A stretch of DNA of 64,000 bases, from assembly GCF_023156195.1 (NCBI RefSeq), contig NZ_JAKUKA010000001.1, positions 6,201,501 to 6,265,500 of the forward strand. Direction: 5' to 3'. The position numbers were made by a program, and so were the translations under genes. The stretch is from Chitinophaga sedimenti. GTDB lineage: Bacteria > Bacteroidota > Bacteroidia > Chitinophagales > Chitinophagaceae. Positions 1 to 64,000 of this stretch are shown in pieces; positions within the stretch are counted from its first letter, which is position 1, and each line of letters opens with the position of its first letter. The notes under the pieces were generated by a model that ran no database searches, was not told the DNA's origin, and saw only the letters and a list, made by a program, of their open reading frames with translations.

Positions 1-2
1 CC

Positions 3-353
3 CGCGAGATAGCGGCTACTAAAAAGTTCTATACAGAAGTACTTCAATTCGGCGTTACGTTCGAAAATGAATTCTATTTACTGCTCCATACACCGGACAA
101 ATCGGCGGAGCTGAGCTTCCTGCTGCCCGGGCATCCTTCACAGCAACCGCTGTTTCACAAAGCGTTTAAGGGCGAAGGTGTGTATCTTACCATCGAGGTA
201 GAAGCGGTAGATAAGCTGTACGCGGAGATCAAAAAGAAAGGTATTCCCATCGCCATTGAACTGCGCGATGAACCCTGGGGCGACCGCCACTTCGCGATCG
301 TTGATCCTAACGGGGTGGGTATTGATATAGTGCGGTATCAGCCGCAATCATAA
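3..353 (+). CDS. VOC/glyoxalase family protein, 3' part
   Basis: The frame is open from base 3 to a TAA at 351-353, giving 116 residues without a start, so the gene begins outside the window. The sequence has the pattern of one glyoxalase/bleomycin-resistance (VOC) module: an opening segment with 'ATKKFYTEVLQFG', a middle beta-rich part, and a closing 'DPNGVGIDIV' strand. Such proteins bind a metal and act on small molecules or sequester antibiotics; the substrate cannot be read from the sequence. It converges on the DUF1275 gene with a shared hairpin between them. The family assignment is good, the function open. Confidence 0.8.
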   Translation, partial: REIAATKKFYTEVLQFGVTFENEFYLLLHTPDKSAELSFLLPGHPSQQPLFHKAFKGEGVYLTIEVEAVDKLYAEIKKKGIPIAIELRDEPWGDRHFAIVDPNGVGIDIVRYQPQS

Positions 354-390
354 CAAAGCGGCTGCCCGGACGGGGCAGCCGCTTTGTTTT
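354..390 (+). terminator. Rho-independent terminator
   Basis: A perfect 14-bp stem (354-367 with 373-386) with a five-base loop is followed by a T run. It starts one base after the stop of the VOC gene and lies between two converging genes. It fits a terminator for the plus-strand gene; on the minus strand the T run is weaker. Confidence 0.85.
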
Positions 391-1063
391 ATTCTTTTCT
401 TCCCAGCGGAAAGAAGGCTACGCACATTAAGAGGAGCAACACGCCGGGTGCGGCTACTGCGCCCAGTCCCACACGTTGGGCGAGCAGGCCGCCGCACAGG
501 CAGCCCCCGAGAAAGCCGCCGAGGGTGAACGATTGTTTCTTCACGGCCGCTATCACGCCGGTATCGAACTTAGTACGCAGTCCTGTTTCCAGGTCCAGCG
601 CCAGCTGCGTTACGTTGCCCGTCATAATGGTGGTGGGACCATAGGTTTCCTTTGTAAATAACCTGCTGAATGCGTTCTGCAGGCCCATGGCGAATACCAG
701 TACCATGGCAATGCTGAACAGCGCGGCAGGATGCATGGCGGCTGCCTGTTCCAGCGCGAGTACTGCCAGGCCGCAGGCGAGCATCAACACTCCTTCCACG
801 ATAAGAACCGTGTAGCGGTTGGCCGCGTGCGCAATAATGCGCCCGCCCGTCACCACGGCTAAAATGAACACGGGAAACGATAACAGTTTGATCCACGCGC
901 TGCTTTCGGCCCGGTGCACCACATCGTACGCAAATACAATGAAGTTGCCGGTTACATGCGCCGAAAACAATTCATCCGCCGCCACGAAGGTGGCGGTATC
1001 GCAAAAGCCCGCACAAAAAGTCAGCAGCACGGTGATATACCGGATGGTGTTTGACTGTTCCAT
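389..1063 (-). CDS. DUF1275 (YoaK-like) membrane protein
   Basis: A 224-residue, strongly hydrophobic protein with about six membrane segments. The start 'CAGFCDTATFVAADELFSAHVTGNF' region (given here in part: CDTATF, AHVTGN) and the later 'TTIMTGNVTQLA' segment are typical of the DUF1275/YoaK family of inner-membrane proteins, whose function is not established. It is the last gene of a minus-strand operon and starts six bases after Dps. Family confident, role unknown. Confidence 0.85.
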   Translation of the reverse strand: MEQSNTIRYITVLLTFCAGFCDTATFVAADELFSAHVTGNFIVFAYDVVHRAESSAWIKLLSFPVFILAVVTGGRIIAHAANRYTVLIVEGVLMLACGLAVLALEQAAAMHPAALFSIAMVLVFAMGLQNAFSRLFTKETYGPTTIMTGNVTQLALDLETGLRTKFDTGVIAAVKKQSFTLGGFLGGCLCGGLLAQRVGLGAVAAPGVLLLLMCVAFFPLGRKE

Positions 1064-1069
1064 ACGCCG

Positions 1070-1543
1070 CTATTTTAAATGGGCCCTTAACATCCAGGCC
1101 ATTTTCTCATGCGCTTCCATCAGTCCGGTGATGAAATCGCTGGTACCAGTATCTTTCAGATCATTCGCAAAACGATTGATGTTTTCGCGCAGCTTGATGA
1201 TAAGTGCCTCATGGTCTTCCAGCAGGTGGCGGATAAAAGCCTCTGAAGTGTTACCATCGGGGAATCTTTCTGAAAAGTGCGTCAGGCGAAGGTATTCGTG
1301 CAGCGTAGCGGGCGCATAGTGACCAAGGAAACGGATGCGTTCTGCTACGGAATCCATGATCTCATCCAGCTCTTCGTACTGTTTTTCGAAGAAAAGGTGT
1401 TTGTTGTAAAAGTCCGCTCCTTCAATATTCCAGTGTGCTGCGCGGGTTTTCGCATACAGCATGAATTCGTCGGCCAGGATGGCGTTGAGGGTGTGCGACA
1501 CCGCCGCCAGGTTTTCTTCCGAAATGCCAATGTGTGGTTGCAT
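1070..1543 (-). CDS. dps: Dps family DNA-binding ferritin-like protein
   Basis: 157 residues, the usual length for Dps. The ferroxidase pattern is visible as 'TRAAHWNIEG' followed by 'EKQYEELDEIMDSVAERI' (His, then Asp/Glu spaced as in Dps ferroxidase sites at the dimer interface). Dps proteins form 12-subunit cages that oxidise and store iron using hydrogen peroxide and protect DNA. Located 12 bases after DoxX in a minus-strand operon; the pairing of Dps with DoxX and hydrolases suggests a stress-related operon, which is inference. Confidence 0.92.
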   Translation of the reverse strand: MQPHIGISEENLAAVSHTLNAILADEFMLYAKTRAAHWNIEGADFYNKHLFFEKQYEELDEIMDSVAERIRFLGHYAPATLHEYLRLTHFSERFPDGNTSEAFIRHLLEDHEALIIKLRENINRFANDLKDTGTSDFITGLMEAHEKMAWMLRAHLK

Positions 1544-1555
1544 ATGTTTATTGAT

Positions 1556-1972
1556 TTAATAGATTGAAAAATATTCATCGAAGGAGCGCGCGCCCGGTCC
1601 CAGTACGGCTACCAGTAAAAAACAGAGGGTGTACACGTAAGGTACATCGCGCACCTCAACCGGATCGTTACGATGCACCACGAAATAGCCAACCGCTGTT
1701 ACCCCAATAGTGGGCCACACCACGAGGCGTGTACCCAAACCCAGTATCACGAACAGTGGCACCACGGTATCCGCGAACGTGGCCATCAGCTGGTTAAGCG
1801 CGGGAGGAAGACCCAGGGGGTTCGGTACAACCTCTTTCTCTCCCTTAAATTTCTTTAATCCGTGCACGCGGAACAGCTCCACGGCCAGCAGTACGCGGAA
1901 CACGAGCATGGCCCAGTTATTCGCGTTATTACCGAGATCGGAATGCAACAGCGTCTTTATCAGCTCCATCAT
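1556..1972 (-). CDS. DoxX family membrane protein
   Basis: 138 residues with four hydrophobic segments and the DoxX-like pattern 'LVFRVLLAVELFRVHGLKKF' near the N-terminus followed by 'VPLFVILGLGTRLV'. DoxX proteins are small inner-membrane proteins linked in some bacteria to thiol and oxidative-stress handling. The stop of the amidohydrolase upstream is nine bases away, so the two are very likely co-transcribed. Confidence 0.85.
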   Translation of the reverse strand: MMELIKTLLHSDLGNNANNWAMLVFRVLLAVELFRVHGLKKFKGEKEVVPNPLGLPPALNQLMATFADTVVPLFVILGLGTRLVVWPTIGVTAVGYFVVHRNDPVEVRDVPYVYTLCFLLVAVLGPGARSFDEYFSIY

Positions 1973-1981
1973 CTTATTGAT

Positions 1982-3820
1982 TTAGAAGGCGAAACAGGAG
2001 CAGCCTAAAGCGCCCCAGAACGCCGTGTAATTATTGACCGCGATATCGCTATTACGCGCCACGTCGTGGTTGTGGCCGTGTACGTCGCAGCTGCCCTGGC
2101 ATACATGCATGCCGGCTACTTTTTCTTTCGCGTTGTAATACCCGTTCTGTACTTTAATGGGCGACCAGTCCGGCAATACCGGTGGGGTGGGCGGGGCAAA
2201 GGAGGAGAACGCTCCTTTGGCATACACGATCTTTCCACCTACCACGGTTAATTCCGCTTCTATGTGTTTAATGTCATCGTCCGGCACGGTAAAGTAGTTG
2301 CTGTCCAGTACCGCGATATCGGCCAGCATGCCACGTTTGATCATGCCTTTCTGATCCTGCTCGCTGGAAAACCACGCGCTGCCTTTGGTATAAAGCTCCA
2401 GGGCTGTTTCGCGGGAAAGACGGGTGTCATCGTCGTACAACTGCATACCGCCTAATGTTTTACCCGCACTAAGCCAGTAAAGGCCCACCCACGGGTTGTA
2501 GGAAGATACCCGGGTAGCGTCGGTGCCGGCGCCGACCGGTACGCCCATCGCCAGCATCTGCTTTACGGGCGGCGTTTTGCCTCCTGCATGTTTCCCATAC
2601 CTGTCTACAAAAACTCACCCTGGAAAGCCATGCGCGATTGTATCGCTATACCGCCGCCGAGTTTACGCACCCGCTCAATGTTGCGCTGATCAATGGTTTC
2701 CGCATGATCGATAATAAAATGCAGGCCATCGAAAGGGATGTCCCTGTTCACTTTTTCAAACACATCGAGAAAGCGGGTGATGCTTTCGTTGTACGTGGCA
2801 TGCAGGCGGAACGGCCAGCGATTAGTGACCAGCAGGCGTACTACCTTTTCCAGCTCCACTTCCATATCAGGGCCTAAGTCCGGCCGCGGCTGGAGGAAAT
2901 CTTCGAAGTCGGCAGCCGAGAATATGAGCATTTCGCCTGCACCGTTGTGCCGGTACATATCGTCGCCCTGGTGCAGTTTCACGGACTTCACCCAATTGTC
3001 GAAGTCTTCATATTCCTGTTTGGGCCGCTGTGTAAAAAGATTGTAGGCGATGCGGACGGTGAGTTCCTTTTTCTCGTGCAGTTCGGCAATGATCTTATAA
3101 TCGTCCGGGTAATTCTGAAAACCGCCGCCCGCATCGATCACGCTGGTAATGCCAAAGCGGTTCAGCTCACGCATATAGTGCCGGGTAGAATTCAACTGGT
3201 GTTCGTACGACAGCTTGGGGCCTTTAGCCAGGGTGGAGTAGAGGATGAGCGCATTGGGCGCGGCCAGCAGCAGTCCCGAAGGTTCGCCGTTTGCATCTTT
3301 CTCTATCACACTGCCGGGTGGGGCGGGCGTATCTTTTGTATAACCCACGGCCTTTAACGCCGCACGATTCAGCAGCGCTCGATCATACAGGTGCATGATA
3401 AACACCGGGGTATCTGGCGCCACTTCGTTCAGCTCCGCCAGCGTAGGCATGCGGCGTTCCGCAAACTGGTGCAGCGACCATCCACCTATCACCCGTACCC
3501 ATTGCGGCGACGGTGTGCGGTATACCTGCTGTTTTAACATGCGCATCGCATCAGCCAGGGAAGGCACACCATCCCAGCGCAGTTCCAGGTTATAGTTCAG
3601 TCCCCCGCGAATCAAATGCGTATGCGAGTCATTAATACCGGGTATCACACATTTCCTTTTCAGGTCGATGATTTCCGTGTTTTCACCGGTCATTTGCATG
3701 ACGCTGAAGTCGTCGCCCACGGCGATGAAGCGCCCGTCCTTAATGGCCACGGCAGTGGCGGGGGTTGTTGCTGTCAACGGTATGTATAGTACCGTTGTAT
3801 AAAATCATGTCCGCTTTCAT
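1982..3820 (-). CDS. Amidohydrolase family protein (YtcJ-like), two frameshifts
   Basis: Reading from the ATG at 3820 gives 'MKADMILYNGTIHTVDS', then the amidohydrolase features 'PGINDSHTHLIRGG' (metal-binding HxH), 'FIIDHAET', and 'GAGTDATRVSSYNPW'. About 610 residues when repaired, matching the YtcJ-type amidohydrolase-3 family. Two breaks are seen: a C/G run of five at 3760-3764 and an A/T run of five at 2609-2613; one extra base in each restores one frame. No signal peptide. The ATG lies five bases after the M17-domain gene stop, so this is an operon gene. The substrate, probably an N-acyl or cyclic amide compound, is not predictable. Confidence 0.9.
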
Positions 3821-3825
3821 GCTGA

Positions 3826-4524
3826 TTAATTATGGTAAGTAGCAATCACGTTTTTAATAGCTTCGCCGGAAGGTGCATAAAAGGCCGGCCCTGCAAGCAG
3901 CGTAAACCGCTTGATCGGTTTTACATCCGACATCTTTTTCCCTTTCAGGAAGATTTGCGTGCGATAGGCGTTCAGCGCGCCCTTAACTACGTTCTCCGCC
4001 ACCTGCGCGGTGGGGGAATCAATACCCGCATCTTTCAGGTCACTGGCGTGCGAGTAAGAAGAAACGCCGAGTCGCAGCGCCTCGCGCATGCCAATAGCGC
4101 CAACTGTTTCCATAATACCTGCATCGAACTTGTTGCGGTCGCCCAGACCAACGAGCAGCAGTTGCTTTGCGGGAATCGTGCCTGGGGGCGGTGTGATCAG
4201 CAACGTTTCAAAAGCATGCCCTGTAAACCTGCCGCTCTTGCGTAGTTCAGTGATGATGCCGTGGAGGGCTTCATCGAGATGCAGCATGCCATTGAGTTGC
4301 GCCGGCAGGGCAGGCGGATTGGTGAGGTCATTCTCCGTGTACTCGAATACGCAGGCGATTTGCAAAGGTGTGGCCTGTGCGGAGGGGCTCTGCACCTTGG
4401 CTGCGATCTCGATGCCGTCTACTTTACCGAGGACGGTGCTGGTACCCACTGCGGGCAATGTTTGCGCCGTCAACCGGAGGGCCGGCAGCAGCAAGAGGGT
4501 GAGGATCCATTTTCTCATATACAT
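3826..4524 (-). CDS. Secreted M17 peptidase N-terminal-domain protein without catalytic domain
   Basis: About 230 residues. A signal peptide (starting MRKWILTLLLLPAL at 4518, or six bases earlier) is followed by a domain like the N-terminal macro-like domain of leucyl aminopeptidases ('ETLLITPPPGTIPAKQLLLVGLGDRNKFDAG', seen in parts as LLLVGLGD and AGIMETVGAIGMREAL). The catalytic M17 domain with its Lys/Asp metal ligands is absent and the frame ends cleanly at 3826, so this is a stand-alone domain. Stand-alone M17-N proteins occur in Bacteroidota; their role is unknown. It starts four bases after the porin gene. Confidence 0.8.
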   Translation of the reverse strand: MYMRKWILTLLLLPALRLTAQTLPAVGTSTVLGKVDGIEIAAKVQSPSAQATPLQIACVFEYTENDLTNPPALPAQLNGMLHLDEALHGIITELRKSGRFTGHAFETLLITPPPGTIPAKQLLLVGLGDRNKFDAGIMETVGAIGMREALRLGVSSYSHASDLKDAGIDSPTAQVAENVVKGALNAYRTQIFLKGKKMSDVKPIKRFTLLAGPAFYAPSGEAIKNVIATYHN

Positions 4525-4527
4525 CGA

Positions 4528-5889
4528 TTAGAATTTAAAGGTGAGCTGAGTGTTGAAAAAATATGAGTCGGCGGGTGTGCTGATGATGTCGTGAACGAAG
4601 GCGCCCGTTTGAAAATACTGCGCACCGCAACTTAGTTTGACGAAAGGAGAGAACGTATAATCGGCGCTCAGCAGCCAGGCTGCGCCGATGTAGCTTTTGT
4701 GCGACCCGGAACCAGCTGTGTTAAAGTTGCCGCTGGGCCGGTAAATACCGTCGTTCAATGAATACCGCCAGTTGAAAACCGCATCTGCCTGGAAAGAGAA
4801 CTTTTCACCCGGCGAAAGGACAGCGTAAGGATGCAGGTCGATAAGGTTGGCCGGCCCCACGCGCGGATTAAAACCGAAGTAACCGCCCTTTGGATACAAT
4901 GGAGAAAACGTGCCCAACCGGTGATCACCGGTGCGACGGTCGCCGGAGATATAATCGTTGCGCAGGTTCAGTGACGGCTTCCAGGGCAGGTGATCGAAAA
5001 CATATCCCAGGTCAATGGCGAGCGTCCACGCCCTGATGCTGCGGGTGCCGAAGCGGCCGAACTGCCAGGCGGCTTCGAGATTATAAATAAATCCGCGTCC
5101 ATACTTCCAGTACCTTGTGGCGAGCGTATGGCGGTCTTCGCGGTCAATGCCTTCTTCGTATACCGCTTCGTCGCGGTGGGCCCCCAGGTAATAAAAGTCG
5201 ACGTTCCCGCTGGCGGGAATGGCCCACCAGGCATAAGCGCCCCAAAGATTAACCTCGCGGGTAGGCTGGTTGTCGAAGATGCCGGGCCGCACATCATCAT
5301 TCATCATCACAAACCCGTCGACCCCGAAATGTGGTGCGCTATACATGATTTTGGCGCCGGTAAAGTACTTGCGCACGTTGGTGCCTTCCCTTACGGAAAT
5401 AAGTCTGCCGGTGCCATAATCTAATTCCTGGCGGCCTGCGCGGAATACGAGGCGTTTACTAAGCCGCACGTCCGCAAACAAATTCTGGACATTCAGCTGG
5501 TCTTCATTTAAGGGGCCCGGTTCAAAGTGGCCACCCAACTGCGTACCGCTGGAAAGCTGTGCAAATACCCGCACGCGCTGACCCAAATGCAGATCGGCAT
5601 GCAGCAGGTAGCGCTGCAGGGCATACTGGTCGGTACCCACGCCTGTTTTGCTCCAGTCTTCGTTTTGCGTCAGCACATACTCATACCGCGCCTCGCCGCC
5701 GAAGGAAGCATACCACCCGGAATCGCGCAATGGCGCATATTTCAGCTGGTGATACCAGTTGCGGGCTGTGTCGGCAGACAGGTTCGTGTAGTCCTCGTTG
5801 TATCTCATCAACTTAAAAGACTGGGCGGATAAAGGTTGTTGCGCCAGCAGGCCCAGCGCAACAAGGAAGTATATAAAAACGATTTTCAC
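4528..5889 (-). CDS. Alginate-export-family outer-membrane beta-barrel protein
   Basis: 453 residues with a signal peptide ending near 'AQQPLSAQSF' and a beta-barrel pattern of alternating aromatic strands ending in '...NTQLTFKF', a typical terminal Phe for outer-membrane insertion. Motifs such as 'RAGRQELDYGTGRLISVREGTNVR' (in parts: RAGRQELDYG, RLISVREG) match the alginate_exp (AlgE-like) family. In Bacteroidota such porins often sit with hydrolase genes and the cargo is unknown. It directly follows the isochorismatase-like gene (adjacent coordinates), so translation is probably coupled. Confidence 0.85.
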   Translation of the reverse strand: MKIVFIYFLVALGLLAQQPLSAQSFKLMRYNEDYTNLSADTARNWYHQLKYAPLRDSGWYASFGGEARYEYVLTQNEDWSKTGVGTDQYALQRYLLHADLHLGQRVRVFAQLSSGTQLGGHFEPGPLNEDQLNVQNLFADVRLSKRLVFRAGRQELDYGTGRLISVREGTNVRKYFTGAKIMYSAPHFGVDGFVMMNDDVRPGIFDNQPTREVNLWGAYAWWAIPASGNVDFYYLGAHRDEAVYEEGIDREDRHTLATRYWKYGRGFIYNLEAAWQFGRFGTRSIRAWTLAIDLGYVFDHLPWKPSLNLRNDYISGDRRTGDHRLGTFSPLYPKGGYFGFNPRVGPANLIDLHPYAVLSPGEKFSFQADAVFNWRYSLNDGIYRPSGNFNTAGSGSHKSYIGAAWLLSADYTFSPFVKLSCGAQYFQTGAFVHDIISTPADSYFFNTQLTFKF

Positions 5890-6522
5890 TTAGTGCGCGA
5901 GCATATTATGTGCGTACTGGATACCGATGCCATAGGCGCCACCAAAGCGTTTCATAAGAGCAGTAACCGCTGCATACGTTTCCTGGCGTGCCCAGTCGCG
6001 TTGTAGTTCCAGCAGGTACTGGATAGACGACATGGGTTGTGCACCGGCCTGTATCATGCGTTGCATGGCGCGGTCGTGTGCTTCGGCGCTTACATCGCCG
6101 CATGCATCTGCAATGATATATACCTCGTATCCTTCCGCCAGTGCACAAAGCGCCGGGCCTACGATGCACACGCTGGTCCACAGACCGGCGAGTACGATCT
6201 TCTTTTTACCGGTATTGGTGATGGCCTCGTAAGCAGGTTTATCTTCCCAGGTATTCATCGTGGTGCGGTCGATGTACCCGGAAGTTGCCTGTGGATAAAA
6301 CTCTTCCACCTCGGGAAATACGGGGCCGGAGAAGGTGTGTTCCGCCACGGTGGTAACGATGGTGGGGACATTAAAAATCCTGGAAGCACCCGCGATCACC
6401 GCTGTATTGTTGCGAAGCACGGTGATGTCGATATTGCTCACGGCAAAGCCCATCTGGCTTTCGAAGTCGATGAGCACCAGTGTGTGATTGGAGGGATGAA
6501 GGAGTCGTGCAGAAATTGTCAT
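5890..6522 (-). CDS. Isochorismatase/YcaC-like cysteine hydrolase
   Basis: 210 residues. Catalytic pattern: Asp in 'LVLIDFESQMGF', and the nucleophile Cys in 'AGLWTSVCIVGPALCALAEG' preceded by Lys/Leu residues ('KKKIVLAGLWT'). This is the YcaC-like branch of the isochorismatase family, hydrolases whose true substrates are mostly unknown. It is the first gene of the seven-gene minus-strand operon. On the minus strand TACTTTTA (about 6596-6603) resembles the -7 promoter box but has A in place of the last G. Confidence 0.88.
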   Translation of the reverse strand: MTISARLLHPSNHTLVLIDFESQMGFAVSNIDITVLRNNTAVIAGASRIFNVPTIVTTVAEHTFSGPVFPEVEEFYPQATSGYIDRTTMNTWEDKPAYEAITNTGKKKIVLAGLWTSVCIVGPALCALAEGYEVYIIADACGDVSAEAHDRAMQRMIQAGAQPMSSIQYLLELQRDWARQETYAAVTALMKRFGGAYGIGIQYAHNMLAH

Positions 6523-6735
6523 GATTTATACTTTAGATTTAAGATTTGTTGCGAGGCATGGCGATGATGTAAAAGTAGACCCATAGCGGAAGTGCGGCAA
6601 TGGACAAACAATAGCTTTGCTTATACATTTATTCGAAAATGGGAGGGGCGGTGAAAATTGCCCATTTTCTTGTAATTTGAGCCCAGGAAACGCCCTCTCA
6701 TTAAAAATTCCAATAATTGAATTAAATTGTTGCCG

Positions 6736-7218
6736 ATGGAAAAATTTACCGGAGAAACATTACAGGACCCCGTGTTGGGTAAACTGGAGCTGTACAGCGG
6801 CCCCGAGGATATATATTTGTGGAAAGGCAGAACGGACGGCAAAGTGCCAGTAAACATTATGCTGGAGGGCAGTAGCGATCTGGCGGTGATTAATATGGAC
6901 CATTGCCGCAGCGTGGTGGGTGATGAAGATAAATGGCTGGATCGCGGTATCATATTTTTGCAGGAGCAGATGAAAGCTGATCCTGGATTTTTCGGGCTGG
7001 ACAAAGAAGCGAGTGATGAATTAATTTCTATGCCACCGGACCATTTCCCGGTATATACGCCGACGTTTATATTTTATCCCGGTGAAGAATGGCTGCTGCA
7101 CTTTTCTGAAGGTGACCTGCCTATATGTGAGCCATATGGCGTATCGGTGCTGTTTAACGGTGAGACGCCGGTATCAGTAGATGACTTGTCGGAAGGCGAG
7201 TTTGACGATGAGGAATAA
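6736..7218 (+). CDS. Hypothetical acidic cytoplasmic protein
   Basis: 160 residues beginning 'MEKFTGETLQDPVLG', without a signal peptide or membrane segment, rich in Asp and Glu and ending in an acidic tail (GEFDDEE). The start at 6736 is preferred over an in-frame ATG/TTG a few bases earlier because the sequence from MEKF reads like a normal protein start ('DPVLGKLELYSG', 'LWKGRTDGKVPVNI'). Repeated beta-strand-like segments around conserved-looking Gly/Trp suggest a small beta-sandwich. I do not recognise the family. It is divergent from the isochorismatase operon and upstream of the tRNA. Confidence 0.65.
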   Translation: MEKFTGETLQDPVLGKLELYSGPEDIYLWKGRTDGKVPVNIMLEGSSDLAVINMDHCRSVVGDEDKWLDRGIIFLQEQMKADPGFFGLDKEASDELISMPPDHFPVYTPTFIFYPGEEWLLHFSEGDLPICEPYGVSVLFNGETPVSVDDLSEGEFDDEE

Positions 7219-7339
7219 AAATTCCCTTCTGATTTTGAAATTCCAAAAGCATACGTATATTTGCACCCCGGTTTGCGGGACGGTAGCTGCTGAATGTTGC
7301 TGCTGAAACGTATACAGCGGAGGTAAAAGGAAAAAATGA

Positions 7340-7372
7340 TTTGGGGTGAATAGCCTGCGTTTTGTAACTTTG
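7340..7372 (+). promoter_or_regulatory. Bacteroidota-type promoter of tRNA-Gln
   Basis: TTTG at 7340-7343, 21 bases, then TAACTTTG at 7365-7372, matching the TTTG / TAnnTTTG consensus of Bacteroidota primary sigma promoters. The tRNA begins 43 bases further on. Confidence 0.7.
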
Positions 7373-7415
7373 TACTTCTGATGGATGAGGCGGAAACGCT
7401 GATCCGGAGTGAAAT

Positions 7416-7486
7416 TGCCCGATAGTATAATGGTAGTACCGCAGATTCTGGTTCTGCTTGTCTTGGTTCGAATCCAGGTCGGGTAA
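7416..7486 (+). tRNA. tRNA-Gln (anticodon CTG)
   Basis: A complete cloverleaf can be drawn: acceptor TGCCCGA with TCGGGTA (7416-7422 / 7479-7485), D-arm around AATGGT, anticodon stem GCAGA/TCTGC with loop TTCTGGT (anticodon CTG), and T-arm CTTGG TTCGAAT CCAGG. 71 bases, no encoded CCA. It decodes CAG. A short copy of its 3' end occurs again at 11710-11725, which makes this tRNA a candidate integration target. Confidence 0.88.
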
Positions 7487-7532
7487 CAGGTATTACAACG
7501 AAACCCTTTTCCGCGGGTTTCAAAAGTCTCTA

Positions 7533-7566
7533 AAACCGCTACAGGTCTACTCTGTAGCGGTTTTTT
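7533..7566 (+). terminator. Terminator after tRNA-Gln
   Basis: A 12-bp stem (AAACCGCTACAG 7533-7544 with its complement 7552-7563) and a T run through 7566. A smaller hairpin lies at about 7500-7521. Confidence 0.85.
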
Positions 7567-8077
7567 AAATTTTACCTCCATTCAAGGCCACCTCCGCCGA
7601 AACTCGCCGAAAATCGCGGGTTGTTTTACCATTGGTGCTGCCCAAAGCTCAATCATTTTTACCCTTCCACAAGACTTCCCGCCTCCACAAAAAATACGCT
7701 CAAGATTAAACTAAGAGGCAATGTTTTACCCCTTCATTTGCGCCCATTTTAAACTGGCGAAGAAGACGCAATAAAAGCGATCGTTGCCCTGTCCACATCC
7801 GTATCAAATTAAAGAGAAGAAACAAGTATTGGCCGGTTGAAATACGCCTGACATCAAACCCTAATCCATACATTGTTTCAATACCAAGCACAGCAAACGT
7901 TAAGGTTTGTTATGCTTTTTATTATGCCTGTTAGTCGCCCTTCTGGTAATTGATTACGAAAGATTTCCCGTTAGCGTAAATCAAATTCCGCATTTGATCT
8001 ACCCCCACTTTGCCCTTCTTCTAACTTTGCGCCTCGATTACTGAATCCTCTAATCAGCCTAACCTTAACATCTTTCC
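7567..8077. other. Intergenic region before TonB receptor
   Basis: 511 bases without a supportable gene. It is AT-richer than its surroundings. The only recognisable element is TAACTTTG at 8022-8029, a full match to the Bacteroidota -7 box, 48 bases before the receptor ATG. The nearest TTTG upstream (7993-7996) is 25 bases away, longer than usual. No Fur-box-like palindrome was found by eye. Confidence 0.5.
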
Positions 8078-10414
8078 ATGAGAGTAATTACCATCATAAG
8101 CTTCTTCATGCTCGTCATGATCAGGGCAACGACTGCACAGACAATTAACTACGGCACGATCAAAGGCCGCGTTACGGCGGAAGACGGTACGGAAGTACCA
8201 GGCGTAGGCGTTCGCCTGAAAGACGCTCGTAAGCAAACCGTTACCAACGAAAACGGCGCTTATGTTATCCGGAACGTGGCGCCCGGCACCTACCTGGCAG
8301 AAGCATTCGTGGCAGGGCATGATATGATCAGTTTTACGGTTAACATCACAGCCGGTCAAACCGTGGAGCAAAACTTCCAGCTGAAAGCTTCGCAGCAAAC
8401 GCTCCAGGAAGTGATCATCGCCAGCGGCAAAAATAAATTCGCTAAAAAAGAGAGTGACTACGTGGCCCGTATGCCACTGAAAAACCTGGAAAACCCGCAG
8501 GTATACAACATCGTCACCTCCGAGATCATTAAAGAACAGGGCATCCTTGAATATAAAGACGCGATCAAAAACGTGGCCGGCGTCAACTCTACCGAAACGG
8601 TGAGTAACGGCCGTACGTCTACCATCATCCGTGGTTTCCGTACTGCTAATTACATCCGCAACGGCATGGTGGCCAACCAGCTGATTACGGTAGACATGGC
8701 CAACCTGGAGCGCATCGAAGTGATGAAAGGCCCTTCCGGTACTTTGTTTGGTAGCGGTGCGGTATCTTACGGCGGCCTGGTAAACAGGGTGACCAAAAAA
8801 CCTTTCGAAACCTTCCGGACAGACCTAAACTTCACGGCCGGCAGCTGGGGATTGAACCGCATCACAGCAGATATCAACGCACCGCTGAACGAAGACAAAA
8901 CCGCGCTGCTGCGTGTAAACCTTGGTCGCTGGGGACAGGAGAGCTTCCGGGAAGCAGGTTTCAGGCGTAACTACTTCCTGGCAACCTCTTTCGCTTATAA
9001 AGCGAGCGACCGCCTTTCGTTCCTCATAGATGTGGAAATGTTCCGCAACGCTGGTACACAGGCTATCGCCTACATCAACCCGTTGGGTACTCCGGCCGAC
9101 TATAAAGCCGCGATGGCGAAATACTACAAACGTACGTTCTATTCCAACGACCGGAGTCCGTATTCCCCGGTTATAACCTGTTTGCTACCATGAACTATAA
9201 GATCAACAGCAATTGGAATACGACCACCGTATTTTCTACCGGCGGCGTAAATGCCCGCCAGCAGTACCAGTTCAACGGTACGCTGTTAGGCACCGGCGAA
9301 ACCCTGTCCAGGCGCGTACAAAAGTACAGTCATAACTACAACACCATCCAGATCCAGCAGAACCTGAATGGTGAGTTCCACACCGGTGCTGTCAAACACC
9401 GCGTACTGGTGGGCGCCGACTACCTGGCGGATATTACCCAGCCCACTTACATCCTGAACTACATTCACGATACAATATCTACCACCGGAACAACGCCTAT
9501 CTTAATGAGAGAAGATGTAGACAGGCGTCTGGCAGGTATGAAACCCACGAACTACTTCAAAAGCCATACAGACCGTTACGGCATTTACGTGTCCGACGTA
9601 GTGAACCTTACCGATCAGTTACTCGTTATGGCAAGTGTGCGCTGGGATAGAGTAGATGCTAAAGGAACTTATTCCCACGGCTACCGGCAAAACGACCGGC
9701 AACTACGACAAGTCTTCTTTCTCCCCTAAATTCGGTGCAGTGTACCAGGTGGTGAAAGATCAGTTGTCTGTATTCGCGAATTACCAGAACGGCTTTAGCT
9801 ATTCCGCACAGGTAGACCGTAACGGCAATGTGTTTAAGCCGGAGCAGGCGAATCAGTGGGAAGGTGGTATTAAAGCCGACCTGCTGAAAAGTAAATTAAG
9901 CGTAACGCTGAGTGCTTACGACATTGCAGTAAAAGACAAAATCCGTCAGGATAATACCGACCTTACCATCTATTATCAGGATGGCACCTGGAAAAGTAAG
10001 GGTTTTGAAGCGGAGGTGATTGCCAATCCCATTTCCGGCCTCAACATCCTGGCTGGTTATGGTTTCAATGACATAGAGATCACCAAGGCGAAAGATTTTG
10101 TAGGCAAGCGTCCCCCGGCATCGGGTGCAAAACACACGGCCAACACGTGGATCAGCTACCGCATCAACAGCGGAAAAGTATCCGGGTTGGGTATTGGCGC
10201 CGGTGCGGTGTACAACGGAGACATCGTATTCGACAATAACAATCTCACCTACTTCCCCGCCTATACGGTGTTTAACGGCACGATCTTCTACGACCGTCCG
10301 GGTTACCGCGTAGGGGTGAAGCTGGACAATATTACCAACGAGATGTACTGGGGTCCCTGGGGCGAGCCACAGCCGCCACGTAACTGGGCAGTGAATCTCA
10401 CCATCAAATTCTAA
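8078..10414 (+). CDS. TonB-dependent siderophore-type receptor, two frameshifts
   Basis: About 779 residues when repaired. Order: signal peptide (to about 21, 'ATTAQTINYG'), carboxypeptidase-regulatory-like beta domain (about 25-100), plug (about 105-240, with 'IIRGFRTANYIRNG', 'LERIEVMKGPSGTLFG' and 'GGLVNRVTKKP'), then a beta-barrel ending '...NWAVNLTIKF'. The plug sequence is of the FhuA/ferrichrome-iron type, so ferric-siderophore uptake across the outer membrane is likely. Breaks: CCGG at 9151-9154, where CCTGG is expected, and C3 at 9674-9676, where C4 is expected. The PepSY gene follows 69 bases later. Confidence 0.92.
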
Positions 10415-10483
10415 GCATTGGCCAACCGGCGTAAATGAAGATACCAGGCAGGTATCTTCATTTTACGTTACTGCATATCGCGT

Positions 10484-11642
10484 ATGAACATGAAAAAGAT
10501 CTTCGCCTGGCTGCACCTGTGGCTGGGCCTTATTTCAGGAATCGTTGTATTTATTATTTCCATTACCGGCGCTATTTATGCCTGGCAACCCGAAATATCC
10601 GAATTTACGCAGCCCTATCGTTTCGTAACGGTGGAAAACAAACCGTATAAATCGGTGACGGATATACGCGCCGCCGCAGAAAAGGCCATGAACGGCAAAA
10701 AGGCGTTCCGAATCCTGTATGAAGAGGCAGGCAAAGCGCCCGTAGTGCAGTTCTATCAAAAAAGCCTTACTATTATTTCAACGTATATGTGAATCCATAC
10801 TCCGGTAACGTGGAAAAGGTGCTTGACCGGAAGGACGAGTTCTTCCGCTTTATCATCGATGGACATATGTACGTCTGGCTGCCCCAAGATATCGGCCATC
10901 TAGTAGTCGGCTACGGCACCCTTGTGTTCTGGTCATCCTGGTTAGCGGGATCGTACTTTGGTGGCCCCGCAACAAGGCGCGTAGAAAAACAAGCTTCCGC
11001 ATTAAATGGGACGCGTCCCCTAAACGCCTCAACTATGACCTGCATAATGTGTTAGGCTTCTATGCCAGCTGGATCGTATTGTTCGCCGCCTTAACGGGCC
11101 TGGTGTGGAGCTTCCAGTGGGTGGTGCAGGCAGAATTTTGGGTGTTCAGCGGTGGGAAAACCAGGCCCGGTGCCGTCGCCGTCAATTCTGACGGGCATGC
11201 GCCTGCAAAAGACAGCACCACCATCAACCAGGTGTTTGATCAGTTCAGGCAGCGCTACCACGATGCTGCCGTTCTTACCCTATCCCTGCCCGTCAATGAC
11301 TCAGCTCCCATAGTGGCCCGTGCCTATCCCAGCAGCCAACAGTCCCACAACGCGGACTATTGCTACTTCGATCAGTATACCGGTAAAGAGATACCAGTGC
11401 CGTACCTGGGCAAATATGCCGATGCAACCCTTGCGGAAAAAGTGGTGCGGATGAACTACGACATCCATGTAGGCGCCATTGCGGGGTTGCCGGGGCGTAT
11501 TGCGATGTTCTTTGCGTCGCTTATCTCGGCATCGTTGCCGGTTACCGGTTTTATGGTATGGTGGGGCAGAAAGAAGAAGAAGAAAAAGCCGGCGAACAAA
11601 TTGTCATCTGCAAACCCACTCAGGCTCTTTTCCACTCGTTGA
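10484..11642 (+). CDS. PepSY-associated membrane protein, two frameshifts
   Basis: About 387 residues when repaired. N-terminal membrane segment ('MKKIFAWLHLWLGLISGIV'), a periplasmic PepSY part, then 'HNVLGFYASWIVLFAALTG' and a last segment 'LPVTGFMVWWGRKKKKKKP'. This is the PepSY-TM architecture often encoded beside siderophore receptors, where reductive iron release is proposed. Breaks: A6 at 10758-10763 (A7 expected) and CTGG at 10929-10932 (CCTGG expected). The start at 10484 (MNMKK) or 10490 cannot be separated. With the receptor it forms a two-gene iron-uptake unit. Confidence 0.88.
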
Positions 11643-11690
11643 ATGTTCAACCAAACATTCAATCATGGCGCTTGAAATGCAATACTAGCC

Positions 11691-11725
11691 TGCTTGGTTC
11701 GAAAATGCTCCAGGTCGGGTAACAG
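11691..11725 (+). repeat. Remnant of tRNA-Gln 3' end (direct repeat)
   Basis: Sixteen bases, CCAGGTCGGGTAACAG at 11710-11725, are identical to 7474-7489, the T-stem end, acceptor end and first trailer bases of tRNA-Gln. Upstream, 'GCTTGGTTCGAA' (11692-11703) matches the tRNA T-loop region, with a few extra bases between. No D-arm or anticodon arm is present, so it is not a functional tRNA. A second T-loop-like stretch, GTTCGAATCC, lies near 11814-11823. Confidence 0.75.
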
Positions 11726-11730
11726 AAGGT

Positions 11731-11765
11731 AGGGGCCGACCTTTGTGGTCAGCCCCCTTTTTTTT
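11731..11765 (+). terminator. Terminator after tRNA remnant
   Basis: GGGGCCGACC pairs with GGTCAGCCCC (one mismatch) around a five-base loop, followed by eight T. It could terminate the TonB-PepSY transcript or be inherited with the tRNA remnant. Confidence 0.75.
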
Positions 11766-11922
11766 GCTATTGTAGCTCCCCTAGTTAATTGTTGATTTGC
11801 AATTGTTTGTTAGTTCGAATCCATATATGTTAGGTTCAAGAAGCTTTTATAAAGTGTACCGTTATTTGTAGCACTAACATCAGCATATTTCCGTAAATAG
11901 CACGTGATTAATCTGATAGCGC

Positions 11923-13767
11923 ATGAAGTCGATCATTACAACCATTGTATTACTGGTGTTTCATTCGATTATTTACGGTCAGCAGCTCCAGGCGACGCGG
12001 GTGGAGCCAATAGTTCCGTTTGAGCGGAAGACCGTAGTGCTGTCGCCCTCCCGGATACAGCAACGTGAAATGCTAAATATACAATACTTAAAGTCGCTCG
12101 ATCCCGACCGGCTACTGCATAATTTCAGAATTAATGTAAAGTTACCCTCCACCGCCAGGCCGCTTGATGGGTGGGAGTCCCCGAATATTGGCTTAAGGGG
12201 ACATTTCACAGGTCATTACCTGTCGGCAATAGCGAGCGTTGTAGAGCGATACGGAGACTCCCTTTTATCAACAAGGCTGCAGTATATGGTCGACGAACTA
12301 TATAGATGCCAGATGGTCAGTAACAACGGTTATCTCAGCGCTTTTCCGGAAACGGAGTTCGACATATTAGAGTCCAGATTTGGCGGGGTTTGGGCGCCCT
12401 ACTACACCTACCACAAAATTATGCAGGGATTATTGGACGCGCATCTGCGTACTCGAAATCAAAGAGCTTACGAAATGGTCCTACATATGGCGGACTATGT
12501 TGAAAAGCGGATGGCCAGGTTAAGTGATGAAACAATTAATAAGGTGCTTTACAGCGTCGGCGCAAATCCGGCGAATGAAGCAGGGGCAATGAACGAAGTG
12601 CTTTATAGGTTGTATAATGTATCAAAGAATCCCAGGCATCTTGCCTTAGCCAGGATATTTGACAGGGACTGGTTCGCGGTGCCATTGTCTAAAAACCAGG
12701 ATATTTTATCCGGCTTACATTCAAATACTCATTTAGTACTTGTAAACGGCTTTGCACAGCGCTATAACATCACTAAAGAGAAGAAATATCATGATGCGGT
12801 AACTAATTTTTGGAATATGCTCATGAAATCTCATGCCTACGCGAACGGATCAAGCAGTGGACCGAGGCCCAATGTCACGGCCCCCACATCGCTTTCGGCC
12901 GAACATTGGGGTATTCCGGGCCATCTTGCCGGCACTATGACCAGGGAAACCTCGGAATCGTGCGTTTCACACAATACGCAAAAACTTAGTTCCACACTTT
13001 TTACCTGGACCGGCAGTCCGGTCTTGGCGGAAGCATACATGAATACATTTTATAATTCTACGCTGGCATTACAAAGTGGAAAGTCGGGTAGATGTGTTTA
13101 TCATTTGCCTTTAGGGTCGCCGCGAAAGAAGGAATTTTTGAAGGAAGACGATTTTCGTTGTTGTAATGGTACGACGATTGAAGCTTTCGCGTCACTAAAC
13201 GAGGGTATTTATTATCATGACAACGCAAATGTTTGGGTCAATTTATATATACCCTCATCTTTCACCTGGGAAGAAAAAGGAATGACGTTAAAACAGGCCG
13301 GTAACTTTCCGGAGGATGGAAATGTAGCATTTACTGTGTTGACAGATAAAAGCACGTCGCTCACGCTTAATTTTTTAGCGCCGTCCTGGGCAAAGAAGGT
13401 GGATGTATATATCAATGGTACAAAGCAAGCCCTTAAGGTTCTGCCAGGCAGCTATATTTCTTTGAGGCGCGAATGGAAAAAGAATGATAAGGTAAGGTTG
13501 AACTTCCACTACGATTTCTGCATTAGTGCTATGCCGGACGACAGCAACGTGATAGCTGTATTTTATGGCCCGACTTTACTGGCATTCCAGGATGATTCGG
13601 AGTTGATACTTAAGGGTACTCCTGCAGAAATATTGAAGCACCTTTCAAAGGATCATGATGGTAAGCGTTTTCGTCTGGTTAACAATGGTAAGACTTACCT
13701 TTTGAGACCTTTATATGATGTAGAAGACGAAAGTTATGGTGTTTATGCAACGATAAGGAATTACTAG
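11923..13767 (+). CDS. GH127-type (DUF1680) glycoside hydrolase, beta-L-arabinofuranosidase-like
   Basis: 614 residues, unbroken. Signal peptide to about residue 20 ('FHSIIYGQQ'), then an (alpha/alpha)6 barrel with 'GWESPNIGLRGHFTGHYLSA' and C-terminal beta domains. Catalytic features of the family are visible: Glu in 'SAEHWG' (about 326), the metal-ligand pair 'ESC' (about 345) and the double Cys of 'RCCNGT' (about 412). Family members release beta-L-arabinofuranose from plant glycans using a Zn-bound cysteine. It stands alone with no SusC/D pair beside it and looks AT-richer than its neighbours, which may mean transfer. Exact sugar specificity is not predictable. Confidence 0.88.
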   Translation: MKSIITTIVLLVFHSIIYGQQLQATRVEPIVPFERKTVVLSPSRIQQREMLNIQYLKSLDPDRLLHNFRINVKLPSTARPLDGWESPNIGLRGHFTGHYLSAIASVVERYGDSLLSTRLQYMVDELYRCQMVSNNGYLSAFPETEFDILESRFGGVWAPYYTYHKIMQGLLDAHLRTRNQRAYEMVLHMADYVEKRMARLSDETINKVLYSVGANPANEAGAMNEVLYRLYNVSKNPRHLALARIFDRDWFAVPLSKNQDILSGLHSNTHLVLVNGFAQRYNITKEKKYHDAVTNFWNMLMKSHAYANGSSSGPRPNVTAPTSLSAEHWGIPGHLAGTMTRETSESCVSHNTQKLSSTLFTWTGSPVLAEAYMNTFYNSTLALQSGKSGRCVYHLPLGSPRKKEFLKEDDFRCCNGTTIEAFASLNEGIYYHDNANVWVNLYIPSSFTWEEKGMTLKQAGNFPEDGNVAFTVLTDKSTSLTLNFLAPSWAKKVDVYINGTKQALKVLPGSYISLRREWKKNDKVRLNFHYDFCISAMPDDSNVIAVFYGPTLLAFQDDSELILKGTPAEILKHLSKDHDGKRFRLVNNGKTYLLRPLYDVEDESYGVYATIRNY

Positions 13768-13788
13768 CGTTTGTTGCCGGTATGATTT

Positions 13789-13826
13789 GAAAAGGCAGGA
13801 GATTTTTTCCTGCCTTTTATTTTTTA
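13789..13826 (+). terminator. Terminator after GH127 gene
   Basis: AAAAGGCAGGA pairs with TCCTGCCTTTT around a T-rich loop and is followed by A and a T6 run. Confidence 0.85.
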
Positions 13827-13871
13827 CAGCAGATATTTTTCACCGCGTAGATACATCGCGTAGCAACTATC

Positions 13872-13879
13872 TATCTTTG
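13872..13879 (+). promoter_or_regulatory. -7 promoter box
   Basis: TATCTTTG is a full TAnnTTTG match, about 120 bases before the ATG at 14000. No clear TTTG lies at the usual distance upstream, so only the -7 element is supported. Confidence 0.45.
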
Positions 13880-13999
13880 TATTGTTATCAAATCAGTATA
13901 GAGAATGCAATGAAAATGTTTGTTTTTTTACGCTGTTTTCCCCCTTTTTTAATATAACGTGCACGTCATAATTGTTAACCATTTTAAACACTTATTCTC

Positions 14000-14512
14000 A
14001 TGATTATTTCAACCAATGGCGCAGGTTTCAGAAACCCGGGCGGTACATCCGGATTATTACTTGCCGACGGTATGGCCTTCCACGAAGATTACATGGTTTT
14101 TAAACCAGCTGCTGTCGTTAAAAAACGCGGTTTCCTGAAGGTGGCTATTACCGGATCTGTTTACGGTTACGCAGGTATAAACTTTACGTTAACCACCCGT
14201 ATTTTTCAAGGCGCTACACCAATGTTCGATGCCAACCATTTTCTGAGTGTGCCGATGACCACCGGTGAGCATTATTTCTCGAGCGAAATGCACATTCCTG
14301 TAGGTACAGCCAGTATGGAGAGCGGCAATTACATTATTACAAGTCACATCGACAGCAATACGCATCAATACCAACGTGCAGGATCGCTGCCTGCCGGCCC
14401 GGACGATATGTACCGTGCAGCGTTGCTATGGACGATGGAAAATACCGAAAATGGCTATGGCCCCAATGGAATTGATGTGAAATCCATTGTTGTTACTTAC
14501 CTGGAGAACTAG
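14000..14512 (+). CDS. Hypothetical protein
   Basis: 170 residues starting 'MIISTNGAGFRNPGGTSG', with no signal peptide or membrane segment. The composition is Gly-, Thr- and aromatic-rich with alternating hydrophobic stretches ('AVVKKRGFLKVAITGSVYGY', 'FTLTTRIFQG'), suggesting an all-beta fold. It is flanked by a promoter-like box upstream and a 12-bp perfect hairpin downstream, and the frame is clean, so it is probably a real single-gene unit. I do not recognise a family and assign no function. Confidence 0.6.
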   Translation: MIISTNGAGFRNPGGTSGLLLADGMAFHEDYMVFKPAAVVKKRGFLKVAITGSVYGYAGINFTLTTRIFQGATPMFDANHFLSVPMTTGEHYFSSEMHIPVGTASMESGNYIITSHIDSNTHQYQRAGSLPAGPDDMYRAALLWTMENTENGYGPNGIDVKSIVVTYLEN

Positions 14513-14540
14513 CGGCTGTCCTTACTTATCCCTTACCCAA

Positions 14541-14570
14541 AGCCGGCTGAACCTTCATGTTCAGCCGGCT
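14541..14570 (+). terminator. Hairpin, possible terminator without T run
   Basis: A perfect 12-bp stem (AGCCGGCTGAAC / GTTCAGCCGGCT) with the loop CTTCAT, 28 bases after the stop of the gene ending at 14512. No T tract follows, so it may stabilise the 3' end rather than terminate alone. Confidence 0.5.
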
Positions 14571-14647
14571 ATGCCGGTAGAAAAGCCGAATTATACTTGC
14601 ATGAGACCGTCAAAAAGATATATTCGCACTTAGTAATACCATCCACG

Positions 14648-16399
14648 ATGAAGATATTAACCCGATTGATTGCCTCATTTCTCCTCTTGGCCGCATTCAT
14701 GCAAGCATTGCATGGGGCTCCCATCACGAATACCCGCGACACCGCCGACCTGGTGCTGCTGGCACGTGTGTGGGGATATCTGAAGTATTTTGCACCTGGT
14801 ATCAGCCAGCGAAATGTGGATTGGGATAAGGTGCTGGTTACCCAGTTGCAATACCTCGATGAAAACCCCGGTGCTGGCATTGGTCACTCAATCCGAACGA
14901 TGATGGACTCAGCGGCCGCTGTTGCACCCTCGGGTAAGAAGGCCGGCGCGCTGCAATTGGCCGGCGCCAAATCGTTCGAAAAGATAAATATTGATCATAG
15001 CTGGATCATGAAATCTCCCGGCTCAGTGCTGCTGACAAACAGCGGCTTACTGCGCTGGCGGATTATTTTGTACCCTTTCCCAACAAGTATATTGAAACAC
15101 CCGATGTAACTGGGCGTCCGTCCCCGGTTTTCAAAGAGGATACTTATACGGCCGACTATCTGCCCGAGAAAAATTACCGGTTGCTTGCCCTGTTCCGCTA
15201 TTGGAATATCATAGAGTACTACCTGCCGGCCAAATACCAGCAAAAAGGCACATGGCCGCAAACATTGGCAAGGTTTATTCCTGAGTTTACTGAAGCCAAT
15301 ACGAACCGTAAATATGCGCTTGCCCCTGGTGAAACTGAATGCTGCCATCACCGATGGTCATTCGGTGATGCCCAATGTTGGCAAGTACCCCGAGACAGTA
15401 TTGTCAGGGAGATTGATACGCGTTCCTTTTACTACGGGCGTGGTGGATGATACAGTCGTTGTGATGCACACGGATTCCGGCTTTGCAGAACGGAGCGGCA
15501 TTCATAAAGGCAGCCGCATCCTCGCTGTGAATGGTGTGCCGGTTCGTCGTTTGGTCGATTCGCTGACAGCCTGGATGAGCGATCCGCGGGAAGTGATGAA
15601 GCAATATTACATCACAAGGTCCGGCATGCTGAGCCTTGTGCTCGCGAAAGGAGATTCGCTGGCGGTGACATTCGAAAGTGCGGGTAAGCCGAAAACTTTT
15701 GCTATGCAGTACGGAAATAAGGAAATGATGGATTATCTGCAGGTAGCCGGGAGAGCCTGGAGAGCGCAGGCAGAACTGGCGAAACAACGGCCGGCTGATC
15801 CCGCTATGCGAATGCTGGAAGGTGATATATTGTTAATTGATCCGTCAAAATGGACGGGTACGATGGCGGATAGTACACGCAGGCTGTTATCAAAAGCGAA
15901 AGCGTTGATAATAGAATGCCGCACCTATCCTAATTTCGATTTCATCAATTTTAGCGATATCCTGTTTGAGAACAAAACAACATGTATTCTTTGGAACGGC
16001 TCGGTAAGTTATCCGGGTCTCACCCGGGCCGTTGCTTATTCCCGTGGCCCGGACCCTGAGATGCATTTTAAAGGTCCGGTAATAGCACTTATTTCTGAGC
16101 GTTCGCTTAGCCGGCCGGAAATGTTGACCATGATCGTGAAAGCACGCGGCGGCAATACAAAACTGATTGGCCGTACCACCGCCGGTGCTGATGGTGATGT
16201 TACGCAGATTCCTATGGTGGGTAACCAGTCTATGCGTTTCGTGATATCCGGACTGGGCGTGCTTTATCCCGATGGAGGTTACACACAGGGTGTGGGCATC
16301 GCGCCGGATATTGAAGTGCCTAACAGCATTGATGAGCTGATAAGCGAAAAGGACGTCATACTTGACAGGGCATTACAATATCTTGGTACGCTACGGTAA
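14648..16399 (+). CDS. S41 family peptidase with PDZ-like domain, two frameshifts
   Basis: About 584 residues when repaired. Signal peptide (from 'MKILTRLIASFLLLAAFMQA'), an N-terminal helical part ('LVLLARVWGYLKYFAPG'), a second 'LLALFRYWNIIEYYLPAKYQ' segment, a PDZ-like segment ('HKGSRILAVNGVPVRRLVD'), and a C-terminal S41 domain with 'VIALISERSLSRPEM' and 'GRTTAGADGDVTQIPM'. S41 (tail-specific/interphotoreceptor-type) serine peptidases act in the periplasm or at the surface. Breaks: C3 at 15017-15019 (C4 expected) and CCCCTGG at 15323-15329 (one C missing). It ends four bases before the convergent reductase gene. Confidence 0.85.
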
Positions 16400-16403
16400 T
16401 ATT

Positions 16404-16945
16404 TTATCGTGGAACGTAAGTTAATTCTACCACGCCCGACTTAAAAACCCTGGTGTCGGTCAGTTGTAATGCAATACGATCCGTCAGCGCTTCGAACAAT
16501 GGTTTGCCGCTACCCAATGCAACCGGGTGTACAGATATCTTATAAACATCTATCAACTCCAGTTTGATGAATGTTTTAATAAGATTGGCGCCGCCATACA
16601 GCCAGATGTCCTTACCGCCCTGTTGTTTAATAGCGGCTACTTTATCCGCAATATCAGTAGCAACAAATGTGGCATTTGCGTCGGTCCTCGGTTGATGGGA
16701 GAACACAAACTTGGTTTTGGAGTGAATACCTTTCCACATGCTTTTTTCTGCTTTCCCTGCATTTTCTTCCGGTTGATAATTTCCCCAGGCGTCGTAGCTT
16801 ACCCGTCCGTACAGCATAGTGTCAATACCGTCGATAAACGCATCAAATTGCATGTCGTCGTCCATGATGCACCAGTCAATTTCTCCATTAGGTCCTTCTA
16901 TAAATCCGTCTAAGCTGACCGCCAGGTTCAGGATCACTTTTTCAT
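16404..16945 (-). CDS. Dihydrofolate reductase-family (RibD C-terminal) protein, frameshift at start
   Basis: About 180 residues. 'LNLAVSLDGFIEGPNGEIDW' at the start, 'LYGRVSYDAWGNY', 'DIWLYGGANLIKTF' and 'HPVALGSGKPLF' are typical of stand-alone RibD-C/DHFR-like NADPH oxidoreductases, whose substrates are usually unknown. The ATG at 16945 gives MKK and then runs into a stop because the T/A run at 16938-16942 has five bases; six restores 'MKKVILNLAVSLDGF'. It lies 64 bases behind the AraC gene on the same strand and may be co-transcribed with it. Confidence 0.85.
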
Positions 16946-17009
16946 ATCGTTATCTTTTTTACAAAATTAAAACGTGTTTCCGCTGATGCTTTGGAAAAAT
17001 GCGACATTC

Positions 17010-17743
17010 TTAGAGTTGGGAAGGCGCGTACCCGGTATTTTTCCGGAGGTCGTTAGTAAGATGCGCGTGGTCGTAGTAACCGCATTCGAAAGCAATATCC
17101 AGTAAACTGCTCTTGTGTGCCTGCATTTTTATTTTAGACAGGGCATGTTGAAAACGAATAATATTCGAGTATTCTTTTGGAGTGATACCAATATGTGTGT
17201 TAAAATGCCGCTCCAGTTGCCGCACGGTGATGAAGTTTCTCTGGCAATCTCCTTGATGCTCAGTTGTCCGTTGGATTGATGAATGGCGTCAATAATAGGT
17301 TGAAGAGGGAGGTTTTGTTTTTGTGATCGATCCTGTAAAAATGAATTCAGGTAGTAAAAGGGATTTTGTATGCATTTGTCAACATTGAAAGCGTGTGCCT
17401 TTTCAAGTTGAACAGTTTGGTCGGTGAGCTCATTCAGCGGGGCGTACTGATAAAAATTGGAGAAAACGCCGGGCTTCAGGCATACGCCGACTAAATGGGT
17501 ATGGGCGGTGATAAAGCTCTCTTTAAAGGAAGTCATGGCGCCCACCACGTAGCTTTTACCGGGTTCCATGCTCACTGCCCCATTATCCGTAACACATTTA
17601 TCTCCCAGGTTAACAATCAAACCGGGACAACCATCAGGGAATATACGGTCCCATTGGTTATCGTCCACTCCGCCTTTCAGTTCCCAGAAGGAATGTATAT
17701 ATGGAGTAAGTGTGATGCAGGGTTCGATTGCCTTGTGTTCCAT
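17010..17743 (-). CDS. AraC family transcription regulator, one frameshift
   Basis: About 244 residues when repaired. The N-terminal part ('ITLTPYIHSFWELKGG', 'IFPDGCPGLIVNLGD') resembles the DUF6597-type sensor found in AraC proteins. The C-terminal part holds two helix-turn-helix motifs ('LSIKEIARET' and 'SLLDIAFECGYYDHAHLTND'). The frame breaks at AA 17233-17234; one extra base gives 'ARETFITVRQLERHF'. The start at 17743 (MEHKAIEP) is chosen because upstream codons do not look protein-like. Divergent from the lipoprotein gene at 17854, which it may regulate (inference). Confidence 0.85.
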
Positions 17744-17853
17744 GGAGGGCAAAAATACGACGATTTCCGGTCGTTCGTCTTCATAATCGATACATCTGTC
17801 TACGGCGACAGACAACACATCATGATAAACGAAGCTGCTATTAGCTTTGCCGT

Positions 17854-19132
17854 ATGAAATACTGTTACCTGCTGTTACTGCTCGGCATCCTGAGCTGCAG
17901 CAAAAGAATGACCCCGGTAAAACCGAAACACCCGCGATCCCTTTTCCCCAGGGCTTTCCCGTCGCCGCCGCCGTTACCAAAACCATTGGTCCCGCAGGGG
18001 GCGATATTGCGATTAGTGGAGAAATCAAAGTGACTATACCTCCCGGAGCGGTGTCGGCCGATACCGAATTTAAAATTACACCGGTAAGCAGTACGCTGCC
18101 AATGGGTTCGGGCAACTGTTTCCGCCTGGAGCCGGAAAATATTGAATTTAATAAGGCGGTAGAGGTTTCCATTCCTTACACGGATGAGGATACGGACGGG
18201 AGTGCTGCTGAAATGCTGTACCTCGCGTACCAGGATAAAGATGGCTACTGGACCGGGCTGCTGGGCAGTACATTGGACAAAACAAATAAGCAGGTAAAGG
18301 TGAATACCGGCACTTTAGCGACTGGGGCCTTTTTCGTCGTTTTATCGTGATTGTGGAACCTGCGCCGGTTGAACCCAGAGAAAAGGCAAAAGTAATGTTG
18401 CAGATCGAGGATCACCGTAAGGCCCGTTACCGGAACGAGAAGGAGGAGGCTGCCGCACCAGTTGTGCTTGTACAGCCGCATCAATATAAATCCACGGAGA
18501 ACATCACGGGCTGGAAGGTGTTGGGAACAGGGAAGCTGGATGTTGCGCCTGAAAAATATTATGCAGATTATACTGCGCCGGACAAGGTTACCGAAGAGAC
18601 AAGAGAGTATGTAGAAATATCACTTAAAAACGTGGTGAACAGCCAGCATCCTGATCGCGCGGGCACTTCAGGACAAGTGATTACGCGTACCCGTATACCG
18701 CTAAAGGTGGAAGATTTTAATCTTTATGTAAACGGTGCGAAAATGGACGTTCAATATGCCTATGCTACGGTAGGAGCTGGTTTTATCCGTATACAGGGCA
18801 TGCAGGACCCGAACCATACGTTCGAGCTCTCGATTAGCGCGGGCAGTAAAGGTACTTACGGTTATGGTATGGCAGGGGAGTCAGGTAAGGCAATTATTTA
18901 TAACAGCTTCGTGAGCGGCCGCCCGTCACGCATAACAACAAAACAGGATTGCAATACCAATCAGTATATTTTTTCTGGAGGTAGTGTAACGATTTCTGAA
19001 CTCGATGTAGCGGGCGGTATCGCTGCCGGCAGTTTTACAGCAACGACCTGGTGGCCGGACGTTTCCAACCCGTCTGTTTGCCAGTACCACGAGCAAAAAC
19101 TTTCGGGCGATTTCCGGATAACAATACTTTGA
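17854..19132 (+). CDS. Lipoprotein with ZU5-like domain, two frameshifts
   Basis: About 427 residues when repaired. The lipoprotein signal 'YLLLLLGILSCSKK' places the lipid Cys at residue 15. A ZU5-like segment follows ('IGPAGGDIAISGEIKVTIPP', then 'LEPENIEFNKAVEVSIPY'), then beta-rich repeats and a C-terminal region with 'GSVTISELDVAGGIAAGSFT', as in surface lipoproteins of Bacteroidota. Breaks: A4 at 17902-17905 (A5 expected) and T5 at 18330-18334 (T6 expected). TAGCTTTG at 17842-17849 matches the -7 box but lies only four bases before the ATG; either the mRNA is leaderless or the match is chance. Confidence 0.8.
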
Positions 19133-19143
19133 TGAGGACCGAT

Positions 19144-19175
19144 GGGCGTCGCTCTGTGGAGGGCGCCCTTTTTTT
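19144..19175 (+). terminator. Terminator after ZU5-like lipoprotein
   Basis: A short GC stem (GGGCG 19144-19148 with CGCCC 19164-19168) is followed by seven T. A second inverted repeat, CAAGCGCCCG/CGGGTGCTTG, lies at about 19185-19210. Confidence 0.55.
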
Positions 19176-19275
19176 ATCAGACAGCAAGCGCCCGGGGTAA
19201 CGGGTGCTTGCGGTTTTGGTACAATTGCTGAAGTGTGCGACGCAACGGCTGTATGGTAGCGGTTTGCTGCTGGTT

Positions 19276-20564
19276 TCAAAAGAAATTATTTGCTTTTAGA
19301 AACAACCTTCCCGTCTTTAAATACTGCATGTACATCGAACAATACTTTCGAAAAGTCTTTTCGAGGTCGCCGTTAAAAATGACAATATCTGCTGCCACGC
19401 CGGGTTTGATGACGCCTGTTCTTCCTTCCTGTCCCAATGCTTTTGCGGCATTCCAGGTAGAAGTGCGTAACGCATCTTTCACTGAAAAGCCTTGCTCTAC
19501 ATAAGATGCGATCGTTTCTTTCGCATAATCACCACGGGTAACAGAAAGTTCTATATACGCGTCCGAGCCGCCGACAATCATGACGCCGGCCTTCTGAGCG
19601 CGGCGGAGCCGGTCGCCTAACGGTTGCAGTTCGGCCTTTACAGTAGCGGAATCGGCGGGCATATTGCGTGCTTTCATCATTTCAATGCCCTGCCTGATAG
19701 ATACATCTGTAGGTACGAGATATACTTTTCGTTTAGCCATCAGTGCGAGTGTGCTGTCTGATATATCATACCCGTGCTCGACACCGTCAACACCCGCCAG
19801 CACGGCATCGCGAATGACGCCATCAAAATTGGCGTGGGCTGTAACAGTCAGATGGTATTCATGGGCAGTTTTTACAATGGCTTCCGTTTCGGCTTTGCTG
19901 AGCCCAAGCCGCTCACCCCATGATGCTATTTTAATAACACCCGCAGAATGATTCACGTGCTCTTTTACAGCCAGTATGGCGTCGTCCACACTTTTTACTA
20001 CCCGATATTCGGCAGCAGTGATGCGATCGTAATCCTTAAAAGGCAACTGGTAAAATTGGCCGTCTATCGCGCTGATAATCGGGCCTGAGCATATCATGCG
20101 CGGACCTGGAATATACCCTCTGCCAATCGCGGAGGATACTTCCCTGTCGAGGTAGTATCCGGAATTGCCGAGGTCGCGAATGGTGGTGAAACCTGCGTCC
20201 AGGTATGACTGTGCGAACCCCGCGGCCCGCAAAACCCTGCGCTCCGGCGAATTAATAAGCCCATCCACCGCAAGGTTTTCTGAATGCAAACCCTGCAGCG
20301 TCAGCAGGTGTGTATGCATGTCGATCAGTCCCGGCGTAACAGTGGCGTTGGGTAAATCGAGTATCCTGGCGCCTTCGGGCGCTTTCAGCTGGGGGCCTAC
20401 GGCTTTAATTTTGCCGCCTTCTATCAGGACATCCTGTTTGTCGAGAAAAGTATTTTTTCAGCGTCATAAAATCGTCCCGCCCGTATGAGGGTTGTCTGCG
20501 CGGAAGTTTGCAGGGTTAAACACAAGGTGCATAACGCGATCAGTAATGTCAGTTTGTTTGTCAT
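19276..20564 (-). CDS. Secreted metal-dependent amidohydrolase (imidazolonepropionase-like), one frameshift
   Basis: About 430 residues when repaired. Signal peptide from the ATG at 20564 ('MTNKLTLLIALCTLCLTLQT', cleavage near SAQ), then 'PGLIDMHTHLL' (metal HxH), 'TVTAHANFDG' and 'DGVEHGYDIS' (metal His), and 'VGGSDAYIEL' (catalytic Asp). This is the amidohydrolase family that includes imidazolonepropionase-like and Xaa-Pro dipeptidase-like enzymes. The T/A run of six at 20453-20458 should be seven; otherwise the frame stops after about 33 codons. It is divergent from SusC. Confidence 0.88.
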
Positions 20565-21261
20565 AAAGAGGATAAATTGCTGCGCCTTAAAATAGAACGG
20601 AAATTCAATATATGCAAACTGACGCGATGGAAACTACAGCGCAGTTCCGTTCACACTAAAAGGCCTTTGAAGTTTCAACATAATAGCGTAACTTAATTGA
20701 GAACAGGAAACCGGTATCCACGGAAAAAATTACGCATCCTTTGATTATCTGAATTAATTTACGATATTCACGTTTGTAAGAATTCCACATTCAGACCAAA
20801 AGCACAGACAAACTTTTACCAAAATAAATATCGAATCAAGTACAAAAGAAAAGTCAACGCCCAGTACGCACATTTTTTTTGAAACAGTGAAAAACCGGTT
20901 TAGCCAGTCGTTTATGAGTAAAAAGGAGCCCCCGATGAGGTATAGCGGCTAAACTCCGGAAAGACTTTGTGAGAAAGTATTTCGACTAAACTTATTGCAT
21001 TCACGTATGAAACAGACAGTGTATCAATGCGCAGGCGATTCACGCCATTCACGCCTGCAGCCCTGGTTTCGCCGATGCCGGGGTCCGGTTATAGTTAATG
21101 CGCGGCACTTAACGCCGCATTAAATGTATTGCCACGCGCGTATTTCGCCTGTACGCCGCCATGGTAGCTTATTGTCTTGTCCCAACACACGGTGCCGCCG
21201 CGTGAACATCGGGCTATTGCCTTTTAAATCCTTCATTCCATTCAACCAAAAATAGATCATC
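20565..21261. other. Long intergenic region before SusC
   Basis: 697 bases with no supportable gene. It contains an inverted repeat, CCGGTTTAGCC (20895-20905) and GGCTAAACT-CCGG (20947-20959), enclosing about 41 bases. At 21007 an ATG opens a short frame whose first codons read MKQTVY, similar to the SusC start MKQTFY at 21262; it ends after about 40 codons and has no convincing product. No clear TAnnTTTG promoter was found. Confidence 0.4.
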
Positions 21262-24257
21262 ATGAAACAAACATTCTACTTTTACACGCAAGCTGGTGGT
21301 TGTTTGCTAAAACGTTTTACAAGAGGCGTTACAGGCAAATTTACCTGGCTGGCCCTGTTGCTTTCTGTCTGCTGGCAGTTTAGTTATGCACAATCGCGGC
21401 AGGTTTCCGGTACGGTGACCGGTTCAAAAAGTGAAGCGCTTTTTAATGTGAGCGTTCGCCTGAAAGGTACTACTACCGGTACTTTCACCGATGCGCAGGG
21501 CAAATTTAAATTAAATGTGCCGGACAATGCCGCGGTGCTTGTGATTACTTATCTTGGTTATGAAACAAAGGAAGTGCCTGTGGGCGAGGCTTCCAACGTG
21601 AACATCGATCTTAAAGAATCGATATCGCAACTCACCGAAACGGTGGTAATTGGTTATGGTTCCGTACAAAAGAAGAACCTGACGAATGCGGTAACATCGG
21701 TAAACAGTAAAGACTTTTTACAGGGTGGGTTTAACAGTCCGCTCGCGCAGATCGAAGGTAAGGTAGCGGGTGTGGCCGTGTCCAGCACGGCTGCTGCCGA
21801 CCCCAACAACGGCGCAACCATCCAGGTGCGTGGTGTGGGGTCAATCGGCGCTGGTTTTGAACCGTTGATTGTTATCGACGGTATGCCCGGCGGCGATCTC
21901 CGCAATATAGCACAGCAGGACATTGAATCCATCAACGTATTGAAAGATGCATCTGCCGCCGCGATTTATGGATCGCGCGGCGCTAATGGCGTGGTGCTTA
22001 TTCAAACTAAAAAGGGCAGAGCAGGTAAAGTATCACTGACCTACGACAGCTTCGTTGAGCATGATGCGGTTGCGGCAAAGCCGGATATTCTTTCTGCTAC
22101 CGAGTTCCTCGCCAAACAACGCGATACAGATCGGGGGCACGTACCGACTGGTACGAGGAACTGATCAGAAAAGACAATTTTGGGGTGAACCATTACATCA
22201 CTGTTGGTGGTGGTAGCGAAAACAGCATCTTCCGGTTATCGGGTAACTTCCGCAACAAAAGCGCGATCGACATTGCGACAGAGCGCAGGGAATACGGCTA
22301 CCGTGCTAATTTCCAGCAGCGTGTGCTGGACGGGCTGCTCGAGTTTTCCGGTAATTTATCGCAAAGGGTTACCCGTGAGGAATACACCAACTACGACGCC
22401 TTTAAAATGGCGGTGAAGCTCAATCCCACGTTGCCTATCATGGATCCCAATGATCCGCTGTACTACAACACGCTCCAGGGTTATGATACCTACAACCCGG
22501 TACAGAACCTGAAAGCCCGCGAGAACGGCGCCGATCAGAAGTATTCCATCATGGACCTCAACATCAGATTAAATCTTACTAAGAATCTCAACACTGAGTT
22601 AAAGCTGGCCCGCCAGGGACACGAGCGGCTGGGTCGCGAGTATTACACCTCAAAATCCGCGGAATCTATTCAAAACAACCGCACCGGCCGTGGCCGCCTG
22701 CAAAGTGAAAACTGGACGGATTATACACTGGAGTGGGTCGGCAATTACAACGCCCGCTTCGATAAACACGATCTCGGCGTGATGGGCGGCTACAGCTACC
22801 AGGAATTCAATACACAGGGATTCTGGGCGGAGAATATGGACTTCCTGTCCGACGCATTCCGCTACAACAACACGGATGCCGGCGCATGGAACCTCGAAGA
22901 CGGCCGCCTTGGCATGGATTCATGGAAGAGTAAAGAAAAGCTCGCCGCCTTTTTGGGTCGCGTGAACTACAATTATGATAACACTTACTTCCTTGCAGCG
23001 TCGTTCCGTTACGAAGGAAACAGTAAGTTCGGGGTAGACAATCGCTGGGGTTTTTTTCCCGCTGCATCTGCCGCCTGGCGTATATCTAACATGGGTTTCC
23101 TGAAAGGCAGCAGCGCGGTAAATGATCTGAAACTGCGCTTCTCGTACGGCTCCGCCGGTCGCTCCGGTTTTGCGCGTTACACTTCCCTGGCGCGTTACAC
23201 CGCCTATGGCAAGTATCGCGACGACGCCGGCAGCTGGATACAGGTGTATGGTCCGGGTAACAACTACAACCCAAACCTGCATTGGGAAAGGGCTATCGCA
23301 TATAACCTGGGTGTTGATTTCGCTTTCTTCCGTAACCGTCTTACAGGTAGCTTCGACCTGTTCGACCGCGAGAGCAAGGATATCCTCGACAACTACGACG
23401 TACCGGTGGGTGCTTTCCTGCACGAGCAGATGTACGTGAACGTGGGTACGATCAGTACGAAAGGTGTGGAACTCACCGTGAACTACAATGTGCTGGAGGG
23501 TAAAAAGTTTACCTGGACCACCAACGTTACCGGTTCCTATCTTAAATCGAAGTTGAAATCATGGTCGAATTCGGAATTTACCGGCAACATCCGTTATCTG
23601 CAAGACCTGCCATCGCCGGGTAACCCTGGTCCCGCCTACCGCCTGGAACCGGGCGTAGAGCTGGGTAGCTTTTACGGTTATAAATATGCCGGTGTAAACG
23701 ACGAGGGTAAAATCATGGTTTGGAAAGGCGGGATTGTTGGTAAAGAAAAAATCCTCGGTTCTACTTCAAGCTCCGGCACGGACCGCACCTATCTCGGACA
23801 CGGCGCGCCGCACTACGAGCTGTCATGGGGCAACACGTTTGCGTACGGTCCGTTCGACCTGAGCCTGTTTTTCCGTGGCCGTTTCGACTACAAAATCCTG
23901 AACCTGTACCAGATGTACTATGGTTTACAGGCAGAGCCAGGCATCAACCTGCTGAAAGATGCGTACGGCCGGAACGCGCAGATCACGTCTACGAAACTAA
24001 TTACCGATTATTTCCTGGAGAAAGGCGATTACTTCAAGCTGGACAACCTTGTACTGGGATGGGCGCCTAAAATCCCGATTAAACAGGTGAACAGTTTCCG
24101 GTTGTATGGCGCGGTGCGCAATGTATTTACCATGACTAAGTTTACCGGGCTGGATCCAACGCAGGTGGGCATTACCGGCTTAACGCCCGGTTACGGTAAC
24201 CTCGACGTATACCCGGTAACCCGTACGTTCACTTTTGGCGCACAGGTAAACTTTTAA
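21262..24257 (+). CDS. SusC/RagA family TonB-linked outer-membrane protein, one frameshift
   Basis: About 999 residues when repaired. Signal peptide ending near 'QFSYAQS', carboxypeptidase-regulatory-like domain (about 48-125, 'GTVTGSKSEALFNVSVRLKG'), plug (about 125-240, with 'VVIGYGSVQKKNLT', 'IQVRGVGSI', 'IYGSRGANGVVLIQTKKG'), then a 22-strand-type barrel ending 'RTFTFGAQVNF'. SusC proteins import glycans or peptides with a SusD lid; SusD follows 14 bases later. The break is at G5 22133-22137; G6 restores 'DRGARTDWYEELIRKD'. No STN anti-sigma contact domain is present, so direct signalling to the nearby sigma pair is not indicated. Confidence 0.93.
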
Positions 24258-24270
24258 CATCCACTTAAAA

Positions 24271-25967
24271 ATGAAGAACATGAACCTAAAGAAAATATGC
24301 GGCCTGTTCCTTTGCTCCATCGTGTTTTCGACGGGGTGTACGAATCTGGACGAGGAACCATTTGATGTAATGCCGGCCGGCACGTATTACCAGGATAAAA
24401 ACTCAATCGTTGCCGCAGTGCTCCGGCCATATGAACATGGACATTGGTGTGGCTGGGACGGCGATCGCTGGTTGCTCAGCGAGCTCACTGCCGACAATTT
24501 CGTCTGGACGCAAAAAGGTAAACACGGTTACGATGGCGGCGACTGGATCCGCCTGCATGGTCATAACTGGAACGTGGACGATGGCCACATCAATGGTGGC
24601 TGGGTGGGCCCGTACCAGGGCATTGGCCAGTGTAATGTGATTATCGGCGATATCGAAAAACTGGATTATCCGCGTTTCGGTTTCACCGAGGCCGACAAAG
24701 CCGCGCACGTGGCCGAGTTGCGCACCTTACGCGCCTGGTTTTATTTATTTCTGATCGACTTTTTCCGCACCGTGCCTATCTATAAGGAGCCTCAGAAAGT
24801 AGAAGCGCAAAGCACCCCCGCGGAGGTATTCGCTTACATTGAAACGGAGCTCAAAGAGTCCCTGCCCGGTTTACCGAAAAACGGCGCTGCCGGACGTTGG
24901 GACCAGGGTGGTGCGGCGGCTTTGCTGGTGCGGCTTTACCTGAATGCAGAAAAATGGACAGGCACAGCGCGATATACTGATTGCGCCGCGATAGCCCAGG
25001 AAATAATCGATGGTAAATACGGCACTTATTCCATTGATACCGATTACCGGGGCCCTTCCGTTCAGGTATCAAAGGTTATCGTTCACCAGAGAACATTTTT
25101 GAATTCCCGCATGCGAAGAATATTTATGAAGCCGGTTGGATGTACAACGCCACCATGCACTACCAGGCGCGTTATTCGCTGGATAACGATTGGGGCGGTT
25201 GGAACGGTATTCACCTTACACCTTCACGCGATGTAGACGGCAACCTGTTGCCTTATAAACTGGGTATGCCTTATGAGCGTTACGAGGCCACCGATTTGCG
25301 TAAGGCGCCGTTTAAAACGATTAATGCAAACGGCGATTACGAGGGCTTTTTCCTGATCGGGCAGCAGTATGAGTACAATTATGCACGTGGTTACGGCTAT
25401 GATAGTACGAAAACGGTAAAAGGCTCCGAAGAGTATAATGGTAAGCCTTTGGCGTATGTTGATATGGTGGGACGTTTTTCCGAAAAGCCAGGCGGGCGCT
25501 GGCCGGAAGGATCGCATGTAAACACGGGTGAAGAAAATTCCGGTGTGCGCCTGCTTAAATTCCCCTGGCTGCCGATGACGAAAGAACTGTTCCAGTTCAA
25601 CTCCCTGCCGGAAATCCGCCTGGCCGAAGTGTATTATGCATTGGCAGAATGTAAGTACCGGGCGAATGATAAACCCGGCGCCGCCGCCGCGCTGGACGCG
25701 GTGCGCAAACGTAACTTCCCCGACGCAGCCTGGGCGGCAAGCGCTTATGTAACAAACATTGCGAAACTTACCGACGATGAATTCGTGATTGAATTAGGCC
25801 GCGAATTCATTGGCGAACGCCATCGCCGCACAGACCTCGTGCGCTGGAACCGCTTCGGCGCCGAGTGGTGGGACAAACCTGTGGATGCGAAAGACCGCAG
25901 CGTATTCCCGATTCCGCAACGTGCGCTTAACTCCAACCCACTGCTCAAACCCAACGGTTTTGAGTGA
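24271..25967 (+). CDS. SusD/RagB family surface lipoprotein, one frameshift
   Basis: About 566 residues when repaired. Lipoprotein signal 'CSIVFSTGCTNLDEEP', helical TPR-like SusD core ('HVAELRTLRAWFYLFLIDFF', 'PLYKEPQ'-like segment) and the C-terminal SusD pattern 'LPEIRLAEVYYALAECKYRA' and 'ELGREFIGERHRRTDLVRWN'. It is the substrate-binding lid of the SusC partner. The break is at C3 25053-25055; C4 restores 'RGPFRSGIKGYRSPENIFEF'. Two starts are possible (24271, 24280). The substrate is unknown; a sulfatase next door hints at a sulfated glycan. Confidence 0.92.
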
Positions 25968-26110
25968 TGATTAGGTTGGTTGATAAAGGAAGAGCGGCTG
26001 GTTTATACCGGCCGCTTCTCAGCTTGATCAACTTGACTTACTGGACAGCCGTTACGAAGGCTTTATTCATAAAGACCGGATCATTGCATGGGAGCCCTTA
26101 CGAAATACTG

Positions 26111-27414
26111 TTACTCTTTCGGGTAAGCCGCCATCAACCTTTGCAATTCCTTTACTTTAGTCGCTTCCCGTTCGGCCAGGTTATGCCGCTCCGATATATC
26201 ATTTTTCAGATCAAATAGTTCTGTAATCGTAGTTACGCGCAATTTCCAATCACCTTTGCGCACCGCTTCCAGTTTGCCCTGGGCGCTCAGGTAATACAAC
26301 ACCCGCTCCGGCATCACCTTCTGTTGGCCGCTCAGATGCGCCCACATATCGATTCCTTCGATGTTAGCGGGGAGTGATTGTTTATCACCCGCCACATGTG
26401 CAAGCGTAGGCAGCATATCGTTAATAATGAAAGGCGACAGCGAGTACTGTCCGGCCGGGATATGCCCCGGCCAGCGTGCGATGAAGGGTACGCGGTGGCC
26501 GCCCTCGTAGGTATTGGCTACCGCCGTTGAGTGGTCCTACCGAACCGTGCCCGTAAGGTTTCACGATATCGCGGCCGAACATGCGCGCGGGCATGTTGTT
26601 CAGGGGCCGTTGTCACTGGTGAATATGACGATCGTATTGTTGTCTATTTTGTTTTGTTTGAGTGCTGCCAATACTTTGCCTACGCAGTCGTCCAGCTGCT
26701 CGATCACATCGCCGTACAGGCCTGCTGCGGAATGTCCTGTCCATTTTGGCGTGGTGGCTACGGGGGCGTGTGGCATGGGGTAGGGGAGATAGAGAAAAAC
26801 GGTTGTTTGCTCTGTGCGGCGCGGCGGATGTACGCGGTGGCGCTGTCGGTGTACAGGTCCATGAGCTTACTGTAGTCCGGTTTTTCAATCACCCGTTGTT
26901 GATCATAAAACACGGCCAGCGCGGTATCTGTTTTTACGAAAGGATCCTGGTAATCGTGGCTGTACAACATGCCAAAGAAGTGTTGAAACCCATGATCGAG
27001 TGGTTTAGTATTGGGTTGGTCGCCCAGGTGCCATTTGCCGATCATCATGGTCTGATATTGATTTCGGCGAAACATTTTTGCTACGGTGAGCAGGCTGTCA
27101 TTCAATCCGAACGGAGTGCCGGGCGCAATGGCGTAGGGCATTTTTACATGATCGGGATAACGCCCGGTCATGAATGAGGCACGCGAGGGGGTGCAGGACG
27201 GGGCCGACACCATGAACGAGCCGCCACGGAAACCTTCGGCAGCCATTCTGTCAAGGAAAGGTGTGCGGATTTGCGGATGGCCGTAGCAACTGAGATCCGC
27301 GTAACCCATATCATCGGCCAGGATAAAGATTACATTTGGTTTTTGCGGGGATTGCGCCATTGCGCTGATGCCCGTGCACAGGAGGCCCAGCACGGAACAT
27401 AGATACTTTTTCAT
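26111..27414 (-). CDS. Sulfatase (type I, Cys-formylglycine), two frameshifts
   Basis: About 435 residues when repaired, with a signal peptide ('LGLLCTGISAMAQS'). N-terminal metal motif 'FILADDMGYADLSCYGHP'; the maturation motif C-T-P-S-R lies in 'SAPSCTPSRASFMTGRYP'; then 'GKWHLGD' and 'VIFTSDNGP', 'TYEGGHRVPFIARWPG'. Secreted sulfatases remove sulfate esters from glycans. Breaks: A/T5 at 26795-26799 (six expected) and near 26526-26545 (two bases lost or one gained). Modification needs a formylglycine-generating enzyme; a candidate is encoded at 49273-50321. Convergent to SusD. Confidence 0.9.
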
Positions 27415-27423
27415 ACTAAATAA

Positions 27424-27843
27424 TTATTTGCCCGTATTGGAATAATGCGGCACGGGCGGTTTGGCAGGCGTACGTGTAGCGCCTTGCCGTGGAAGAGAGG
27501 ATTTGTTAATGTATTGCTTTATATATAACGCCGACGAGTAAACGATTAATGCTGCCATAGATGTGAGCACTACACCGAAGCGTAGTTTACGCCGGCGTGC
27601 ACGGCGTTTATTTTCGTGTATACGTTGGGTGACGAGCAGCCAGTCGGCCCCTGCGTCCAGGTTTCGTTTAAAAACCTGTGCGTCGGCACTGTTCAGGCGG
27701 TCCTCGAGTTTCGTCCAGAGCGTCCTTACTTCCGGATGTTCGTCCGCAAACCGCTGTAGTGCAGCAGTTTCGGTGGAGGAGAGATTGCCTGAAACCTGGC
27801 GCAATAAAAGTGTATCAATCTTTTCGCGTTTGTCCGGTCTCAT
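27424..27843 (-). CDS. Short anti-sigma-like membrane protein (FecR N-terminal-like)
   Basis: 139 residues. The N-terminal 80 residues ('LLRQVSGNLSSTETAALQRF', 'HPEVRTLWTKLEDRL') resemble the cytoplasmic anti-sigma part of Bacteroidota FecR proteins. A single membrane segment follows ('FGVVLTSMAALIVYSSALYI') and then only about 30 periplasmic residues, so the FecR and DUF4974 sensor domains are absent. The frame ends cleanly, nine bases before the sulfatase start. An ECF sigma gene lies divergently 560 bases away. Anti-sigma function is inferred from the shape and context. Confidence 0.6.
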   Translation of the reverse strand: MRPDKREKIDTLLLRQVSGNLSSTETAALQRFADEHPEVRTLWTKLEDRLNSADAQVFKRNLDAGADWLLVTQRIHENKRRARRRKLRFGVVLTSMAALIVYSSALYIKQYINKSSLPRQGATRTPAKPPVPHYSNTGK

Positions 27844-28404
27844 ATGATGACGGTACTGCTGTTTCCTGTTTTTCTTTCGCTCAGGGCCTTCTTGTCCTAT
27901 AGATCGTCTGTCCTATATGCCCTTTCAGTAACTTCTGGCTTACAAAATACAAAATCCGGCAAAATATAACAGCGGAATTTATGGCTTGAACAGCTTTGAT
28001 TCCAGCCGGGAAACACTTTATCATATTAAATATGTTAAGATATTTTATGCGCCATTCACCCGCTGCCAGTTTTTAGCGGTCTTCTAAGTACATCGGTACA
28101 ATTTAATGTGCATCGATGGCATTTATTAAGTGTCTATAGTAGTGGAGGCCATTCCTGGCCTCCAATCTTTCTTTCTGCCATGCGTTTAACCACACATTAA
28201 CAACCCAACGCTTTTAAAGTACTCCCATCATTCTTAAATTTGCGGCGTGAATTGTTTGGAATCGTTTGTCAACTTGAGCGCCCCGGTTGGGCTTTACTTT
28301 CATCGTCGCATTGTGTAACCTGTTATTTTCCAGTCCGTTTATTATTAGCTTAAGACCCGGTTCTCGTGTTTTCTAATACGAGGAGAGGGCAATGTTTTGA
28401 AAAA
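27844..28404. other. Intergenic region between anti-sigma-like and sigma genes
   Basis: 561 bases without a supportable gene. A hairpin GGAGGCC-ATTCCT-GGCCTCC lies at about 28146-28165 with a T-rich tail, compatible with a terminator. No full promoter consensus was seen. Confidence 0.4.
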
Positions 28405-28893
28405 ATGGAAGCAGCTACATTTGAAACAGTTTACCGGCAGAAGTATGAAGTATTTTGCATTGCGGCATATGCCATCCTGGGCAACAAGGAGGATGCGAAA
28501 GACGTCGTTATCAACCTCTTTGCCGATATTTGGGAAAAGCGGGAGTACTACCAGATTGCAGACATGGAGAGTTATATGTGGAGGGCTGTAAAAAACCGGT
28601 GTTTCAACCACCTGAGCAAACGTGCGTTCCAGGAAACCCGCGAACTGGATTACCAGCAGGGACTTCGCGATTATGTACTGCCCGAAGTTTACGCCAGCGA
28701 AGTAAAGGAGATGCTTGCGCACGCCGTTAATGAAATGCCACCCCAGCGTATGCAGGTGTTTACGTCTATTTATCTTGATGAGCAGAAATATCATGAAACG
28801 GCCACCAGCTTAGGCATTTCCATCAACTCTGTAAAAACGCACATGAAACTTGCCCTAAAACACCTAAGGGTACGGCTTTCCGAAAATTTTTAG
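28405..28893 (+). CDS. ECF RNA polymerase sigma factor
   Basis: 162 residues. Region 2: 'FETVYRQKYEVFCIAAYAIL', 'AKDVVINLFADIWEKRE', 'SYMWRAVKNRCFNHL'. Region 4: 'MPPQRMQVFTSIYLDEQKYHE' and 'SLGISINSVKTHMKLALKHL' (helix-turn-helix). This is the Bacteroidota ECF group usually paired with FecR-like anti-sigmas. The ATG at 28405 is chosen over an in-frame ATG 39 bases upstream because MEAATFE aligns with the family start. Likely partner: the short membrane protein at 27424-27843. Confidence 0.88.
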   Translation: MEAATFETVYRQKYEVFCIAAYAILGNKEDAKDVVINLFADIWEKREYYQIADMESYMWRAVKNRCFNHLSKRAFQETRELDYQQGLRDYVLPEVYASEVKEMLAHAVNEMPPQRMQVFTSIYLDEQKYHETATSLGISINSVKTHMKLALKHLRVRLSENF

Positions 28894-28941
28894 TGTAGAA
28901 CGCCCATCCGGCGCAGGTTTCCCATCTTTCTAAAAAAATAG

Positions 28942-28971
28942 TTGCATTTTCGGTATTACTGATTACTTTTG
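28942..28971 (+). promoter_or_regulatory. his operon promoter
   Basis: TTG at 28942-28944, 19 bases, then TACTTTTG at 28964-28971, a full TAnnTTTG match. The expected transcription start (about 28975-28977) is only a few bases before the leader-peptide ATG at 28981. Confidence 0.7.
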
Positions 28972-28980
28972 TACCCGAAT

Positions 28981-29043
28981 ATGAAATTCAACGCAGTATA
29001 TATCCATCATCATCATTTTTACCGCGCCGGTAGGCTGGGATGA
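28981..29043 (+). CDS. hisL: his leader peptide (four consecutive His codons)
   Basis: A 20-codon frame, ATG at 28981 and TGA at 29041-29043. Codons 9-12 (29005-29016) are four CAT histidine codons in a row: the peptide reads MKFNAVYI-HHHH-FYRAGRLG. It sits between a promoter and a terminator hairpin ahead of hisG, the arrangement of attenuator leader peptides such as enterobacterial HisL. A ribosome stalled on the His codons would cover the first pairing segment of the downstream RNA. The coding role is inferred from this geometry. Confidence 0.85.
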   Translation: MKFNAVYIHHHHFYRAGRLG

Positions 29044-29110
29044 TTTTATGTACGCTTAAACGATATAAAAACATCATCAAAGGCTTACCGGATCCGGTAA
29101 GCCTTTTTAT
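29020..29110 (+). promoter_or_regulatory. his operon transcription attenuator
   Basis: Three alternative pairings can be drawn. Segment 1 TACCG (29020-29024) pairs with segment 2 CGGTA (29028-29032) inside the last leader codons. Segment 2 CGGTAGGCT (29028-29036) pairs with segment 3 GGCTTACCG (29082-29090), giving nine pairs including two G-U. Segment 3 AGGCTTACCG (29081-29090) pairs with segment 4 CGGTAAGCCT (29095-29104), a perfect terminator stem followed by a T run. Stalling at the His codons would block 1:2, allow 2:3 and prevent the 3:4 terminator. Confidence 0.85.
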
Positions 29111-29150
29111 TTTCCGGCTGCCGGGCTGACGCCTGCCAAAAACAGATACA

Positions 29151-30003
29151 ATGCAAAAGCTAAGAATTGCGATCCAGAAATCAGGCCGTTTACACGACGA
29201 TTCAATGAAACTGCTGAAAGAGTGCGGTATTGACATGAACAACGGTGTTAACAAGCTAAAAACCGAAGCCAGCAACTTTCCGCTGGAGCTATTTTTCCTG
29301 CGCGATGACGATATTCCGCAGTACGTAGAAGACGGTGTGGCCGACATCGGCATCGTGGGCGAAAATGTAGTGCTGGAAAAGGCGCGCACAGTAGACGCTA
29401 TCGAGAAACTGGGCTTCGGCAAATGCCGCCTGTCGCTTGCAGTTCCCAAGTCAATGGAATACAGCTCCGTCCAGGAAATGCAGAACATGCGCATCGCTAC
29501 CAGCTACCCCGTAATCCGGCAGGCGTTCCTTGACAAAAACAACATCAAGGCCGAAATCCACGAGATCAGCGGTTCCGTTGAAATTGCTCCTGGCATTGGT
29601 TTGGCAGAGGCGATCTGTGACCTGGTGAGCAGCGGTTCCACTTTATTCATGAACGGTTTGAAGGAAGTGGAAACGATCCTCAAATCGGAAGCCGTACTCA
29701 TCGCCAATAAGGGGTTAACCGCCGAACAGGTGGCCATCTGGACAAATTGCTGTTCCGCATCAAAGCCGTTAAGAAAGCGAAGAACAATAAGTACGTGCTG
29801 CTCAACGCGCCTAACAGCAACCTGGCACAGATCATCAGCCTGCTGCCCGGTATGAAAAGTCCCACCGTTCTGCCTTTGGCCGAAGAAGGATGGAGCTCCG
29901 TACACTCTGTACTCAACGAAAATGATTTCTGGGATATCATCGAGAGCCTGAAAGCCGCCGGTGCGCAAGGCATCCTGGTAGTACCGATCGAAAAAATGGT
30001 GAT
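29151..30003 (+). CDS. hisG: ATP phosphoribosyltransferase, one frameshift
   Basis: First enzyme of histidine synthesis, joining ATP and PRPP. About 285 residues, the long HisG form with the C-terminal regulatory ACT-like domain that binds histidine ('FWDIIESLKAAGAQGILVVP'). Visible motifs: 'LRIAIQKSGRLHDDSMKLL', 'DIGIVGENVV', and 'GLAEAICDLVSSGSTL' (PRPP loop). The break is CTGG at 29738-29741, where CCTGG restores 'AEQVAILDKLLFRI'. The stop TAA ends near 30007. First structural gene of the operon, behind the attenuator. Confidence 0.95.
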
Positions 30004-30026
30004 ATAAACGTTAAACGAAAGGAGAG

Positions 30027-31306
30027 ATGCAATACATCCGTTACCCGGAAAAAAGCACTGGAGCAATATCCTGCAACGCCCCGCCATCGATACTCGTGAG
30101 CTGGAAAGCCGCGTGGCAGCGATTCTCGACGAGGTTAAAACAGGAGGCGACGCAGCCATCCGCAAATTCGCATGGCAATTTGATAAAGCGGAACTCAATA
30201 CACTGAGCGTGAGCAACGCGGAATTTGACGCCGCTGCCGCGAATGTAAGCGACGAACTGAAAGCTGCAATTCAACAGGCGAAAAGCAATATTGAGTTTTT
30301 TCATAAGAGACAGGCGGAACAAACGCAGGTGGTGGAAACAATGCCCGGTGTACAATGCTGGCGCCGCGCTACCGCTATTGAAAAAGTGGGATTGTACATC
30401 CCCGGCGGTTCTGCCCCGCTTTTCTCAACTATATTGATGTTGGGTATTCCTGCGAAACTGGCCGGTTGTAAAGAAATAGTGCTTTGTTCGCCGGCAGGGA
30501 AAGACGGGATTCATCCGGCTATCCTGTATACCGCGCAGCTGGTAGGAATCACGCAGGTGTTTAAGATCGGTGGTGTGCAGGCCATTGGCGCCATGGCGTA
30601 TGGCACGGAAAGTGTGCCCCGCGTGTTCAAGATTTTTGGTCCGGGTAACCAGTATGTCACCTGCGCAAAGCAACTGGTAAGTAAAGCTGGTCTTGCGATC
30701 GATATGCCTGCCGGTCCTTCCGAAGTGGCGGTGCTGGCCGATGATACTTGTGTGCCCGATTTTGTGGCGGCGGATTTATTGTCACAGGCCGAGCACGGGC
30801 CAGATAGCCGGTGGTACTTGTCACCACCTCTGAAAAGGTAATTGAGGATGTGAAAGTCGCTGTGGAAAAGCAACTTGCCGAACTGCCCCGTCGCGATATT
30901 GCCGAAAAGGCCCTGCAAAACAGTAAACTGCTGCTGGTGAAAAATACAGATGAAGCCATGGAGTTGCTGAACGCATATGCCCCCGAGCACCTCATCGTGG
31001 CCTGCGAAAATGACCAGGATATTGCCGATCGCGTCGTGAACGCCGGCTCTGTATTCCTGGGCAATTACTCGCCAGAAAGCGCCGGGGATTACGCTTCCGG
31101 CACCAATCACACGCTGCCGACCAATGGCTATGCTACAGCATATAGCGGTGTGTCGCTCGACAGCTTCGTGAAAAAATTACTTTCCAGCGACTGACCGCAG
31201 CGGGCTTACAGCAATTGGGGCCCGTGATCGAAACCATGGCCGCAGCAGAAGGACTGGATGCCCACAAACTGGCTGTTACCGTACGTTTAAAAGCACTCAA
31301 CAGTTA
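30027..31306 (+). CDS. hisD: Histidinol dehydrogenase, three frameshifts
   Basis: Last two oxidation steps of the pathway, from histidinol to histidine. About 427 residues when repaired. '[18 protein letters not shown]', '[14 protein letters not shown]', '[15 protein letters not shown]' and '[12 protein letters not shown]' (Zn and active-site region) are diagnostic. The start at 30027 has a strong AAAGGAGAG upstream. Breaks: A6 at 30049-30054 (A7 expected), CCGG at 30808-30811 (CCAGG expected), and A6 at 31171-31176 (A7 expected). Nineteen bases behind hisG. Confidence 0.95.
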
Positions 31307-31317
31307 AACTTTACATC

Positions 31318-32358
31318 ATGTTCGACTTAAATAACTTACTCCGCGATAATATAAAAAGGCTGGTGCCTTATTCTTCCGCAAGGGATGAATTTAAAGGAGA
31401 GGCAAGCGTTTTTCTCGATGCTAATGAGAACAGCTTCGGCTCCCCGCTGGAAAAGGATTACAACCGTTATCCGGATCCCATGCAGTGGAAAATAAAATAC
31501 AAACTGGCCGATATCAAAGGCGTGCCGCCGCAGAATATTTTTCTCGGTAACGGCAGCGATGAATGTATAGACGTGCTGTACCGCGCATTCTGCCGCCCCG
31601 GCGTAGATAACGTGGTGCTTTGTCCACCGACATACGGCATGTACGAAGTAAGCGCCAACATCAACGATACTGTTATCCGCAAAGTGAGTCTCACCGAAGA
31701 TTTCCAGCTGGACCTGCCCGCAATGGAAGAGGCGATCGACGGAAACACCAAACTGATTTTTATCTGTTCCCCCAATAACCCCACAGGTAACTCTATTAAC
31801 CGGGAGGATATTGAAATGATCCTGAACAATTTTGACGGGATTGTGGTGATCGATGAAGCATACATCAACTTCGCAAAGCAGAAAACATTTATCCAGGAAC
31901 TGACCGAATACCCGAATCTTGTTGTGCTGCAGACATTATCGAAAGCATGGGGACTGGCTGGTTTGCGCCTGGGAATGGCCTATGCAGGTGAACCGATCAT
32001 CGATGTGATGAACAAGATCAAACCGCCTTATAACATCAACCAGGCAACGCAGGAGCTGGTGGAAGAGGCGCTGAACAACACGCAGAAAATAAACGACTGG
32101 ATTAAAGAAACGGTAATTGAGCGAGATAAACTGGTAGCGGGATTGGTGAAACTGCCCGCAGTATTGAAAGTATATCCCAGCGATGCCAACTTTGTGCTGG
32201 CTAAAACCACGGATGCTAAAGCCTTGTACAATAAACTGGTAGAGCAGGGCATCATCGTCCGCGATCGCTCCAAAGTGGAGCTCTGCGCCGGTTGCCTTCG
32301 TATTACAGTAGGCACGCCCGAAGAAAACGTTCAACTGTTAAACGCATTACAAGCATGA
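31318..32358 (+). CDS. hisC: Histidinol-phosphate aminotransferase
   Basis: 346 residues, unbroken. A PLP-dependent fold-type I enzyme: '[13 protein letters not shown]' start motif, '[15 protein letters not shown]', '[12 protein letters not shown]', '[10 protein letters not shown]', and the PLP lysine in '[17 protein letters not shown]'. It transfers an amino group from glutamate to imidazole-acetol phosphate. The stop overlaps the hisB start (ATGA at 32355-32358), indicating coupled translation. Confidence 0.96.
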
Positions 32359-33491
32359 AAAGAGTACTGTTCGTCGACCGCGACGGCACCATGATCAAAG
32401 AAAAGCCGCCGACCTACCAGATCGATAGCCTGGATAAAGTGGAGTTTTACCCGAAAGTATTTACCTATCTCGCTAAAATAGCCGCTGAACTGGATTTTGA
32501 GCTGGTGATGGTGAGCAACCAGGACGGCATGGGTACAGATGCTTTCCCCGAAGATACCTTCTGGCCTGCGCAAAACCATATCCTGCGCTCGTTTGAGAAC
32601 GAAGGAGTGGTGTTTTCCAATATTTGTATCGACTGTAGTTTTCCGCACGAGAACAAGCCGACCCGTAAACCCGGTACCGGCATGCTGACCCAGTATATGA
32701 CCGATGCGTACGATATGGCCAACAGCTTCGTGATCGGTGATCGTATTACGGATGTGCAGCTGGCGATGAACCTCGGCGCCAAAGCTATCTGGATGAAGGA
32801 AGACGCGGCTTTAGGCGCGTCGGAAGTGAATGATGACGCGGCTAAGTTACAGGCGGTGGTGGCGCTGGAAAGCACCGACTGGCAAAAAATATACGAATTC
32901 CTGAAAATTGGCATCCGGGAAGTGGAGCACGTGCGCACCACCAAGGAAACCGACATCCGCATCAAACTGAACCTGGATGGCACCGGTAAAGCGAACATCA
33001 GCACAGGTCTGCACTTTTTCGACCATATGCTGGACCAGATTGCCCGCCACGGCAGTATTGACCTGGAAATTATCGCGAAGGGCGATTTGCATATAGATGA
33101 GCATCATACCATAGAGGATACCGGTATCGCCCTGGGAGAAGCCATCGCAGCAGCTTTAGGTGATAAAAAAGGGATGGAACGATACGGATATTGTTTGCCG
33201 ATGGACGACTGCCTGGCCCAGGTAGCGCTCGATTTCGGCGGCCGCAACTGGATCGTGTGGGATGCTGAATTCAAACGGGAGAAAGTGGGCGATATGCCCA
33301 CCGAGATGTTCTTTCACTTCTTCAAATCCTTTTCAGACGCGGCGAAAGCCAATCTGAACGTGAAAGCGGAGGGAGAAAACGAACATCATAAAATAGAGGC
33401 GATCTTCAAGGCATTTGCAAAAGCCATTAAAATGGCGGTAAAACGCAATCCCGACAAGATGCAGCTGCCCAGTACAAAGGGCGTGCTCTAA
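32355..33491 (+). CDS. hisB: Bifunctional histidinol-phosphatase / imidazoleglycerol-phosphate dehydratase
   Basis: 378 residues, unbroken. N-terminal HAD phosphatase (1-165) with '[15 protein letters not shown]' and the Cys-rich Zn loop '[12 protein letters not shown]'. C-terminal dehydratase (about 185-378) with the Mn-binding 'HHTIEDTG', 'DFGGRNW', and '[16 protein letters not shown]'. The fusion is known in enterobacteria and many Bacteroidota. The ATG at 32355 overlaps the hisC stop. It ends only 8 bases before the trp promoter elements, with no terminator in between. Confidence 0.96.
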
Positions 33492-33498
33492 AAATTAA

Positions 33499-33529
33499 TT
33501 TGTAATTCTGGAAATTCTTTGCATATTTG
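33499..33529 (+). promoter_or_regulatory. trp operon promoter
   Basis: TTTG at 33499-33502, 19 bases, CATATTTG at 33522-33529; one mismatch to TAnnTTTG. Spacing and position relative to the leader ATG (33538) match the his promoter almost exactly. Confidence 0.6.
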
Positions 33530-33537
33530 TTCCCGAT

Positions 33538-33597
33538 ATGACAAAGACTTTCACATACAAATATTGGTGGCACAACAACAGAGCTCTCGCTGTGTAA
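33538..33597 (+). CDS. trpL: trp leader peptide (two consecutive Trp codons)
   Basis: A 19-codon frame from ATG 33538 to TAA 33595-33597 that reads MTKTFTYKY-WW-HNNRALAV. The two TGG codons are at 33565-33570. Tandem Trp codons in a short frame before a terminator and trpE are the hallmark of trp attenuation, as in enterobacterial TrpL. The frame lies a few bases after the promoter, like the his leader. Coding role inferred from the geometry. Confidence 0.85.
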   Translation: MTKTFTYKYWWHNNRALAV

Positions 33598-33662
33598 CAG
33601 TGCCATGTTTGTATTACAAATATTTGAAGGCTCGCTGTACACAGCGGGCCTTCTGCTTTTTA
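33588..33662 (+). promoter_or_regulatory. trp operon transcription attenuator
   Basis: Segment 1 CGCTGT (33588-33593) can pair with segment 2 ACAGTG (33597-33602). Segment 2 ACAG and GCC (33597-33604) can pair with CTGT and GGC of segment 3 (33629-33638), with a small internal loop. Segment 3 AAGGCTCGCTGT (33627-33638) pairs with segment 4 ACAGCGGGCCTT (33641-33652), followed by a T-rich tract to 33661: the terminator. A ribosome paused at the Trp codons would favour 2:3 over 3:4. The antiterminator is weaker here than in the his leader. Confidence 0.75.
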
Positions 33663-33761
33663 GGCCGGTTCCGGAACGGAGTCAGAAGCAAAATATCCGA
33701 AAGTATTATTCAGCCATCCCCGGGCAGGTAGCCCGGTACAAAGTTTATACTGCGTTCTGTC

Positions 33762-35171
33762 ATGAAACAAATTGAAGTACGGACGAAATACAAACAAATG
33801 CTCGCCGATGTGTACACGCCGGTTAGTATTTACCTGCGCATCAGGGATAAATTCCCCGGCTCGATCCTGCTGGAAAGTACGGACAGCCATGCCAGCGAAA
33901 ACAGTTATTCTTTTATTGCCATCAAACCGATTGCCGGTATTGAGGTAACTTCCACGGATATTTTCGAATTCAAGTACCCGAACCGCGAACCGGAACGCAG
34001 GCAGTTGAACAGTCCTGCCGAAGTGTTGAAGGAAATGGATACCTTCCTGCAGCGTTTTAAATTTGTAGAGAAGTCGCCTGTTCCCTTTACAGAAGGACTT
34101 TACGGCTACAGCACTTTCGACGCCGTACAATTTTTCGAAACGATCAGGTTCCAGCAACGCGCCACCAATGGTAATACGATCCCATTAATGCGTTATCGCT
34201 TTTACCAGTATGTGATCGTCATCAACCACTTTAAAGATGAAATGTACCTGGTGGAAAATGCGATCGACGGTGTGGAAAGCGAATTTGACCAGATTGAATC
34301 GCTGATACGCATTAAAGATTTCCCGGCATATCCTTTCGCGGCCAAAGGGGAGGAGTTCAGCAATATGACGGGCGAACAGTACATGCAAATGGTAGAAAAG
34401 GGCCGCGAACACTGTTTCCGCGGCGACGTATTCCAGATCGTACTTTCCCGTTCCTTCCACCAACAGTTTTCCGGCGACGAATTCAATGTATACCGCGCCC
34501 TCCGCTCCATTAACCCTTCTCCTTATCTCTTTTATTTTGATTACGGTGATTATAAACTGATGGGTTCGTCGCCTGAAGCGCAACTCATTGTACGCAATGG
34601 TAAAGCCGTAATTCACCCGATTGCCGGTACTTTCAGGAGAACCGGCAACGATGAGCAGGATAAAAAGCTGGCCGCACAATTGCTCGAAGATCCGAAGGAA
34701 AACGCTGAACACGTGATGCTGGTCGACTTAGCGCGTAATGACCTGAGCCGCCACGCTACTGAAGTAGAAGTAACTTCCTACAGGCAGATACATTTTTACT
34801 CTCACGTAATTCACCTGGTGAGTGAAGTGACCGGAAAGATCAACGGTGAAACACCTCCTTTCAGCATCCTCGCCGATACGTTCCCTGCAGGCACTTTGTC
34901 CGGCGCGCCGAAATTTAAAGCGATGGAGTTGATCGATAAATACGAACCGACTTCCCGCGGCTTCTACGGCGGATGTGTGGGTTTCGTGGGCTTTAACGGC
35001 GATTTTAATCACGCGATCATGATCCGCTCGATGCTGAGCAAGAACAACACATTATACTACCAGGCGGGAGCCGGCGTGGTGGCCAAATCCGTGGCCGCTT
35101 CCGAACTGGAAGAAGTGAACAATAAATTGAATGCACTGAAACAGGCCATCATAAAGGCGCAAAACATCTGA
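33762..35171 (+). CDS. trpE: Anthranilate synthase component I
   Basis: 469 residues, unbroken. Converts chorismate to anthranilate with TrpG. The feedback-site motif 'ILLESTDSH' near the N-terminus matches the LLES tryptophan-binding element, and the C-terminal chorismate-binding core has 'MGSSPEAQLIV', 'PIAGTFRRTG', 'VDLARNDLSR' and 'AGTLSGAPKFKAMELID'. First gene behind the trp attenuator; the spacing to trpG is two bases. Confidence 0.95.
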   Translation: MKQIEVRTKYKQMLADVYTPVSIYLRIRDKFPGSILLESTDSHASENSYSFIAIKPIAGIEVTSTDIFEFKYPNREPERRQLNSPAEVLKEMDTFLQRFKFVEKSPVPFTEGLYGYSTFDAVQFFETIRFQQRATNGNTIPLMRYRFYQYVIVINHFKDEMYLVENAIDGVESEFDQIESLIRIKDFPAYPFAAKGEEFSNMTGEQYMQMVEKGREHCFRGDVFQIVLSRSFHQQFSGDEFNVYRALRSINPSPYLFYFDYGDYKLMGSSPEAQLIVRNGKAVIHPIAGTFRRTGNDEQDKKLAAQLLEDPKENAEHVMLVDLARNDLSRHATEVEVTSYRQIHFYSHVIHLVSEVTGKINGETPPFSILADTFPAGTLSGAPKFKAMELIDKYEPTSRGFYGGCVGFVGFNGDFNHAIMIRSMLSKNNTLYYQAGAGVVAKSVAASELEEVNNKLNALKQAIIKAQNI

Positions 35172-35173
35172 CA

Positions 35174-35743
35174 ATGAATATCCTCGTTTTCGATAACTAC
35201 GATTCTTTCACATACAACCTGGTGCATCTTGTAGAAAAGATCATCAACGGAAAAGTAACCGTGCACCGCAACGACAAGATCAAACTGGAAGATGTGAAAG
35301 CATTTGATAAGATTATTTTGTCGCCCGGCCCGGGTATTCCGGAAGAAGCAGGTTTACTGCTGCCTTTGATCAGGGAATACGCCGCCACCAAATCGATCTT
35401 CGGTGTGTGTTTAGGTCAGCAAGCCATTGGCGAAGCTTTTGGCGGTAAACTGATCAATCTTTCAGAAGTATATCATGGTGTGGCTACGCCCGTGCAGATC
35501 ATTTCCCGCAACGGCAGGCTGTTCAACCATCTGCCCGATGAGCTGGAAGTAGGCCGTTACCACTCCTGGGTAGTAGACGAAAAATCACTGCCAGCCGAAC
35601 TGGAGGTGACCGCCAGAGATGCACATGGTTATGTAATGGCGCTGCAGCATAAAACATATGATGTAAGCGGCGTACAGTTCCATCCCGAAAGCGTATTGAC
35701 GCCCAAAGGAGAGCAGATACTCAGGAACTGGCTGGAGAAATAG
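35174..35743 (+). CDS. trpG: Anthranilate synthase component II (glutamine amidotransferase)
   Basis: 189 residues, unbroken. Class I amidotransferase: 'VFDNYDSFTYNLVHL', oxyanion strand 'SPGPGIPEEAG', nucleophile Cys in 'GVCLGQQAIGEAFGG', and the His-Glu pair in 'GVQFHPESVLTPKG'. It supplies ammonia to TrpE. Not fused to TrpD, unlike the enterobacterial form. Confidence 0.95.
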   Translation: MNILVFDNYDSFTYNLVHLVEKIINGKVTVHRNDKIKLEDVKAFDKIILSPGPGIPEEAGLLLPLIREYAATKSIFGVCLGQQAIGEAFGGKLINLSEVYHGVATPVQIISRNGRLFNHLPDELEVGRYHSWVVDEKSLPAELEVTARDAHGYVMALQHKTYDVSGVQFHPESVLTPKGEQILRNWLEK

Positions 35744-35779
35744 GCAATACTTTTTTCTCACCATTAACATCAAACCGAC

Positions 35780-36756
35780 ATGAAAAAAATACTGAATTAT
35801 CTTTTTGAACATAAAACTTTTACCCGCGAAGGAGCCAAAGAAATCCTGACCGGTATTGGCAAAGGCCAGTACAATGAAAGTGAGCTTGCGGCATTTATGA
35901 CCGTATTCCTGATGCGTACCATTACGATCGACGAGCTGCTCGGCTTCCGTGATGCCCTGCTCGAAATGTGCGTGCCTGTTGATTTGAACGGCCACGACGT
36001 ACTCGACATCGTGGGTACCGGCGGCGATCAGAAAAACACGTTTAACATTTCCACCCTGTCTTGTTTCATTGTAGCCGGCGCAGGTGGAAAAGTGGCGAAG
36101 CATGGTAACTATGGTGTGTCTTCCGTAAGCGGCGCCTCCAACGTCATGGAGTTGGTTGGGTACAAATTCAAAAACGACCAGGGCGCGCTGAACAGGGAAC
36201 TGGAAGAAGCGGGCATCTGCTTCTTACACGCACCGCTGTTCCACCCCGCATTAAAAACGTAGCGCCGATCCGCAGGCAACTGGGTGTTCGCACGTTCTTT
36301 AACATGCTGGGCCCCCTGGTAAATCCCGCTTTTGCGAAATCGCAGCTGATTGGCGTATACAGCCTTGAAATGGCCAGAATTTATAACTATCTTTTCCAGC
36401 AGACCGATAAACGCTTCGTGATCGTGCACAGCCCGGATGGTTACGATGAAATATCGCTTACAGGCGACACCAAAGTGATTTCCAACATAGGAGAACATAA
36501 CTGGACGCCGGAAGCGCTGGGCAAACGTAAAGTAACCCCGCAGGATATTTACGGCGGTGCTACGACCGAAGAAGCGGCGAAGATATTTGTGAAAGTCCTG
36601 AAAGGCGAAGGCACCTGGGCGCAACATTCCGTAGTACTGGCTAACGCCGCTATGGGATTGAATTGCCTTGGTACTTACAAAGATTACGACAGCTGCTTCC
36701 AGGCGGCCGTGGAGTCATTAGAATCGGGCAAAGCATACCAGTCGTTCAAAAATTGA
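35780..36756 (+). CDS. trpD: Anthranilate phosphoribosyltransferase, one frameshift
   Basis: About 326 residues when repaired. PRPP loop 'DIVGTGGDQKNTFNIST', 'AKHGNYGVSSVSGASNVMEL', and 'FFNMLGPLVNPA' are diagnostic. The break is A5 at 36253-36257; A6 restores 'HPALKNVAPIRRQLG'. It follows trpG by 36 bases. Confidence 0.95.
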
Positions 36757-36779
36757 TCAGTCTCCAATAAACACCGGGC

Positions 36780-37583
36780 ATGAAAAACATTTTAACAGCA
36801 ATCGTTGAAACGAAGAAGGTTGAAGTAGCGGAGCGTAAAAAACTGCGCAGCATTGATGATTTAAATAAATCTCCGCTGTACAGGTGTAACCCGTTTTCCC
36901 TTCGTGAGTTTTTGCGGATGCCCGAAAAAACGGGCATTATCGCCGAGTTCAAACGGAAGTCGCCGTCCAAAGGTATTATCAACGACCGGTATTCGGTGAA
37001 AGATATTACCTGCGCGTATTCCAGGTTTGGAGCGTCCGGTTTGTCGGTTTTAACAGACGGTCCCTACTTCGGCGGCTCGGTGGAAGACCTGAAAGAAGCC
37101 CGCGCGATTAACCGCATTCCCATTTTGCGCAAGGATTTCGTGATCGATCAATACCAAATTGCGGAAGCAAAGGCAATCGGCGCAGATGTGATCCTCCTGA
37201 TCGCGGAATGTTTGACGAAAGAAGAAGTAGCCCATCTATCAAAATATGCGGAGGACACGGGACTGGAAGTACTGCTGGAAGTAAACAGTCTGCCGCAGGT
37301 TGATAAAGTAGCACCTTCAGTACACCTGGTGGGCGTGAATAACCGCGACCTCACTACTTTTACGGTAGATATCAACCGCTCATTCGAACTGGCGGAACAT
37401 ATTCCATCTGATAAACTGAAAGTGGCGGAAAGCGGCATTAATGATGTGAACAGTATTGTATCACTGAAAAAGGCCGGCTTCGACGGATTTTTGATCGGCG
37501 AGCATTTCATGAAGCAGGAGAACCCGCCTGCGGCATTCGAAACATTCGCCAATTACCTGAAGGAGCAATTGAAGGCTATATGA
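36780..37583 (+). CDS. trpC: Indole-3-glycerol phosphate synthase
   Basis: 267 residues, unbroken. TIM-barrel with the catalytic Lys/Glu motif 'IAEFKRKSPSKGII', 'ILRKDFVID', 'VGVNNRDLTTF' and 'VAESGINDVN'. It closes the indole ring of the pathway. Its stop overlaps the trpF start (ATGA at 37580-37583). Confidence 0.96.
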   Translation: MKNILTAIVETKKVEVAERKKLRSIDDLNKSPLYRCNPFSLREFLRMPEKTGIIAEFKRKSPSKGIINDRYSVKDITCAYSRFGASGLSVLTDGPYFGGSVEDLKEARAINRIPILRKDFVIDQYQIAEAKAIGADVILLIAECLTKEEVAHLSKYAEDTGLEVLLEVNSLPQVDKVAPSVHLVGVNNRDLTTFTVDINRSFELAEHIPSDKLKVAESGINDVNSIVSLKKAGFDGFLIGEHFMKQENPPAAFETFANYLKEQLKAI

Positions 37584-38214
37584 AAGTAAAAGTATGCGGC
37601 ATCACGAGGGCGGAGCAGCTCGTCGCCCTGGAACAGGGCGGCGCGGATTATGCTGGCTTCATATTTTACGAACGCTCGCCGCGCTTTATGGGTAACAAAC
37701 TGGATGCGCGTACGGTACGCGAAACAGCGGCAAACATAAAAAAGTAGGAGTATTCGTAAACGCCCCGTTGCAGCAGGTGTTGCAAATCATTAAAGACTAC
37801 GGCCTGGACGCGGCACAGTTGCATGGCGATGAAACGCCGGAGTACTGCAGTGCAGTGCGGCAGGCAGCGATCGTTATCAAAGCATTCCGCATTGGTGACG
37901 GTAAAACGGTAGAAGACGTTGCCATTGCTTACGAAGGTGTGTGCGATTATTTTTTGTTTGATACCGCAGGCAAAGAATATGGCGGCAACGGGCAACTGTT
38001 CGACTGGGCGCTGCTTGCGCAGTACCCATTTAAAACACCTTTCTTTTTAAGCGGCGGTATTGGTCCCGCACAGGCGCAGGCCTTGCTGGAACTGCAATTG
38101 CCCGGACTCTACGCGGTAGACGTTAACAGTAAATTTGAAACCTTACCCGGCATTAAAGACATGCGACAGGTACAGGATTTCATCAACAACATTAAACAAT
38201 CACCTGTAAAATAA
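37580..38214 (+). CDS. trpF: Phosphoribosylanthranilate isomerase, one frameshift
   Basis: About 211 residues when repaired. '[14 protein letters not shown]' (catalytic Cys), '[13 protein letters not shown]', '[13 protein letters not shown]' and '[13 protein letters not shown]' are diagnostic. The break is A6 at 37738-37743; A7 restores '[13 protein letters not shown]'. ATG overlaps the trpC stop. Confidence 0.95.
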
Positions 38215-38222
38215 ACAGTACG

Positions 38223-39430
38223 ATGAATATTGCGGTTAGCACGAGGGGCTCTAAGTATCATGTAAATGAGAAAGGCTATTACGGCAAATTCGGCGGTGCT
38301 TACATCCCGGAAATGTTGTACCCGAACGTAGAAGAGCTGCGCACTCAATATATGGAGATCATGAAAGATCCCGCATTTCAGCAGGAGTTCGAAGAACTGT
38401 TGCGCGATTATGTGGGCCGTCCGTCTCCACTCTATTTTGCAAAAAGGTTGTCCGAAAAATACGGCGCTAACATTTACCTCAAACGTGAAGACCTGAACCA
38501 CACCGGCGCACATAAAATCAATAATACGATTGGGCAGATCCTACTGGCGAAACGCCTCGGCAAGAAACGCATCATCGCGGAAACAGGCGCCGGGCAGCAC
38601 GGCGTGGCTACGGCTACGGTTTGCGCCCTGATGGGATTGCAGTGCATTGTGTATATGGGCAGCGTAGACATCCAGCGCCAGGCGCCGAACGTGGCCCGCA
38701 TGAAAATGCTCGGTGCGGAAGTGATCGCGGCAACCAGCGGCAGCCAAACCCTGAAAGACGCTACTAATGAGGCGATCCGCGACTGGATCAATAATCCGGT
38801 GGATACGCATTACATCATTGGTTCTGTAGTGGGACCGCATCCTTATCCGGATATGGTGGCGCGTTTTCAGTCGGTAATCAGCGAAGAGATCCGTGCACAG
38901 CTGAAAGAAAAGACCGGTAAAGAAACACCGGATTATGTGATCGCCTGTGTAGGCGGCGGCAGCAATGCGGCGGGTGCTTTCTTTCATTTTACAGAAGACG
39001 AGAAAGTACAGCTCATCGCCGTGGAAGCGGCAGGACAGGGTGTGCATAGTGGCTATTCGGCCGCTACTTCTCAATTGGGAAAGATAGGGGTGATCCACGC
39101 GAGCAAAACCCTCCTCATGCAAACCGAAGACGGACAGATTGTTGAGCCACACTCGATTTCAGCGGGACTTGACTATCCCGGTGTAGGACCGATGCACGCG
39201 AATTTGTACGATACCGGTCGCGGTGTGTTCCTGAATGCCACGGATGAAGAATCGCTGCAGGCGGCTTATGAGCTGTGTCGCCTCGAAGGTATCATCCCTG
39301 CCCTCGAAAGCGCGCACGCACTGGCCAAGCTGAAGGACCGGAGCTGAAACCTACCGATACCGTAGTGGTGTGCCTCTCCGGCCGCGGCGATAAAGACACG
39401 GAAACTTATATCAAAAATCTTCAAAAATAA
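38223..39430 (+). CDS. trpB: Tryptophan synthase beta subunit, one frameshift near the end
   Basis: About 403 residues when repaired. The PLP lysine in '[19 protein letters not shown]', '[17 protein letters not shown]', and the phosphate loop '[10 protein letters not shown]' are diagnostic. The break is CCGG at 39338-39341; adding one C gives '[20 protein letters not shown]' and the normal C-terminus ending at TAA 39428-39430. It is followed at once by trpA. Confidence 0.96.
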
Positions 39431-40206
39431 ATGGCAATGAACCGCATTGACCAACTGTTCAGCAAGAAACAGCAAAATGTGCTCAACATCTATTGTACCG
39501 CGGGTTATCCCAACCTGGCGGATACTTTGCCGGTGATCAAGGCCACGGAGGCTGCCGGCGCCGATATGGTGGAACTGGGCATGCCTTTTTCCGATCCATT
39601 GGCAGATGGGCCTGTGATCCAGGCAAGCAGCACAAAAGCGATCGCCAACGGCATGAGCATCAAAACGTTGTTCGAACAACTGAAGGAAATGAGAAGTTCT
39701 TTTAATCTTCCCTTGATCCTGATGGGCTATATTAACCCCGTATTGCAGTTTGGCATGGAGAATTTCCTGCAACACTGCGCAGCTGTGGGGGTGGATGGCA
39801 TCATTCTGCCCGACCTGCCGATGCAGGAGTACGAGGAGGACTACAAACCACTGTTCGAAAAATATGGCCAGCACTGGTATTCCTGATCACACCGGAAACC
39901 AGCGATGAGCGCATCCGCAAGATCGATAGTGTGAGCAGAGGTTTCGTGTACGCGGTATCCTCTTCCTCCACAACCGGTAAGGACAAGAGTTTTGAGGGAC
40001 AGCAGGCATATTTCGAGCGCATCAAAAAATTACAACTGAAAAACCCCGTGTTGATTGGGTTTGGTATAAAAGATAAAGCTACTTTTGAGGCGGCAAGTGC
40101 GTACAGCAACGGTGCCATCATCGGCACCGCGTTCGTAAAGGCGCTGGAAGCGGGTGGAGAGGTGTCGCAAACCGTGGACAGGTTCGTGAAAGCCATTATC
40201 AACTAA
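39431..40206 (+). CDS. trpA: Tryptophan synthase alpha subunit, one frameshift
   Basis: About 259 residues when repaired. 'VELGMPFSDPLADGPVIQ' (catalytic Glu and Asp region), 'LILMGYINPVLQFG' and 'LVFLITPETSDERI' after repair. The break is CTGG at 39874-39877, where CCTGG is expected. The start may be 39431 or 39437. The stop is seven bases before hisH, with no hairpin between. Confidence 0.96.
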
Positions 40207-40213
40207 GCTATTT

Positions 40214-40807
40214 ATGAAAACAGTCATTATAAAATACAACGCCGGCAATATCCGCTCCGTGCTGTTCGCCCTGGAGCGGCAGAACGTGGAAGGCGTGGTA
40301 ACCGACGATCCCGCTGAAATCCGCGCGGCGGACAAAGTGATTTTTCCCGGTGTGGGCGAGGCCAGCACGGCCATGCGTTACCTGCGGGAAAAGGGGCTGG
40401 ACAAAGTAATCAAAAACCTGGAGCAGCCTACGTTGGGTATTTGCCTGGGCATGCAGTTGATGTGCAAACATTCTGAAGAGAATAATACCGACTGCCTTGG
40501 CATCTTTGATCTGAACGTCAGGAAATTTACCTCGCCGGTGGAAAACCTGCTGAAGATCCCGCAAATTGGCTGGAACAATATCACAGGGTTGCACAGCAAG
40601 ATTTTTGAACACGTGCCGCAAAACGCTTACATGTACTTTGTGCATAGCTATTACGCGGAGCTTGGCCCGGAAACTACGGCCATCGCGAATTACGTGATCA
40701 ACTACAGCGCTGCGCTGCAGAAGAATAACTTTTACGCCGCCCAGTTCCACCCCGAAAAATCGGCGGAGCATGGCGAGAAACTGATTGAGAGCTTTTTGAA
40801 CTTATAG
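40214..40807 (+). CDS. hisH: Imidazole glycerol phosphate synthase, glutaminase subunit
   Basis: 197 residues, unbroken. Class I amidotransferase with '[11 protein letters not shown]', '[11 protein letters not shown]', nucleophile Cys in '[10 protein letters not shown]', and '[13 protein letters not shown]'. Works with HisF. It begins seven bases after trpA and two bases before hisA, so the second half of the his genes looks co-transcribed with trp. Confidence 0.96.
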
Positions 40808-40808
40808 C

Positions 40809-41534
40809 ATGTCTTTTGAAATTATACCCGCCATCGACATCATCGGCGGAAAATGTGTTCGGCTCACGCAGGGCGATTATGCACAAAAAACGGTGTACAA
40901 CGAACATCCGCTGGAAGTAGCGAAGGAATTTGAAGATGCGGGCATTACCCGGCTGCATCTTGTAGACCTGGATGGCGCAAAGAAAGGTGCGGTCGTAAAC
41001 TGGAAAGTGCTGGAAGATATTGCCGGCAAAACCAGTATGGTCATCGATTTCGGCGGTGGTATCAAAACGGATAAAGACATCAGCATCGTATTCGAAAGCG
41101 GCGCGGCCATGGCTACCATCGGCAGCGTGGCAGTAAAGCAGCCGGAGGTATTTTTTAGCTGGGTGGATCAATATGGCCCGGAAAAAATATTTCTCGGTGC
41201 GGACGTAAAGGGTGAGAACATTGCCGTAGGCGGCTGGCTCGAAACTACGGAGCTGAGTGTGTACGACTTCCTGCAATCCAATGTGGATAAGGGTGTACGC
41301 AATATATTTTGTACAGATATTTCTAAAGATGGCCTTTTACAGGGACCATCTACGGAGCTTTATAAGAAGATACTGGAACGTTTTAAGAACATCCATTTCA
41401 TTGCCAGTGGCGGTGTGAGCAATATTAAAGATGTGGAAGCCCTGCGGGAAGCGGGTTGCGCGGGTGCGATCATCGGCAAGGCCATTTATGAAAACAGGAT
41501 TTCGATAAACGAACTCAAACAATTCAACGCTTAA
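40809..41534 (+). CDS. hisA: ProFAR isomerase
   Basis: 241 residues, unbroken. '[19 protein letters not shown]' is the HisA start motif with the catalytic Asp; 'VDLDGAKKG', 'DFGGGIKTD' and '[12 protein letters not shown]' mark the phosphate sites of the TIM-barrel. Stop to hisF start is six bases. Confidence 0.96.
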
Positions 41535-41540
41535 CAAGTT

Positions 41541-42295
41541 ATGCTTACAAAACGCATCATTCCCTGCCTGGACATTAAAGACGGCAGGACCGTAAAGGGC
41601 GTAAACTTCGAAAATATCCGCGATGCGGGCGATCCCATTGAACTGGGCGCTTTGTACGCACAGCAGGGCGCCGATGAACTGGTGTTCTGGACATTACCGC
41701 GACCGTGGAACGCCGCAAAACGTTGGCAGAACTGGTAACGCGGATCGCACATCATATCAACATTCCATTTACAGTAGGCGGTGGCATCAGTTCGGTAGAA
41801 GATGTTAGCGTGTTGCTGAACGCAGGTGCAGACAAGGTTTCCGTGAACTCGGCAGCTTTTCGCCGGCCTGAATTACTGAATGAGCTTTCGTTGGAATTCG
41901 GCAGCCAGTGCATCGTGCTCGCCATCGACACAAAATTTGAAGATGGTGACTGGTATGTATACCTGAATGGCGGCCGCGTGAAAACGGAAGCCAAAACGGC
42001 GGATTGGGCGAAAGAAGCGGTGGATCGTGGCGCCGGTGAAATTTTGCTCACCTCCATGAATAACGACGGTACTAAACAGGGCTTTGCACTGGACATTACC
42101 GGTAAACTCGCGCAGGAGCTGCCTGTTCCTGTAATTGCCTCCGGCGGTGCGGGTACCATGCAGCATTTTGCAGATGTGTTTGAAGTTGCACAGGCAGATG
42201 CGGCACTGGCGGCCAGCATCTTCCATTATAAAGAAATGGAAATTCAGGAACTCAAGAAATACCTTTACCAACGAAACCTCTCGATTCGCTTTTAA
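41541..42295 (+). CDS. hisF: Imidazole glycerol phosphate synthase, cyclase subunit, one frameshift
   Basis: About 252 residues when repaired. '[17 protein letters not shown]', '[13 protein letters not shown]' after repair, '[12 protein letters not shown]' and '[14 protein letters not shown]' are diagnostic. The break is CTGG at 41687-41690, where CCTGG is expected. Confidence 0.96.
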
Positions 42296-42324
42296 GCAAA
42301 TCAATATAGAATATTTTTATATTT

Positions 42325-42917
42325 ATGCAGATAGATTTTAAAAAATCACCGGACGGCCTGGTGCCCGCCATTATCCAGGATGCAAATACGGATAAAGTAT
42401 TGATGCTCGGTTACATGGACCAGGCGGCCTTCGATAAAACCATGCAGGAAGGAAAAGTAACGTTTTACAGTCGCTCGAAACAACGGCTGTGGACAAAAGG
42501 AGAGGAGAGCGGCAATTTCCTGCACCTGAAAGACGTTAAAGTAGACTGTGATCACGATACTTTGCTGATCAAAGCCGAACCCGTAGGCCCTGTATGTCAC
42601 ACCGGTGCAGACACCTGCTGGAACGAAAAAATGAAAGCAACGATTTCCTGTTCAAGCTGGAGCAGGTAATTGCAGATAGAATCGCCAACCCGAGCGAGGC
42701 CTCCTATACCGCCAAACTGTTTGCCAGGGGCATTAATAAAATGGCGCAAAAGGTGGGAGAAGAAGCTGTGGAGCTGGTGATAGAAGCCAAAGATAATAAC
42801 GATCACCTGTTCCTGAGCGAAGGCGCCGATCTGCTGTTCCATTACCTGATATTGTTACAGGCCAAAGGTTTTAAGCTGTCGGACATCATTAACGTGTTGA
42901 AGGAAAGGCATAAATAA
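42325..42917 (+). CDS. hisIE: Bifunctional phosphoribosyl-AMP cyclohydrolase / phosphoribosyl-ATP pyrophosphatase, one frameshift
   Basis: About 198 residues when repaired. HisI part: 'VLMLGYMDQAAFDKTMQ', 'TFYSRSKQRLWTKGEESGN', Zn ligands in 'VDCDHDTLL' and 'CHTGADTCW'. HisE part: 'RGINKMAQKVGEEAVELVIE'. The break is A6 at 42626-42631 at the domain border; A7 gives 'NEKNESNDFLFKLEQ'. The first TlpA-like gene follows after seven bases. Confidence 0.95.
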
Positions 42918-42924
42918 ACCAGTA

Positions 42925-44010
42925 ATGAAGAACCTGTTTTTATCCGTAGCAATACTGACTTCCGCCCTGGCGGCCCATGCCCAGCAAACCATCAGCGGCA
43001 CATTTAAGGGCGCCAACAGCAAAACGCTTTACCTGTTCGATGACACGTCCGACGGGCCGCGCGATTCCGTAATTGTAAAAGACGAAAAATTCAGGTTTAC
43101 GCTGAAACCAGGTGGAGACGCGGAAATTTACGCGCTGTTGCTGCAGGATGCCGATAATTTTATGTTCGTGGTGCCGCGCAAAGACGCGTCGCTCGAATTT
43201 ACACTGGATACCGGCCATTTCCCGCTGGCCAACGATATGAAGGTGAACGACGATACGAAATACATGCAGTTGTACCAACGTACGTTCACCAGCTTCTCCA
43301 AACAAGCGGCGAAACTGAACGAAGAGGCACAGCACATTGGTCCCAACGACCAGGCCGCCTACGAGGCGTTCAAGAAAAAGGCAGATACTTATAATAAAGG
43401 GGTAGTCGCCGCCGGCCGCGACTTTATCACCCAATACCCCGATAAACTGGCAAGCCTCTGGATGCTGGGCAATGAACTGGCCAAACGCTGGAAATTTCGG
43501 AGCTGGAGGCCTTGTACTACATTGACCCCGGCAGTCCGTAAATCCAAACACGCCGCCCGCATATCCGGTTATCTCGCTTCGCAGAAAGCACAGGCGCTGA
43601 ATGTAGCGGCCGACGATTTTACGCAGAACGATACTAAGGGCAAACCGGTGAAACTGTCATCTTTCCGCGGAAAATATGTGTTGGTCGATTTCTGGGCCAG
43701 CTGGTGCGGACCCTGCAGGCAGGAGAATCCCAACGTGGTAGCCGCTTATAACAAGTATAAGGATAAAAACTTCACGGTACTGGGCGTTTCGCTGGATGAG
43801 GACCGGAACGACTGGCTGAAGGCGATTGCGGCCGATAAACTCCAGTGGACACAGGTTTCCGACCTCCGCGGCTGGCAAAACAAAGTGGCGCAGCAGTATG
43901 GCGTTCGCTCCATTCCAGCTAACTTCCTGGTTGATCCCCAGGGAAAAATAGTAGCCCGCAATCTCCGCGGTATGGACCTGGACGCTAAACTGGACGAATT
44001 GCTGCAATAG
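42925..44010 (+). CDS. TlpA-like thioredoxin-family lipoprotein/periplasmic protein (copy 1)
   Basis: 361 residues. Signal peptide ('MKNLFLSVAILTSALAAHAQ'), N-terminal DUF4369-like domain, helical linker, and a C-terminal AhpC/TlpA thioredoxin domain with the redox motif WCGPC in 'VDFWASWCGPCRQENPN'. Such periplasmic proteins reduce or rearrange disulfides. Residues about 188-203 read strangely ('RWKFRSWRPCTTL'); inserting a C at CTGG 43488-43491 gives 'LEISELEALYY', and a second opposite or two-base change near 43525 returns to frame, so the open frame hides a double error. Seven bases behind hisIE. Confidence 0.88.
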   Translation: MKNLFLSVAILTSALAAHAQQTISGTFKGANSKTLYLFDDTSDGPRDSVIVKDEKFRFTLKPGGDAEIYALLLQDADNFMFVVPRKDASLEFTLDTGHFPLANDMKVNDDTKYMQLYQRTFTSFSKQAAKLNEEAQHIGPNDQAAYEAFKKKADTYNKGVVAAGRDFITQYPDKLASLWMLGNELAKRWKFRSWRPCTTLTPAVRKSKHAARISGYLASQKAQALNVAADDFTQNDTKGKPVKLSSFRGKYVLVDFWASWCGPCRQENPNVVAAYNKYKDKNFTVLGVSLDEDRNDWLKAIAADKLQWTQVSDLRGWQNKVAQQYGVRSIPANFLVDPQGKIVARNLRGMDLDAKLDELLQ

Positions 44011-44079
44011 CCGTTTATCAAAATAGCGTTGGATTTACCTCCTCAAAGCGAGATTTTTGCAGAGAACAAAACAGTGAGT

Positions 44080-45212
44080 ATGAAACGAATAGTTCTAGTA
44101 GCAGCACTATTCCTTCCCTGGGCACTCGCAGCCCAGCCCAAAACGAAACCGCTTCATTATGATATAAAGGGCACTACCACCATTGAACAGCCCGGCAAGG
44201 TGTATATCAGCTTCAGAAAGGCCGATAGAAACCAGCTGGACAGCGCCGAAGTGGTGAACGGACAGTTTGTTTTCAAAGGGAAGCTGGACGAACCCGTGTA
44301 TGCCTCCATTTTCATGTACCTTGACTTGCCCGAAAGACCCGGCAGCAAAAGCCGCAAAGAAATAGCAAAGTTTTTCGTGGACAAAGGCACTACCACCGTT
44401 GACATTAAAGATGTAAGCGGCAATGCAGCGGTGCAGGGTGGGCGGGCCCAACAGGACCTGGAACGCCTGAACGAGCTGGAATCGTCTATCGGCAAACAAT
44501 GGGAAGAGTTGCAGCAACAATATCGCAAATATTACGCGGCGAAGGATGAGGAAGGGATGAAGAAAACGGAATCCATGTTCGCAGAGCTGGATGCCAAACG
44601 CAGCGCCACCCAACGCGCTTACCTCAAACAACACCCCGCCACACCCATCGGCATTTACGTAATCAATACACTGGCGGGTTACGATATTAATATTCCTGAA
44701 ATAGAACCCGTTTTTAATAATCTGTCGGAAGAGGTGCGGCAATCACCATCGGGACAGGCGTTTTACCGCCGCACGGATATTGCCCGCAAAACGCAGGTGG
44801 GACAACCTTCCATCGACTTCGTACAGCGTGCGCCGGACAGTACAGCGGTCAGCTTATCATCGCTGCGCGGTAAGTACGTGCTGGTCGATTTCTGGGCCAG
44901 CTGGTGCGGTCCCTGCAGGGCAGAGAACCCCAACGTCGTAAAAGCTTACAATCGTTTTAAAGATAAAAACTTTACGATACTGGGTATTTCGCTGGACGAC
45001 TCCGCGATAAATGGCTAAAGGCCATCGAGAAAGATCAGCTGAACTGGCAACAGGTAAGTGACTTGAAAGGCTGGCAGAACGAAGTGGCCCGGTTGTATGG
45101 CATCCGCGCCATCCCGCAAAATTACCTGCTGGACCCGAAAGGCAAAATCATCGGTAAAAATCTGCGTGGCGACGCGTTGGAAAAGAGACTGGAAGAATTG
45201 ATGGGCGAGTAA
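44080..45212 (+). CDS. TlpA-like thioredoxin-family protein (copy 2), one frameshift
   Basis: About 378 residues when repaired, with the same plan as the preceding gene: signal peptide ('IVLVAALFLPWALAAQ'), DUF4369-like domain, linker, thioredoxin domain with WCGPC ('FWASWCGPCRAENPN'). The pair probably arose by tandem duplication. The break is CC at 45002-45003; one more C gives 'DDSRDKWLKAIEKDQLNW' and a normal end at 45212. The start at 44080 is chosen because it begins a signal peptide. Confidence 0.88.
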
Positions 45213-45264
45213 GCTTATCTTTCTATATAAAAGAGACGAAAAATGGGGCTGTGCGGGATGTGCA

Positions 45265-45293
45265 GTCCCTTTTTTATGCAGTAAAAAAGGGAC
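45265..45293 (+). terminator. Bidirectional-type hairpin after TlpA pair
   Basis: A perfect 12-bp stem GTCCCTTTTTTA (45265-45276) / TAAAAAAGGGAC (45282-45293) with the loop TGCAG. Related GTCCCTT motifs recur on both sides. It probably ends the long his-trp-his-tlpA transcript. Confidence 0.65.
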
Positions 45294-45390
45294 CATGTAG
45301 TACACAGTCCCTTGATATAAAGAGGTTAATTGGCCTAAGGATGAATGGCGGAAGGAGATAAAGTTGTTGCTATGAATCACAACGAACTTT

Positions 45391-45417
45391 TCGTAAATTT
45401 ACGAATGTTTCGTAATT
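45391..45417 (+). promoter_or_regulatory. BlaI-type operator A
   Basis: TTCGTAAATTTACGAA at 45391-45406 is a perfect palindrome, followed by TGTTTCGTAA. The same pattern (TTCGTA-n4-TACGRA-ATG-YYCGTA) occurs before the BlaI gene at 46633-46655. It lies just before the start codon of the gene at 45431. Confidence 0.65.
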
Positions 45418-45430
45418 AATGACTGTCCGG

Positions 45431-46596
45431 ATGAAATTTAACATTTTCACAAGTTTTGTTTTTTTCACGTTGATGTGCCTGCAGGTATCCGCCCAAAGCG
45501 TAATCAGGGGAAGCATTCGCAGCGAGAAAGATAATGCACTATTACCCTTTGCCAGCGTGTTTCTCAGCCAGACGACCCTCGGCGATCGTACAACTGAGCA
45601 GGGCACTTTTGAAGTGCGTAACGTCCCGAATGGCCGGTACGAACTGATCGTTTCCTACCTTGGATATGAACCACTCGTGGTGCCGTTGTCGTTACAGGAC
45701 ACCACGCTTACACTGCATCTGAAACTGAAACCGAAAGCGGGGCAATTAAGTGAAGTAGTGATCCGGAAAAATCCAAACCGCGACCGCTGGCTGACAACAT
45801 TTAAGGAGACATTCCTGGGCATGAGTAGTGCCGCAAAGGCCTGCCGCATTTTGAACGAGGACGCGATCGATATTTATTATGATGAACAAAAAGGACAACT
45901 GATCGCCAGTTCCGACGGACTGCTGGTAATAGAAAACCCGCAACTGGGATATCGTATTAAATATGTGTTACAGGGCTACATTAATGATTATGCGATGCAC
46001 TATGTGTTGTACTATGGCTTTCCCCAGTTTGAAGAAATGAAATCGAAAAACAGGCGGCAGCAGTCGCGCTGGGAAGCGAGGCGGCTGGAAGCTTACCGCG
46101 GTTCGTCATTGCATTTTATGCGCAGCCTGATCGAGCGCCGGTTGAAGGAAGACGGTTTCAGGTGAACAAGATCGTGCGCGTGGAACGGAAGAATGGAGAG
46201 CAGCGTGCAGCGGGCGATACGGCGCAACGTAAACTGATCGGGCAACGGGGATTTTCGATGTCGCGGTATGCGGATTACTTATATACCGGCGCCGTTCCTT
46301 ACGACAGCATTTACCGGGCGCCTGACAAAGGAGAAGGCATCGTTCTGCATTTCGGTAACTACCTGCAGGTAGTTTATCAACACGAAAGAGAAACCCGGGA
46401 ATACCTGCGCTACCGCGGCCGCCCGGACGATAAGCGATATCCGCAGACGTCCACCCTCCATTTATTTGTGCCGGAAGTGGGCGTTGATGGCAATGGAAAT
46501 GTGGATTCGCCGGCAGACCTGGTATACGAAGGCTACTGGGGCTGGGAAAAAGTAGCGGAAATGGTGCCTTTAGGTTTCAAGGATGTGAGGAAATGA
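45431..46596 (+). CDS. Carboxypeptidase-regulatory-like domain protein, one frameshift
   Basis: About 389 residues when repaired. Signal peptide ('MKFNIFTSFVFFTLMCLQVS'), then a CarboxypepD_reg-like beta domain (about 22-105: 'RGSIRSEKDNALLPFASVFL', 'YELIVSYLGYEPLVV'), a TonB-box-like linker and an unclassified C-terminal region rich in Arg and Tyr. Proteins of this form sit in the outer-membrane/periplasmic space; no enzyme motif is visible. The break is CAGG at 46159-46162, where CCAGG gives 'EDGFQVNKIVRVERKNG'. The upstream operator suggests control by the neighbouring BlaI. Confidence 0.75.
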
Positions 46597-46621
46597 TTGA
46601 AAATCAATAAAGAAAAAAATA

Positions 46622-46666
46622 TCTACGAAAAGTTCGTAGAATTACGGAATGTCCGTATATTCGTAC
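46622..46666 (+). promoter_or_regulatory. BlaI-type operator B
   Basis: TCTACGAA-AAG-TTCGTAGA (46622-46640) is a perfect dyad, continued by ATTACGGA, TCCGTA and TTCGTA half-sites, the last one ending about 19 bases before the BlaI ATG. Strong similarity to operator A implies autoregulation. Confidence 0.65.
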
Positions 46667-46684
46667 TGTTAATTACATTTTTTT

Positions 46685-47039
46685 ATGGAAAAACTAACCA
46701 AACAGGAAGAGGCGGCCATGCAGGCCATCTGGAAAGTGGGAAAAGGTTTTGTGAAAGATTTCCGGAAGCGCACGCCGAACCAATGCCGCCGTACACCACC
46801 TTGGCGTCTACCATTAAGAACCTCGAAAAAAAGGCTATCTGACAAGTACCAAAATGGGTAACGTGTATGAGTATACGCCATCCATAGAGGAGGGTGATTA
46901 TACCCGCAAATTCATGAATGGCTTTGTGAAAGATTATTTCGAGAATTCTTATAAAGAACTGGTGACCTTTTTCGCCAAAGAGAAAAATATTAGTCCGGAT
47001 GAACTGAAAGAGATCATTCGCATGATAGAAAAGAAATAG
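46685..47039 (+). CDS. BlaI/MecI family repressor, two frameshifts
   Basis: About 119 residues when repaired. 'LTKQEEAAMQAIWKVGKGFV', 'TTLASTIKNLEKKGYLT' (winged-helix recognition region) and 'LVTFFAKEKNISPDEL' are typical of BlaI/MecI/CopY repressors, which release DNA when cleaved by a partner membrane protease. Breaks: CCGG at 46762-46765 (CCTGG expected, giving 'VKDFLEAHAEP') and A7 at 46826-46832 (A8 expected). The M56 protease follows 31 bases later. Confidence 0.88.
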
Positions 47040-47070
47040 CGCTGTTTCTTCACCGTCCAAGTAGACCTGT

Positions 47071-49219
47071 ATGCCCGAACTGTTCATATATCTGTTGAAG
47101 GCGAACGTATCGCTCAGCCTGTTTTACCTGGCTTACCGCCTGGGGCTCAGAAGGCTGACCTTTTACACGCTGAACCGGTTTTTCCTGTTAACAGGAATTG
47201 TTTTTCGTCGGTATTCCCGTTGGTTGACGTCAACGATTTTTTTAACCGTAACGAAAAGACGTTAGGTACGGTTGTTTACTATGTGCCCGACCTGGGTGCG
47301 TTGAAACCTGCGGCGGAAGCGGTAGAAGTATTTACCGTATGGACCGCCCTCACCTGGGTGTTCTGGATCGGTGTAGGCATTATGTCTGTCCGCCTGCTGT
47401 TGCAGATGATATCGCTGATGCGCTTTCATATGATGTCAGATGCGGCGAAGCTGCGCAACCGCCAGGTACGGGTGGTGCAAAGGGAAGTGGCCCCTTTTTC
47501 TTTCTTCAAAAATATATACCTGAACCCTCAATTACATTCGAATGATGAACTGGACGCGGTGATCCGCCACGAGCAGGTGCACGTGGAAGAGTGGCATTCG
47601 GCGGATGTAATGATGGGTGAAATAAATAACGTGTTTTACTGGTTCAACCCGGGGGCGTGGCTGATGAAAACGGCCATCCGCGAGAACCTTGAATTTATAA
47701 CAGACCGCAAAATGCTGCGGGCTGGGGTAGATGCGAAAGCCTACCAGTACAGTCTTCTGAAAGTTAGTGGAGCTCCATACGCGACGGCCATCGCAAACAA
47801 TTTCAATTTTTCACATCTCAAAAACCGCATTATGATGATGAATAAAGAGCGATCATCGCGATACCAGATCGTCCGGTACGTTGTACTGGGCTGTATGGTC
47901 AGCATGCTCGTGCTCACACTAAACTTTAGCCGTGCGGGCGTAAAACTGGCGCCGGTAGGGCAGGGAACCATCCCTCAATTATTATTACAAGATCAAACTG
48001 AAAAAACTGAACCACAGCCCGAAAAAAAGGGATACCGTGGCGCCGGAAGTAATAGTAACCGGCTATAAGCTCAAAAAAGACACGGGTGTTAAGATATTCG
48101 TGACGCGCAGCCAGGGTTCGGCAGATACCGCCCATCGTCCGGTAACCTTTGTAGCAAAAAGCGGCTTTACCATGTCGTCAGACACTTTGTTGCTTTCTTA
48201 CCTGCAGAAAACGGCCGGTTCCCGTGTAAATGAAAACGGAGAAGTGGTGGTAAGAGGTTATGCGCTCCGTCCCGATTCGGCGAAGAGCGGCAAAGTGGAA
48301 AATATTTTCATCACCAGTTCCAACGATAAGTTCATCCTGGTAGGTGCTGCAAAAGGTAGCAAACCCGTAAGAATTACCCGTTCACCCGACGAAAACTATA
48401 CGTTTTTCCTGAACGGGTCGCCAGTAAGTGAATCTGCACTGTATCGCCTGGAACGCGCGGATATCAGCGAGGTGACCACCAACGTAAAAGAGGAAGGTCC
48501 GACTAAGATAGAGGTGTTTACGAAATCCGGTAGTAAACCTATAACGCTCCAGGTGCGTAACAGCCCGCGTGTAGTAACCGGAAACGGCATCGTTTTCCGC
48601 GGCGATACCAGCCGCCGGGCTTACGTCCCGGCTTTGCCACTGCCAGTGCAAATAATGTGTTGATGTTGATAGATGGCAAGCCCGATTCCACGATCTCCCA
48701 CCTTAATTCCGACCAGATTGAATCTGTAACCGTGTTGAAAGATCAGGCTGCGCTGGCCATTTATGGTTCCAGGGCGGCGAATGGTGTAATACTCGTGCAA
48801 ACCAAAAAAGGCAAAACGGTAAAAGACACTGTTGTTACCAATCTGATAAGAAGAGTGCAGGACCCATCGCTGGAAGAAATTGTGGTTACCGGCATGGCTT
48901 CACCAGCGCCGAGAACTGAGACCATAGCAATCCGCGAGAAAGCCAAAGCAGAAACGGCGGCGCATCAGAAACTTTTCCGTGTATTCCCGAACCCTTCCAG
49001 CACCGGCAGCTTTAACGCGCAGTTCCAGCTGGCTGGCGATGGTAAATATGAAGCGCGGTTGTACAACAGCAAAGGAGTAGAGGTATCCCGCATGGCGGGT
49101 GACGGTACGCCCGGCAGTTTTAAAACACTGGACTTCGTGGTAACGGGTGCTCCCGGCGTGTATTACCTGCACGTGTTCACCGGCGGGCATCGCGCAGCAA
49201 AAAGCTCATTAAACAATAA
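47071..49219 (+). CDS. M56 (BlaR1-type) protease fused to TonB-plug-like segment and T9SS C-terminal domain, four frameshifts
   Basis: About 716 residues when repaired. Membrane helices near 8-30, 90-115 and 270-290; M56 zinc motif HEQVH in 'AVIRHEQVHVEEWHSADV' (about 168). The periplasmic part includes a plug-like segment (about 525-585) with 'LMLIDGKPDSTISHLNSDQI' and 'IYGSRAANGVILVQTKKG', as in SusC plugs, and ends with a type IX sorting-like domain ('FRVFPNPSSTGSF', 'GVYYLHVFTGGHR', then KKLIKQ). Breaks: T5 47201-47205, near 48022-48031, C3 48627-48629, and A5 49199-49203, the last restoring the end at 49219. It is expected to sense a signal and trigger BlaI cleavage; the plug and tail are unusual for an inner-membrane protein. 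Confidence 0.8.
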
Positions 49220-49272
49220 GTTTTTATACTCACGCAGATACAAAAAGGGAAGGAAGCATCCGCTACCCTCCC

Positions 49273-50321
49273 TTATTTTTTTATATCCATCACACAACGG
49301 AAACCAAGGTTTTCCAGGCCCGATTCCGGCGAGGTTTTCATTCTTGCCGATACACGGTAACCTTTGCAATATTCATCGCTGCACATAAAGGAGCCGCCGC
49401 GGATCACGTGTTTAATACTGCCCGGATCTTCGGCATCGTAACTTTGATCGGGACCTTTAGGATTAATGCTGGTGGTGTTAGCCACCGATTTGTAGTAGTC
49501 GCTATGAAACCAGTCGGCACATAACTCCCACACGTTGCCGCTCATGTCGTAGAGTCCATAACCGTTAGGTGTAAACGATTTAACCGGGGCCAGGCCGGAA
49601 AAGCCGTCTGTTTGGGTATTCTCGTACGGAAAGTGTCCATTCCAGGTATTGGCTTTGGGCTTGCCTTCGGTAAGCAGTTCCCGGCCCCATGGATATGGCT
49701 CGTTGCTGCGGCCACCACGGGCGGCGTATTCCCATTCAGCTTCGGTGGGCAGGCGTTTGCCGGCCCATTTAGCGTAGGCCAGCGCATCTTCGTAAGCGAT
49801 ATGCGTTACCGGGTAATTTTCTTTTCCGGAGATATTGCTCTCCGGCCCCTGGGGTGCTGCCAATCGGCGCCCCGGATAAAGCTCCACCATTGCGATACAT
49901 CATCAAGCGGAACGGCCTGGCTGGGCGGCGTGAATACGAGCGAGCCGGGTTCGAGCATGCTGCTGTCGGGCTGTGGCGTGCCCGGCGGCAGTTCCCGCAT
50001 AATTTCTTCCATGGTAACGGGTTTTTCCGCCACGGTTTTATAGCCGGTAGCTTTTACGAACTGTGCAAACTCGCCATTCGTCACTTCGTGCTCGTCCATC
50101 CAAAAGGAGTCGAGTTGCACGGTGTGTTTCGGATATTCATCGGGTTGACCATCGTTGTCGTCGGCGCCCATGCTGAAAGTACCGGCAGGGATGAGTACCA
50201 TTTTGTTGAGGTTGCCGACCGGACTTAAAGCCAGTCCCTGCTGCGGTGCCGGCGATGTTCCGCAGGCGGTCAGGCAGGCCATAGCGGCGGCTGCCAGGGT
50301 AATGTGGATGCGATTCGTCAT
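49273..50321 (-). CDS. Formylglycine-generating enzyme-like (SUMF1) lipoprotein, one frameshift
   Basis: About 350 residues when repaired. Lipoprotein signal '[15 protein letters not shown]' from the ATG at 50321. FGE-sulfatase domain: '[17 protein letters not shown]', '[16 protein letters not shown]', '[15 protein letters not shown]', '[15 protein letters not shown]'. The active-site Cys pair of true FGEs is present as CSDEYC in '[20 protein letters not shown]'. The break is at the CCCCTGGGG run 49846-49854 (CCAGG on the minus strand with one C missing). It may mature the sulfatase at 26111-27414, but a structural role as in other Bacteroidota SUMF1 lipoproteins is possible. Confidence 0.85.
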
Positions 50322-50463
50322 TACGTCAAATGTAGTAAAACAATGGGAGGATGAAAAGTGCGATGGGGTAGAAGACATGGGGCAATGGCGGCCTGAAAGT
50401 TGGTTACATATTCACAAAATTTAATACAGGGTTAACCTGTTAAGCATTAATTTCGAGGATAAT

Positions 50464-51917
50464 ATGACATTGCCTGCTTCATTTTCGCGTAAAGATTTCG
50501 GGGACGACTTTTCCTGGGGAGTAGTGATTTCTGCTTTTCAGAACGAAGGCGCCTGCGATGCGGACGGCAAAGGTGCGTCTATCTGGGATGCTTTCAGTGC
50601 ACGGCGCGGCAAGATCAAAGACGGTACCCACGCACAACAGGCCTGCGATTTTTATGTGCGTTACCGTGAGGATATACTTTTGGCAAAGCAATTGGGCTTT
50701 ACCGTGTTCCGCTTTTCTATTTCGTGGCCACGCATACTGCCACATGGTACCGGCGCGGTAAATCAGCAGGGTATCGACTTTTATCACAAAGTAATCGACA
50801 CCTGCCTGGAACTGGGACTCACGCCCTACGTAACGCTGTATCATTGGGATTTACCGCAGGCGCTGGAGCAGAAAGGGGGCTGGTGCCACCGGGGATTGTG
50901 TTTGCGTTCGAAAACTATGTGAATATTTGTGCGCGGGCGTTCGGCGATAAAGTGAAACATTGGATCGTGCTGAATGAACCATTCGGATTTACCTCACTGG
51001 GGTACATGTTAGGCGTACATGCGCCGGGCAAATTCGGCCTGTCGTACTTTTTGCCTGCCGTACACCACACGGCGCTGGCACAGGCCGAGGGCGGCCGCGT
51101 TGTACGTAACGAAGTGCGCGATGCACAGGTGGGGACTACTTTTTCCTGTTCGCATATTATTCCCTACACACAAAGCGAAGCCGATATCAAAGCGGCGCGC
51201 CGTGCAGATGCTTTGTTCAATCGCTTATTTATAGAACCTTCGCTGGGTATGCGTTACCCGGCAGATGATTTTCCTTTGCTGAACCGTATCGAACGCCGTT
51301 ACGCGATGTGGCGCGATTGGGAGAAATTGCCGTTTGAATTCGATTTTATCGGTGTGCAGAATTACTTTCCGCTGGTGGTGAAGCACAATGCTTTTATGCC
51401 TTACGTGAATGTGAGCGAGGTGAAACCGCGCACGCGTAATGTGCCTACCACTGCGCTGGGATGGGAAATCAGCGGAGAAGGCATGTATAATATCCTGAAA
51501 CAGTTTGCGGCGTATAAGGGCATCAAAAATATTATTGTATCTGAAAGCGGCGCAGCGTTTAACGATACGCTGGAAAACGGCGTGGTGAACGATGCACAGC
51601 GCATTAAATACTTCCGCGAATACATGGCCGGCGCTTTGCAGGCCAAGCGCGAAGGCGTGCCGCTAACAGGCTATTTCGCGTGGACGCTCACCGATAATTT
51701 TGAATGGGCGGAAGGTTACCGGGCGCGCTTCGGGCTGGTACATGTGGACCATGCCACGCAGCAGCGAACGATGAAAGCATCGGGGAAATGGTTTTCGGAT
51801 TTCCTGCATTTTGAGCATGCGGTGAAGGAGGTGAGTGTTTTTAGCAGAAACGCAGGCCGGCCTTTCAGCCTGCACCTGCGCCTCTTAACGTACACCGTCT
51901 TACATATCTTTCTTTAG
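50464..51917 (+). CDS. GH1 family beta-glucosidase, one or two frameshifts
   Basis: About 460 residues when repaired. 'DFSWGVVISAFQNEGA' (GH1 N-terminal signature), 'VFRFSISWPRILP', acid/base Glu in 'HWIVLNEPFGF', nucleophile Glu in 'NIIVSESGAAF', and 'FAWTLTDNFEWAEGY'. No signal peptide, so cytoplasmic cleavage of disaccharides. Break: G4 at 50891-50894 (G5 gives 'KGGWCHRGIVFAFENYVN'). The last 24 codons look unnatural; T6 instead of T5 at 51838-51842 would place a stop at about 51844, the normal GH1 length. A near palindrome around GTTAAC (50426-50440) lies upstream. Confidence 0.92.
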
Positions 51918-53156
51918 TATTCCACTCGTTTAAAGAACCAAAGGTCCCGCATCGACAGGCTGAATACCACGTTCACAAAGTTTTCCCGGATCAGGCTGCG
52001 TTGCTGCGTTCCGCGCTGGCCCACTTCAGGCCAATGTAATAACGCAGCGTACTGCCCGCAGGCATCGATACGCCGGCGGTGACACCAAAGTCACGGATGT
52101 CCTGTCCCTTTATTTTCATATACGAATTCTGATAGTTGGCGCCCAGTTGTAACGACATGCCCTCTACGCGGCTGGCCATGTAATACTTGTAAAAACTGTA
52201 TTCCAGGCCGCCCGCCACGCGCTGCGATTTTGTATATACATAGTCCCCCTGGTTGGCGTTGGAGCCGCTCCAGTCGCTCATGCGGTAGTCGGCCAGTGCG
52301 GTAAAACGCCCGTTGGTGAGCGACAAGCCAGCACCGTATTGCGCCGGAAGGGTATACCTGCCGGTTTTTACATCTTCCTCGTAATAGGTATTGCTGTTAT
52401 TATCTTTTATGCTGAAGGTTTCGTCCGATCTGAGTTTGGTCTGCAGCCGGTACGTAACACCTGCGCCTAGTACCATATCGCCTACCTTACCGCTGTATTG
52501 CAGGCCGGAGGTGAGCTGGAAGTTGTTTAGACTACGCACATTCTCTGTGAACACATCGGTGCTCTGTCCCGTGCCGCCGGTACTGTCGGTCGTTGTTGCG
52601 TTGCCAAATAGAAAAGCTCCGGATAACCCCACTGAAAAGTGTTTGCCCAGTTGTACCGCATTGGAAAGATACGCACGGGTCAGGCCACCGGAACCTTCTA
52701 TGGCACTTCTAACACCGGTGGGTGTGCCGGTGATATATTTTGTATTTAATACTTTGTAATCGATGTTGGAGTAGGGTGTAGCTCCAAAGCTTACGCCCCA
52801 GGTCTTTGCTGCTTTAAAGCCGATCGCTATTTTCTTGAAGTTGATATCGCCCGCGCTTTGCGTGATGGTAGAAGAGTTGTACTGTGCCATTTTACCAGCG
52901 CCCGATACTTCGAAAAAGAAACGCTGAGTAGGTAAAGCGCTGTAGCTGGCCGGGTTTTGTTCATTCAGGAAGTTGCCTGTTCTACGTCCGATACCCGCAC
53001 TGCCTACGCCAAATTGCGGCTGTAGTCCCTTTCTTCCAGGTCGCCGATGCCGTAGGCGGAATACAGCGAATTAAGGCCTTTTTGTGCACTGGCCTGCAAA
53101 TTGACCAGCAACATCAGGCTGCAACCGCAAATAGTAAGGTATAGTTTGTTTTGCAT
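51914..53156 (-). CDS. Outer-membrane beta-barrel protein, two frameshifts
   Basis: About 414 residues when repaired. Signal peptide from the ATG at 53156 ('LMLLVNLQASAQKGLNSLYS'), then an 'NEQNPASYSALPTQRFFFEV' segment and repeated beta strands ('KKIAIGFKAAKTWGVSFGAT', 'GLSLTNGRFTALADYRMSDW'), ending after repair in 'MRDLWFFKRVEY'. It resembles the FadL/OmpP1- or PorV-like barrels of Bacteroidota but I cannot choose. Breaks: near 53010-53018 and CC at 52011-52012 (one base short). Minus strand, 11 bases behind the DUF4270 gene, so probably co-transcribed with it. Confidence 0.75.
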
Positions 53157-53167
53157 TCGTATCGCGC

Positions 53168-54469
53168 TTATTTATACAACAGGTAATAAATTTTGAAAGT
53201 CAGTTTGTTCTTGGTATTCACCTTGTTACCCGTGACCAGCCTGTCCATTTTCGTAAGGTAGTCGCCATGCGTAGGGGTGAGCAGCAATCCGCGGGTAGTT
53301 ACGTTATTCGATACCAGTTCGGCGTTGCAGTACGAAGTAAGATCATAGGTGTATGCGGTGTTTTCGTTGTACAGATTGTCGATCGTCAGGTCGCCGTACT
53401 GGTAACCGCCGGTGGTGGTACTCACGAGTGTATCGTAAGTGTTTTGCTTTGCATCTGCCTCTACGAGCGCCAGCCTCGCGGGCAGGTTGTATTTAGTGTA
53501 GGTGTTGCGGATGGGTTGTACCACCATGGTGGCGCTTACTATTTTTCCGAAGCGCCCCAGCTCCTGCAGATTTTTAATGCTGGGCAGGTCGATGCGGGTA
53601 ACAACGCCCGTGAGCCCTTGCAGGTACGCAGCGTTATCCAGGTTCTCGGCCGGGATGCTGTTGTTCGCGTGCGTTAAGCCTGCGATGGCTGTGCCTGTCC
53701 GGTCTGCATCGATATGATTGAACTGGTAAGTACTGTTCGATAAAGGAAATTCAAAGTAAGCGGTTTCCCGCTCCGGGCTGTTGATGTGGTAGTGAATACG
53801 CATCACGGCGGTGGCAGCATCGTAACCGTAAATCACATTGGTGGTACCGGTGTTAATGTAGAAGCCCTTAAAGTAGTCGAGCCACTGTGCCGCGCCGGAT
53901 ACCTCGTTGCTATAATTGGCAAAATGGTTCCATATTTCCTGTCCCTTGCCGTCTGCCAGGCGTACGCTCACCGTATCTTTCAGCAGCGGGTGGAGGTACA
54001 TGGTTTTGGAACCCAGGGCAACCGGCTGGTGGGCAAACGAATGATGGGTATATATATAGGAGCTGCCATCGTTCATTTTGATGTTTTCGGCCAGCTGGTA
54101 CACCTGGAGGTTCAGGGGCGCCATGGTGTCTCCATAATAATAACCATTGCTGCGTAATACGATCTCGGTAGAGTCATATACCATATTGGTCTCGATTTTG
54201 TGCACATCCGGCATGCTCACTTCAAAATAAGAACCGGCGGTAATTTTTCCGAAGATCGGGTCAGCGTAAGTGCCGTTCAGTATCACGTTCTGCCCCGAAC
54301 TGGGTACGGAATCCAGTTGAACGGTTTTGACATCCACCGAAAAAGTATCCAGTAATATATAACCGGCACCGTTTTCCGTAGTCACGTTCTCGTAACTGAA
54401 ACCACTCTTTTCGCAGGACGCCAGGTATAAGGCCGAAACTGCCAGTAATAAGCATGATATTTTGCGCAT
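53168..54469 (-). CDS. DUF4270 family lipoprotein
   Basis: About 433 residues, unbroken. Lipoprotein signal 'LLLAVSALYLASCEKSGFS' with Cys about 19. The DUF4270 pattern follows: 'LDTFSVDVKTVQLDS', 'LNGTYADPIFGKITAGSYFE', and a C-terminal 'KLTFKIYYLLYK'. DUF4270 proteins are surface or periplasmic lipoproteins of Bacteroidota without known function. The start at 54469 (MRKISC) is chosen over one seven codons upstream because it begins the signal peptide. Confidence 0.85.
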   Translation of the reverse strand: MRKISCLLLAVSALYLASCEKSGFSYENVTTENGAGYILLDTFSVDVKTVQLDSVPSSGQNVILNGTYADPIFGKITAGSYFEVSMPDVHKIETNMVYDSTEIVLRSNGYYYGDTMAPLNLQVYQLAENIKMNDGSSYIYTHHSFAHQPVALGSKTMYLHPLLKDTVSVRLADGKGQEIWNHFANYSNEVSGAAQWLDYFKGFYINTGTTNVIYGYDAATAVMRIHYHINSPERETAYFEFPLSNSTYQFNHIDADRTGTAIAGLTHANNSIPAENLDNAAYLQGLTGVVTRIDLPSIKNLQELGRFGKIVSATMVVQPIRNTYTKYNLPARLALVEADAKQNTYDTLVSTTTGGYQYGDLTIDNLYNENTAYTYDLTSYCNAELVSNNVTTRGLLLTPTHGDYLTKMDRLVTGNKVNTKNKLTFKIYYLLYK

Positions 54470-54741
54470 AAATAAAAAGACAACGCGCAAGTTTATAACG
54501 CGATGCCGCGAAAGAAATGTTTAAATATGCCAATGCCGGTTATTTATCGATGAATCTATCAACTTTACCGCCGTTCGCCGCAATGCGCGAGATGGGCCTC
54601 CAGGGCGCTTAACGGGGCATTTGACGCGATTGGCAGATAAAATAAGGGTATTCGTCTGCCAGAAGAAGGTTATTAGTCTATTTTATATCCACCCTAACAC
54701 TTCCCCGGATAATTTTGGCGCTGTTAAAAAAGTAATTGCTT

Positions 54742-55773
54742 ATGTTCAATGTTAGACATTCCTGGGTGCTGCTGGCTGCTGCGGGCTGTTTTATGGCCGC
54801 CTGTAACAAATCCAACAGCGATGATGAAGAGGTGGGTAACTGGATCCGCCGTTCTACGCTGGAAGGCCCTGCCCGGGGAGAAGCCGTTTCGTTCGTGATT
54901 GGAGATAGGGCCTATATAGGCACTGGTTACGACGGCACCTATCGCCTGAAAGATTTCTGGTACTACAATCAAACCAGCAACTCCCGGACGCAGGTAGCCG
55001 ATTTACCCGGCTCCGCCCGCAACAACGCAGTAGGCTTTGCCGTAGGCGCCAAAGGTATTGTGGCAACAGGCTACGATGGTGTAAATAGATTAAATGATAC
55101 GTGGGTGTACGACGCAGATAAGGATGTGTGGACCGCAGGCGCAGCATTTACCGGTACCGCCCGTTACGGTGCTACGGCCTTCGCCATCGGCCCTAAAGGT
55201 TACGTAACCTGCGGCTACGACGGCAACTACCTGAAAGATTTTTACGCCTACGATACCTCGTCTACCGGCGGCGCCTGGACCAAACTGGAAGCCTTTGGCG
55301 GTGAAAAACGTGCTTATGCGGCAGCCTTCGTGATCGATAGCAAAGCATACGTGGTAACGGGCGCTAATCCTAATACCGGCCAAACGCTGAGTGTAAATGA
55401 CATATGGATGTTCGACCCGGCCAGCACTTTGGCGAATAAATGGACGGAGAAGCGTAAAATCTCCAACGTAAGCACCGAGGATTATGATAACGATTATGAT
55501 ATCGTATCCAGCAAGTGCGCCGCCTTTGTAATGAATAACAAAGGTTACCTGGCCACAGGCTCTAAAAGTGGTTTAACCACCAATGTATGGGAATACGATC
55601 CGATCAGCGACCTGTGGGACCAGAAGCGCAGCTTTGAAGGACTGGCGCGTAGCGGGGCTGTTGGTTTCAGCATCAACAACCGTGGTTATGTAGCGCTGGG
55701 AACCAGCTCCAGCCTGCCTTTTGAAGATTTGTGGGAATTTGATCCAAGTGCAGAATACAATGAAAATGACTAA
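54742..55773 (+). CDS. Kelch-repeat lipoprotein
   Basis: 343 residues, unbroken. Lipoprotein signal 'LLAAAGCFMAACNKSNSDDE'. Six Kelch-like blades are visible by the recurring 'GYDG..RLKDFW.Y' pattern: 'YIGTGYDGTYRLKDFWYYN', 'IVATGYDGVNRLNDTWVYD', 'YVTCGYDGNYLKDFYAYD', and later 'GYLATGSKSGLTTNVWEYD' and 'GYVALGTSSSLPFEDLWEFD'. Beta-propeller scaffold, probably surface-bound; no enzyme residues are evident. The end overlaps the DUF4907 gene. Confidence 0.88.
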   Translation: MFNVRHSWVLLAAAGCFMAACNKSNSDDEEVGNWIRRSTLEGPARGEAVSFVIGDRAYIGTGYDGTYRLKDFWYYNQTSNSRTQVADLPGSARNNAVGFAVGAKGIVATGYDGVNRLNDTWVYDADKDVWTAGAAFTGTARYGATAFAIGPKGYVTCGYDGNYLKDFYAYDTSSTGGAWTKLEAFGGEKRAYAAAFVIDSKAYVVTGANPNTGQTLSVNDIWMFDPASTLANKWTEKRKISNVSTEDYDNDYDIVSSKCAAFVMNNKGYLATGSKSGLTTNVWEYDPISDLWDQKRSFEGLARSGAVGFSINNRGYVALGTSSSLPFEDLWEFDPSAEYNEND

Positions 55774-56113
55774 GCCGGCTATTACCAGATGGATAAGCGC
55801 GGCGATACTTGTTACGCTCTTACTTTTTGCCGCAGCGAAGGTGTTTGAAACGCCTTCGCCCGCCGCTGCTTCCGATATGGTAAAACTGGAAGTGGCGCCC
55901 TTTGAAACGGAAGGTGGCTGGGGATATAAAATCCTGGCAGGCGGTGAAACTTATATCATCCAGGACAGGATTCCTGTACTGGCCGGAAAGCAATCTTTCC
56001 ACACCAAAGAAGACGCCGTAAGTGTTGGCGACCTCATGGTCAAAAAACTGATGGCGCGCCAGTCTCCCGCAATTACAGCAGCGGAGCTCCCGGCATTGCA
56101 CATACAGCACTAG
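55760..56113 (+). CDS. DUF4907 family protein
   Basis: 117 residues from the ATG at 55760. One N-terminal membrane segment ('ISAAILVTLLLFAAAKVFE') then the small DUF4907 domain ('EGGWGYKILAGGETYIIQDR', 'SFHTKEDAVSVGDLMVKKL'). Function unknown. It overlaps the end of the Kelch gene by 14 bases, so the two are translationally coupled. Confidence 0.85.
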   Translation: MKMTKPAITRWISAAILVTLLLFAAAKVFETPSPAAASDMVKLEVAPFETEGGWGYKILAGGETYIIQDRIPVLAGKQSFHTKEDAVSVGDLMVKKLMARQSPAITAAELPALHIQH

Positions 56114-56138
56114 CTACTAAATATTATTTGACCTGACT

Positions 56139-56182
56139 AAATACTGTTACATGCATGTAATAACATGCGTGTAACAGTATTT
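56139..56182 (+). terminator. 20-bp hairpin, probable terminator or operator
   Basis: AAATACTGTTACATGCATGT (56139-56158) pairs with 56163-56182 along all 20 positions (one G-U), with a four-base loop. It starts 26 bases after the DUF4907 stop. No T run follows beyond its own arm. Confidence 0.6.
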
Positions 56183-56311
56183 AACGTTTGGTTAACTCCC
56201 TGCCAGGCGCTGCGGTTAATTTTAACTTTTACTTAACCGGCAAACACAATGCAGGGAGGCTTTTTAACAAGAACTTAACCCTCTTTCGGCTAAGTTTACC
56301 GCGATTATTTC

Positions 56312-57566
56312 ATGAAGCCTATCAAGCATATTTTCCGGAACAAACTTGTCGTCGTATTGCACATTGTTGCATGGCTGTGCTTTATGTTGTTCCCGTTTTT
56401 TGCTTACCGCATACAGGTGAGCGACAATGCCTTTTTATCAAGGAGTGTGTAAATACACTGATACTGATAGGACTTTTTACCTGAACATGTATGTGCTGAT
56501 ACCACGGTTTTTACGTTAAAGAAGATCAGTTTATATATCGCTTCGGTACTCGTGCTGATCATTGTGATTACACTACAGCAGGCAATTGTGGAGTATCAGT
56601 TCATGGGGCATATGATGAAGCGGCCGAGAGTGGGGGTATCGCTCACTGCGGGTCCCGGCGGTGCCGTATTAGTGCATGCGGCAGATAGTGTCCAGGGCGG
56701 CGAAACCTTCTTTCACCGGCGCGACAGTGGCCGGCGCTTTCATCGCACACAGCGGTTCGGCTGGCGTAATGGTCCGCCACCGCCCGATTCCATGATGAAC
56801 CTGCGGCTATTTCCGGCAGAAGGCGACAATGTGTTTGTAGAGTTTATCGTTCCGCAGGTATTACGGCGAACAGTCATGTTTACTTTTCTTATGCTCTTCA
56901 TGAGCGGGTTTATCAAAATAGGAATAGAATGGTTTAAAAGCGAAAAGCAGCGTGAGGAATTAAAGGTCGCCAACCTGAACGCGGAACTTAAATTCCTGAA
57001 GAACCAGATCAACCCACATTTTTTATTTAATTGCCTGAATACCATTTATTCGCTGGCGCATAAACAATCGCCGGAAACCGAACATGCCCCTGGTGAAACT
57101 GTCTACCATCATGCGTTACATGATTTACCAGGCGAATGAAGACAAGGTGCTGCTGGCCAATGAACTGCGGTATTTGCAGGACTATATCGACATACAGAAA
57201 CTGCGCCTGCCGCAATCTATTTCGGTAGACTACCAGGTAGCAGGCGAGGCGGGCATCCTTAAAATTCCGCCGATGTTGCTGATCCCTTTCGTGGAGAACG
57301 CATTTAAACACGGCATTAGTTATTCCGAAGCATCTTATATCATCGTTAAACTGGTAATACACAATGGTACATTAAGTATGATCGTGCGCAATAAGCTCAT
57401 CCGCCAGAAAACAGCGGAACCGGGCGGCGTAGGACTTACCAATGCACGTAAACGGCTCGACATGTTATATGCCGGAGCGCATGAGCTAACTGTTAAAGAA
57501 AACGGAAACGAATTTATTGCTGACTTAAAAATTGTGTTGAACAATGATGAAGTGTATCGCAGTTGA
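56312..57566 (+). CDS. LytS/YehU-type sensor histidine kinase, four frameshifts
   Basis: About 420 residues when repaired. Start 'MKPIKHIFRNKLVVVLHIVA', several membrane helices, then the His-kinase core: phospho-acceptor His in 'FLKNQINPHFLFNCLNTIYS', 'LSTIMRYMIYQ', and the ATP lid 'LLIPFVENAFKHGISYSEA' and 'PGGVGLTNARKRLDML'. Breaks: three T runs of five where six are needed (56432-56436, 56474-56478, 56508-56512) and CCCCTGG at 57087-57093. Its stop overlaps the response-regulator start by 23 bases. Probably controls the DUF4270/Kelch region or distant genes (inference). Confidence 0.88.
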
Positions 57567-58245
57567 CGATGAACCACTGGCGTTGGAAATAATAGAGGAC
57601 TTCGCCCGCAAGGCGCCCTTTCCAATGCATCTGAAAAAGTTTGAGGATGCGGCCCTTGCCCTGCGTTATTTGCAGGAGGAGCCGGTAGACCTGCTTTTCC
57701 TGGACATTAAAATGCCGGACATTAACGGCATCCAGTTTTTGAAGGCGCTTAAAAATCCGCCTGCCGTGATATTTACCACCGCTTACCAGGAATATGCGCT
57801 GGATGGGTTTAATATGGATGTGGTGGATTACCTCCTGAAACCCATTCCCTTCGAGCGTTTCATTAAGGCGGTAACCAAAGTACACGAGTACCTGCAGGTA
57901 CAGCAGAAGAACGGAGAGGTGGCCACTTCGGCCGATTACATCTTCGTAAAAACAGAATACAAGATCATCAAGGTTAACTTTGAAGATATTCTTTACATAG
58001 AAGCATTGAAAGACTATATCAAGATTTATACACGCAATCAACCTGTGCTCACCTTAAAAAGCCTGAAATCGTTCGAAAGCAGGCTGCCGAAGGATAAATT
58101 TATCCGGGTGCATCGTTCGTACCTGGTATCGCTGGATAAGATCAATTCAGTGGAGAAAAATTCTGTGGTGATCGCGAACCAGTATATCCCGATCAGTGAG
58201 GGGTACAGGGATAAGTTTTATGAGTTGATTACGAAGAACTCTTAA
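57544..58245 (+). CDS. LytTR-type response regulator
   Basis: 233 residues, unbroken. Receiver domain with 'CIAVDDEPLALEIIEDFA', phospho-Asp in 'LLFLDIKMPDINGIQFL', Thr in 'IFTTAYQEYALDGF' and Lys in 'DYLLKPIPFERFI'. LytTR DNA-binding domain in the C-terminal half ('ILYIEALKDYIKIYTRNQP', 'FIRVHRSYLVSLDKINSVE'). Overlaps the kinase gene. Confidence 0.93.
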   Translation: MMKCIAVDDEPLALEIIEDFARKAPFPMHLKKFEDAALALRYLQEEPVDLLFLDIKMPDINGIQFLKALKNPPAVIFTTAYQEYALDGFNMDVVDYLLKPIPFERFIKAVTKVHEYLQVQQKNGEVATSADYIFVKTEYKIIKVNFEDILYIEALKDYIKIYTRNQPVLTLKSLKSFESRLPKDKFIRVHRSYLVSLDKINSVEKNSVVIANQYIPISEGYRDKFYELITKNS

Positions 58246-58252
58246 ATATAGA

Positions 58253-58278
58253 AAACCGCCGTAACAGGCGGCTTTTTC
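58253..58278 (+). terminator. Terminator between response regulator and HxlR genes
   Basis: CCGCC (58256-58260) and GGCGG (58267-58271) form a short stem with a T5 run on the plus strand and A4 before it, so it can serve both converging genes. Confidence 0.55.
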
Positions 58279-58279
58279 A

Positions 58280-58645
58280 TTACGCGCCAAAGGCGCCTTC
58301 CATATCTTTAAACGCCCATGTCGCCATCGCGCTGATAACGGGCATTAACCCCGTTCCCGCGGCACTGAGGCGGTAGGTCACAAAGGGTGGTACCACCGGT
58401 TTGGCCTCGCGAATAATGAGCCCGTCCAGCTCCAGTTGCTTCAGGTGCTGGATCAATACCTTCTCCGTAACGGCAGGTATCGCCCGTTTTATTTCGCTGT
58501 AACGTTTGTCACCACCCGAAAGGTGGTACAGGATGATGGGCTTCCAATAGCCGCCTATTTTCTGCATCGCGTAGGTCACCGGGCAGGTGTCCAGCGCATA
58601 CTGCTTATTTTCCTGTATAGTAGAGTTTTCTTTGATCGCTGTCAT
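58280..58645 (-). CDS. HxlR family transcription regulator
   Basis: 121 residues from the ATG at 58645. 'CPVTYAMQKIGGYWKPIILY', 'SEIKRAIPAVTEKVLIQHLK' and 'LELDGLIIREAKPVVPPFVTY' form the winged helix of HxlR proteins, which often sense redox or aldehydes through an N-terminal Cys, here in 'DTCPV'. It is divergent from, and probably regulates, the NmrA-like gene at 58722; the shared gap is 76 bases. Confidence 0.9.
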   Translation of the reverse strand: MTAIKENSTIQENKQYALDTCPVTYAMQKIGGYWKPIILYHLSGGDKRYSEIKRAIPAVTEKVLIQHLKQLELDGLIIREAKPVVPPFVTYRLSAAGTGLMPVISAMATWAFKDMEGAFGA

Positions 58646-58721
58646 GGCACATACTTTAGGGTAAGTACTTGTCAAAAAGTTAGTACGAAGATACCTTTGT
58701 TCCAACAAAAAACAAGCAACA

Positions 58722-59600
58722 ATGAAAATCATCGTAACAGGTTCTTTAGGAAATATAGGTTTGCCCCTCACGCAAAAATTGGTTGCAGCGGGCCATGATG
58801 TAACGGTGGTGAGCAGCCAGTCATCCAAAAGCGATGCGATTACCGCATTAGGTGCCACACCGGCCATTGGCTCCGTAAGCGATGCTGCCTTCCTGCAAAC
58901 ACTCTTTACCGGCGCAGACGCCGTTTGGGCTATGACCCCGCCGAATATGGGCGGCAGCAATGTGGTAGATAATACCGTGAACGCCGGTAAGGCTTATGCC
59001 ACGGCTATCGCTGCCTCGGGGGTAAAGCGGGTGGTGATGCTCAGCAGCATTGGTGCCGACCTGCCAGCCGGCACCGGCCCCATTAAAGCGATTCACCAGA
59101 TAGAAAACATTTATCGCGAACTGGAGGGCGTGAACGTAACGTTTCTCCGCGCCGGTTACTTCTACATCAACTTTTATAATGATGTGCCGCTGATCCAGCA
59201 TGCAAATATCATTGGCGGCAACTTCCCGGCCGATGTGCTGATGCCGCTGGTACACCCGGAGGACATTGCCACCGCCGCTGCTGCTGCACTTCAACAGCCG
59301 GGTAATGGTAAAGACGTACAATACATTGTCAGTGACGTGCGCACGCCCGCAGATGTGGCCAGGGTGTTTGGAGCAGCGATCGGCAAGCCGGGTTTGCCAT
59401 GGGTCGAGTTTACTGATGCGCAGGCGTTCGAAGGTATGACCGGCGCTGGTGTTCCGAAAGAAATTGCGGAGTTGTATACTGAAATGGGGGCAGCGTTTCA
59501 TGGCGACCGGCTGGCCGGCGATTTTGTGCAGACAGGTTCGCCCGTGAATGGTAAAGTAAAACTGGAGGCATTTGCCGTTGAGTTTGCAGGCAGGTTCTGA
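58722..59600 (+). CDS. NAD(P)-binding NmrA-like oxidoreductase
   Basis: 292 residues, unbroken. Rossmann motif 'VTGSLGNIGLPL' (GxxGxxG) at the start, 'AVWAMTPPNMGG' and 'VVMLSSIGADLPAGTG'. It has the shape of the atypical short-chain dehydrogenase/NmrA quinone-reductase family, commonly paired with HxlR regulators in quinone or electrophile stress. Confidence 0.88.
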   Translation: MKIIVTGSLGNIGLPLTQKLVAAGHDVTVVSSQSSKSDAITALGATPAIGSVSDAAFLQTLFTGADAVWAMTPPNMGGSNVVDNTVNAGKAYATAIAASGVKRVVMLSSIGADLPAGTGPIKAIHQIENIYRELEGVNVTFLRAGYFYINFYNDVPLIQHANIIGGNFPADVLMPLVHPEDIATAAAAALQQPGNGKDVQYIVSDVRTPADVARVFGAAIGKPGLPWVEFTDAQAFEGMTGAGVPKEIAELYTEMGAAFHGDRLAGDFVQTGSPVNGKVKLEAFAVEFAGRF

Positions 59601-59603
59601 TAT

Positions 59604-59635
59604 AAAAGGAGGAGCACCGCGCTCCTCCTTTTTCT
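59604..59635 (+). terminator. Terminator after NmrA-like gene
   Basis: AAAAGGAGGAGC (59604-59615) pairs with GCTCCTCCTTTT (59621-59632), followed by further T. Works on both strands for converging genes. Confidence 0.85.
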
Positions 59636-60717
59636 ATTTTATCTTTTTGATGGCCTTTTCATATGCCTCCGCATACCGCATCATCCCGAGGTCGTTCGGG
59701 TGTGTGCCATCTACAGTATCTTCCATATCCTGACCGATGGCTTCTTTCGTCAGCAGGTAAATACCCTTCACTCCCTTTGCCTTCATCGAGGCAAATGTTT
59801 CCCGCAATACTTTATTCACGCGTTCATAGTAACCTTTCCTGTCGGTATTCAGGGCGCCATCTGTATATCCATCGTGCTCGGTCAGCAGTATCGGTATGCC
59901 AGGCTTTTTCTCCACGGAGATGATTCACCGTTTCGATGATCCGTTGCCGGATGATCTCATTCGTGAAGGCCTGCCGCGTGAGGTTAGGCATACAGTCCAG
60001 CACGTATAACGAGGCGTCTATTTCAGGAAGCAGTTCTACTATTGCTGGTTCCAGCTGGCCGTTACCCGAAAAAGCCAGGTTAATTACCGGGCGGTCAAGT
60101 TTGCGGCTGAGGATGTTGGTCCAGGCAAGCCCGGGCCGGCTGGCGCAGGCGCCTTGTGCGATGGAGGTGCCGTAAACAACGATCGGTTTCGGGGCCGGGG
60201 CGAGTGGCTTCAACTGGCTGCCCTCGGGATAACTCACTTCCAACCATTTGACAGAATTATATAGCGGCAGGTACAGCGTGTAGGTGCGGTCTGCCTCACC
60301 GGTGCTTTGCAGCTTTGCGAAGCGGTATTCGATCGTGTCTTTAAATGAGTATTTACCGGCGATCCAGTGCCTGGGCTGCTCGGAATAGAGGTCTACCCCG
60401 CTTACACCGGTAGCCGCCATGTGCGGCATTTGTACGGCGCCGGTTACCTGGTACCGTACAACGATTTCGTCTGCATTGGAAACGAAGCGGAGGTGCAGGC
60501 CGGCGCTGTTGTGAGAGAGGTTCCATACCGGTGGACGGGCTGTTTTTTCGGCTTTAGCGGGCAGCCGGTCGTAAAAGGCGCCGATGCCGGTGTGCCAGCC
60601 TTGTCCGCCTACCATGCTTTGCGCATCGTTTGCGGGGTTCCAGGTCCGGTAGGTGTTGTTTTGAGCGAAGAGGCCTGTGGACAGGGCCATCAGGCTAAGA
60701 GAGAAAATTACTTTCAT
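59634..60717 (-). CDS. SGNH/GDSL hydrolase with N-terminal beta domain, one frameshift
   Basis: About 361 residues when repaired. Signal peptide ('IFSLSLMALSTGLFAQNN'), N-terminal beta-sandwich (about 20-165), then an SGNH domain with 'VVYGTSIAQGACASRPG' (catalytic Ser), 'INLAFSGNGQLEPAIVELL' (Gly/Asn), and 'DGTHPNDLGMMRYA' (Asp-His). Such secreted enzymes are often carbohydrate acetyl-esterases. The break is near 59911-59920 (two bases missing or one extra), restoring 'NHLRVEKKPGIPILLTEHDG'. Preceded by two 23-base direct repeats. Confidence 0.87.
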
Positions 60718-60767
60718 GACGTTGTGGATGTGGGTGTAAGATATAAAATCCTATCAAAGAAGGTGTA

Positions 60768-60821
60768 TACGTGACCCAACAACGCCATGTTTGCAAATTA
60801 CGTAGCCCAACAATGCCATGT
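60768..60821. repeat. Two 23-base direct repeats, 31-base period
   Basis: TACGTGACCCAACAACGCCATGT-like unit at 60768-60790 (first 20 bases TACGTGACCCAACAACGCCA) and a second copy at 60799-60821 with three differences. They lie 50-105 bases upstream of the SGNH hydrolase start and three helical turns apart, as expected for tandem binding sites of a regulator. Confidence 0.65.
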
Positions 60822-60870
60822 AGACTTGTCCCGCCGATCGGCATGTGCCGGTGTATACATACACCCAAAG

Positions 60871-60898
60871 AAAAGACCGCCCAGACAGGCGGCCTCTC
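60871..60898 (-). terminator. Terminator after cysteine desulfurase
   Basis: On the minus strand GCCGCC pairs with GGCGGT around a TGTCTG loop, followed by CTTTTCTTT. It lies 22 bases behind the stop of the desulfurase. Confidence 0.55.
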
Positions 60899-60919
60899 TC
60901 AAAAATATAGCGAACGATT

Positions 60920-62046
60920 TTACATCAGTTCTTTCAACTTCGCCACTACGCTATCTACTTCCTCTTTCGTGTTCTGTTTCGAAAAAGAAAAACGCACCGC
61001 GATCTTGTTCGGGTCGTTGTTAATTGAACGAATTACGTGCGAACCCGCGTCTGCGCCGGAAGTACAGGCACTTCCGCCGGAGGCACAGATACCGTTGATG
61101 TCCATGTTGAAGAGGATCATCTCGGTTTTCTCATTTTTCGGGAACGACACGTTCAGCACGGTATAAAGGCTGCGGCCCTTCAGGTCGCCGTTAAATCCAA
61201 CGCCCGGAATATGCTGCTCCAGCTGTTCTGCCATGTACATACGCAGGCCGTTTATGTAAGCGCTATGTTCTTCGTAGTGCTCGGTCGCCAGTTCCAGCGC
61301 TTTCGCAAAACCTACGATGCCATACAGGTTTTCTGTACCTGCACGCATGTTGCGCTCCTGTGAGCCGCCATGTATAAACGGATCGATTTTCACGTTCTCG
61401 TTAATGTACAGGATGCCCACGCCTTTCGGACCGTGAAACTTGTGGCCCGCGCCGTTAATGAAGTGAACGGGTGTGTTACGCAGGTCAAAAGGATAGTGAC
61501 CCACGGTTTGCACGGTATCAGAGTGGAAAATCGCGTCAAACTCTTTACAAAGGTTACCTACGGCGTGGATGTCCAGCAGGTTGCCGATCTCGTTGTTGGC
61601 ATGCATCAGGGTAACCAGGCAGCGCTCTGTCGACTCCGACAGCAGGCGGCGGAGGTCGTCCATGTCTACATGGCCGTTCGGCAGTAGTTTAACGTGGGAG
61701 AGCTTGATGCCTTCCTTGCAGTGGAGGTGGTCCGTAGCGTGCAGGGTAGCGTGGTGCTCGATCGGGGATGTAATGATGTGACGGCAGCCCAGGTTATGCA
61801 CCGCGGCATTGATCGCCGTGTTGCTGCTTTCGGTACCTCCTGAAGTAAAGAAAATCTCGCCCGGATGCGCACCCAGGATCTTTGCTACGCTTTTGCGCGC
61901 AGTCTCGATACCCAATTTGGATTCGCGGCCGTAAGAGTAAATGGAGGAGGGGTTCCCGAACTTTTCTGTCATGTACGGCAGCATCACGTCCAATACCGGC
62001 TGTCCAGCGGCGTGGTGGCTGCGTTGTCAAAATAAATTCTTTCCAA
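60920..62046 (-). CDS. Cysteine desulfurase (NifS/IscS type), one frameshift, TTG start
   Basis: About 376 residues when repaired. The start is TTG at 62046, reading '(M)ERIYFDNAATTPLDS', the conserved family start. PLP lysine in 'GAGHKFHGPKGVG', sulfur-carrying Cys in 'ICASGGSACTSGA'. It supplies sulfur for Fe-S clusters or tRNA modification. The break is CCGG at 61996-61999, where CCAGG gives 'LDSQVLDVMLPYM'. No in-frame ATG lies before the conserved start, so TTG is the likely initiation codon. Confidence 0.93.
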
Positions 62047-62226
62047 GGTGGTGGTGGTTTTTGATATTCAATTAATGGTGCTTCAATGAGCGTAGCAAAT
62101 TTCCTAAAAAAGGGGCAGATTTGGAAACATAAAAAGGAACAACGGTGGAAATCAGGCTTTTTTCCCTCCCCGGTCGCCGTTGGTCACTCCCGTCGCCGGC
62201 ATGGCATCCTTCGACCATCGTTACTG

Positions 62227-62313
62227 CATCTTTCGCTGATCCTCGCTCATCCTAGGTTAAAACCGCCACCACAGCCAATTGAACGTAGGATGAGCGAGGA
62301 TCAGCGAAGGATG
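62227..62313. repeat. Large intergenic palindrome
   Basis: Arms 62227-62254 and 62286-62313 (28 bases, one G-U) are inverted copies, including TTCGCTGATCCTCGCTCATC, around a 31-base loop. The rest of the intergenic stretch 62047-62500 holds no supportable gene. The length and lack of a T run suggest a REP- or MITE-like element rather than a terminator. Confidence 0.65.
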
Positions 62314-62500
62314 GTCTTAAGATCCTCCTGGAATGACCGAATTGAAGCGCTCCGAAACCATAGTGTTTACTGGGGTTTAGCTCAAATGAAGCGTCCTGAA
62401 TGCTTGCTGAGAGAGACCTGGGCCCTTTGCCTGCCCTTTAACCGCCCTTTGCCTGCCCTTTCGCTAAAGAAAAACATGCTACAGCCCCCGCGCCGGGCAT

Positions 62501-62532
62501 AAAAAAAAACGGCCCGGCTTATGCCGGACCGT
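62501..62532 (-). terminator. Terminator after GlmM
   Basis: On the minus strand ACGGTCCGGC pairs with GCCGGGCCGT (10 bp) around an ATAA loop, followed by nine to ten T (A run 62501-62509 on the plus strand). Confidence 0.9.
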
Positions 62533-62566
62533 CTTCTCATCAAATATTTTCTCTTAAAAAGCCGCC

Positions 62567-63951
62567 TTAGAGCATGAACTCCCTGATATCCTGCATAATA
62601 CGCTTTGCAATATTATCAGCAGTAGTTTCATTCTGGCTCTCGGAATAAATCCTGATAATCGGCTCGGTGTTAGATGTGCGCAGGTGCACCCAGTCCTTAT
62701 CGAACTCGATCTTCAGGCCATCTTCCGTATTGATGGGCTGGTTTTTATACTTGCCTTTGATCTTTTCAAAGATGGTTTTTACGTCCACACCTTTGTCCAG
62801 CTCAATTTTGTTCTTGGAAATGAAATAGTCCGGGTAGGAATTGCGGACTGCCTTCATGTTTTTGCCCAAAGTAGCCATGTGGCTCAGGAACAGACCAATA
62901 CCGATGAGCGCGTCGCGGCCATAGTGGAAGTCGGGGACAATGATGCCGCCGTTGCCTTCACCACCGATCACGGCGTTCACCTCTTTCATCTTGCGCACCA
63001 CATTTACTTCGCCTACGGCAGAAGGATGGTATTCGCCGCCATGTTTCAGGGTAACGTCTTTCAGCGCCTGGGTAGAAGACAGGTTGCTTACTGTATTGCC
63101 TTTACGGTGCTTCAGGATGTAATCGGCCACGGCCACCAGGGTGTACTCCTCGCCAAACATGCCGCCATCTTCGCAAACGAAGCAAAGACGGTCCACGTCC
63201 GGGTCTACGGCAATACCAAAGTCAGCCTTGGACTTGTCCACCTCGTTGGAAAGGGCGGTCAGGTTTTCCGGCAGCGGCTCGGGGTTGTGGGAGAATTTAC
63301 CATTTACTTCACCGAACAATACCACCACATCGTCAACGCCCAGTGCTTTCAGCAGGGCAGGAACGAAGATGGCGCCGGTTGAGTTAACGGCATCCACCAC
63401 AATTTTGAAATTGCGTGCTTTAATAGCGGCTACGTCTACCAGCGGGTAGTTCACCACCATGTCAATGTGCTTCTGAAGGTAAGTGTCGTCGGTTGTGTAT
63501 GTGCCGAGTTTGTTTACGTCCGCGAAAGAGAAGTCTTCGTTGGCCGCAATGTCCAGCAGGGTGGCGCCGTCTTCACCTGAAATGAACTCGCCTGTACTGT
63601 TGAGCAGCTTCAGTGCGTTCCATTCCCTGGGATTGTGGCTTGCAGTCAGAATAATACCGCCAGCCGCCTGTTCCAGCGGAACGGCAATTTCCACGGTAGG
63701 AGTGGTGGATAAACCAAGGTCTACCACGTCAATACCCACTCCCACCAGCGTGGAGGCTACCAGGTTCTTCACCATCTCTCCGGAAATACGTCCATCCCGG
63801 CCGATCACCACTTTTTGTTCTCACTGTTCTGACGGAGCAACCAGGTACCGTACGCCGCGGTGAATTTCACCACGTCAAGAGGGGATAAGCCCTCTCCCGG
63901 TTTACCACCAATTGTTCCGCGAATGCCAGAGATAGATTTAATCAGTGCCAA
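62567..63951 (-). CDS. glmM: Phosphoglucosamine mutase, one frameshift, TTG start
   Basis: About 462 residues when repaired. Start TTG at 63951 reading '(M)ALIKSISGIRGTIGGKPGE', which is the family N-terminus. Phosphoserine loop 'ILTASHNPREWNALK', metal-binding 'DPDVDRLCF' and 'VIGGEGNGGIIVPDFHYGRD' (sugar loop), and the C-terminal 'LRTSNTEPIIRIYSES' phosphate loop. Converts glucosamine-6- to glucosamine-1-phosphate for cell-wall precursors. The break is T/A5 at 63812-63816; six gives 'NSENKKVVIGRDGRIS'. Confidence 0.92.
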
Positions 63952-63975
63952 AATTGTTGGATTTTTTTAGGAAGG

Positions 63976-63983
63976 CAAAGATA
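63976..63983 (-). promoter_or_regulatory. -7 promoter box of glmM
   Basis: On the minus strand TATCTTTG is a full TAnnTTTG match, 24 bases before the TTG start, which supports that start. The upstream element lies beyond the visible sequence or is weak. Confidence 0.6.
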
Positions 63984-64000
63984 ACTAAAACGCCATCAGA

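Follow-up and report, generated by a model that had tools for sequence, protein, structure and literature searches.

In enteric bacteria, the trp attenuator (trpL) combines a leader peptide with tandem Trp codons with protector, antiterminator and terminator hairpins. A single leader peptide can also respond to more than one amino acid, as in the enteric thrL (Thr and Ile) and ilvL/ivbL (branched-chain amino acids). In the aromatic supraoperon of Bacillus subtilis, hisC lies after trpA under TRAP control, and in the general amino acid control of fungi the shortage of one amino acid induces the pathway of another through a transcription factor acting in trans. Among the Bacteroidetes, the portions consulted of two reports list a motif named Bacteroid-trp (Weinberg 2010, PMC2864571) and propose leader-peptide attenuation in Flavobacterium psychrophilum (PMC9723704).

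The window, i.e. the whole 64,000-nucleotide stretch of Chitinophaga sedimenti DNA analyzed here, has a complete trp operon lodged between hisB and hisH, giving the layout hisL-hisGDCB, trpL-trpEGDCFBA, hisHAFIE. All features described below lie on the + strand. The first block comprises hisG (29151..30007), hisD (30027..31307), hisC (31318..32358) and hisB (32355..33491); the second trpE (33762..35171), trpG (35174..35743), trpD (35780..36756), trpC (36780..37583), trpF (37580..38214), trpB (38223..39430) and trpA (39437..40206); and the third hisH (40214..40807), hisA (40809..41534), hisF (41541..42295) and hisIE (42325..42917). In this assembly 8 of the 15 his and trp genes (hisG, hisD, trpD, trpF, trpB, trpA, hisF and hisIE) are split between reading frames, and the gene order was located with the proteins of a genome of the same genus (L039; TrpE 96% identical). 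An NCBIfam scan of ten proteins, namely TrpE, HisH and HisA of the window and HisG, HisD, HisC, HisB, TrpB, TrpA and HisF of L039, matched all of them to the expected his and trp families; the top match of the window TrpE is trpE_most, at 425 bits against a curated cut-off of 517.7. The tight packing named in the original prediction is borne out on both sides of the trp genes, with 8 bases between the hisB stop (33491) and a promoter-like element starting at 33500, and 7 bases between the trpA stop (40206) and the hisH start (40214).

Both the his and the trp part open with the elements of a classical attenuator: a short leader reading frame with control codons ahead of the first structural gene and an intrinsic terminator between the two. 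On the his side, the promoter-like element TTG-N19-TACTTTTG (28942..28971) is followed by the leader peptide hisL, MKFNAVYIHHHHFYRAGRLG (28981..29043), which is nearly leaderless (ATG 9 nt past the -7 box) and has His control codons and no Trp, and by a terminator hairpin (29079..29106). On the trp side, TTG-N19-CATATTTG (33500..33529) precedes the leader peptide trpL, MTKTFTYKYWWHNNRALAV (33538..33597), and a terminator hairpin with a T tail (33626..33661; hairpin 33626-33653). Two attenuators in series had been proposed from the start, and both leader peptides and both hairpins are in place, with folds that none of 200 shuffles equaled in either leader (z = -4.2 for his and -5.8 for trp). 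Terminator-like sites with at least 11 pairs number three between 28942 and 45277, these being the two attenuators and a hairpin at the cluster end (45245..45277; hairpin 45245-45269). As anticipated, the + strand scan lists no terminator-like site of any size between hisB and trpL. The overall count of terminator-like matches, 32 against a shuffled mean of 25.7 (sd 5.3), is no evidence on its own, and the folds weigh more. Two further genes lie between hisIE and the cluster-end hairpin. The promoter consensus, TAnnTTTG (-7) and TTTG (-33), follows the part consulted of PMC7366714. Since TAnnTTTG alone occurs in the window at chance level (47 versus 43.6 expected), as do sites in a sigma-70 scan (21 versus 21.9), which is uninformative for this phylum, the promoter calls rest on position and spacing. 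Of 44 loci that include the start of hisG with no fewer than 150 bases before it, 37 have a His-rich leader, and the terminator hairpin is present in 175 of 177 trp leaders overall and in 89/90 of those with downstream his genes.

The control codons of trpL read Trp-Trp-His (TGG TGG CAC). The original prediction did not use the last of these and held that RNA from the trp promoter expresses hisHAFIE without any histidine control. As the Trp codons are directly followed by the His codon, the trp switch of these Chitinophaga-like soil bacteria probably senses shortage of either Trp or His. The best explanation, to which we assign a probability of about 0.57, is a dual Trp/His ribosome-mediated attenuator gating trp together with half of the his pathway. 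The upstream his attenuator would govern hisGDCB, and the trp attenuator, reading two amino acids, would govern trpEGDCFBA-hisHAFIE. While translating the nearly leaderless trpL message, a ribosome held up within the Trp run or at the His codon immediately behind it would open the protector stem, so that the antiterminator could form and transcription could proceed into trp and hisHAFIE; with both tRNAs charged, it would run on and the terminator would form. Readthrough RNA from hisGDCB would have to pass the same trp switch. We infer the actual transcripts, the stalling at His and the antitermination from these elements, above all for the species of the window.

In a Chitinophaga­ceae-centered set of related loci, 92 of the 184 non-redundant members have hisH, hisA or hisF behind the trp genes; the placement of hisHAFIE downstream of the trp attenuator, as in the window, recurs in many loci of the same family, and hisB is seen upstream in 55 of these 92 linked loci. 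His stands directly after the Trp run in 85 of the 90 linked loci with a leader versus 19/48 unlinked ones, or 10/31 under a stricter rule by which trpA must also be seen (Fisher 2e-12 for all and 1e-11 for the strict set, uncorrected for relatedness). A His codon directly before the run was noted post hoc in 21/90 linked versus 1/48 unlinked leaders, likewise uncorrected for relatedness. Beyond the control codons there is no His excess (3/90 linked versus 3/48 unlinked).

Masking 13 nt in 75 linked leaders of the form WWWH, we computed the antiterminator gain at successive stall positions: it is -10.1 kcal/mol at the last W and -10.3 at H, falling to -7.4 at the next codon and -1.8 after that. 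A computed His stall thus retains as much antiterminator strength as a Trp stall, and release of the antiterminator by a control-codon stall, a computed effect throughout, is clear in these 75 leaders. In unlinked leaders without H, the position after the Trp run gives -6.1 versus -6.2 at the last W; the stall window spans that position there too, and alone is therefore no proof that His is read. In the genus of the window the leader fold differs, and the scan is weak and flat and does not single out H; here the second-amino-acid codon is observed as WWH ahead of an operon with hisHAFIE, the stall window itself having been computed in the WWWH relatives. That the Trp codons lead the control run and that hisHAFIE sit directly behind trpA (a median of 22 nt from the trp genes to the first his gene in the 92 linked loci) would suit a true cross-pathway mismatch, in which hisHAFIE answer to tryptophan supply only. 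The conserved His codon and the stall scan make this very unlikely. Freedom from histidine control is thus probably wrong, given a His codon that lies in the computed stall window and is kept in 85/90 linked loci, and the better reading is that trp and hisHAFIE together answer to Trp or His, rather than half of the his pathway to Trp alone.

A less probable, though serious, reading is that the attenuator senses Trp alone, with the His codon kept as bases of the protector stem and its co-occurrence with his linkage due to shared ancestry. In the 85 linked leaders with H, the three codon bases are mostly paired in that stem (means 0.96, 0.76 and 0.93), so RNA structure explains part of their conservation. 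Across the 90 linked loci the first two bases hardly vary (C and A in 88 each), and the third is T in 65, C in 20, A in 3 and G in 2. Pairing accounts less readily for the CA: the two bases behind the stop codon that would pair with it depart from TG in 20 of the 66 linked H leaders of hairpin type, yet CA stays. His and Gln codons share CA, and its retention cannot separate the two. Non-T third bases also lean to C over A/G in linked loci, 20:3 versus 5:10 in unlinked ones (p = 0.001), with the same direction in hairpin-type leaders alone (6:0 versus 3:4, p = 0.07).

The distribution of the codon has exceptions on both sides. Linked loci lacking H directly after the run are L110, L113, L136 (Q), L201 (S) and L262 (WWGH); the linkage of L201 is itself doubtful, its hisF being 41 kb away. 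Two observations favor the dual attenuator. A close hisF is present in 24 of the 26 genomes taken as unlinked, and 22 of these 24 carry hisH, hisA, hisF and hisIE together elsewhere, 15 of them with the end of hisB as well. In the four loci of family f19 whose DNA extends far enough, hisB precedes trpE, no hisH follows, and the leaders read WWWN in three and WWWY in one. Genus g22 retains H in 12 of 13 leaders with hisF far from trpE in all six genomes checked, as a Trp-only sensor would allow. The same holds for family f36, where H as a universal marker of linkage failed (15/19 linked versus 21/32 unlinked, p = 0.36); its commonness with or without linkage counts against a simple rule.

Phylogenetic tests divide similarly. 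In a Pagel-type test (4 df) on a tree of concatenated Trp proteins, the dependent-evolution model, which tells against a Trp-only sensor, is preferred (likelihood ratio 28.8 for 138 loci and 32.3 for 121), with a fitted rate of H loss of 2.5-2.6 in unlinked versus 0.15-0.16 in linked loci, a 15- to 17-fold difference. When independent pairs are drawn from the supported branches of this tree, they are too few for significance and mostly show no difference, a result that sits well with a Trp-only sensor: the strict set yields 8 pairs (2.8 agree, 0.0 disagree, 5.2 no difference) and all loci 12 (2.5, 0.1 and 9.4, respectively). TrpE alone gave 7 pairs (2.5, 0.2 and 4.3); concatenation raised the number of supported pairs, and significance was still missed.

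The original prediction gave a 7-base gap before hisH, with no promoter seen. The gap stands; the lack of a promoter is less secure, as trpA contains a candidate TAnnTTTG box, TACTTTTG (40080..40087), with TTG at a spacer of 16 or 22. Across the 92 linked loci, 15 have such a box within the last 170 nt ahead of hisH, versus 2.8 expected from trp gene bodies, raising the possibility that an internal trpA promoter supplies most hisHAFIE transcripts and that the attenuators matter little for these genes. We consider this improbable: 77 of the 92 loci have no box in that interval, neither spacer matches the 19 nt found at the his and trp promoters, two of ten Chitinophaga-type loci (L227 and L228) lack it, and its place within coding sequence may explain its conservation in the genus. 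An internal promoter is compatible with any reading of what trpL senses.

Returning to the dual Trp/His attenuator, we tentatively suggest, at somewhat less than even odds, that a His codon arose, and was retained, at the last effective stall position of the trp leader after trp entered the his operon, yielding one cis-acting two-amino-acid sensor, a bacterial cross-pathway control by codon choice that in this family is maintained mainly while hisHAFIE lie downstream. If this is true, an operon fusion was mended by regulatory means: once the trp insertion had separated half of histidine synthesis from the his attenuator, one codon of the incoming leader brought histidine sensing back and linked the two pathways. 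Linked loci with H, unlinked loci with H and unlinked loci without H form a natural comparative series, partly of named isolates, that permits tests of how attenuator specificity evolves. Isolates with linked genes include Chitinophaga deserti (L228), Niastella soli (L255) and Flavihumibacter fluminis (L256).

In the literature searched, with most subscription papers outside its scope, no description of the trp-his layout or a Trp-His leader was found; neither appears in the parts covered of PMC4833913, PMC10138114, PMC2395257, PMC2864571, PMC2965389, PMC9723704 and PMC7366714. At gathering level, an Rfam search of the window returns a tRNA only: its best scores are 23.5 bits for RF00513 Trp_leader (gathering 41) and 26.3 for RF01692 Bacteroid-trp (gathering 49), and 0/20 sampled relatives reach gathering for either. 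Rfam describes the latter as a Bacteroidete tryptophan peptide leader; the main text of the original report (PMC2864571) does not use the term histidine. For Flavobacterium psychrophilum, of the same phylum, leader peptides are likewise proposed ahead of operons for amino acid synthesis, but the main text of PMC9723704 contains neither histidine nor tryptophan as a term, and no trp-his operon or two-pathway leader is named in the part consulted. With the enteric trpL (RF00513) the present leader shares the tandem Trp codon peptide, the terminator hairpin and, as predicted folds, the protector and antiterminator hairpins; it differs in the His codon after the Trp run, the nearly leaderless message and an operon that runs on into hisHAFIE. 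In thrL and ilvL/ivbL the amino acids sensed share pathway enzymes, whereas the Trp and His pathways are here joined only by operon layout. The Bacillus subtilis supraoperon also subjects a gene named his to trp control by its position behind trp; that gene is a single aminotransferase governed by TRAP, whereas a leader peptide would here govern half of the his pathway. Finally, fungal general amino acid control works in trans, whereas the switch proposed here would be cis-acting.

On the forward strand of the window the genes run hisL (the his attenuator leader peptide), hisG, hisD, hisC, hisB, trpL (its trp counterpart), trpE, trpG, trpD, trpC, trpF, trpB and trpA, followed by hisH, hisA, hisF, hisIE, two further genes and a terminator. 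The original prediction described this his-trp-his layout correctly, including the 8-base gap between hisB and the trp promoter-like element and the 7-base gap between trpA and hisH. Near relatives of the window are from Chitinophaga: TrpE is 96% identical in L039, an intact locus of the same genus, and 95% identical in L226, from a MAG labelled Chitinophaga sp. Relative to L039, eight of the 15 his and trp genes (hisG, hisD, trpD, trpF, trpB, trpA, hisF and hisIE) and the second gene downstream of hisIE, all within 29151-45209, are split between reading frames. As the genome (6.42 Mb in 3 contigs) has an estimated completeness of 80.5%, the splits look like sequencing error rather than decay. 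The two genes between hisIE and the terminator (42925-45212) are thioredoxin-like as judged by eye, and their relatives also lie downstream of hisIE in many loci of this layout. An ORF immediately upstream of the his promoter (28366-28893) resembles, again by eye, an ECF sigma factor.

To the window we added 100 loci from the same family, 20 more from the order and family, and 80 named ones; removal of near-identical TrpEs reduced these 201 to 184. Loci were called linked if hisH, hisA, hisF or hisIE lay within 3 kb downstream of the trp genes on the same strand, and unlinked if at least 3.5 kb of downstream DNA held no such gene. The his genes follow trp in 92 of the 184, at a median gap of 22 bases, with 50 unlinked and 42 undecided because the downstream DNA was too short. 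Of the 92 linked loci, 55 show hisB upstream, 27 with it no more than 500 bases away; several others have too little upstream DNA to judge. The gene order is conserved: the his-trp-his sandwich is a settled feature of this family and no artefact of the window's assembly. Among 26 genomes taken as unlinked, a close hisF occurs elsewhere in 24, only a distant one in one and none in one; hisH, hisA, hisF and hisIE are grouped in 22 of those 24, in 15 with the end of hisB. Four loci of family f19 (L193-L196) display a half version of the layout, with hisB directly upstream of trpEGDC and hisH absent downstream; hisG, hisD and hisC are also present in L193, L195 and L196. Their leaders read WWWN in three cases and WWWY in L194.

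The window trp leader peptide is MTKTFTYKYWWHNNRALAV. The original prediction held that hisHAFIE, lying behind the trp attenuator, escape histidine control; this is probably wrong, as the trp leader carries a His codon. Of 90 linked loci with a leader, 85 have it directly after the Trp run, versus 19 of 48 unlinked ones (10 of 31 where trpA was seen too). No leader was found in seven of the 184 loci (2 linked, 2 unlinked, 3 undecided). Unlinked loci otherwise have Q (10), L (10), N (6), P, S or Y (1 each) at this position, and the linked exceptions are L110, L113 and L136 (Q), L262 (WWGH) and L201 (S), the last of doubtful linkage with hisF 41 kb from trpE in its genome. A class-wide sample outside the family and f36 (a family of another order in the same class) yielded 18 leaders from 24 loci, one with the His. 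A His codon directly before the run, noticed post hoc, occurs in 21/90 linked versus 1/48 unlinked loci; linked leaders have no His excess over unlinked ones beyond control codons.

These counts are not independent across loci. A concatenated Trp protein tree of 138 loci favors a model in which His and linkage evolve dependently (likelihood ratio 28.8; 32.3 on a strict set of 121 loci and 32.1 without five outgroup loci), with fitted His loss 15 to 17 times faster in the unlinked state, although some fitted rates reached their limits and few events may be enough to drive a test of this type. Independent pairs are too few to reach significance: of eight on supported branches of the strict set, 2.8 go the expected way, 0.0 the opposite and 5.2 show no difference, and of 12 over all loci the figures are 2.5, 0.1 and 9.4.

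The His is not a simple linkage marker everywhere. We sampled 60 f36 genomes, one per genus, finding TrpE in 55 and HisF in 58; in 19, trpE is followed on its own strand by hisF at 7 to 12 kb. By hand scoring, with G602 and G523 taken from a separate leader set, His is present in 15/19 linked and 21/32 unlinked genomes (p = 0.36), a count that omits unlinked G690 and G708, each with two disagreeing candidate leaders, as well as G655 (without a leader), G660 (20 kb) and G667. G633, linked with WWWH, lies outside the 60 and is uncounted. At the hisF loci inspected in G602 and G633, hisH, hisA, hisF and hisIE stand together, and the upstream stretches gave no hisB match. Paired candidate Trp leader ORFs precede trpE in G664 (L382), G690 (L386) and G708 (L413), possibly representing two trp attenuators in series. 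In genus g22, of the window's own family, 12 of 13 leaders have the His, and the six genomes checked all carry hisF well away from trpE. By the f36 counts, His can be retained, or have a use, where the his genes are not linked.

Alternatively, the codon might be conserved for RNA pairing, its bases being mostly paired in the protector stem; this explains part of the conservation, but probably not all. Its C and A are nearly invariant in linked loci, with T or C third in 85/90, and in 20 of 66 linked hairpin-type His leaders the pairing dinucleotide is altered although CA is kept, a comparison that cannot tell His from Gln codons. Non-T third bases are C in 20 and A or G in 3 linked loci versus 5 and 10 in unlinked ones (p = 0.001), the hairpin-type subset giving 6:0 versus 3:4 (p = 0.07).

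Compared with shuffled sequences, both window leader RNAs fold much more stably (z -5.8 for trp and -4.2 for his), and a consensus fold of 45 of the 60 eligible linked leaders recovers the terminator, with both-sided changes in 7 of 21 predicted pairs. The hisL and trpL starts lie 8 to 9 bases downstream of a -7 box, itself preceded by a TTG 19 bases upstream. A similar box was recognized in 151 of 176 leaders; its median distance to the ATG is 7 bases and at most 10 in 146, so the leader messages look nearly leaderless. Thus, the trp leader peptides (33538 in the window; loci L039-L138 and L226-L305) are probably translated from such messages, although leaderless messages amount to only 5.5% in a Flavobacterium transcriptome (PMC9723704).

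Stalls were modeled by masking each leader from the A-site codon onward and calculating the gain in RNA stability upon adding the terminator 5' arm. With a 13-base mask, the gain over 75 linked WWWH leaders is much the same for stalls at the last Trp (-10.1 kcal/mol) and at His (-10.3), then falls to -7.4 one codon later and -1.8 beyond. The fall right after His is sharp with 14 bases (-9.8, then -4.4), and with 11 or 12 the next codon nearly equals His. The computed His stall is as good as the Trp stall, at or near the end of the stall window. The same position is inside that stall window in the 29 unlinked non-His leaders (-6.1 versus -6.2 at the last Trp); hence, the geometry permits His sensing but does not prove it. 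Among the 10 loci of the window's own genus, part of the protector falls downstream of the stop codon and the stall scan gives a flat profile; so the window's His-stall step is inferred from its relatives.

RNA from the his promoter would run into the trp attenuator with trpL not close to a 5' end. If trpL goes untranslated there, the leader fold predicts the terminator as default, so that the trp attenuator would cut hisHAFIE off from the his promoter. A possible internal promoter inside trpA, at 40080, would be a rival source for these genes. Overall, trpL is most likely an either-or Trp/His sensor before a composite trp-his operon. No earlier report of such a leader was found in the literature searched, mostly non-subscription; the predicted device is of a known kind, the ribosome-mediated attenuator, of which the Trp/His form would be a new variant.
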